A stretch of 29,191 nucleotides of DNA from a virus (IMGVR_UViG_3300009030_000013:1-29191), one strand, 5' to 3'. Shown: positions 1 through 29,191, numbered from the stretch's first letter. Made by a program: numbers and translations. The notes: generated from the letters alone by a model not told the origin.

Positions 1-1380
1 AATCTGACCCCCTGCAGCCCAGGCTCCTACGATGGCCTGAGCCTCTACCTGACGCTGGGACCGTGACACAGGGCCTACGAATCGGATGATGATCTCGGCC
101 TCTTCCAGCTGAGGAGGCTTCTCTAGCAGCAACCCACCCCTGTCGAGAACGTCCAACGTCCGCTGCAGGATGGGATGGAAGAGTTCTGACTCGACACGTC
201 CCAACATGGACACCATGGTCCTCGACATCCTTTGGTCGAAGTCCAGGGTCTGTGTCGCGGGTACCCCTGAGCCTGTCGGAGCCTCAATCAGTGGCATGAA
301 GAAGGCATCCTTCACCATGTTCTGCCGCTGGCCAATGATCTCTCGGGTGATGACGATGTCGGTGGAGATCGGGAAGGGACGGATCGGATCCTCTCCAGCA
401 CGGAACATGCCGGAGCGGTAGACGATGAGGGATCCAGGGGAAGTGTCGAGCTGTGTCAGCACTCCTTCATCCGGTATCAGGATCGGAGGGTCAACGGCCT
501 TCTGAGCTGCCTTGATGAGACTGAAGCTCATCTCGTTGAGCATCCGTTGGTCAGACAGAGCTACCCAGGCAGGAGAGCGTCCATACAGCTCCCGTGCATC
601 CTTACTCCAGCGTCCAATCTGCCAGGGGTTGGTCCAGTAGCCTGACTTCTTGATCTGCTTCTTCTGATCGTAGAGGACATGGATGCTGCGCCAGGGCCTG
701 GGATCACTCCGCTCACCCCCCTTTTCAAGATCGCTTCTGGGGTGGGTCAGGTGAATGATCCGGATCTCTTCGTTGGCGTTCTTGTCGATGGCACGATCGA
801 CCTTGTCATCCGTTCCCTTGCCAAACTCCTGCCAGTATTTGCGTCCCCTGACCTTGTAGTCCCGGTAGATGGTGTCGATCCTTCCCGTCCAGGCTTCATC
901 GACATGGATCTCTCCAAGCGGTCGGCTGTAGAAGCGTGGACCAAATCCAGGCATGTCTTCGATGTAGTTGCAGCAGGTACCAAAGAAGACAAGACCCAGT
1001 ATGTCTTCAGCCGCTGCGTTCAGGAATCCAAAGCGCGGCTGCTTGAAGACAAAGTCCAAGGTGCGTGTGGTGTGATCGAGCCAGTCCTTGACCTCCTCGT
1101 CCTCCATGATCTCTTCTGGCTCAGCCCACATGGAGAACCACTTGGCAGCAGGGTTCACCATCAAGCCATGGATGGTCCCTGCAAGCATGTGTCCTGCGGT
1201 GAGACCTGTCGTGTCGTAGATACGACGCATCCGGGTCTCACCGGGTGCCCTGATGATGTTGAAGTCGTCGGTCCCCAACATCTCATCGGCGATGATCTGC
1301 CACGTATTCTCGAACGTCTTCCGATCTGACTTGATCAGATCGAAGCGTTCGATGATTTCCTTTGCAGATTCAAGAGCCAA
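1..1380 (-). CDS. Portal / head-to-tail connector protein (3' end cut by window edge)
   Basis: The frame is open from a TTG at 1380 to the left edge, giving about 460 residues without a stop. The product begins LALESAKEIIERFDLIKSDR and contains MRRIYDTTGLTAGHMLAGT, then VNPAAKWFSM, and later FFGTCCNYIED and a Y-x-R-P-L-G-E-I-H segment. This order matches the podophage 'bacteriophage head to tail connecting protein' family (T7 gp8-type portal), a dodecameric ring through which DNA is packaged and ejected. GGAGG at 1390-1394 lies 9 bases before the TTG. An earlier in-frame TTG at 1389 overlaps the previous stop but has no spacing to the ribosome site. Its position just after the terminase genes fits. 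The C-terminus and the following capsid genes lie outside the window. Family assignment is by recalled motifs and is fairly sure. Confidence 0.85.
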   Translation of the reverse strand, partial: MALESAKEIIERFDLIKSDRKTFENTWQIIADEMLGTDDFNIIRAPGETRMRRIYDTTGLTAGHMLAGTIHGLMVNPAAKWFSMWAEPEEIMEDEEVKDWLDHTTRTLDFVFKQPRFGFLNAAAEDILGLVFFGTCCNYIEDMPGFGPRFYSRPLGEIHVDEAWTGRIDTIYRDYKVRGRKYWQEFGKGTDDKVDRAIDKNANEEIRIIHLTHPRSDLEKGGERSDPRPWRSIHVLYDQKKQIKKSGYWTNPWQIGRWSKDARELYGRSPAWVALSDQRMLNEMSFSLIKAAQKAVDPPILIPDEGVLTQLDTSPGSLIVYRSGMFRAGEDPIRPFPISTDIVITREIIGQRQNMVKDAFFMPLIEAPTGSGVPATQTLDFDQRMSRTMVSMLGRVESELFHPILQRTLDVLDRGGLLLEKPPQLEEAEIIIRFVGPVSRSQRQVEAQAIVGAWAAGGQI

Positions 1381-1385
1381 GTGGA

Positions 1386-2201
1386 TCAACCTCCAAGAAG
1401 CGTTGGAGTGCCGAGTCGAGCTCTGCTGGATCCACCCAGGGGTGTCAGCACGGTGCTTTGGAATCCCTTGCGTGCTGCCAGCTCCGCACGTTTCTGTCGA
1501 GCGGCTGACGCTCCAGACTTGGCTGACTGTGTCTTGGGAATATCGGGTTTATTGAGCTGGGCAGCGAGGATCGACCCACCCGCAAAAAGGAGTGCGGGTG
1601 CATTACGTTTGGCAAGCCCCACTCCACCCTTAGCAACCTTTGTGAGCTCATCTAGTGTGGGTAGTCGCGCAGCTTTGACTGCAGCCTTGGCTTTGCTGGT
1701 AATACGCTCCAGTGCGCTGGGGTCCTTCGGGAAGACTTTCACAACTGGAGAATCTTGCGGTAGCTGCGGAAGCGTTCCACCCTGACCCAATGAATCCGCA
1801 CTGGGTGGATTGAAGGAACCTCCCGATGCGTTTGTAACAGGTGGACCCTCTGCACCAAAGGGACCGCCGGTAGGTGTAGAGGAGACTGGCTTCCCTCGCT
1901 GCGGTCGAGCAATGTCAGGAATGTTTTGACTCGGTGGCTTTACATCCTTGGGTCCGAAACCAGGAGTTTCCGAACCCTGGACCGTTGCAGGTCCACCTGC
2001 ACCCTTAGGACCTCCTGTGGCACCGGGAGTTGCCGGACCTCCAAGAGACTTCAATCCTGGAATAGGACCTGATAGGAGCGTTCGATCAGCCGGTTCTGCT
2101 CGCGCTGCAGACGGACCCGATTCTGTGGCTGCGAGAATCTCTCTCACTAGAATCGTAAGAATAGGTACGCCAAGTGTTGCGCCGCCGCCTTCGCCACCCA
2201 T
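1386..2201 (-). CDS. Pro/Gly-rich putative virion-associated protein between terminase and portal
   Basis: This 271-residue protein has a short hydrophobic N-terminus (LGVPILTILVREIL), a long low-complexity middle (about residues 40-150) rich in Gly, Pro and Ser, and a Lys/Ala-rich region with a hydrophobic patch (APALLFAGGSILAAQL). The basic C-terminus ends STVLTPLGG...TPTLLGG. Small proteins beside the portal in many podophages end in a similar (S/A)TxLT...TLLG motif, so a head-tail accessory role is plausible but inferred. The ATG has AGGAGA 7 bases upstream. The stop is followed at once by the portal ribosome site. The disordered centre is unusual, since neighbours carrying this C-terminal motif are normally under 100 residues. 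Confidence 0.7.
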   Translation of the reverse strand: MGGEGGGATLGVPILTILVREILAATESGPSAARAEPADRTLLSGPIPGLKSLGGPATPGATGGPKGAGGPATVQGSETPGFGPKDVKPPSQNIPDIARPQRGKPVSSTPTGGPFGAEGPPVTNASGGSFNPPSADSLGQGGTLPQLPQDSPVVKVFPKDPSALERITSKAKAAVKAARLPTLDELTKVAKGGVGLAKRNAPALLFAGGSILAAQLNKPDIPKTQSAKSGASAARQKRAELAARKGFQSTVLTPLGGSSRARLGTPTLLGG

Positions 2202-2210
2202 GACGTTCTC

Positions 2211-2417
2211 CTACAAGGCCCTGGCGGGATTGACGCTCAGTATTGCACCTGCCGTTGGGCTGGTCTGGCTGATGGCAGACAAGATGGTTCGTGCTGACTT
2301 CAACCCGGATAGCTGGTGAGAGAGAGCCAGACGATTCAACTCCTCACGTTCCTTCTTCAATCGTTTCTTCTCGATTTCCGGGTCTATTTTGGGTCCAAAC
2401 TTTTTTTTCCCACCCAT
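2211..2417 (-). CDS. Small basic hypothetical protein in the packaging/portal operon
   Basis: A 68-residue protein starting MGGKKKFGPKIDPEIEKKRL, with a highly charged helical stretch (residues 14-28) followed by a Ser/Ala-rich C-terminal half. Its ATG overlaps the stop of the preceding gene as TAATG, and GAGGAGA lies just upstream, so translational coupling is likely. It sits between TerL and portal, where small head-assembly or connector-accessory proteins are common. I do not recognise a family. The C-terminal hydrophobic residues (TILSAISQTSPTAGAILSV) could form an amphipathic helix. Confidence 0.65.
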   Translation of the reverse strand: MGGKKKFGPKIDPEIEKKRLKKEREELNRLALSHQLSGLKSARTILSAISQTSPTAGAILSVNPARAL

Positions 2418-2611
2418 TACTCTCGTCTCCTCGATAGAAGGGTTTCTTGTCTTGGTGGCCCCAAACCGGATAGACCAATGGCTGTTTGCTGCCGGATCTT
2501 CTCTGCCTGCAGCCTTCGTTGACGGTTGATTTCATTCGGATCAAACACAGGTCTCTGCTTTTGCGAAGTGAACAAAGCATTTTCAGTATCGAGACCAATA
2601 AAACTACCCAT
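2417..2611 (-). CDS. Small hypothetical protein directly after TerL
   Basis: A 64-residue protein with an N-terminal MGSFIGLDTENALF stretch and a charged, Gln/Arg-rich central helix (DPNEINRQRRLQAEKIRQQTA), ending in basic residues (LLSRRRE). Its ATG overlaps the terminase stop as TGATG, with GAGGT 8 bases upstream. Both ends are coupled to neighbours. No family is recognised. A packaging or head-completion accessory role is inferred only from position. Confidence 0.6.
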   Translation of the reverse strand: MGSFIGLDTENALFTSQKQRPVFDPNEINRQRRLQAEKIRQQTAIGLSGLGPPRQETLLSRRRE

Positions 2612-4056
2612 CAGTGGTACCTCGATGACCCAGACCCTTGTCGCTTGTAAGGATCATACTTCATCCCGACATGGCTGGGATAGACCCTGCTGATCCCACG
2701 CTTTGCGTAGCGAGCCATCATCACGGCATAGCGCATGGCGTCCATCAGGTCATCGTACTCTTTCACCACCTTGCCATTGTTTCGGTGGTAGAGTTGTCTC
2801 TCGTGCATCAGCTCGGCCAAGTGGTAGGCGATCTTGAAGCGACCCTCGGTCATGCGGTTGAGGATGTCTGCCAAACCCGCTTCCACTGACACAGATCCAT
2901 CGAGGTACTGTGCATGTTCATGCAGCATCATCACGCCATGGCTGGCATAGATCTCTCGGTACTTCCTGCCATCGTTGCGATCCATGGTGCTGGCATCCTT
3001 GGGCCACGCACAGGGAAACGTACCCTTGGCTCGAATCACGGCGGCGTGCACGGAGATACGGGGTTCTACCTGCTTGTAGGCGTCGTAGATGTGGTAGGTG
3101 TCGTTCTCCAGATCGATGGCGAGTGCAACCCAGGCGGTAGGATGAGAACCTCCGCCGAGGTCGAGCCCACCGATCCTGGGCCACCACTTAGGGAGAGCTG
3201 CAGCTTGAGCCTCCGTAAAGACTGATTCGGGTACAGGGTAGATAAGGCCCGAACCAAGTACCGGGATACCTCGGAGACGCGCCTCCCTTTCGTGGATCGG
3301 GTACTGCTTCTGGATGTCAAAGCGCATCTCCTCATCGATGTGGAGAGCATCCTCCAGCTCCATGCGGGTGACACTCTTGTGAGGGCTGTCCGGGGTGGGG
3401 TAGAAGCTCCTCACCACTTCGGACAGGCCCTTCAGAGGTGTAAACGTGAGGATCGCAATGCCATTCGTAGCCGTGAGGCGTGCCATGCCTTCAGTCCAGA
3501 TGTCGGCGGGCGGCTCTTCGTCAAACCAGATGAAGTCAATGCTGTCTGCCATCCACTTCTCTCGTCCTTGTTCGTAGGACTTGAAGCCGACGATGCTGTT
3601 TCCCCCAGTGCGATGGCGAACGACGACGTAGTCATACGCTCCAGGAATCCCTCTGGAGGGGACAGCACGTTCGATGAGATCCTTTGGAATCCACCCGGTA
3701 CCAAGCTCACCTGGACCCCCCATTAGCTTTCGCTGGATCACGTCGCGGGTCGTCAGGCTGGTCACTCCCCCCACCCAGGCCCGAATCGGCTTCTCGAACC
3801 TCTTGCCCCTCCAGAACGGGGGGTACATCCCCGTCAGGTGCATCGCTACTTCCGCCGATCCGCACTCCGACTTCCCCACTTGGTTGCCGGCCATCAGCAG
3901 TCTCAACCGGAACTTCTGGCCCAGATTCCCAAAGGTCTCTTGGACGGGGTAGGGCTTCCAGAACCTCAGACGTTGGTACTGGAGCTCCACTGCCGTTTTC
4001 GCCAGATCCCTCAGCTTCGACAGGGAGTCCGAGGGCAGCTGCGAATTGTCTTCCAT
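2611..4056 (-). CDS. terL: Terminase large subunit (DNA-packaging ATPase/nuclease)
   Basis: A 481-residue packaging motor. With the ATG at 4056 as residue 1, an adenine/Q-like motif (WKPYPVQ, 34-40) precedes Walker A GNQVGKS (57-63). Walker B is DFIWFDEEPP (174-183), followed by a coupling motif LTFTPLKG (203-210). The C-terminal RNase H-like nuclease begins GGLDLGGGSHPTA (296-308) and ends with D-D-L-M-D-A-M-R-Y-A. The family is a Terminase_6-type large subunit. An in-frame TTG at 4065 would add three residues, but AGGG at 4067-4070 is spaced 10 bases from the ATG. The first 350 bases are also read in another frame as the TerS tail, which is unusual because the motif-bearing TerL N-terminus starts inside it. 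Confidence 0.93.
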   Translation of the reverse strand: MEDNSQLPSDSLSKLRDLAKTAVELQYQRLRFWKPYPVQETFGNLGQKFRLRLLMAGNQVGKSECGSAEVAMHLTGMYPPFWRGKRFEKPIRAWVGGVTSLTTRDVIQRKLMGGPGELGTGWIPKDLIERAVPSRGIPGAYDYVVVRHRTGGNSIVGFKSYEQGREKWMADSIDFIWFDEEPPADIWTEGMARLTATNGIAILTFTPLKGLSEVVRSFYPTPDSPHKSVTRMELEDALHIDEEMRFDIQKQYPIHEREARLRGIPVLGSGLIYPVPESVFTEAQAAALPKWWPRIGGLDLGGGSHPTAWVALAIDLENDTYHIYDAYKQVEPRISVHAAVIRAKGTFPCAWPKDASTMDRNDGRKYREIYASHGVMMLHEHAQYLDGSVSVEAGLADILNRMTEGRFKIAYHLAELMHERQLYHRNNGKVVKEYDDLMDAMRYAVMMARYAKRGISRVYPSHVGMKYDPYKRQGSGSSRYH

Positions 4057-4540
4057 CGAATTCAATCCCTAGTTTGTCGAAGGATCCTTCGATCATCTGC
4101 ACCAGTGCCGCAGGGTTGGCGTCTTCGAAGGGATCCAGCTTGCCGGTCTTCTGCTCGCTCTTCTTGATCACCATACCCTGGATCTCAGCAATCAGCTTGT
4201 AGGCCCCATTGATGGCCGTATGATCTGCCGTGTAGCCCAGGATCTCACCCCTCACGATGATGGGTTTGGCTTGCTTGGACGCCCTGACATTCTCTGCGAG
4301 ACCCATCAGTACCTGATCTCGGGTCATGATCTGGGTATCGACCTGCTTGTCGAACATCTTGTCCTGCAGGAAGGACGATCTCTCTCTCACTTCTGGGTGC
4401 GCTCTCAAGAGCTTGGCCACAGCCACATCAGGACGCTTGTTTGTGAAGCCTGCCAGCCGGTAGGAACGTGGCCACGATTCACCCAGGGCGTGCTTCTGGG
4501 CGACGATTTCCCACTTGCCATTCGGTAGCGGGGTGTTCAT
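3707..4540 (-). CDS. terS: Terminase small subunit, long C-terminal tail overlapping terL
   Basis: This 277-residue ORF has a small-terminase-like organisation. Residues 30-60 hold an N-terminal DNA-binding-like helical region (GFTNKRPDVAVAKLLRAHPE), followed by a central oligomerisation-type region (TRDQVLMGLAENVRA, GAYKLIAEIQGM). Residues from about 160 onward are encoded out of frame inside terL and are Gly/Pro/Glu/Asp-rich, as expected for a tail shaped by another frame. TerS recognises the packaging site and regulates TerL. It starts with ATG and has no strong Shine-Dalgarno site (GGGT about 15 bases upstream only). It begins 36 bases from a divergent plus-strand gene. A sequencing indel that removed a nearer stop cannot be excluded. 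Confidence 0.8.
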   Translation of the reverse strand: MNTPLPNGKWEIVAQKHALGESWPRSYRLAGFTNKRPDVAVAKLLRAHPEVRERSSFLQDKMFDKQVDTQIMTRDQVLMGLAENVRASKQAKPIIVRGEILGYTADHTAINGAYKLIAEIQGMVIKKSEQKTGKLDPFEDANPAALVQMIEGSFDKLGIEFDGRQFAAALGLPVEAEGSGENGSGAPVPTSEVLEALPRPRDLWESGPEVPVETADGRQPSGEVGVRIGGSSDAPDGDVPPVLEGQEVREADSGLGGGSDQPDDPRRDPAKANGGSR

Positions 4541-4576
4541 GGGCTACAGTCTACCCAGGGACAAGGAGGAAACCCC
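4541..4576. promoter_or_regulatory. Divergent junction between packaging operon and plus-strand block
   Basis: Only 36 bases separate the divergent starts of terS and the first plus-strand gene. The stretch contains AAGGAGG for the plus-strand gene and a TAGACT/CTACAGTCTA near-palindrome. No sigma70-like -35/-10 pair with correct spacing is evident, so promoters, if here, must lie inside the flanking coding sequence or be of a phage-specific type. Confidence 0.3.
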
Positions 4577-4921
4577 ATGGCACTGGTAGACCGAGGGCTC
4601 AACGACACCGAGCGCAATCGCATCCACCGTCTCATGCCTGGAGTCACGGTCAGGATCCAAACCTGGGAGGACTCTCGGACCGAGGCCCACGTAGCCTTCA
4701 CCCACGACCATCGAACGGCCAGAGACAACGAAGAGCTGCTCTGGACCGATGGAACGGGAACCACAGCCCACATCGTGGGTAGCAACGAGGGCAGCTTCCC
4801 GATTGACGCCACCCGCAACCAGAACCGGCGTCCTGGCTGGACCCCCCAGATCGCAGAAGCAGAGCTCGTAACTCGCTACACGGACGTCATCTCGTCCGGT
4901 CCCTTCTCAACGAGGCCGTAG
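4577..4921 (+). CDS. Hypothetical protein, first gene of the plus-strand block
   Basis: A 114-residue soluble protein starting MALVDRGLNDTERNRIHRLM, preceded by AAGGAGG at good spacing. It contains a charged middle (VAFTHDHRTARDNEELLWTD) and no membrane segment. The stop TAG is followed immediately by the ATG of the next gene. No family is recognised. As the first gene of the block it may be expressed early, but no promoter was identified. Confidence 0.7.
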   Translation: MALVDRGLNDTERNRIHRLMPGVTVRIQTWEDSRTEAHVAFTHDHRTARDNEELLWTDGTGTTAHIVGSNEGSFPIDATRNQNRRPGWTPQIAEAELVTRYTDVISSGPFSTRP

Positions 4922-5152
4922 ATGGAGTTCTGCTGCTGTGGCCACATCCTGGACCGAAAAATGAAAACAAGGGTAACAATGTACCCCTGTCGTTGTAAGG
5001 ATCCGCTGAAGCCGATTCACCGCTCCGCTCCTCTCTATGGGGTTTCGGACCGCATCCCGAAGGCCCAGATTGAGGAGCGGAGGCGGTTGAACCTACCGGA
5101 TGTCACGGACTGGGAACGTGCTGCGTTTGACGTGGATGGTCGCTGGGTGTAG
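4922..5152 (+). CDS. Small Cys-rich probable zinc-binding protein
   Basis: A 76-residue protein with an N-terminal cysteine cluster (MEFCCCGHILD, then YPCRCKDP), compatible with a CxC-H...CxC metal site, followed by a basic and acidic helical region (AQIEERRRLNLPDVTDWERA). Its ATG abuts the previous stop, with GAGG 7-8 bases upstream. Function is unknown; small zinc proteins in phage early regions often bind host proteins or nucleic acid. Confidence 0.65.
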   Translation: MEFCCCGHILDRKMKTRVTMYPCRCKDPLKPIHRSAPLYGVSDRIPKAQIEERRRLNLPDVTDWERAAFDVDGRWV

Positions 5153-5184
5153 ATTCCCGCGCATGGACTTCCTTGCGGTTGTTC

Positions 5185-5240
5185 ATCTCTTGAGCAGAGA
5201 GATCCCAGGGGCGCGTCGAGTTGGTGGCTTGACGCGCCCC
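5185..5240 (+). promoter_or_regulatory. Two tandem stem-loops before the 5261 gene
   Basis: ATCTCT (5185-5190) pairs with AGAGAT (5198-5203). GGGGCGCGTC (5208-5217) pairs perfectly with GACGCGCCCC (5231-5240) around a 13-base loop. The second stem is followed by GTCCTTTTCA, a weak U-run, and then GGAGG. It could be a leaky terminator or an mRNA processing or stability hairpin. It belongs to a series of similar hairpins in this block. Confidence 0.6.
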
Positions 5241-5260
5241 GTCCTTTTCAGGAGGTCTTG

Positions 5261-5719
5261 ATGGCTCTATCCCCTGACAACCCCCACAAACGCGGGACGA
5301 TTGCCTACCGGCGTTGGGAGGCAGCCTGGAGGCGGAGGGAGGCCGGTCAGCTTCCCTTCACGGATGAGCATCTGACGGATATTGAGAGACGTCAGAAGCA
5401 CAACGCCATCATCCAGGGCGGAACCTTCGTCTCTCCCACACCTGAGAATCCCCTTCCCACCATCAACACCCCTGATGTCAATTTTGGCCGACCTCCTCCC
5501 TCCAAGTTTACCGACGAGGCGGGTAACTTCCTGTCATTTGAACACTACCTACAGTGGAACAGGGAGGAAGAGGCCGCTGGCCGTGGCCTCGGTCAGCTTG
5601 GTTTGGATGATCTCTTCAATGACATCTTCGACCCGGATACAGACTTCGACCCCTTCGATCACATCGATGTCCTGGATGTGGTGAAGGGTGAGCTGGTTAG
5701 ACCCAAGGTCAGAGCATGA
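5261..5719 (+). CDS. Hypothetical protein with acidic C-terminus
   Basis: A 152-residue protein. The N-terminal 50 residues are basic (NPHKRGTIAYRRWEAAWRRR) and the C-terminal third is strongly acidic (LDDLFNDIFDPDTDFDPFDH), separated by a Pro-rich linker near residues 60-80. The ATG has GGAGG five bases upstream; a TTG directly before it is less likely. The stop overlaps the next start as ATGA. No family is recognised. The acidic tail could mimic DNA or bind a basic partner, but that is speculation. Confidence 0.7.
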   Translation: MALSPDNPHKRGTIAYRRWEAAWRRREAGQLPFTDEHLTDIERRQKHNAIIQGGTFVSPTPENPLPTINTPDVNFGRPPPSKFTDEAGNFLSFEHYLQWNREEEAAGRGLGQLGLDDLFNDIFDPDTDFDPFDHIDVLDVVKGELVRPKVRA

Positions 5720-5946
5720 TCGGCATGGATGTCGTCTCCGCTGATTCAGAGACCGAGGATCTGCTGATCGAGTGTGCCCGCTGTAAGCAGACCGAGACCT
5801 TCGGCACCTACCACCCTAGACAAGACCTACCCTGGGGCACCCTTCCCCACCGTCTTCTTCAGTTCATCAACCTGCACCAACAGATCTGCTTCGGGGTGAA
5901 CCACCCTCTTCCCAAGCAGAGTCCATTCGTGCTACGACTGCATTGA
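5716..5946 (+). CDS. Small zinc-finger-like protein, possibly the N-terminal part of a frameshifted gene
   Basis: A 76-residue ORF coupled to the previous gene by ATGA. It contains a CARC motif near residue 20 and a LHQQIC segment near residue 54, suggesting metal binding, but lacks a second clean CxxC. In the +1 frame the sequence just before the stop reads SCYDCIEMRKSK, which would provide the missing CxxC. The last dozen residues of the annotated frame may therefore be out of register, through programmed frameshift, mutation or sequence error. Confidence 0.5.
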   Translation: MIGMDVVSADSETEDLLIECARCKQTETFGTYHPRQDLPWGTLPHRLLQFINLHQQICFGVNHPLPKQSPFVLRLH

Positions 5947-5947
5947 G

Positions 5948-6151
5948 ATGAGAAAGAGCAAGCACATCACAGCACAGCAGCATCTCTGGTCTGTACTGAA
6001 TCCAGTTACCGTGACCGAAACCGCAAGGCACACCGAAGATCCGGATCGTCAGCACGACCCCTCCGGACGGGAAGGCGCTCGAATCGCCAAGTGTGGCCAG
6101 TCCGATCCCGACGTTGTCTCTCCTGACGACTCTGCAACGTCCTCCGACTAG
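5948..6151 (+). CDS. Doubtful small ORF, possible continuation of the 5716 gene
   Basis: A 67-codon ORF whose frame is open from 5900, where it reads HSCYDCIEMRKSKHIT before the ATG at 5948. There is no good Shine-Dalgarno site. The later part is rich in Asp, Ser and Pro and reads like non-coding sequence. It is listed mainly because the CxxC just upstream fits the half zinc finger of the preceding ORF. It may not be a separate gene. Confidence 0.25.
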   Translation: MRKSKHITAQQHLWSVLNPVTVTETARHTEDPDRQHDPSGREGARIAKCGQSDPDVVSPDDSATSSD

Positions 6152-6433
6152 CTTTCCATCCCGGGTCCATTCCGCAACACCCTGAAGACCTCTTCAGAGG
6201 GGGAGACGTGTGTGCGTCTCTACGGACCTTCTTCCCAGTAACTGTTCGTTTCCAAAGGTGGATCCTCATATAGGACACAACCCGTGGACGCTGTGGGGTA
6301 CACCCCCTGGTAGGTAGTTCACACTGGGCCACTACCGGCTACCGTCAGCAATATACCGTAAGGTGTGTTGCACACGGGACATGCCTCCTCTCCGTCTCAT
6401 CTCCTTACTCCCATGGTGCATGTACCCACCATC

Positions 6434-6577
6434 ACTCACGGCGAGGGACACGGCATCCCCGGCCCCTAGCCCTAGTGGTCAGCCCTCACCTGGCAAGTCA
6501 TGCAGGTTCTCATGCTTGAGGACTTCGTTGTGCCTTGTGCCTGGATCTGCAGGCTAGGGCACAGCGTGTCCGTGAGT
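6434..6577 (+). ncRNA. Candidate branched structured RNA
   Basis: The outer arms ACTCACGG...ACACG (6434-6452, with a 6-base bulge) pair with CGTGTCCGTGAGT (6565-6577), giving 13 base pairs. Inside, GCCCTAG (6469-6475) pairs with CTAGGGC (6554-6560); GCCCCTAGCC (6462-6471) is an alternative partner. Within that lie short hairpins CCTG/CAGG (6489-6505), CTCA/TGAG (6510-6520) and CCTG/CAGG (6540-6553). The nested plan looks like a multibranch RNA of about 145 bases. I do not recognise a class. Confidence 0.4.
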
Positions 6578-6585
6578 CCTCTCGG

Positions 6586-6643
6586 GTGTCGTGGAGGGTG
6601 CTGGAAGTCTGGCCGGTAGCTTCGGTCTCGCACCCAGTGGCAC
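6586..6643 (+). ncRNA. Candidate stem-loop downstream of the branched RNA
   Basis: GTGTC (6586-6590) pairs with GGCAC (6639-6643, one G-U), and GGGTGC (6596-6601) pairs perfectly with GCACCC (6630-6635) across an asymmetric internal loop. CCG/CGG closes an inner hairpin. No U-tract follows. It may be a domain of the same RNA as the preceding element. Confidence 0.4.
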
Positions 6644-6685
6644 CGTGTTCTTCCTAACGTCGCTCATGTCACCCATGCAGGCGGC

Positions 6686-6777
6686 GAGTTCCGTCCTTCT
6701 GCGACGCCGACCGCCTTCGCTCCTCGTTCCTCGTCGCCGCGTTGCGAGCGGCACGTCGCCGCAGAAGGAAGGAACTC
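6686..6777 (+). promoter_or_regulatory. Long hairpin burying the ribosome binding site of the 6780 gene
   Basis: GAGTTCCGTCCTTCTGCG (6686-6703) pairs with 6760-6777 over 18 positions with a single G-A mismatch. The 3' arm contains the purine-rich Shine-Dalgarno region (GAAGGAAGGA) of the gene starting at 6780. GCGACG (6701-6706) can alternatively pair with CGTCGC (6754-6759). If formed, the helix would block translation until opened by a protein, RNA processing or an upstream ribosome. Confidence 0.6.
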
Positions 6778-6779
6778 TA

Positions 6780-6980
6780 ATGGGTGACACGATCGACCCG
6801 AAGAACACGGTTGCTGGGTACGAGCCCTTCAACTACCTCGCCCGGGACTTCAAGCGCCTCATCGACAACGAGGAGGACTTGACGTTCGCTGAGCGCCTTG
6901 GCCTGCTGATGCAGCTCAAGGTCATGGACGAAGTCATCAGCGAGAACCGCAAGTCCAGCAAGGCTCGCAAGGCCAGCTGA
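6780..6980 (+). CDS. Small charged hypothetical protein
   Basis: A 66-residue helical, charged protein starting MGDTIDPKNTVAGYEPFNYL, with LARDFKRLIDNEEDLTFAER and a basic C-terminus (SSKARKAS). The ATG has GGAAGGA 6-12 bases upstream. The same frame is open further upstream, but that part is the structured leader and reads as non-coding. No family is recognised. Its expression may be controlled by the leader hairpin. Confidence 0.65.
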   Translation: MGDTIDPKNTVAGYEPFNYLARDFKRLIDNEEDLTFAERLGLLMQLKVMDEVISENRKSSKARKAS

Positions 6981-6986
6981 CTCACA

Positions 6987-7012
6987 GGGGGGGCCGGGAA
7001 GCCGGTCCCTCC
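6987..7012 (+). promoter_or_regulatory. 11-bp GC stem with GAAG loop
   Basis: GGGGGGGCCGG (6987-6997) pairs with CCGGTCCCTCC (7002-7012), using two G-U pairs, closed by a GAAG tetraloop. It starts six bases after the upstream stop and precedes the 7037 gene. There is no following U-tract, so it resembles the other leader hairpins of this block more than a classical terminator. Confidence 0.55.
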
Positions 7013-7036
7013 ACCGTTCGCTCTGGGGGAAACAAC

Positions 7037-7258
7037 ATGCTCAGTGAGCAAGAGACCGACATCATGTGGTCCATCGCGAAGATGGAAGAGGTGTTGGAGC
7101 TCGTGCCGGTGACAGACTGGCACGACGAGTGGAAGAGCCGAGTGGAAGACGCCGAAGAGATGCGAGATTGCATCGAACTGGTGATCAATCGGTTGATCCA
7201 AAGTAAAGGGATTGCAAAGTTGATGGGTAGGACAGGCGGATCAAAGAAGCGGGCGTAG
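7037..7258 (+). CDS. Small acidic helical hypothetical protein
   Basis: A 73-residue protein, largely helical and acidic in the first 50 residues (SEQETDIMWSIAKMEEVLEL), with a basic C-terminal tail (GRTGGSKKRA). A GGGGGA ribosome site lies 7-12 bases upstream of the ATG. A leader hairpin precedes it, and a short gap with GAGGAGG separates it from the next gene. No family is recognised. Confidence 0.65.
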   Translation: MLSEQETDIMWSIAKMEEVLELVPVTDWHDEWKSRVEDAEEMRDCIELVINRLIQSKGIAKLMGRTGGSKKRA

Positions 7259-7275
7259 CCCGAGGAGGAAACGAA

Positions 7276-7494
7276 ATGGTATTCGTTGGAACACCGGTGT
7301 GTATTGGCTGTCGAAAGAAGCCAATCGAGTTGGATGAGTACATCGAGGCAGCTGAAGACTTCCAGCAAGACGTGAACCTGTACGTGCGTGAGGGTGAAGG
7401 CACCTACAACGACAGCAACGGTCACTTCCTATGCACTGACTGTTACGTCAGAGCAGGGGCACCCAGTACACCCAATGGATGGGTGGCACCGTGA
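7276..7494 (+). CDS. Small zinc-ribbon protein
   Basis: A 72-residue protein with an N-terminal CIGC (residues 9-12) and a second CTDC (residues 52-55), the two knuckles of a treble-clef or zinc-ribbon fold, separated by a predicted helix (EAAEDFQQDVNLYV). AGGAGG precedes the ATG. The stop overlaps a GTG start of the DUF2493 gene. It may be a nucleic-acid-binding or adaptor protein; the target is unknown. Confidence 0.7.
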   Translation: MVFVGTPVCIGCRKKPIELDEYIEAAEDFQQDVNLYVREGEGTYNDSNGHFLCTDCYVRAGAPSTPNGWVAP

Positions 7495-7868
7495 AGAACG
7501 TGATCATCGCTGGCAGCAGAGATTGGACTGACCGAGAGACGATCAAGCGAGAGCTCCAGTCCCTGGTGGACCATGTGTCTGGCCGCGAATCCATCACAGT
7601 TGTGACTGGCGGAGCGAGAGGAGCAGACACGATCGGTCACGAGATTGCAATCGAGGCCGGACATGCCAATACAGTCATGTATGCACAGTGGGACGTGCAT
7701 GGCATGAGTGCAGGCTACAAACGAAACATGGAGATGGCCAAGATCTCTACCCACCTGCTTGCATTTTGGGATGGCAAAAGCAAGGGAACCAAGCACATGA
7801 TCAACATCGCACGTGAGCGTGGCTTGGTAGTGCGTGTGATCACTCGACACATGGAGGATACGGGATGA
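7491..7868 (+). CDS. DUF2493 (YspA/SLOG-like) nucleotide-ligand-binding protein
   Basis: A 125-residue protein beginning MKNVIIAGSRDW, with TVVTGGARGAD (about 38-48), AGYKRNMEM (about 75-83) and LLAFWDGKSKGTKHM (about 90-104). These are the glycine-rich loop, central acidic loop and C-terminal motif of the DUF2493 branch of the SLOG superfamily, a Rossmannoid fold that binds nucleotide-derived ligands. The GTG at 7491 overlaps the previous stop (GTGA); an in-frame ATG at 7479 would add four residues. A second DUF2493-like protein lies about 3 kb downstream. The family's biochemical role is mostly unknown, so ligand sensing or sequestration here is inference. Confidence 0.88.
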   Translation: MKNVIIAGSRDWTDRETIKRELQSLVDHVSGRESITVVTGGARGADTIGHEIAIEAGHANTVMYAQWDVHGMSAGYKRNMEMAKISTHLLAFWDGKSKGTKHMINIARERGLVVRVITRHMEDTG

Positions 7869-8098
7869 CTGCCATCTATCACGTGACACGAGTCAAGGAC
7901 ATCAAGGAAGAGAACGAGGACTACAACTACAGCAGTGAACAGCAAGCCATCGAACATGCCACCGCCATGATCAATGACAACCAGCTGAAGTTCAATGGCG
8001 AGGCACGCAACCGCAGCTACCGAGTGACCAAGGTGATGTGTTGGGTCAAACCCAAGCCCATCCAAACCGAAGTCGTCATCGAGAGGCCCATCACATGA
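7865..8098 (+). CDS. Small hypothetical protein coupled to the DUF2493 gene
   Basis: A 77-residue soluble protein starting MTAIYHVTRVKDIKEENEDY, with alternating charged and aromatic residues that suggest a small alpha/beta fold. ATGA overlaps join it to both the DUF2493 gene upstream and the membrane-protein gene downstream. No family is recognised. Confidence 0.7.
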   Translation: MTAIYHVTRVKDIKEENEDYNYSSEQQAIEHATAMINDNQLKFNGEARNRSYRVTKVMCWVKPKPIQTEVVIERPIT

Positions 8099-8406
8099 AA
8101 GACAACGTCAAGTTCGTGGTACTCCTCAGCTTCAATGTATCTCTCACTATCTGGCTGGCACTAGGCATGTATGGCACTGAAGTGGGGGTACTCAGTCTCT
8201 CTGCTCTGTCCTTCATGGGTGTGGTGAATGGATGGATCATTGGTCTGTTCGTGGCACACAAGCTCAACATCAAGCTGAATTCTGATGTCATCCATCGAGA
8301 GGGAGATCGAGTCATCGAACAGGTACGTGAGACCCTGCGTGAAGAGAGAGAACGAGATCCACACAGCCTGGACTGGTTGAAACGAGGTGATCACCGTGAG
8401 CAGTAA
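8095..8406 (+). CDS. Small two-TM membrane protein with charged cytoplasmic tail
   Basis: A 103-residue protein with two likely membrane segments, about residues 5-27 (VVLLSFNVSLTIWLALGMY) and 31-58 (LSLSALSFMGVVNGWIIGLF), followed by a basic and acidic helical tail (REGDRVIEQVRETLREERER). ATGA overlap with the upstream gene. Function is unknown. A membrane protein beside a ligand-binding protein could be a superinfection or defence-related component, but it could equally be a simple inner-membrane remodeller. Confidence 0.7.
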   Translation: MKDNVKFVVLLSFNVSLTIWLALGMYGTEVGVLSLSALSFMGVVNGWIIGLFVAHKLNIKLNSDVIHREGDRVIEQVRETLREERERDPHSLDWLKRGDHREQ

Positions 8407-8692
8407 GGACAGACCGGGATACAAGTTCAAGAACATGATGGTGAGGGAGAGTAGCTGGGCTGACCTCAAGCTGATGGCTCAGCTTAGAGACAAGCCACTC
8501 GGTGAGTACCTGAGTGATGTGATTGATCACGCAGTGCGTAGTGCAGACAGTCAGCACACCATCATGACTCCCAGTATGGAGAGACTCTTCAATCACATCA
8601 AGATGGAGAGAGAGACAGAGCAAGAAGCCAAGGCTGCACCCGATGAGGTGGTAGCCGAGATGAAGAAGGTCGCTGAGTCTCTCGGACAATGA
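8396..8692 (+). CDS. Small helical protein, ribbon-helix-helix-like
   Basis: A 98-residue protein. A basic N-terminus (SSKDRPGYKFKNMMVRE) is followed by SSWADLKLMAQLRDKPLGEY and LSDVIDHAV, the strand-helix-helix spacing seen in ribbon-helix-helix DNA-binding proteins. A charged C-terminal helix follows. The GTG at 8396 is preceded by GAGGTGA; a GTG at 8387 is also possible. Regulation of this operon or of host genes is inferred only. Confidence 0.6.
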   Translation: MSSKDRPGYKFKNMMVRESSWADLKLMAQLRDKPLGEYLSDVIDHAVRSADSQHTIMTPSMERLFNHIKMERETEQEAKAAPDEVVAEMKKVAESLGQ

Positions 8693-8703
8693 ACTTCACC
8701 CTC

Positions 8704-8743
8704 GTCGGACACGACGCTGCTTCGGGCGAGCGTCGTGCCCGAC
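8704..8743 (+). promoter_or_regulatory. 15-position stem-loop before the 8766 gene
   Basis: GTCGGACACGACGCT (8704-8718) pairs with AGCGTCGTGCCCGAC (8729-8743) with one A-C mismatch and a 10-base loop. The hairpin starts 12 bases after the upstream stop and ends a few bases before AAAGGAGG. No U-tract follows. Confidence 0.6.
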
Positions 8744-8765
8744 GTGGCTAAAGGAGGAATGGGAT

Positions 8766-9095
8766 ATGAACAGCCGACAGCGCAGGACAGAGCGAAGAAA
8801 GAAGGGAGAGACCGAGGCCGAGGCCGAGGTCGAAGCCGTGTTCGAGAACGTACTTCCCTATGTAGAGGAACCCTTCAAGCAGGTGCGAGCCAGTGACTGG
8901 TTCTTGTACGGTGCCGTCAGCTCATTGATCGTGTTCACCACCTTCATCATGCTGTGGTTGCAGTTTGCCTACTGGCCGGAGCTGAGAGATCACAACAGAC
9001 TGATGTCCGAGGCAATGGAGGAGGTGACACTGGCACGAGCCGAGGTTGCCGAGGCAGCTGACGCAGTGGAGGATGCGATTGCTCTATGTCCGTGA
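8766..9095 (+). CDS. Single-TM protein with flanking coiled coils
   Basis: A 109-residue protein. The N-terminus is highly basic, then Glu/Ala-rich from a GAGGCC-type codon repeat (ETEAEAEVEAVFENV). One membrane segment lies at about residues 46-70 (FLYGAVSSLIVFTTFIMLWL). A C-terminal heptad-like helix (EAMEEVTLARAEVAEAADAV) should form a coiled coil. AAAGGAGG lies upstream. It overlaps the next gene by 10 bases. Function is unknown. Confidence 0.7.
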   Translation: MNSRQRRTERRKKGETEAEAEVEAVFENVLPYVEEPFKQVRASDWFLYGAVSSLIVFTTFIMLWLQFAYWPELRDHNRLMSEAMEEVTLARAEVAEAADAVEDAIALCP

Positions 9096-9418
9096 AGAAT
9101 CAATCGCCCTATCAGCTAATCAAGGATGCCTTGCATGACAAGCATGGTCCTGCACCTGCCGACGACAGTCTCAGTTGGATCATGTGGCTGCTGGAGTTCG
9201 AGATCGGCAAGGTGATGGAGTTGATGGATGACGAAAACAAGATGGATGACAACGAGAAGTTCCAAGCCTTCGAGGCAGAGATGTTCATCTTGAGTGCTGG
9301 TATCGAGAGATGGCTGGAGCTGAGGGTCAACAAGAGAATGGCAGGCATCAGTCCCGAGAGACTGGCAGAAGCCATCGAATCCATCGAACACAACTACAAG
9401 AAGGAGACCAGCCATTGA
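9086..9418 (+). CDS. Helical acidic hypothetical protein
   Basis: A 110-residue, largely helical, acidic protein (ELMDDENKMDDNEKFQAFEA) with conserved-looking Trp residues (LSWIMWLLEF, IERWLEL). The ATG lies within the end of the preceding membrane-protein gene, and its stop overlaps the TTG start of the next gene, which indicates coupled translation. No family is recognised. Confidence 0.68.
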   Translation: MSVKNQSPYQLIKDALHDKHGPAPADDSLSWIMWLLEFEIGKVMELMDDENKMDDNEKFQAFEAEMFILSAGIERWLELRVNKRMAGISPERLAEAIESIEHNYKKETSH

Positions 9419-9804
9419 GTGACAAGAGCGATCGGCTGGATGGATTGAAGGATACGACAGCCAGAATGAAGGAACTGAGTACCAACCTGCGTGACCTCAA
9501 GCACAAGTTCAGAGCTGCACCCAGGGGTCAGTTGAAGAATGTCATCCGGGAGTTGGATGACTTGCTCAACAGTTCAGACTGCTCCGTCGATGAGATCGAA
9601 GCCATGTTGATCGGTCATCTGGAGATCACAGGTAGCCACGATGATGTAACCCGTATCATGAGGATGGCACAGCAGGGGTGGGAACGGATGGAACGAGAAG
9701 AGAACGTCAGTCACAGCCTCGACAGGGCACACGTTACCACTCTCATCTCCATCCTGAATGTGTGGCTCAAGGAATACACGAGTCATGATGTACCCGTGCA
9801 CTAG
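9415..9804 (+). CDS. Helical hypothetical protein with TTG start
   Basis: A 129-residue protein starting at TTG (TTGA overlap with the previous stop), with AAGGAG 8 bases upstream. The N-terminal half is a charged coiled-coil-like region (MKELSTNLRDLKHKFRA); the C-terminal half is mixed helical (ITGSHDDVTRIMRMAQQGWE). An upstream ATG in the same frame at 9310 is inside the previous gene and lacks support. No family is recognised. Confidence 0.65.
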   Translation: MSDKSDRLDGLKDTTARMKELSTNLRDLKHKFRAAPRGQLKNVIRELDDLLNSSDCSVDEIEAMLIGHLEITGSHDDVTRIMRMAQQGWERMEREENVSHSLDRAHVTTLISILNVWLKEYTSHDVPVH

Positions 9805-9807
9805 AGG

Positions 9808-9865
9808 GTCACGTCATGGCTGACGCGCACCCTGCTTGGGCGAGGGCGCGCGTCAGCCCAGTGAC
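9808..9865 (+). promoter_or_regulatory. 11-bp perfect stem with outer helix
   Basis: GGCTGACGCGC (9818-9828) pairs perfectly with GCGCGTCAGCC (9848-9858). GTCAC (9808-9812) pairs with GTGAC (9861-9865) across an asymmetric internal loop of 5 and 2 bases. It starts just after the 9804 stop. A bulged long helix without a U-tract is the type of structure cut by RNase III in T7-like early mRNAs. Confidence 0.55.
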
Positions 9866-9916
9866 GCGGTCCCAGTTTGATACCACAGACCATGTAACAG
9901 ACAGCGTGACGGAGTG

Positions 9917-9968
9917 AGCTCGCAACGTGGGCAGAGTCCACCGCGTGGACGGAGCCCAGTTGCGAGCT
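9917..9968 (+). promoter_or_regulatory. Elaborate 52-base hairpin before the DUF4326 gene
   Basis: Three stacked helices are visible. AGCTCGCAAC (9917-9926) pairs with GTTGCGAGCT (9959-9968), a bulged G follows, then TGGGC pairs with GCCCA. After a symmetric AGA/GGA internal loop, GTCCAC (9936-9941) pairs with GTGGAC (9945-9950) around a CGC triloop. All 21 pairs are Watson-Crick. The purine-rich internal loop could stack or bind protein. A ribosome site (GGAGG at 9982) follows soon after. Confidence 0.65.
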
Positions 9969-9995
9969 TGCATAGTCATGCGGAGGATAGAAGAG

Positions 9996-10445
9996 ATGGG
10001 TAGTTGCACGATCGAAAGCACACACACAGCGCCCATCAACTGGCAACACCAGTCACACTGTGTGTTCATTGGACGGCCGAGCAAGTGGGGCAATCCATAC
10101 GATGTGCACACCTATGGTCGAGCGGGCTGTGTCACTCGGTACTACACCTGGGTGAGTGAACGCATCATGCTGGGTGAGTTGGATCTCGATGAACTCGATG
10201 GAAAAATTTTGGTTTGCTTCTGTGTACCCAAGCTGTGTCATGGACACATCTTGAAGGCGATGCTTGAAGAGAATGAACACATCAGACTAAGGAAGGAGGG
10301 CACCACCAATGCCCAGCAGAACGAACGAGAGTACAGTCGATACCATCGTGTGGGAAAACCCACCGGTACCGAGCAAGAAGAGAATCAAGGGACTGAGGGA
10401 GCCGTACTCCACGATCCTGCTCAAGCTGAGGGAGAGACCGGGTGA
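9996..10445 (+). CDS. DUF4326-domain protein
   Basis: A 149-residue protein. After about 20 residues it reads HCVFIGRPSKWGNPY, then a Y-Y-T-W segment, L-D-G-K-I-L-V-C-F-C-V-P-K-L-C-H-G-H-I-L. The GRPSKWGNP and CxC-P-x-x-CHG motifs define DUF4326, a small family common in phages with probable metal-binding cysteines and histidine and unknown activity. GGAGG lies 9 bases upstream of the ATG. The last 46 residues overlap the next gene out of frame and are low complexity. A DUF2493-like gene follows nearby, and the two may work on the same ligand class (inference). Confidence 0.83.
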   Translation: MGSCTIESTHTAPINWQHQSHCVFIGRPSKWGNPYDVHTYGRAGCVTRYYTWVSERIMLGELDLDELDGKILVCFCVPKLCHGHILKAMLEENEHIRLRKEGTTNAQQNEREYSRYHRVGKPTGTEQEENQGTEGAVLHDPAQAEGETG

Positions 10446-10653
10446 CTGGTGTCGTCTCTCTACCTATCACAAGCAGGGTGCTGCCATCACACAGATCGAG
10501 CGATGGAGCAAGCACAAGCAGCTGAAGGACTACGAGTGGGCAGCTCACAAGGTGAAGAAGCGTTACGTCCTGTACGTGCGATACACCGGGCGACGGGAGA
10601 TGTTCGAAGACGACAACGGGTACGTCTATGCCGTCAAGAAGGACGCATCGTGA
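10309..10653 (+). CDS. Basic hypothetical protein overlapping the DUF4326 tail
   Basis: A 114-residue protein preceded by AAGGAGG. It has a basic central region (PSKKRIKGLREPYSTILLKL), then LSTYHKQGAAITQIERWSKH, a possible helix-turn-helix-like or winged segment, and a beta-rich end (KRYVLYVRYTGRREMFEDD). It starts 137 bases inside the DUF4326 frame. Its stop overlaps the next GTG start as GTGA. It may be a nucleic-acid-binding protein; no family was assigned. Confidence 0.65.
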   Translation: MPSRTNESTVDTIVWENPPVPSKKRIKGLREPYSTILLKLRERPGDWCRLSTYHKQGAAITQIERWSKHKQLKDYEWAAHKVKKRYVLYVRYTGRREMFEDDNGYVYAVKKDAS

Positions 10654-11039
10654 GCATCGCCATCATCGCTGGATCCAGGCGTCGATACCCCGATGCCAAG
10701 ATCGCTGAGCTGTGCAAGGAGTACGAACCCACGATCTTGATCCATGGGGGAGACCGAGGCACGGATCAGGCCGCTGCCGAGGTCGTCAGTAACCGATCGG
10801 ACCTCCATCTCACTGAGATTGCAGTGCATCTCAATGACAAGGCGTTTGGGATGGAGAAGGCCATCGTGCATCGCAACAAGCTCGTCGTTCAGACGGCGAT
10901 GGGCTTGGCACGCATGTTGGAAGTCAGTGTGGTGTGCTTCGCATTCCCTCACTCACAGGGAAACATCACCCAAGATCTCATCAAGAGATGCGAAGCATCC
11001 GACATCCCTATCGTCACCGTCGGAGAAGACGACAACTGA
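10650..11039 (+). CDS. Second DUF2493/SLOG-like protein
   Basis: A 129-residue protein beginning MSIAIIAGSRRRYPDAK, with ILIHGGDRGTDQAAAE (about 32-47), FGMEKAIVHRNKLVVQTA (about 72-89) and FAFPHSQGNITQDLI near residue 110. These match the GSR, GGxxGxD, RNxxM/V and C-terminal loops of DUF2493. It is clearly diverged from the 7491 protein, so recent duplication is unlikely. The GTG start overlaps the previous stop. The expected role is binding of a nucleotide-type ligand in a Rossmannoid fold; catalysis is not established for the family. Confidence 0.82.
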   Translation: MSIAIIAGSRRRYPDAKIAELCKEYEPTILIHGGDRGTDQAAAEVVSNRSDLHLTEIAVHLNDKAFGMEKAIVHRNKLVVQTAMGLARMLEVSVVCFAFPHSQGNITQDLIKRCEASDIPIVTVGEDDN

Positions 11040-11053
11040 AGTCATCTTCCATC

Positions 11054-11096
11054 GGCGGCGGCGTGCCCGCACACGGGGTGAGGGCACGCCACCGCC
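11054..11096 (+). promoter_or_regulatory. 15-position GC-rich stem-loop before the macro-like gene
   Basis: GGCGGCGGCGTGCCC (11054-11068) pairs with GGGCACGCCACCGCC (11082-11096) with one C-A mismatch and a 13-base loop. AAAGGAGA and the GTG start of the next gene follow within 20 bases. There is no U-tract. Confidence 0.6.
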
Positions 11097-11116
11097 CCAA
11101 CCAAAGGAGATTGTAC

Positions 11117-11482
11117 GTGGGATTCGGTGAAGTCAAAGGTGATATATGGGAATTGGCCGAGGTGTTTGAAGCACATGCTGTCGTTGCCATCACCTACAGT
11201 GGAGAGGAAGTCAAAATCATTCAAGACTTACCTATTCGAGTGGTGAGTTTTCCAATCCAACACCGCTGGGGTGGAGTTGCAGATCTGGATCTCATCAGGC
11301 AATCCGCCAAACGATTGATGGCGCTGGTCAACGAGAAGAAGTGGACCAAGGTACTCATGCCTCGACCGAGCTTCGAGCGAGAAGATCTTGATTGGGAGAC
11401 AGAGGTCAAACCCATCTTGGAAGATGTACTAGACCGTCGAGTGGCGGTCGTCAGCCATGCCACCACCAAGGATGCGGCATGA
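11117..11482 (+). CDS. Shortened macro-domain-like protein
   Basis: A 121-residue protein starting at GTG with AGGAGA upstream. VGFGEVKGDIWELA at the N-terminus, FPIQHRWGGVADLDLIRQSAKRL in the middle and MPRPSFEREDLDWETEVKPIL later match phage/bacterial macro-like (ADP-ribose-binding fold) proteins as I recall them: GDIW, FPVKxxW, ADLxLIxxSA, PRPGCGNGGLxW. Between the GDIW and FP motifs the usual ITTNG...GRG ligand loop is missing, and the later glycine-rich loop is replaced by SFERED. If homologous, it probably lacks normal catalysis. Fold assignment is moderate; function is unknown. Confidence 0.6.
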   Translation: MGFGEVKGDIWELAEVFEAHAVVAITYSGEEVKIIQDLPIRVVSFPIQHRWGGVADLDLIRQSAKRLMALVNEKKWTKVLMPRPSFEREDLDWETEVKPILEDVLDRRVAVVSHATTKDAA

Positions 11483-11498
11483 ATCACTGGGGGTTTCA

Positions 11499-11675
11499 AT
11501 GCAGAGGAGAAGAGTCATCGAGAAGGAAGAGCTTCAGCGTAATCTCAACGCCTGGAGACTGAGTGAACGCGACCGCAAGGTGCGGTTCGCAATCAAGAAG
11601 CAAGCCACCACATTGGGACAGTCTTGTCCTGATCTTGCTGCACTACAGCAACGAATGAAGGAGGTAGGTGTGTGA
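11499..11675 (+). CDS. Small basic helical protein
   Basis: A 58-residue, Arg/Lys/Glu-rich helical protein (RRRVIEKEELQRNLNAWRLS). The start is uncertain: ATG at 11499 has GGGGG nearby, and an in-frame ATG at 11472 overlaps the end of the macro-like gene with AAGG upstream. It ends in the ribosome site (AAGGAGG) of the following gene and overlaps its GTG start. No family is recognised. Confidence 0.5.
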   Translation: MQRRRVIEKEELQRNLNAWRLSERDRKVRFAIKKQATTLGQSCPDLAALQQRMKEVGV

Positions 11676-12055
11676 GTGTCTTCAAGGACTACGGGAGCGC
11701 CACATTTGGGGAACCCATGGAGTTTGGTGAGCCCAACGATCAGGGTGATCGAGCCACCATGATGAGGCTAGGTCCTGCTGATGCAGAGGTCACGGAGTAC
11801 ATGACTTGTCACATCATCGAAGTCGATGCCAATGACAAGTACATCCTGGAGCTCCGAATCGGGATGCCCATCAAGAGCAAAATCGTGGCTCGTATCGTTG
11901 GAGACATCGATGAAATGAAGATCATTCACATGATCCTTCACAAATGCATCGAGATTGCAGAGAAACGAAACGACAAACGGAAAGGAGAGAACGATGCCAG
12001 TGGAGGAGAAGGAACTACTGAAGCTGAGGGATCACATCAGGACACAACTGACTGA
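11672..12055 (+). CDS. Hypothetical protein with Gly-rich overlapping tail
   Basis: A 127-residue protein. The GTG start overlaps the previous stop and AAGGAGG precedes it. Residues 40-100 look like a compact alpha/beta unit (MTCHIIEVDANDKYILELRI, DEMKIIHMILHKCIEIAEKR). The last 20 residues (NDASGGEGTTEAEGS) are read out of frame within the next gene and look incidental. No family is recognised. Confidence 0.6.
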   Translation: MSVFKDYGSATFGEPMEFGEPNDQGDRATMMRLGPADAEVTEYMTCHIIEVDANDKYILELRIGMPIKSKIVARIVGDIDEMKIIHMILHKCIEIAEKRNDKRKGENDASGGEGTTEAEGSHQDTTD

Positions 12056-12422
12056 CCATGGAATCCCTCGACACCTATTCAGTAGTGTCATTGACTACAT
12101 CGTAGATGGCATGAGACCTGGAGCCTTCGTGGCTGCCATCATTCAAAACAATCTCGTCATGTCATACCTACGTGCGGATGAAGAGAACTGTCACCTGTTT
12201 ACCAACTGGGCACGTTTCCTTCATTGGGAGATGCCCATTGGTAGTTGGGGTAGCGAACCCATGTATCAGTTGTGGTGCAAGTCTGGAGGGATACACGGTC
12301 GAGCAAGAGACAGTGAAACGGAAGGAGTGATGGACATTGCAAGAATCACAAGCACTGCTGGGTCTGACGAGACGGGAGATCATCTACCTGACGAAGGTCC
12401 TTCAGTTGATGACAGCTTTTGA
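11994..12422 (+). CDS. Hypothetical protein
   Basis: A 142-residue protein with AAAGGAGA before the ATG. The N-terminal 100 residues look folded (VEEKELLKLRDHIRTQLTDH, FSSVIDYIVDGMRPGAFVAA, NWARFLHWEMPIGSWGSEPM). The last 28 residues overlap the next gene in another frame. It begins 62 bases inside its upstream neighbour. No family is recognised. Confidence 0.65.
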   Translation: MPVEEKELLKLRDHIRTQLTDHGIPRHLFSSVIDYIVDGMRPGAFVAAIIQNNLVMSYLRADEENCHLFTNWARFLHWEMPIGSWGSEPMYQLWCKSGGIHGRARDSETEGVMDIARITSTAGSDETGDHLPDEGPSVDDSF

Positions 12423-12546
12423 ACACAACATTCCCTCATGGTTGAGGGATGTGATCGTGATTCCAAAGAGACCAGCTCTCTTGATGGCCAAGGTGATACT
12501 GGTGCGGAATCAGTTGGAAGATAAGGAGCGAAAAGAACATGCCTAA
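12337..12546 (+). CDS. Small hypothetical protein with TTG start
   Basis: A 69-residue, mostly helical protein (LLGLTRREIIYLTKVLQLMT, then ALLMAKVILVRNQLEDKE). The TTG at 12337 has GAAGGAG 9 bases upstream. It overlaps the preceding frame by 86 bases and the AAA+ gene by 8. The AAA+ ribosome site (AAGGAG) lies in its 3' end. The tight link to the ATPase suggests co-expression; function is unknown. Confidence 0.55.
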   Translation: MQESQALLGLTRREIIYLTKVLQLMTAFEHNIPSWLRDVIVIPKRPALLMAKVILVRNQLEDKERKEHA

Positions 12547-13927
12547 GAAAGTGTTGGTCTATGGTGTTGGCGAAGTTGTCGACATCGTGCGGACCGCAGA
12601 CAAGACGATCCAGGTACCGAAGGATATGGATCTGGACATCGCCATCGACTGGATGATTCGTCGTCGGGACGAAGAGAACCAGTACATCAATGCCAACGAG
12701 AGGTTCAACTTCTTCCCAAGTGAGGGAGCAGTGGCCTTGGCCAAGGCATTGGAACGGAGGTACGGCTGGAGCGTACAGAAGGTAAAGATGGGAGCCTTTG
12801 GTCCCGAGCCTCCGGAGATGGTGGCCATCGAGGTGGAAGCAGGCAAGACAATCCACGTACCGTGGGGACAAAGCCAGATTCCAGGCATGGGTGATGGGTA
12901 CGTGGAGACAGGCATGTGGAAGCGCAAGGAAATCCCTGCCTTCCAGCTGTCGGGTCACTTCCGCAAGAAGCACGAGGTGGAATTCAAGCAGCTGTGCAAC
13001 GAGGTGAAGCACATCGCCCTGACCGAAAGCATCTATCGGGGTAAGGCGATGAGCGTCAGCTGGGATCTCAGCAAGGCAACGGCCTTGCAGGATCTCTACC
13101 CCACCTTCATGACACCGGATGGGAACAAGGAGCTGATCTTCTCGGACCATGTGAACCACATGATCCAAGCAAATCTCTTCGCTCCCATCCAGATGACCCA
13201 GTCCTTCCGGGACAACGGCATCCCTCTCAAGACAGGGGTGCTGCTCGAAGGGCCGTATGGGTGCGGGAAGACACTCACTGCACACAAGCTGGCTGCTACC
13301 TGCATCGAACATGGCTGGACCTTCATCATGGTCGAGACACCGGACTACCTGCCACAGTTGATTGACTTTGCCAAGCAGTACCAGCCTGCCGTCCTGTTCT
13401 GTGAAGACATCGATCGGAAGATGGGTACCCAACGACGCAACCAGGAGGTGGACAAGATCCTCAACACAGTCGATGGGGTACACACCAAGAACAGCGAGGT
13501 CATGCTGGTACTCACCACCAATCACATCGAAACCATCAGCAAAGCCATGCTGCGACCAGGTCGTATCGATGTGGTGATTCCCGTCGAGCCTCCGGATGCC
13601 GAGGCAGTCGAGAGACTGATCCGGTACTACGGAGGGGGACTCATCGATCCCTTCGAAGATCTGACTGATGTCGGGGATGTATTGAGGGGAGAGATCCCGG
13701 CTACGATCCGTGAAGTCGTTGAGCGCGCGAAGCGCAGTGCCACTCTACTGTCGGGAGGTAAGGGGAAGCTCGTCATCGACGGGGAAGCACTGGTGTACGC
13801 CGCACAGGGGATGCTCAAGCATCTCGCTCTGCTCAAGCCAGAGGACGTAGAGCCTCTCCATCCACTCGTGGTCATGGGTGAGACCCTGGCTGAGGGGCTG
13901 CACTACCACGCCGACAACACGGAGTAG
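12539..13927 (+). CDS. AAA+ ATPase (Cdc48/FtsH-like ATPase module)
   Basis: A 462-residue protein. Residues 1-200 form an N-terminal region of unknown fold. The AAA+ core follows: Walker A GPYGCGKT (238-245), Walker B VLFCEDID (285-292), sensor-1 TTN (326-328) and the R-P-G-R-I-D box (339-344) that carries the trans-acting arginines in classical AAA proteins. The C-terminal helical lid runs to about 430. No protease (HExxH) domain is present. Such ATPases unfold or remodel protein complexes as hexamers. Possible roles include remodelling host or replication complexes or countering a host defence assembly. Start ATG with AAGGAG upstream. It is the largest gene of the plus-strand block. Confidence 0.9.
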   Translation: MPKKVLVYGVGEVVDIVRTADKTIQVPKDMDLDIAIDWMIRRRDEENQYINANERFNFFPSEGAVALAKALERRYGWSVQKVKMGAFGPEPPEMVAIEVEAGKTIHVPWGQSQIPGMGDGYVETGMWKRKEIPAFQLSGHFRKKHEVEFKQLCNEVKHIALTESIYRGKAMSVSWDLSKATALQDLYPTFMTPDGNKELIFSDHVNHMIQANLFAPIQMTQSFRDNGIPLKTGVLLEGPYGCGKTLTAHKLAATCIEHGWTFIMVETPDYLPQLIDFAKQYQPAVLFCEDIDRKMGTQRRNQEVDKILNTVDGVHTKNSEVMLVLTTNHIETISKAMLRPGRIDVVIPVEPPDAEAVERLIRYYGGGLIDPFEDLTDVGDVLRGEIPATIREVVERAKRSATLLSGGKGKLVIDGEALVYAAQGMLKHLALLKPEDVEPLHPLVVMGETLAEGLHYHADNTE

Positions 13928-13959
13928 TCAGGGAGATGTGCCCCCCAGCACATCCCTGA
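13928..13959 (+). promoter_or_regulatory. Stem-loop at the AAA+ gene end
   Basis: TCAGG+GATGTGC (within 13928-13941, with a 2-base GA bulge) pairs with GCACATC+CCTGA (13948-13959), starting right at the AAA+ stop codon. The loop is C-rich. It may end or stabilise the ATPase mRNA. No U-tract follows directly. Confidence 0.5.
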
Positions 13960-13962
13960 TGA

Positions 13963-14021
13963 GGGGTCGGTGTGGCTTCGGTTTGTTCTTTTCCTCAGCC
14001 GCATCGGCCCCGTTCACGGGG
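13963..14021 (+). promoter_or_regulatory. Mutually exclusive hairpins covering a ribosome binding site
   Basis: GGGGTCGGTGTGGCT (13963-13977) pairs over all 15 positions with AGCCGCATCGGCCCC (13997-14011), using three G-U wobbles. The CCCC at its 3' end can instead form CCCCG-TTCA-CGGGG (14008-14021), and GGGGAGA at 14018-14024 is the ribosome site of the 14029 gene. Forming the large stem would leave the ribosome site free; forming the small one would hide it. The loop contains TTCTTTTCC. Confidence 0.5.
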
Positions 14022-14028
14022 AGATTAC

Positions 14029-14199
14029 ATGCTCAAGACCACCGTTACATTCACCATCGAATGGTGTGAAGAGATGACAGAGGAGGATCTACATGCAGTG
14101 GAGGAGGCTGTTCGGAATCAGAGCCTTCGTCTCAGGAATGAGATCAAGCGAGCCTACCCCGATGTCGACATTGGAGCAGTGGAGATCAGTCACCGATGA
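14029..14199 (+). CDS. Small hypothetical protein
   Basis: A 56-residue protein (MLKTTVTFTIEWCEEMTEED..., then RNEIKRAYPDVDIGAVEISH), with a beta-strand, a helix and a short strand. GGGGAGA lies 5 bases upstream of the ATG, within alternative RNA hairpins. No family is recognised. It overlaps the next gene by 38 bases. Confidence 0.6.
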   Translation: MLKTTVTFTIEWCEEMTEEDLHAVEEAVRNQSLRLRNEIKRAYPDVDIGAVEISHR

Positions 14200-14563
14200 C
14201 ATCAGAGTACGTGCAGCTCAGGTAGAGCATGACATTGGTCGACTCACGGGCACAGCCGGGGGTATCAACCATGATCAGATCGATCTGCTTGCAGGTTGGT
14301 CTGCCTTCGGGAGAGCCAATGGCTTCTGCATGACCGATGCCTGTCGCAACACAGTCAGTCAGCTTGAAGAAGATCCACTCTACTGTCACAAATGCATGGA
14401 GAGTCAGAAGGAACAAGGTGCATCCATGGGTAAGGAATTCAGGATCGAGATGCACTGTCCCTACTGTCGATGGACTCTCTTCGATACCTCAATGCTGTGG
14501 TTCGAGCAGCTCTCGAAGTGTCCAGGCTGTCAGTATCCATTGATGAAAGGAATCATTCAATGA
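14162..14563 (+). CDS. Double zinc-ribbon protein
   Basis: A 133-residue protein with two metal-binding units. The first is CMTDAC (about 55-60) with CHKC (about 76-79). The second is CPYC (about 100-103) with CPGC (about 121-124). The region between (QKEQGASMGKEFRIEMHCPY) could contain an internal start at 14428. The ATG at 14162 is chosen as the last plausible in-frame start upstream of the conserved part; its ribosome site is weak, so translational coupling to the overlapping gene is likely. Role unknown: nucleic-acid or protein adaptor. Confidence 0.6.
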   Translation: MSTLEQWRSVTDDIRVRAAQVEHDIGRLTGTAGGINHDQIDLLAGWSAFGRANGFCMTDACRNTVSQLEEDPLYCHKCMESQKEQGASMGKEFRIEMHCPYCRWTLFDTSMLWFEQLSKCPGCQYPLMKGIIQ

Positions 14564-14835
14564 CATGGAAGAAGGTATGGCTAGAGGGAGACAACAGAAC
14601 CCTGGATCTCACAGACAAGAAGGCATGGCCCACACTGCAAAAGACAGGCGATGTCAATCGATTGAACGAGAAGCCCCACTCCGTTCAAGATTTTGGCAGA
14701 GAGCAAGTGATCTATGCCCGAACAGACAGTGGTCAGACCGTGAAGTGGATTCGAAATGACAAGGAACTCAAGGCAACCAAAGCCAACCGGTTCTACAAGG
14801 GACCGAGGCAACGTCCCTCATCTATCTATGAGTGA
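14560..14835 (+). CDS. Basic hypothetical protein
   Basis: A 91-residue basic protein starting MTWKKVWLEGDNRTLDLTDK, with REQVIYARTDSGQTVKWIRN and a basic tail (KATKANRFYKGPRQRPSS). ATGA overlap with the zinc-ribbon gene. The alternating pattern suggests a small beta-rich fold. No family is recognised. Confidence 0.65.
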   Translation: MTWKKVWLEGDNRTLDLTDKKAWPTLQKTGDVNRLNEKPHSVQDFGREQVIYARTDSGQTVKWIRNDKELKATKANRFYKGPRQRPSSIYE

Positions 14836-14854
14836 CACGAAGGAGGAAAAGAAC

Positions 14855-15316
14855 ATGACTGATGACACCGGAGACAGTGGAAATCTGGTAGATCCTCGAT
14901 TGCAACGCTCCATCTATCTCATCACTGAATTGGCTCACTGTTTGATGAGCCTACCCAAGGACGACACATCCGCCATGGTTCACATGGCAGAGCAATGCAT
15001 CCATGACGCCATGGAAATGCACAGCAAGATGCATGACGAGACCCAGGAACAGATCAAGGAACATGGTGGTTGGGATCAGGTGCCAGATGACTTCAAGAGA
15101 AAGATGCAGCGAACCTGTGCAGCGGAGGCACAGGAGTGGATCACCTGTGCCGCAGCCATGGCTTGCGCTGCGGCATGGAACCCAGCCTGCAGTGACATCC
15201 ATCTCGATCCCGAAATGCTGACACAGATGCGAGAGATGACCACAGCCATGAGTGAATTCAATGAGAGGGAACAAACGAAGGAAGGTGGAGATCGCAAGCT
15301 GAGGTCCGTGAAATGA
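14855..15316 (+). CDS. Helical Met/Cys/Ala-rich hypothetical protein
   Basis: A 153-residue protein, nearly all helical, rich in Met, His, Cys and Ala (CIHDAMEMHSKMHDETQEQI; TCAAAMACAAAWNPACSD). AAGGAGG lies 9 bases before the ATG at 14855; an in-frame ATG at 14828 has no ribosome site. The many Met, His and Cys residues could bind metal. ATGA overlap with the next gene. No family is recognised. Confidence 0.65.
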   Translation: MTDDTGDSGNLVDPRLQRSIYLITELAHCLMSLPKDDTSAMVHMAEQCIHDAMEMHSKMHDETQEQIKEHGGWDQVPDDFKRKMQRTCAAEAQEWITCAAAMACAAAWNPACSDIHLDPEMLTQMREMTTAMSEFNEREQTKEGGDRKLRSVK

Positions 15317-15564
15317 CAAGAGCTCCTGCTCAATTTGAAATCAACATGGACCTGAAGCAAGGCGTAGTTCTCAACAGTGTGGGTGTCTCCTTCTCCATCT
15401 ACGACAAGCGAGATAGCAAAGAGACAGAGGATGCCAAGATGCTGGGCACCCTGATTATCAGTGGAGGTGGATTGCGTTTCATCCCTGCAGGCCACCGCCG
15501 TGCATACAAGGTCCAGTGGGGTGAGCTGACAGAGATCATCAAAGTCTTCGGTCGATTGTCATAG
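15313..15564 (+). CDS. Small beta-rich hypothetical protein
   Basis: An 83-residue protein (FEINMDLKQGVVLNSVGVSF, then MLGTLIISGGGLRFIPAGHR, then YKVQWGELTEIIKVF) predicted to be mainly beta-strands. ATGA overlap with the gene before; the next gene starts two bases after its stop. No family is recognised. Confidence 0.68.
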   Translation: MTRAPAQFEINMDLKQGVVLNSVGVSFSIYDKRDSKETEDAKMLGTLIISGGGLRFIPAGHRRAYKVQWGELTEIIKVFGRLS

Positions 15565-15566
15565 CG

Positions 15567-15944
15567 ATGGGTCGGAAGACAGAGACCGATCCGCCTGAGT
15601 TGCTCAGCACACAAGAGAGAGAGGAACTCCGGTCATGGTGTGAGTCTAAATATCCTCAGTTCCTCCCTCGTCTGGCGGCGATGTGGCAGAGCTGTCGAGA
15701 CTGGCATCTGGCACGTGGGATCCAACGTGTGGTTTGGTCTGCTGTCTTCCGACAGTGGATTCGGAAGGAGCAGGAGTGGCAAGAGGGGAAGAGAGACCGA
15801 GAATCGAGGGGACACGGAGGAAGGCACCGGGTCGATAGTCATCAGGATCCAGAGTCTCTGGCTCGGATACTCCATTCTCTGAGGGGTGGGGTCGTACCCA
15901 CCCAGACCACTGATCAAAAGAAGCATAAACCAGAGGACAGCTGA
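15567..15944 (+). CDS. Trp-rich helical protein, replication-organiser-like C-terminal pattern
   Basis: A 125-residue protein. The N-terminal 75 residues form a convincing helical unit (LRSWCESKYPQFLPRLAAMW, SCRDWHLARGIQRVVWSAVF, RQWIRKEQEW). The spacing W..C.dWh..rg..r..W.a.fr.WIrkE resembles the last segment of phage replisome-organiser or primosomal DnaT-like proteins, here without a DNA-binding N-terminal domain. The C-terminal 50 residues are disordered. The opposite-strand ORF overlaps this 3' part tail to tail. Role inferred weakly. Confidence 0.65.
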   Translation: MGRKTETDPPELLSTQEREELRSWCESKYPQFLPRLAAMWQSCRDWHLARGIQRVVWSAVFRQWIRKEQEWQEGKRDRESRGHGGRHRVDSHQDPESLARILHSLRGGVVPTQTTDQKKHKPEDS

Positions 15945-16143
15945 CCTTCTTCTTCGAGTGCAGCAGCTCAGTAGCCACCACAATTAGAGCCAGGGTACGG
16001 GTGCCTCCCGTATCTGACTTGATGAAGTTGTAGAGGGTACGACGACTCACCCCTCTACCTCCTCGATCCACATGGATGATCGCGCGCAGCAAGCGCGCGG
16101 GACCCAGGGCTTCACGCTTCATGTAGCTGGACAAAGTACCCAT
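15646..16143 (-). CDS. Candidate opposite-strand helix-turn-helix protein
   Basis: A 165-codon ORF and the only supported minus-strand gene inside the plus block. Its first 66 residues lie outside the convergent gene and read like a small DNA-binding domain: LGPARLLRAIIHV, then GRGVSRRTLYNFIK (turn and recognition helix) and RTLALIVVATELLHSKKK. The remaining 99 residues overlap the 15567 gene antisense and may be incidental. It starts with ATG 45 bases from the divergent ERF gene, which is a typical layout for a regulator controlling a neighbouring promoter. AGGA about 10 bases upstream is only a fair ribosome site. Confidence 0.45.
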   Translation of the reverse strand: MGTLSSYMKREALGPARLLRAIIHVDRGGRGVSRRTLYNFIKSDTGGTRTLALIVVATELLHSKKKVSCPLVYASFDQWSGWVRPHPSENGVSEPETLDPDDYRPGAFLRVPSILGLSSPLATPAPSESTVGRQQTKPHVGSHVPDASLDSSATSPPDEGGTEDI

Positions 16144-16187
16144 AGATGCAGTATCCTACACACTCAACAAACCGCAAGGGGTACGCC

Positions 16188-16988
16188 ATGGCACTCAGTG
16201 AAGACGTTCGGATCATCGCTACAGCTCTGAATGAAGTGAAGAAGAAGATCAGTCACATCGACAAGACCGGCAGCAACCCTCACTTCAAGTACGACTTCGT
16301 GGAGGAAGCCCACCTCATCGCTGAAGTGCGCTCTGCATTGATTGAACAGGGGCTGATCATGGCTCCATGTGTGAGTCAGCCTGTTCAGGTGTTCACAGAG
16401 CAGGGCCGAGACAAGAATCAAACCAGTGTGGTGTTCGTCCAGGAGTACAGCTTGACTCATGTGAGTGGGGCTATCTGGCCACACCGCATCGCTGTCGTGG
16501 CCGCAGGCCAGGACTCAGGAGACAAGCATGTCTGGAAAGCCAGTACCGGAGCGAGCAAGTACGCCCTCATGCGACTGCTCCAGCTCTCGACAGGTGATGA
16601 TCCTGAGGCAGATGTAGGAGTTGATCAGCGAAGTGGGAGTGGTGTTCAAACGAAGCCAGCACTGCGAACTGGTCAAGCTGTTTCACGCCCTGGTCCACGT
16701 CAGTCCGTAGAGGCTGTGCTGGAGCGGTACGATGAAGAAGCCAAGGCCGACAGTCAGCTGCTCAAGGACGTGGGTCTCTACCGCAAAGCCTTCGCCAAGG
16801 CAGAGGCGATCCATGGCAAGCCCGCTCTCGATGGCAACGACCGACTCAAATTCAGTGTACTGGACGAAGCCCTCAAACGCATCGGTCTCGACAGCCCTAA
16901 CCAGCTGAAGGTGAAGGACATTCCTCCCCTGCTGGACATCATCGCTGACTTCCAAGACGCTGACTTCCAAAACACTGACTTCACATAG
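16188..16988 (+). CDS. erf: ERF-family single-strand annealing protein
   Basis: A 266-residue recombinase. Residues 15-60 contain VKKKISHIDKTGSNPHFKYD, FVEEAHLIAEVRSALIEQGL, then a beta-rich part and ASKYALMRLLQLSTGDDPE at about 125, matching the ERF domain that anneals complementary single strands. The C-terminal 130 residues are a linker and a helical tail, ending with a short repeat (FQDADFQNTDFT). The ATG at 16188 is preceded by AAGGGG. No exonuclease partner is visible nearby. It likely supports replication-linked recombination or end joining. Confidence 0.9.
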   Translation: MALSEDVRIIATALNEVKKKISHIDKTGSNPHFKYDFVEEAHLIAEVRSALIEQGLIMAPCVSQPVQVFTEQGRDKNQTSVVFVQEYSLTHVSGAIWPHRIAVVAAGQDSGDKHVWKASTGASKYALMRLLQLSTGDDPEADVGVDQRSGSGVQTKPALRTGQAVSRPGPRQSVEAVLERYDEEAKADSQLLKDVGLYRKAFAKAEAIHGKPALDGNDRLKFSVLDEALKRIGLDSPNQLKVKDIPPLLDIIADFQDADFQNTDFT

Positions 16989-16994
16989 ATTCCA

Positions 16995-17090
16995 AGAGAC
17001 AGAGGCACGCTCTGCCATCCTCGTCACCCGACGAGAGGTTCTCGGTCGGGACCGAGGGGATGGGTTTGGGAGGGATGTGTCTCTGTCTCT
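16995..17090 (+). promoter_or_regulatory. Large compound hairpin before the 17107 gene
   Basis: AGAGACAGAG (16995-17004) pairs perfectly with CTCTGTCTCT (17081-17090). Inside, CCATC+CTCG (17015-17023) pairs with CGAG+GATGG (17053-17063, 2-base bulge). CCCGAC (17027-17032) pairs with GTCGGG (17045-17050) across an internal loop, and GAGA pairs with TCTC at the tip. The AAGGAG ribosome site follows five bases after the outer arm. It is the largest helix of the leader series. Confidence 0.65.
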
Positions 17091-17106
17091 ATTCAAGGAG
17101 ATAGAA

Positions 17107-17442
17107 ATGCAAAAGACTGAGAGAGAGCGCGACGACAAGGCATGTTACGTCGGGGACCACGTCTGGATCCGACGACATCGTAGTGAATCCGACAAAGTGG
17201 GGTCATTCGCCCTCAATCTGGCACCAGAAGATCACCCTGACCCGGCTACAGCAGAGGTGAGTGTCATTCATTTCCAACCCGAGATCTGGGATGCCGTCAA
17301 TGACTGGCTGGATCGCTGGCGTAACGATCCAGAGATCATGGAAGAGGAACGCATGGCACGGGCGGAGGCCAGAGCCGACGCCATGAAGGAAGAGGCAGCC
17401 ACCACATCCGACGTTCCACGTGGAACATTGGATATGTCATGA
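17107..17442 (+). CDS. Acidic hypothetical protein
   Basis: A 111-residue protein starting MQKTERERDDKACYVGDHVW. A beta-rich centre (SFALNLAPEDHPDPATAEVS, VIHFQPEIWDAVNDWLDRW) is followed by a long charged helix (EEERMARAEARADAMKEEAA). AAGGAG precedes the ATG. ATGA overlap with the next gene. No family is recognised. Confidence 0.68.
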   Translation: MQKTERERDDKACYVGDHVWIRRHRSESDKVGSFALNLAPEDHPDPATAEVSVIHFQPEIWDAVNDWLDRWRNDPEIMEEERMARAEARADAMKEEAATTSDVPRGTLDMS

Positions 17443-17627
17443 CACGCATCGACACCAAGATGGCAGGCATTGCCTTGGCCATCGCCATTCACCACAGAGA
17501 GATGACGACACCCGACCGAGCTCTCACTCCAACCCATGGTACTACCTATCGGAGCCTATTGGATGACCTCTTGAAGGAAGCCAAGGAGATGTACGGCGAA
17601 GACCTGGAGAAGGTTCCCAATGGCTAG
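17439..17627 (+). CDS. Small helical hypothetical protein
   Basis: A 62-residue protein (MTRIDTKMAGIALAIAIHHR, then YRSLLDDLLKEAKEMYGEDL), with two amphipathic helices. It is coupled by ATGA to the gene upstream and overlaps the next gene by eight bases. No family is recognised. Confidence 0.62.
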   Translation: MTRIDTKMAGIALAIAIHHREMTTPDRALTPTHGTTYRSLLDDLLKEAKEMYGEDLEKVPNG

Positions 17628-17895
17628 TATCAAATTCGGCAGGTACCACATCGAACATGACGGCGTCTCTTGGATGATGTGCCATGGATGGAAACGACGG
17701 AGAGCTAACAACCGGATGTATCCCATCAAGGCAGGGTGGTATGGCGATCTGCATCAGGTGGCCAAGGCATTGGTGGATGCTGAGATGGTAGAGGCAGCGG
17801 AGCTCCCGCTCATGCTGCGAGAGGTGGTCGAACTGGTCACTTTGAAGCTCAAGGACCTAGAGGCAGAGGTTCTGCTGGAAGATGTCAAACGATGA
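17620..17895 (+). CDS. Small hypothetical protein
   Basis: A 91-residue protein: an N-terminal beta-hairpin-like part (IKFGRYHIEHDGVSWMMCHG), then YPIKAGWYGDLHQVAKALVD and a C-terminal helix (LREVVELVTLKLKDLEAEVL). The layout resembles widespread phage/plasmid small proteins in which a tryptophan-rich strand region precedes a C-terminal coiled helix. ATGA overlap with the next gene. Confidence 0.65.
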   Translation: MASIKFGRYHIEHDGVSWMMCHGWKRRRANNRMYPIKAGWYGDLHQVAKALVDAEMVEAAELPLMLREVVELVTLKLKDLEAEVLLEDVKR

Positions 17896-18191
17896 GGGGT
17901 CACTACATCCTTGAAGGACACACACCTGTCTCTTGTGATCTCATGACATGGGGCAGGTCCCTTACGTTGCATAATCGGATCGTAAAGAAGGAAGCCATCG
18001 GTGACAGCCTAGTATCAACAGTGTTCCTTGGCCTTGATCATGAAGCTGGAAACGAACCACCCCTGCTATTCGAGACACTGGTGTTCGAAGGTCCACTGGC
18101 TGATGAGATGGATCGATACTCCACCTGGGAGCAAGCAGAGCAGGGTCATGCAGCTATGGTGGAGAGAGTCAAGAATCAGGTCGAGCGGTAG
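17892..18191 (+). CDS. Widespread phage hypothetical protein (YILEGHTPV / STVFLGLDH type)
   Basis: A 99-residue protein with HYILEGHTPVSCDLMTWGRS at the N-terminus, then GDSLVSTVFLGLDHEAG (about 37-53), PLLFETLVFEGPL (about 57-69) and DRYSTWEQAEQGHAAMVERV (about 74-93). I recognise this motif order from many unrelated phages, where it is annotated only as hypothetical. It is the last gene of the plus-strand block, and its stop touches the start of the terminator-like stem. Confidence 0.8.
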   Translation: MRGHYILEGHTPVSCDLMTWGRSLTLHNRIVKKEAIGDSLVSTVFLGLDHEAGNEPPLLFETLVFEGPLADEMDRYSTWEQAEQGHAAMVERVKNQVER

Positions 18192-18282
18192 AGTCCTGCT
18201 GTCATCGGTGACACCCCATGACAGTAGTGACTCCCGTTAGACAGAGGGGGAGGTGGAATTGCCATTTCGCCACCTCTCCCTC
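18191..18282. terminator. Back-to-back stem-loops between convergent gene blocks
   Basis: GAGTC+CTGTCAT (18191-18205) pairs with ATGACAG+GACTC (18218-18233), a 12-bp helix with an internal loop. GAGGGGGAGGTGG (18244-18256) pairs with CCACCTCTCCCTC (18270-18282) over 13 positions with one G-U; this second stem lies inside the 3' end of the minus-strand gene. The position between converging blocks argues for bidirectional termination, although neither stem has a U-tract. Confidence 0.6.
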
Positions 18283-18542
18283 ACTGACTTGACCAGCTTC
18301 AACGTCCTGTTGGAGCAAGTACGACACATCGCTGGGCTAGCGAGGTGTTCAACCCCGTATCGAAACACGTAGTCACTGTAGGTGTGGAGAGCGGCTCCAC
18401 AGATACAGCTAAACTGAGCAGATCTGTACCCAGTTGAACTACCAAAATGAAAATGTGAAGTTGAGCCCGGTTCGCTTGGTTCCCACTGCTGAACCTTTTC
18501 CAAAAAGTACGCCAAGGACTGGAACCAGTCGATCGGGGACAT
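18237..18542 (-). CDS. Small Cys-cluster protein, last gene of the late operon
   Basis: A 101-residue protein starting MSPIDWFQSLAYFLEKVQQW. It carries CICG (about 45-48) and CRTC (about 71-74), compatible with a zinc site, followed by a basic helix (LKLVKSVRERWRNG). The ATG lies seven bases after the previous stop. In-frame codons further upstream overlap the membrane-protein gene and are not used. No family is recognised. Its place after the lysis genes is unusual for a zinc protein. Confidence 0.6.
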   Translation of the reverse strand: MSPIDWFQSLAYFLEKVQQWEPSEPGSTSHFHFGSSTGYRSAQFSCICGAALHTYSDYVFRYGVEHLASPAMCRTCSNRTLKLVKSVRERWRNGNSTSPSV

Positions 18543-18549
18543 GCCTTTG

Positions 18550-18840
18550 TCAGAGGAGGAAGACACCCAGCACCACACCCGTCACACCACCGATGGCATA
18601 GAAGGACCAATCGAGCCGAGCATCCCACCAGTCATGGCTTGGATACTGCATCCACTCCCGGTAGAAGAGGAACGCAAGGGACATGAGAGACAGGACGATG
18701 GCTACGAGCATCGCCAACACACCCAGGTAGCGGTACGTCACGAATGGCAGGATGAATGAAGCTCCAGCCCACAGGAAGTGGAGAGGCTGGTCCCTCACGT
18801 TGCGAAGAATGTTCTTCTTGAGGGTACGGTGGGGACTCAT
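18550..18840 (-). CDS. Small membrane protein downstream of the spanins
   Basis: A 96-residue protein with three hydrophobic stretches: LHFLWAGASFILPFV (about 22-36), LGVLAMLVAIVLSLMSLAFL (about 40-60) and SFYAIGGVTGVVLGVFLL at the end. The basic N-terminus (SPHRTLKKNILRN) suggests N-in topology. Its ATG overlaps the stop of the upstream mini-gene (TGATG). It could be a second holin or antiholin, or an inner-membrane accessory of lysis; it is not otherwise recognised. Confidence 0.68.
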   Translation of the reverse strand: MSPHRTLKKNILRNVRDQPLHFLWAGASFILPFVTYRYLGVLAMLVAIVLSLMSLAFLFYREWMQYPSHDWWDARLDWSFYAIGGVTGVVLGVFLL

Positions 18841-18920
18841 CACGTTACCGGCCTGAGCCTACTGCGGGGCTGTGAATCCAGCAGCGTCAGCGACTTGATG
18901 ACCTTTTCGAGGTGACTCAT
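18840..18920 (-). CDS. 26-residue coupled mini-gene
   Basis: A 26-codon frame starting MSHLEKVIKSLTLLDS and ending in a basic RSRLRPVT. The ATG overlaps the o-spanin stop as ATGA, and its stop overlaps the following ATG as TGATG, so it fills the gap exactly and would keep ribosomes moving from the spanin to the membrane-protein gene. The predicted product is an amphipathic basic helix. It may be a true peptide or only a coupling device. Confidence 0.5.
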   Translation of the reverse strand: MSHLEKVIKSLTLLDSQPRSRLRPVT

Positions 18921-19165
18921 GGCTTCTTACCTGCCAGCTGGCAGTTGGCTCGGTACTCGGTGTTGGCCCACTTGATCCAGATCAGGGTCTCCTGGTAGCC
19001 ACCATCCTTGAGCATCCGGTAGCTGTGGCCCATGCGAGTCAAGCTCTTGCGGAAGTCTTGGCCCTCCGTGCAGAAGGGCTCAAGGATCGGGCGTGTCACG
19101 CAGCCAATCAGCCACAGACTGAGCATGAGCAGCGAGCTCACGTGAAGCATTCTTCTTTCGCTCAA
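18917..19165 (-). CDS. Outer-membrane lipoprotein spanin (o-spanin, Rz1-like)
   Basis: An 82-residue protein with a lipoprotein signal: basic n-region (MSERRMLH), hydrophobic core (SSLLMLSLW) and lipobox L-I-G-C with Cys22 as the lipidation site. The mature part has two further cysteines and a helical region (RKSLTRMGHSYRMLKDGGYQ). It starts with TTG, with GGAGG six bases upstream; an ATG at 19150 is an alternative. It overlaps the upstream inner-membrane gene out of frame, the classic Rz/Rz1 layout. With the i-spanin it fuses inner and outer membranes in the last lysis step. Unlike many Rz1 proteins it is not proline-rich. Confidence 0.75.
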   Translation of the reverse strand: MSERRMLHVSSLLMLSLWLIGCVTRPILEPFCTEGQDFRKSLTRMGHSYRMLKDGGYQETLIWIKWANTEYRANCQLAGKKP

Positions 19166-19292
19166 TGGCCACCTCCATGTCTTTCAGCTGTGCCTTGGCA
19201 GCCCCTGCCTGCTTGGACTGGCGCACCAGCAGGCCGATCAATAGCACCACCACGGTAAGGGCCACCCCTCCTCCAATGAGGACAGGGTCCAT
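19080..19292 (-). CDS. Inner-membrane spanin (i-spanin, Rz-like), short form
   Basis: A 70-residue protein: MDPVLIGGGVALTVVVLLIG forms one N-terminal membrane segment, followed by a coiled-coil-like periplasmic helix (AAKAQLKDMEVAIERKKNAS) and the end ADWLRDTPDP. Its ATG overlaps the stop of the holin-like gene (TGATG). The 3' half holds the start of the o-spanin in another frame. It is shorter than typical Rz proteins of 110 residues or more, so the periplasmic reach is limited; another candidate partner with a longer coiled coil is the 19904-20242 protein. Confidence 0.7.
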   Translation of the reverse strand: MDPVLIGGGVALTVVVLLIGLLVRQSKQAGAAKAQLKDMEVAIERKKNASRELAAHAQSVADWLRDTPDP

Positions 19293-19477
19293 CAGACGTT
19301 CTTGGCCTTGCCTGTGTTCATGCCCACGAAGTTCACCACGTCCATCACGCCCTGCATGATCTTGTCGTCCACCTTGTTGGGTGTCCGTGTGGCCAGGATG
19401 GCGAAGGCACCCACTACCTGCAGCAAGAGTGCGACGTTCTCCCACACCCACTTGGCTACGAGTTCAATCAGCTCCAT
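19292..19477 (-). CDS. Holin-like small membrane protein
   Basis: A 61-residue protein with one hydrophobic segment (WENVALLLQVVGAFAILAT, about 12-30) and a C-terminal part NKVDDKIMQGVMDVVNFVGMN ending TGKAKNV. This (D)NK(VDD)KI...NFxGxNxGKAKN ending is frequent in small phage proteins next to endolysins. GGGAGA lies upstream of the ATG, which is two bases after the endolysin stop. A holin or antiholin that times endolysin release is likely but unproven. Confidence 0.65.
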   Translation of the reverse strand: MELIELVAKWVWENVALLLQVVGAFAILATRTPNKVDDKIMQGVMDVVNFVGMNTGKAKNV

Positions 19478-19478
19478 G

Positions 19479-19901
19479 TCATTCTCCCCATCGTGCGAAC
19501 CGTCGGTCCCCCTTGGTCCCTCTGGATTCGATCGGTCGGATCTTAGCGTAGGCCCCTCGCTTCCAGGCGTCAGCCAGGGTACGGGTGGTTGAGCCTCCTC
19601 CCTCAGCTCCGATGTAGAGATGAGGGGGGTCCAGCACCATGCCGACGTGCGTGGCCCTGCCCCCACTGTTGACCCAGAAGACAAGGTCGGTTGGGATCAG
19701 CTGGCCCTGTTTGATCTCGGAGTAGCGAGCCATCAGACCATTGGCGGTGGTGTCCTGGCCCCGTGGAAAGGCACCCACGCTCTGCAGGAGCTCGATCATC
19801 ATGCCACTGCAGTCAAAGCCCTGTGGTGTGTCTCCACCCCAGATGTAGGGTGTACCCCATAGCTTCCACGCCATCTTCAGGACGACGCTTCGGTCGGTCA
19901 T
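19479..19901 (-). CDS. Endolysin, NlpC/P60-type cysteine peptidase
   Basis: A 140-residue enzyme that should cleave peptidoglycan peptide stems. The motifs are GTPYIWGGDTPQGFDCSG with nucleophile Cys31, the middle block PTDLVFW (70-76), and ATHVGMVLD with general-base His85. The third polar residue, usually just after the VIHA-type strand, is not obvious (YIGAEGG). No signal peptide is present, so holin-dependent release is expected. Neighbours are a holin-like gene downstream and a membrane/coiled-coil gene upstream. The domain fills the whole protein; there is no separate cell-wall-binding domain. Confidence 0.88.
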   Translation of the reverse strand: MTDRSVVLKMAWKLWGTPYIWGGDTPQGFDCSGMMIELLQSVGAFPRGQDTTANGLMARYSEIKQGQLIPTDLVFWVNSGGRATHVGMVLDPPHLYIGAEGGGSTTRTLADAWKRGAYAKIRPIESRGTKGDRRFARWGE

Positions 19902-19903
19902 GG

Positions 19904-20242
19904 CTAGGGGCTGAGCTCCGAGATAGGAGTTGCTTCCTCGATCTCAGGAGCAATGGGCTCACGATGCGGATCCTGTTGCTTTACCAGGAAGTCGATGCTG
20001 GTGGCAATCTTCCCCTGATTGATCAGGAGCTGGGTGATGGTGGCGTTGGCTTCCTTCTCATGGCTTTCAATCCGTTCAGCATTGGCTTTCACGTCTTCAT
20101 CGGAAGCACGGCTGGTGGCAAACTCCCAAGTGAAGCCCAAGATGATACCCGTAGCGATGATCGCTACTCCCTGCTGGTACCTCTTGTTGTTGTTCGTCAC
20201 TACTTTATCAATCACCCTCGAAGGTTGTAGACGGCGGGTCAT
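19904..20242 (-). CDS. Single-TM protein with periplasmic coiled coil, upstream of endolysin
   Basis: A 112-residue protein with a membrane segment at about 23-42 (QQGVAIIATGIILGFTWEFA), a coiled-coil helix (ASDEDVKANAERIESHEKEA, then ITQLLINQGKIATSIDFLVK) and an acidic Pro-rich end. It overlaps the 3' end of the Cys-rich gene by 35 bases. A GTG at 20215 that abuts a weak GAGG is an alternative start. It may be a holin, an antiholin or a spanin-like protein. Confidence 0.65.
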   Translation of the reverse strand: MTRRLQPSRVIDKVVTNNNKRYQQGVAIIATGIILGFTWEFATSRASDEDVKANAERIESHEKEANATITQLLINQGKIATSIDFLVKQQDPHREPIAPEIEEATPISELSP

Positions 20243-21692
20243 GAATAGGAGTGCAAGTCATCTCTGAGTCTTCAATCTTTTGAAGAGTATTGCCCGGCTG
20301 AAGTGTGCCGTAGCCCAAATATCCAAGCATCCCCATCATTGACAGGTAATGGTTGTCTATAAGTGCGCCATTCGTAGGGTCTTCATACTTCCGCCCTGCC
20401 TGAAACAGTATGGTTTGAGTCTGCTTATAAACCTGATCATTGTGTATGGTCGAGCAACTGCTATCGCAGAAACTATCTGGACTACCTGTAGTTTGTGGAA
20501 GACCTACCTGCGGGCAAACTGGAGCATCAAAAGAATCGGCGCAACTGGTCGCGCAATTAGAATCGCAGAAACCATCCGAACTACCTGAAGTTTGTGTAAC
20601 ACCTGTGGCGGGGCAAGCTGGACTATCATTGACGTCAGTGCAACTGGTCGCGCAATTAGCATCACAGAACTCATCTGGACTGCCGGAGGTTTGTGCAATA
20701 CCTATCAGAGGGCAAGCCGGATCATCAAACTTATCTTGGCAAACGAAGGCCTCACGCCAATTCATCTTTTCTGAGAATGACGTGTAGTTGTTGGGACCAG
20801 GAGAGACGTTACCTACACCAGAAGCGTAGGAACACGGAAGAGATACACAACCTCTTTCAGGAGTATCTGGATGACCTAGAGCTGGCATGTAGTGAAGAAG
20901 GTGAAGCAATTTACCAGTCTGGGCAGAGATCGCATTGTCTATTCCGAAGTTGGTTGTGTCAGAAATGGCAACGGTAGTAGCATTTACAACAGCCTTGATC
21001 TCAACCGTACCTCTATCGGATCCAAAGCCAGAGTCCAGGTAGAGGACATCCCCCGGATTAGCAAGCCGAAATATGTCAGCGTGCCCTCCGACTGAGACAG
21101 TGTCGCAAGCATCATCGGCTGCTCCACATGCTGCATCAACTGCTCCATCTACCGTGGTGACTGTTACAACACCCTCATCTTGCTTGAGTATGTCGTACTC
21201 ACCTTCGTAAATGACCATCTCCCAGTTTTCCGCTGCAACCGGCCCTTGAACAGACCTCCTCAGGTTCATACTAAATGTGCAAAGGAAGTCTTGCCGTTGT
21301 CCCGTAGTTGCTGGCAACCAAGCAGCCGCCCAACAACGCTGGCGCTTTGTGCTAGTTGCAAAGCCTTGCTTGTGGGCACAGGACGTTATATTCAGGTCCC
21401 AATCGTTACCACCTTGTATTACAAGCCTATCGTCAGTCCCGCCATCGGTCTCTCCAAAGGTGATGCCAAAGATGTTGAACATACACCAGGGACTTTCGGC
21501 ACAATTTTCACCGTCTGGCGCACCCATGGTGTAGGGTACTCTGATATAGAGCTTGTTTTCGGAGCCCATCTGGCGCATCGTGAAGCCTTCAGGTGTACTA
21601 CCACTGCTACCCCCTGGGCCACGCTTGATCACTACACCCGTGAGAAACGACAGGGACAACAGCAGAAGAATCGCTATGTAGATTCGTCTCAT
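20208..21692 (-). CDS. Exported Cys-rich protein with three 33-residue repeats
   Basis: A 494-residue protein with a signal peptide (MRRIYIAILLLLSLSFLTG), then VIKRGPGG, a Gly/Ser linker and a beta-rich body. Residues about 322-420 form three tandem 33-residue repeats with the motif ACP-x-x-G-x-x-QTSGSPD-x-FCD-x-NCATSC. The protein has 22 cysteines, all after the signal peptide. An upstream in-frame ATG at 21713 would add seven residues ahead of the basic MRR start and is less likely. Being exported and Cys-rich, it should form disulphides in the periplasm, which is unusual for a phage protein next to the tail fibre. Possible roles are receptor binding, host-surface display or superinfection exclusion. 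Confidence 0.75.
   Translation of the reverse strand: MRRIYIAILLLLSLSFLTGVVIKRGPGGSSGSTPEGFTMRQMGSENKLYIRVPYTMGAPDGENCAESPWCMFNIFGITFGETDGGTDDRLVIQGGNDWDLNITSCAHKQGFATSTKRQRCWAAAWLPATTGQRQDFLCTFSMNLRRSVQGPVAAENWEMVIYEGEYDILKQDEGVVTVTTVDGAVDAACGAADDACDTVSVGGHADIFRLANPGDVLYLDSGFGSDRGTVEIKAVVNATTVAISDTTNFGIDNAISAQTGKLLHLLHYMPALGHPDTPERGCVSLPCSYASGVGNVSPGPNNYTSFSEKMNWREAFVCQDKFDDPACPLIGIAQTSGSPDEFCDANCATSCTDVNDSPACPATGVTQTSGSSDGFCDSNCATSCADSFDAPVCPQVGLPQTTGSPDSFCDSSCSTIHNDQVYKQTQTILFQAGRKYEDPTNGALIDNHYLSMMGMLGYLGYGTLQPGNTLQKIEDSEMTCTPIHDPPSTTFEGD
20433..20729 (-). repeat. Three 99-bp coding tandem repeats (Cys-rich)
   Basis: Three consecutive 33-codon units, with the P-x-C motif recurring exactly every 33 residues (325-327, 358-360, 391-393). 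The first two units share QTSG and NCATSC; the third is more diverged (QTTG, SCSTIH). The periodicity suggests disulphide-stabilised modules built by duplication. Confidence 0.8.
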
Positions 21693-21700
21693 GGTAATAC

Positions 21701-22126
21701 CTACTCGTTGCATCGCAGCAACAGACGGGGTGTCTCGCCCGCCGGATCGACAGTACCAAAGACACAGATCCAGCTGGCCGCTGCACCGTAGATCTCAGAG
21801 GCTCCATTGGCACCTGTCAGTGTGATGTTTTCAAGGATGTTGCAGGCATCGGCACTGCAGACATTGGTGACACAGGTACGGACCTTCATGTCATTCAGGA
21901 GTACCCCCGTGCCCGTGTCATCAGCGTTGTAGATGACATCGAAGTTCTCACAGTCTCTTACAGAGAGAATGTCCGAGGTGAGATCATTCGTAGCAAAATC
22001 CGTACACAGATCTCTACCTGCCGAGATCGTGCCCTTGGCAGCTCCACTGACACAGTCCTTCCAGGCTGCAGCACCAGCTGGTATAGACCACAGCAGGACC
22101 ACGAAGAGAATGATGACACGAAGCAT
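21701..22126 (-). CDS. Exported Cys-rich protein
   Basis: A 141-residue protein with a signal peptide (MLRVIILFVVLLWSIPAGAAA, likely cleavage after A-x-A near residue 21) and 8 cysteines in the mature part, including CVTNVCSADAC at about 85-95. The rest looks beta-rich (ILENITLTGANGASEIYGAA, then WICVFGTVD). It ends CNE just before the next exported protein. No family is recognised. It is probably co-translated with its exported neighbours. Confidence 0.75.
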   Translation of the reverse strand: MLRVIILFVVLLWSIPAGAAAWKDCVSGAAKGTISAGRDLCTDFATNDLTSDILSVRDCENFDVIYNADDTGTGVLLNDMKVRTCVTNVCSADACNILENITLTGANGASEIYGAAASWICVFGTVDPAGETPRLLLRCNE

Positions 22127-22139
22127 GATGTCCTTCCTT

Positions 22140-22985
22140 TCAGTTTATCGTTCTGCGGGGACCACAGTGTGTGATGCCAGAGCAAAGCGCGCACTGGTTA
22201 CAGTTGTCGTAGCCGTCGTTCTTCCAGCCTGTGATGCCGTTGTCTCTGTAGCCATTCGCCGGAGAACAGCGGCACACGAGGCAAAGCTCGCAAGCGGTCA
22301 GCTCTTCGTCTGCGACATACAGCTGTGAAATGAAACCATTGTATGTAAGAACTCCAGGAAGGAAGGTTCCGATTCTGAAGGTTGTCATGGCAGCAATGTC
22401 TGTGTTGGCGTTGTTCTCATCGGTGTTGTCGTAGAGGGTGTTGGCGTTGTTTGGATTGTCAGTGTAAAGACGAATGGGTGTATCGGCTACCCCACTCCAC
22501 GACACAGCAATGAAGTTCTGACCAAATATATCAGAAAGCGCGTCGTTCTTTCCTTTACTGATGCCACCTCCACCCTGTGCCCATGCTTCTCCAGTGGTCT
22601 TTCGAAGGATCGTGGTTGAAGAGTCGATCGTGATGAACCCAGTTCTCTGGGCATCAAACGGAAAGTGCCAGACAGCAACAGTGAGTGCGGATGCCTGCAG
22701 GCCACCATTGAGATGCATGTAGTTGTCGTCGCCGTCGAAGAGGCAAGACCTCTGGCTAGATTCAAAGTGGGTGGGGAAGTGGGCTTGATTACAGATTGCA
22801 CCGTTCACCAGGGTCCAGTCGTCTCGACCGCCCTGGGCTTCGGACTGGCATCGGTCGATGAGGTTCTCGGCCCCGGTGATTCCGTGCAATGCGTATTGCT
22901 GGCAGCGGTCTTCGGTCGTCATGTCGACACCGGCACCCGTGGCACCGAGAGACAAGGCCGCTGCTAGGAAGAGTACGAAGCGCAT
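22140..22985 (-). CDS. Exported LamG/jelly-roll-like Cys-rich protein
   Basis: A 281-residue protein with a signal peptide (MRFVLFLAAALSLGATGAG). The central region (about 90-235) reads as a concanavalin/LamG-type jelly roll: LTVAVWHFPFDAQRTGFITI, FIAVSWSGVADTPIRLYTDN and TFRIGTFLPGVLTYNGFISQLY. The C-terminus holds a dense cysteine knot-like cluster (CELCLVCRC, then CNQCALC). The mature part has 12 cysteines. LamG-like folds often bind glycans, so attachment to host or virion surface sugars is a plausible inference. The start lies one base after the previous stop. Confidence 0.75.
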   Translation of the reverse strand: MRFVLFLAAALSLGATGAGVDMTTEDRCQQYALHGITGAENLIDRCQSEAQGGRDDWTLVNGAICNQAHFPTHFESSQRSCLFDGDDNYMHLNGGLQASALTVAVWHFPFDAQRTGFITIDSSTTILRKTTGEAWAQGGGGISKGKNDALSDIFGQNFIAVSWSGVADTPIRLYTDNPNNANTLYDNTDENNANTDIAAMTTFRIGTFLPGVLTYNGFISQLYVADEELTACELCLVCRCSPANGYRDNGITGWKNDGYDNCNQCALCSGITHCGPRRTIN

Positions 22986-22986
22986 T

Positions 22987-23391
22987 TCATCCGCAGTACA
23001 GGAACAGGCTGCAGTCTGTGACTGCGCCGTCTACGTCGGTGATACTCAGGTCTATGTCAGACCCAGCAGCAACATCAGGAGAAGCGATAGTCGTATCGTC
23101 TAGGCCACCCGAGGTAGGACATGCTTGTACGGCTTCGATGTCAAATCCGTCATCCTTCCAGACAAAGTCAATATCGACTCCGCCCCGGCACTGACAGACC
23201 ATACGTGAGATGGTGACATCCTTGTCAAAGTGAGCGACGGTCTCGAAGAGTTCGACAGCAGGGTTCTCGATATACAGCTTGGTGCATGGGACTCCTGCGG
23301 CACCACCACCTCCTCCGCCAGGACCCCGCTTGATCACGGCACCTGTGAGCAGCAACATGGCGCAGAACGCCAGGATGATGCGTATCTTCAT
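22987..23391 (-). CDS. Exported Cys-rich protein sharing the VIKRGPGG module
   Basis: A 134-residue protein with a signal peptide (MKIRIILAFCAMLLLTGA), then VIKRGPGGGGGGAAG and a small beta-rich domain. Six cysteines follow the signal (PC, VCQC, AC, DC, YC), the last ones at the C-terminus (CSLFLYCG). Its N-terminal module is similar to that of the 494-residue protein. It starts two bases after the tail-fibre stop, which suggests co-expression with the fibre. Function unknown. Confidence 0.73.
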   Translation of the reverse strand: MKIRIILAFCAMLLLTGAVIKRGPGGGGGGAAGVPCTKLYIENPAVELFETVAHFDKDVTISRMVCQCRGGVDIDFVWKDDGFDIEAVQACPTSGGLDDTTIASPDVAAGSDIDLSITDVDGAVTDCSLFLYCG

Positions 23392-23393
23392 GG

Positions 23394-25553
23394 TCAGTCG
23401 TCTCTACCACGACGGTCAATCCATCCAAGAACTGTCATTCTCAGATTTACGTCATCATCGGTGGCTTGTCGGAAAGCAAACTGTTTCAGCTCGTCAATGA
23501 GAATTGAGGCTTCCCACGCATGGGGGTTGCCGGCAGCTCCTTGGAGGGACGATAGACCTGGCGCGGCGGTGTAGGTAGGAACGAGGGGAAATTCATAGAC
23601 AGAAGTGACGATCATGCCCAATGTTTGACTGCTCTGATTATTCACCGCCAGTCGGAACTGGACATTGAGGATCACATCGCTGGGTGTATGGTCGAGTATG
23701 TGAAGGCTGATTTGAGTGAAGTCTCCACTGATGTCCACGTCGAATCGAGGAGTGGCAAAAATAATCTTGTCACCGATCTGGGTGTATTGTCTGAAGTTGG
23801 GAGTAGTCGAGCTAACAAAACTCCAGAGGCGTCTGAACCAGACAGTCCCGGTGCACGTAGCTTGTACTGCCGTGTCTGCAACCAGATTCGCCGCATCTAC
23901 ATCAGTGTCAAACCCATAGTCGTTCCCCGAGGTGGAACCCTTGAGTGCAAAGAGATGCCAGGTGTCTACGGCTGCCGCGAAGCCTGCCGCAGTTGGGACT
24001 CCAGCGTTTCCATTTCCAGCTATCCACCCATTAGGATTAGGGTCTACGAAGGTCTTGGACCAGAGGGCTGGTTTTTTGAAGTTTGCCTTGTTCTGGTTGG
24101 TAGCAGTGCCAACACGACATTCACCTGGTTCAATCTGGATTTCTACTGAGCCGCTGACCCAAAGAGTCTTGAGTCCTTGCAACAAACCCCTGTTGGACAA
24201 AGCCCCGTCGGCCCATACAGGGGCATCGGCTCCCATCACCAACACCTGGTCTTCGGTTCCCTTTGGCAATGCGATGCCATCACCGGAGGCATTACCAATG
24301 AGAAGGTCACCTTCTGTTGTGATGGGAGGCGCAACCCAAGAGGCTGTATTGGCACCCGCGATCAAGACATCCTTGTCCGTACCCAATGGAAGTTTGATGG
24401 GGAGGCCACCTGAGTCAGCAACGATCAGGTCGCCTTCGTCGGTGACGGGTGAAGCAACTGGTGTTTCCCATGACAATCCGCTGGCACCTGCGGTCAGGAT
24501 GTTTCCCTCTGCACCAATGCCAAGTCTGCTCGGATCATCATTTACGTCACCAACGATGATGTCGCCCTCTGTCGTGATGGATGTTCCTTCGACTCCAACC
24601 CAAAGAGGCGTGTCGGCACCTGCAGCCAGGACGAGTCCTTCGGCTCCCATTGCCAATCTGGTTGGATCACCATTTACGTCACCAACGATGATGTCGCCCT
24701 CTGTCGTGATGGGAGGTGTCTCCCATGAGGCAGTGCTGGCACCAGCGGTGAGGACATCACCATCGGTACCCAGGGCCAACTGGCTGCCATCACCACCGGA
24801 GTCCCCAACGAGAAGGTCGCCTTCTGCTGCGATAGGAGGTGCGACCCACGACACTTGGCTTGCACCGGAAGTTAGGACGTCACCATCGGTTCCTAGTCCC
24901 AGTCTTTTTGCGTCGTTGCTGCTGTCTCCAATGATGACGTCACCCTTTGTTGTGATGACATCTTCCTGAGATCCGATGATCGCTCTCTCTGCTGCTGCGT
25001 CTGCTGCTTCAACGATCTGTTGACCAATAGCGGTGAAATTGAAAGCCACATCTCCAGGTTCAGCAACATCAGGCGCACCTGTTGTGGCATTGAACTGGAT
25101 GATCTTGCCCTTACGATCGATGACTGAGGGCAGCTCCATGTCTACCCCCTCATCTTCTATGGGGGTACGGAGAGCTGACTTGTTGAGCTCCTCCAGGTCC
25201 AGGACAGCCATGGCCAGCTTGTCTACGATGCGCTCATGGACCTTGGCAGGGAACTTGTCGTTGCTGGTGTAGCTGGTGCCCTGGGTCTTGGTGGTCTTTC
25301 GCCGCCAGTACCACGTGGACCCAGCAGGTATGGCAATTTTGACTGTAAGGGTGCCATCAGAAGGAGCCGTACCCGAGAGAACTACTGTGTAGTTCGTGGG
25401 GGAAACCAGGGCAGTTTCAACCCCATCGGAATCCTTGATCTCGATGATCTCGATGTCAGCAGCGTCGTCAGCCAGATACCCGAGGGTAGTGTTGACGTCG
25501 ATCGCCTGAGGCCCTGCCAGCTTCTTCCGAAGAGTTAGATCGGTGAAGCTCAT
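23394..25553 (-). CDS. Tail fibre protein with six tandem repeats
   Basis: A 719-residue protein. Residues 1-130 are a podophage-type fibre N-terminal adaptor: a beta-rich part, then WYWRRKTTKTQGTSYTSNDK, FPAKVHERIVDKLAMAVLDL, the common R-xx-x-TQ-x-x-Y-x-x-x-x-x-FPA..hE...Dkl pattern. Residues 203-451 contain six repeats of about 41-44 residues (EGDLLVGD, LGTDGDVL, AGAS..SW). Residues 455-719 are the C-terminal domain, with IEPGECRVG, WIAGNGNAGVP and WHLFALKGSTSGNDYGF, typical of receptor-binding fibre ends. The ATG overlaps the upstream stop (ATGA). It should bind the host surface; specificity unknown. Confidence 0.85.
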   Translation of the reverse strand: MSFTDLTLRKKLAGPQAIDVNTTLGYLADDAADIEIIEIKDSDGVETALVSPTNYTVVLSGTAPSDGTLTVKIAIPAGSTWYWRRKTTKTQGTSYTSNDKFPAKVHERIVDKLAMAVLDLEELNKSALRTPIEDEGVDMELPSVIDRKGKIIQFNATTGAPDVAEPGDVAFNFTAIGQQIVEAADAAAERAIIGSQEDVITTKGDVIIGDSSNDAKRLGLGTDGDVLTSGASQVSWVAPPIAAEGDLLVGDSGGDGSQLALGTDGDVLTAGASTASWETPPITTEGDIIVGDVNGDPTRLAMGAEGLVLAAGADTPLWVGVEGTSITTEGDIIVGDVNDDPSRLGIGAEGNILTAGASGLSWETPVASPVTDEGDLIVADSGGLPIKLPLGTDKDVLIAGANTASWVAPPITTEGDLLIGNASGDGIALPKGTEDQVLVMGADAPVWADGALSNRGLLQGLKTLWVSGSVEIQIEPGECRVGTATNQNKANFKKPALWSKTFVDPNPNGWIAGNGNAGVPTAAGFAAAVDTWHLFALKGSTSGNDYGFDTDVDAANLVADTAVQATCTGTVWFRRLWSFVSSTTPNFRQYTQIGDKIIFATPRFDVDISGDFTQISLHILDHTPSDVILNVQFRLAVNNQSSQTLGMIVTSVYEFPLVPTYTAAPGLSSLQGAAGNPHAWEASILIDELKQFAFRQATDDDVNLRMTVLGWIDRRGRDD
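24201..24947 (-). repeat. Six coding tandem repeats in the tail fibre shaft
   Basis: Six units of about 125-130 bases encode (E/K)GD-(L/I/V)-hydrophobic-(G/A)(D/N)...L.(G)T(D)..DVL..GA...W..PP.TT. Units 2-4 are most alike, and an exact DNA match of about 40 bases recurs near 24540-24580 and 24672-24710. Repeats of this kind build an elongated trimeric shaft and are prone to copy-number change. Confidence 0.85.
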
Positions 25554-28500
25554 TTGGGAGGTGTTACTCCAAGTGCTTGTAGACTAGCTTGATGTCGTAG
25601 GCCACGCTCTGCCGCGCCCTCAACGCCGTTCTGTACGGCATCGAATAGAAAATCTGTGTAGAAGAGGTTTTGGAACGGCCACAACTTGCGCCATGCACGG
25701 ATCTGCTGGTTGGTGACATCTCCGATGCCCTCACCGAAGGCCATGCCCCCCAGCCCACCCACTGCTCGACCCAACTGCTTCATGGTGTCGAAGCTGGGAC
25801 CCAGTGTGTGGCCCGCGAGGTTGGTCAAGAAGCCATCGCTCTTCCAGCCATGGAAGGTGTCCGGTCCCAGGAAGCCACGGGCTGTAATGGCTCCTCCTGT
25901 ACTGGCAGAGAGCATCCCGTCCATCTCCCCCACTGAGCCCCATACGTCCGCCCTGACTATGCCCTCCTGGAGGATCCGATCGATGTCTGTAGGGATCTCT
26001 CTCTTGTTGGAGAACTCCTTCAACATGAAGACCATGGAACCCAGGGCGATGCCAATCCCGATGCCATTGAGGATGGCGTAGTCCCCTGCCTTCAGGCCCT
26101 GCATCGCAGGTATCCCTAGTTTCTGGGTCCAGGCGATGCCGAACCTCCTGAACTGGAAGATCACCTTGCCTGCGTTGGAGTGCATCAAGAGCGGTGCGTC
26201 AGCTACCCCTGGGGTCACCACGGCACGGTCTACGTCCTCCACGATCAGATTTCTGACGATGCGCCTGAGCTCAGGAGCCCTGGGACCCTCCCAGCTGCCA
26301 ACACCCAGGCTCCTGACCCCATCCGTATCACTCCCGTATTTCCGGAACATCTCCAGGATCTCCAGCATGTGAGCGGGAGAGACGTGGGCACGCTGCATCC
26401 TGGCCATCATGTCAGGGGAGGCCCTGCCATTCTCCAGTGCCAGGGCCACATCGATCAGACGACGTGTGGTCTGGCGTGCAGCGATGTGCTTGGCGTAGTT
26501 GGTCCAGGGACCCAGCAGGCTGAGTACAGCCATTTGCTTTGAAGCACGGTGGGTTAGAGCTTCGAATGCAGAATACTGCATGGCGTAGTCACCGACATCA
26601 GCGATGGCCATGGCCCGCATCTGCATGGTGTCGTTGAAGTCGATCATCAGATCCTGGAGATCCTGTCTGGCCATCTTCTTGAGAGTGGGGTTGGTCCTGA
26701 AGCGCATCTCGTTGGCGAACTCACGCATGGTGTTGCGAGCGCCGTTCATGATGACCATCCCGCCAATGTCGCCCAGGGCCACGATCCCGAAGCCACCCCC
26801 AATACGCATGTAGTTCCAGTCTCGCAGGGCACGGCCAGCCCTCTGTAGCCTCCCAGCGCCACTGTGTGGGCTGGCAGGAAGGGCGTAGGTGCCTCTCAGG
26901 ATCTGACGCATGGACTCCAGATCCTTGAGATCGCTCCCCTTCTGGTTCTTGAGCTCCTTGAGCTTCTTCTCCACCGCACCAGGAATCTTCCTCAGCTTCT
27001 TGTTGGCTGCGGCCTCATCGAAGAGCCGGTCGTACTCCAGCTCGATCATCTTGAAGCCCTCGGTCATTTCGATGTCAGTGAACTTCTTGCGGATCTCGAT
27101 GTCAGGGATACGGGTATGCATGTAGGCGTTCATGATCTCAGCGATGTTGTTCCGGAGGTACGGCTTCAGGGTCTCGTGGTCTACCTCCAGCCGTAGGGGT
27201 TTTTGTCCCTCTCCCTGCCGGATGTCCAAGAGACCCAGCTTCCGCCTACGGGCACTGCGACCGAACTGCCCTGTATCGGTAAAGACACGCTTCTCGATCC
27301 CCTGCACCATCTCCTGGAAGCCCTCAGGTGTACGCAGATAGGACTCGTCCATCACACCATTGACCCACTTGGTGACCAAGCGAGCGATACGACTCTCGAT
27401 GTTGGTAGGAATGGTGACTCCATCATCACCCCGGATGGCTTCCACCTTTCGCATCAGGTCTTCCCTGATGACCCGCTCGAACTTCTCACGGTCCCTACCG
27501 ATGATCACCGTGTCGTACAGCCTCAGCACATACTCGAACGGATCCACCCCCTGGATGTCGAGACCCATCCGTTCCAGAGCCAGACCTGCAGGGAGGAGGA
27601 TCTGCTCCCGCATCATCCGTGCAGACTTCTCAACTCCCTGGATAGCGGATTCAGGTACACCTACAGCCCCTCCCTTGTTTCGCAGGGCATGGGTCACGGC
27701 TTCGTAGAACTCTGGTCGGGTGAGTACAACGGATCGCTGGTCTGCTACCTGCGAGGAGACACGAGCCTTGGCGACATCGAGCTTGGTGGTCCTGCCTGTG
27801 ATCTCATCTCCAATCCCCATGACGTAGCGGTTCCACTGGTCCTCGATCTCACCCAGCACGAACTCGTTCTTCCTATGCCAGATCTTGATGCCGAGCTCAA
27901 TGGACTCGTCCGTAATGTCGCCTGTGTAGTTGGCGTCCATCTTGAAGTCCGTGATCGCCAGGATGTGGAACATGCGCTTGGCAGCTTGGCTGGGACTGTT
28001 CAGGAGGATCCGACCCTGCGGGTTGGACAACACCAGACTAAAACGGTGGAAGCCGTAGGACTCAGCCACCATGTTGGCGATGGGAGTGCTGATCTGTTCG
28101 ATGGGCTTCTTGCCCACACTCTCAGCGACAGGGCTCATGATGGCTGCAGTCCTGACGGGTCCAATCCCAGGGATGTCTACACCTGCGTTCAGTGCATCTC
28201 GGAGCTCTTGAACAGATCGGATAGGAGGTGTCATGTTCTCCATTACCAGGATGAGCCCTTTCCCAATCCCTGGAATCTCAAGCAGGGTCCGTGGATCACG
28301 AGTCGTACCCTCTGCCCTGGCTGCTGCATCCATGTCACGTAGATCCTGGACACGCTGAGCCATCTCACGCTCTGCTGCATCAGCGATTTCATCGAGTGTC
28401 TGCTCCGCTCCGATGTCATCACCCATCCGACCTTCCAGTCTGAAGAGCTTATTGCGGAAGCTACCGTCCTGGGTTTCGAAGACCCTCCCTACGAGTCCGT

Positions 28501-29191
28501 CGTAGTTGACCACTTGATCTTCGATCGAAACAGGCAGATTGGCTGCATCCCACTCATCAATGAGCGTCTGCATGATGCCAGACCGTACAGCCTCACGTTC
28601 CCCTACGGGTGCGTTCGTGATCTGATTGGCAAATCCCTCTGCCCTGGCTTCAGAGATAGCATCTACGATCACATCGTTGGAAGGTCTGATGACAGGAGTC
28701 ACGTCAACGTCAGAACGTGTTTGCCCAAAGTGATGCTGGATCTGGCTACGCATGTAGATCACATCAGGGTGCAGCGACTGTCGGAATTTCAGGATGAGGA
28801 AGCGAGCTCTGGCTCTCTCCTGGAGTGTTGCCGGAGGACTGAGGACCCCTTGAGCAGCAATCATCTCTTCCATCTCAAGGAGCATGGACTCTCTCACCCT
28901 GAGATTGCTGATGATCTCCTCTGTCATGGCCTGTTCTACTTCTTCAGCCAGATCACCCCCTATAGCTCTAAGAGCTTGACGTAGATCCAACATGACTCCA
29001 GCGACGTAGTCTGGAACGCTCTGCATCGTTGTGAACGTGGTCAGGTCATCAGCAAGAGCGTTTTGAGCTTCCAATGCTGCAAGGGCTTGCTCTTCTTGAG
29101 CATCGATGAGAAATTGCTCAGCGGTAGGGACACCTGATCCATCAGCGGCAGCAGCACCCTCGTCATCCACGACAGGGTGGTCTGGAAGGAG
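25550..29191 (-). CDS. Giant internal virion / DNA-ejection-type protein (5' end cut by window edge)
   Basis: At least 1213 residues, open to the right edge; a GTG at 29170 is possible but the true start may lie outside. Residues are mostly helical. Two I-P-G-I-G motifs (LLEIPGIGKG and VDIPGIGPVRTAAIM, about 296-346 counted from the GTG) look like helix-hairpin-helix DNA-binding turns. The C-terminal 400 residues include FQFRRFGIAWTQKLG, a hydrophobic GIGIGIALGSMVFML and PFQNLFYTDFLFDAV, a layout I recognise from podophage internal core proteins (T7 gp16 position). These proteins enter the host envelope and help move DNA inward. It lies directly before the tail fibre, as expected. Confidence 0.75.
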   Translation of the reverse strand, partial: LLPDHPVVDDEGAAAADGSGVPTAEQFLIDAQEEQALAALEAQNALADDLTTFTTMQSVPDYVAGVMLDLRQALRAIGGDLAEEVEQAMTEEIISNLRVRESMLLEMEEMIAAQGVLSPPATLQERARARFLILKFRQSLHPDVIYMRSQIQHHFGQTRSDVDVTPVIRPSNDVIVDAISEARAEGFANQITNAPVGEREAVRSGIMQTLIDEWDAANLPVSIEDQVVNYDGLVGRVFETQDGSFRNKLFRLEGRMGDDIGAEQTLDEIADAAEREMAQRVQDLRDMDAAARAEGTTRDPRTLLEIPGIGKGLILVMENMTPPIRSVQELRDALNAGVDIPGIGPVRTAAIMSPVAESVGKKPIEQISTPIANMVAESYGFHRFSLVLSNPQGRILLNSPSQAAKRMFHILAITDFKMDANYTGDITDESIELGIKIWHRKNEFVLGEIEDQWNRYVMGIGDEITGRTTKLDVAKARVSSQVADQRSVVLTRPEFYEAVTHALRNKGGAVGVPESAIQGVEKSARMMREQILLPAGLALERMGLDIQGVDPFEYVLRLYDTVIIGRDREKFERVIREDLMRKVEAIRGDDGVTIPTNIESRIARLVTKWVNGVMDESYLRTPEGFQEMVQGIEKRVFTDTGQFGRSARRRKLGLLDIRQGEGQKPLRLEVDHETLKPYLRNNIAEIMNAYMHTRIPDIEIRKKFTDIEMTEGFKMIELEYDRLFDEAAANKKLRKIPGAVEKKLKELKNQKGSDLKDLESMRQILRGTYALPASPHSGAGRLQRAGRALRDWNYMRIGGGFGIVALGDIGGMVIMNGARNTMREFANEMRFRTNPTLKKMARQDLQDLMIDFNDTMQMRAMAIADVGDYAMQYSAFEALTHRASKQMAVLSLLGPWTNYAKHIAARQTTRRLIDVALALENGRASPDMMARMQRAHVSPAHMLEILEMFRKYGSDTDGVRSLGVGSWEGPRAPELRRIVRNLIVEDVDRAVVTPGVADAPLLMHSNAGKVIFQFRRFGIAWTQKLGIPAMQGLKAGDYAILNGIGIGIALGSMVFMLKEFSNKREIPTDIDRILQEGIVRADVWGSVGEMDGMLSASTGGAITARGFLGPDTFHGWKSDGFLTNLAGHTLGPSFDTMKQLGRAVGGLGGMAFGEGIGDVTNQQIRAWRKLWPFQNLFYTDFLFDAVQNGVEGAAERGLRHQASLQALGVTPPK

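Follow-up and report, generated by a model that had tools for sequence, protein, structure and literature searches.

Do tailed phages make binding proteins in the oxidising periplasm, and if so, for what use? The question is raised by four adjacent genes, here termed P1 to P4, in a virus record of 29,191 nt (IMGVR_UViG_3300009030_000013:1-29191, hereafter the window), which is a podovirus fragment. Phages usually export few proteins; a published pair of lytic phages lists a signal peptide for 1 gene among 82 and for none among 86 (PMC4615864). Four neighbouring cysteine-rich proteins with signal-like N-termini thus stand out.

Gene organization of the window

The left end of the window holds the portal and terminase genes, and its right end those for the internal virion protein and the tail fibre, all on the minus strand. 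Small early genes run on the plus strand between these two groups, and encode an AAA ATPase, an ERF annealing protein, and SLOG and DUF4326 proteins. No integrase-sized gene was seen in this early region. If the genome is circular, the head and tail-tube genes alone are absent from the window, the early region being present. As a separate observation, the strand opposite the AAA ATPase gene (12539-13927, plus strand) has an open frame of 381 aa at 12380-13525. The features of the late region are as follows.

25550..29170, minus strand: internal virion protein with a T7 gp16-like C-terminal half, the upstream neighbour (phrog_342, E 6e-47; phrog_16310, E 5e-79)
23394..25553, minus strand: tail fibre with a T7-type N-terminus, repeats of ~40 aa and 2 Cys (phrog_1640, E 2e-10)
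22987..23391, minus strand: P4, 134 aa, signal-like leader with LTGAVIKRGPGG, 6 Cys after the leader (from sequence)
23315..23337, minus strand: VIKRGPGG leader motif of P4
22140..22985, minus strand: P3, 281 aa, signal-like leader, weak LamG-like domain at about residues 81-235, 12 Cys
21701..22126, minus strand: P2, 141 aa, signal-like leader, predicted jelly-roll-like β-sandwich, 8 Cys
20208..21692, minus strand: P1, 494 aa, signal-like leader with LTGVVIKRGPGG, three 33-aa Cys repeats, 22 Cys
21610..21632, minus strand: VIKRGPGG leader motif of P1
20409..20714, minus strand: three-Cys-repeat region of P1, CPxxGxxQTSGSxDxFCDxNCATSC (approximate bounds)
19904..20199, minus strand: membrane-anchored coiled protein, first of the lysis block (from sequence)
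19479..19901, minus strand: NlpC/P60 peptidase, probable endolysin (PF00877, E 1.4e-12)
19292..19486, minus strand: small holin-like protein (hydrophobic segment; phrog_9685, an unnamed family, E 1e-4)
19080..19292, minus strand: inner spanin-like protein (phrog_214, Rz-like spanin, E 0.006)
18917..19150, minus strand: outer spanin-like lipoprotein with a LIGC lipobox, overlapping the inner spanin gene (from sequence; phrog_1275 only at E 0.12)

In the 3' direction from the tail fibre, P4, P3, P2 and P1 are followed by the membrane coil protein, the NlpC/P60 peptidase, the holin-like protein and the two spanin-like genes. For P1, the ATG at 21692, which opens the protein MRRIYIAILLLL..., was preferred over a start at 21713. 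P4 begins 2 nt past the tail fibre, and all intergenic gaps from the fibre through the NlpC gene measure 1-13 nt, so that the block reads as part of a single late operon. Neither an own promoter nor a terminator above chance was found within the four genes: promoter-like sites numbered 1, against 4.3 expected by chance, in a scan that a non-sigma70 promoter may escape. The tight gaps and the lack of promoter-like sites above chance point to late expression alongside the virion and lysis genes. The spanin-like genes suggest a host with an outer membrane and a periplasm, and the nearest non-phage genes of the NlpC/P60 peptidase, in Zixiibacteriota, Gemmatimonadales and Chitinivibrionales metagenome-assembled genomes (MAGs), may give a weak hint at the identity of the host.

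This neighbourhood allows the proposal that P1-P4 assist lysis: beside the endolysin and spanins, they would bind the peptidoglycan or outer membrane from its periplasmic side, or weaken it. The block adjoins, and is coupled to, the genes of the transmembrane protein and the NlpC/P60 peptidase, an adjacency that is also seen in the companion phage L058 described below. However, the lysis set already looks complete and no enzyme motif was found in P1-P4, and we regard a lysis role as very unlikely.

Leaders and cysteines of P1-P4

All four minus-strand genes at 20208-23391 begin with hydrophobic, signal-like segments, and the number of cysteines after that segment is even in each protein (6 in P4, 12 in P3, 8 in P2 and 22 in P1), both as the initial annotation had described. 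A seventh cysteine of P4, C10, sits inside the signal segment and is excluded from this count. Cysteines make up 4-6% of the residues of P1-P4, compared to 0-0.4% in the structural neighbours: the flanking tail fibre holds 2 in 719 aa, again as annotated, the internal virion protein none in 1206 aa, and the portal and terminase 2 each. Even counts are weak evidence for the four window proteins (p 0.06), and become more suggestive once the three slot proteins of L058 are added (7/7, p 0.008).

The combination of leader and cysteines is rare. Of 1308 ORFs in related phages, all 80 aa or longer, 59 are signal-like, and 2 of these 59 are also Cys-rich, against 4 of the 38 ORFs in the window; the binomial probability of four such ORFs by chance is 3.9e-7, adjacency being left out of the calculation. 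A further signal-like, Cys-rich ORF of the window (6982-7425) runs against the direction of the early genes, and was taken as spurious.

Each N-terminus carries one or two basic residues ahead of a core whose Kyte-Doolittle value averages 2.7-3.5 across 10 residues; possible -3/-1 sites are occupied by small residues (LTGA/V, TGA/GVD, AGA/AA and LTG/VV, the slash marking the possible cut). By rule-based assessment these are putative Sec type I signals, clear in P2 and P3 and weaker in P1 and P4, where KR follows the core. None of the four leaders, as read from the sequence, has the lipobox with Cys at +1 that an Llp-like superinfection-exclusion lipoprotein would carry.

The leaders of P1 and P4 share the sequence LTG[AV]VIKRGPGG directly past the hydrophobic core, with 42 of 60 nt identical over the shared stretch, and the remainders of the two proteins are unrelated. 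VIKRGPGG is absent from P2, P3 and the L058 slot proteins, and a DNA scan for it returned five loci, all of them unrelated, and no further related occurrence. P1 also contains three 33-aa repeats with up to 4 Cys each, in which 11 of 12 cysteines are kept at 45-64% amino-acid identity; the best pair, repeats 1 and 2, has a dN of 0.17 and a dS of 0.87, an estimate from 27 codons.

From the signal-like N-termini, the rarity of their combination with cysteines, the cysteine retention in P1, the Gram-negative-type lysis cassette and the independent phage L058, we infer Sec export, leader cleavage and oxidation of P1-P4, of which export and oxidation are well supported as predictions. The initial annotation is supported in part, for this predicted export and oxidation; the roles that it lists, a host-surface coat, a secreted receptor blocker or virion parts added during exit, are candidates. 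A different reading takes the N-terminal segments as membrane anchors or tail-associated hydrophobic peptides, with cysteines that bind metal or remain reduced. Two basic residues straight after the core are uncommon in cleaved Sec signals, and the IKR at this position in P1 and P4 might mark a membrane anchor rather than a cleaved signal; likewise, the clustered CxxC motifs at the C-terminus of P3 could bind metal. Against this, the leaders of P2, P3 and the L058 proteins look like ordinary signals, with small residues where cleavage would occur, and the counts are even in all seven proteins, which makes anchors with reduced or metal-bound cysteines decidedly improbable.

Recurrence of the slot in a companion phage

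The internal virion protein, used as a profile query, led to a companion phage, L058 (IMGVR_UViG_3300037422_000102), a distant relative in which the internal virion protein and tail fibre genes are followed by three slot proteins, a membrane coil protein, an NlpC/P60 peptidase and a holin. Both ends of the tail fibre show homology between the two phages (E 2e-12 and 5e-7), and the two NlpC/P60 proteins share 54% identity. Two of the L058 slot proteins are exported-looking, one of 150 aa with 6 Cys and the other of 591 aa with 20 Cys; the third has an N-terminal hydrophobic segment followed by 2 Cys, and a dockerin match (E 0.0011) under the cut-off. At 16323-16793, L058 encodes an exported-looking slot protein with an fn3-like part and a half dockerin-like C-terminus. 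Elsewhere in its lysis block, past the holin, the gene at 18071-18315 has a lipoprotein-like start and then CLLHDAAYE, a phospholipase A2-like motif.

The slots of L058 and the window are alike in order, coupling, leaders, and even and high cysteine numbers, but differ in sequence: no similarity beyond chance was found between the L058 slot proteins and P1-P4. The best pair, P2 and the 150-aa protein, reaches only a BLAST E of 0.45, with 28% identity and three aligned cysteines in a forced alignment. Thus, the slot and the protein type recur in L058, whereas the sequences do not, and it is mainly for this reason that we think the arrangement functional. A later viral scan recovered L058 again and nothing further.

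Most relatives have no exported proteins in the slot, and neither the terminase relatives (25 records) nor L247, a Myxococcota-phylum relative of the internal virion protein, have the slot. Phages L136 and L137 carry several fibre-like genes there, with shared N-terminal motifs. In L059, a 595-aa exported enzyme-like protein with four Cys lies directly past the tail fibre (17215-19002) and has no relatives in phage records, and a phage region of a Chitinivibrionales MAG, L146, encodes past its fibre gene a 677-aa protein with a signal-like start and 14 Cys (6332-8365). Judging from these fibre-like genes and exported proteins, the slot seems to be a common site for accessory genes that act at surfaces. 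Signal-peptide-like genes also occur near the terminase of Pelagibacter phage Baldr (L055; 658-1293 and 1475-2851), with 4 Cys each, one of them with NGNFETGN.

With such accessory genes in view, P1-P4 might be morons, in the manner of lambda Lom and Bor, which use a convenient late slot to modify the surface of the infected host, or to shield it from predators or other phages. The GC3 of the block genes (0.46-0.62, against ~0.70 in portal and terminase) suggests acquisition, and the exported L059 protein and the dockerin-like and fn3-like member in L058 fit this proposal. On the other side, the block has no promoter or terminator of its own above chance and is tightly coupled to the late operon, no integrase was seen in the early region, which makes lysogenic conversion less likely, and the gain for a cell near lysis is doubtful. 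We consider a moron role unlikely.

Sequence families and predicted folds

Profile searches against Pfam, PHROGs and NCBIfam assigned no family to P1-P4, and no virion structural family in Pfam or named PHROG matched them. No relative of P1-P4 emerged by profile or sequence: none was found for P1, P3 and P4 in viral contigs, none for P1-P4 in phage records, and none for P3 in 379 genomes from the phylum to which a Myxococcales MAG belongs. A weak P1 match in the same 379 genomes reads through stops and was taken as chance. PDB sequence searches with P1, P3 and the 591-aa L058 protein gave chance matches only.

The LamG-like member of the initial annotation is P3, in which Laminin_G_3 covers 150 of 151 profile positions. 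However, its score of 14.7 bits (E 0.034) falls below the curated cut-off of 27.6, and the assignment of P3 as a LamG or concanavalin A-like lectin is accordingly weakly supported; AlphaFold2 prediction of P3 alone yielded a pLDDT of 31. When P2 was folded with the 150-aa L058 protein as second row, a β-sandwich was predicted at low confidence (pLDDT 64), with weak matches to phage fibres and to domains that bind carbohydrate or collagen. The jelly-roll matches of P2 (picornavirus coats, clostridial haemagglutinin and collagen-binding domains, Z ~8) were set aside as reflecting a common fold, not function. Altogether, the predicted folds of P2 and P3 fit, at low confidence, domains of a binding type.

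Such domain types resemble fibre tips, and P1-P4 could accordingly be virion parts, namely accessory receptor-binding proteins that would be exported, oxidised in the periplasm and joined to the tail during or after lysis, with VIKRGPGG of P1 and P4 as a docking peptide. The slot lies directly past the tail fibre, that of L136 and L137 holds fibre-like genes with shared N-terminal motifs, and the leader motif is common to P1 and P4 while the rest is not. Nevertheless, P1-P4 have no homology to any virion protein, and a cyanophage virion β-domain, rebuilt from records, gave no match to P4 above shuffled controls. P2, P3 and the L058 proteins lack VIKRGPGG. Tailed phages assemble in the cytoplasm, and we know of none with periplasm-made fibres. 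A virion role is quite unlikely; its more specific form, in which a particle built in the cytoplasm would be joined at lysis, via the leader-linked VIKRGPGG peptide, to disulphide-bonded adhesins matured in the periplasm, strikes us as highly doubtful.

A proposed role at the host envelope

We tentatively favour, as a possibility that falls somewhat short of probable, that P1-P4 are binding proteins made late, exported via Sec and stabilised by disulphides, which work at the host envelope or come free when the cell lyses. The slot of L058, the gap and promoter data, the rarity of the protein type, the retention of cysteines in P1 with dN below dS, the fold matches and the spanin-like genes all argue for the binding role that we infer, whereas the lack of a homologue, the KR after the core in P1 and P4 and the low-confidence folds argue against it.

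The block would then be an accessory slot of the late operon for small to medium β-rich binding proteins used outside the cytoplasm. P1-P4 would be synthesised together with the tail fibre and lysis proteins, cross the inner membrane via Sec and lose their leaders, and form disulphides in the periplasm. The mature proteins may attach to the host envelope, through sugars or other molecules on its surface, and lysis would free them along with the cell contents. Their likeliest use, at the level of a guess, would be to mask or occupy the receptor on dying cells and debris, sparing progeny or competing phages from loss.

Comparison with known systems showed both likenesses and differences. T5 Llp and phi80 Cor, which block receptors or exclude other phages, are single small lipoproteins or membrane proteins; they are phage-encoded, exported and act at the outer membrane, as proposed for P1-P4, but the latter are four, larger, non-lipoprotein, late and Cys-rich, and no sequence relation was found. 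Lambda is temperate, with lysogenic conversion genes near its tail fibre or lysis genes, among whose products Lom is a β-barrel and Bor a lipoprotein. Like P1-P4, as predicted, these are exported products of the late tail-to-lysis region; in contrast, no integrase is seen in the window, and P1-P4 are soluble-looking and Cys-rich. The accessory fibre clusters of T7-like podoviruses (L136 and L137) occupy the same slot past the main fibre with several genes and partly shared N-termini, but these have no signal peptides and few cysteines. Filamentous phage pIII is a virion protein with a signal peptide and disulphides, both predicted also for P1-P4; filamentous phages, however, are assembled in the membrane, whereas P1-P4 belong to a tailed podovirus.

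An exported-type, Cys-rich gene block in this position is unusual for a tailed phage, and a search of the open-access literature returned no description of such a gene cluster, a weak indication of novelty. In the one main phage and the one clear companion on which this study is based, the same arrangement is refilled by unrelated sequences, which points to a selected function at the cell envelope, either as the cell lyses or afterwards.
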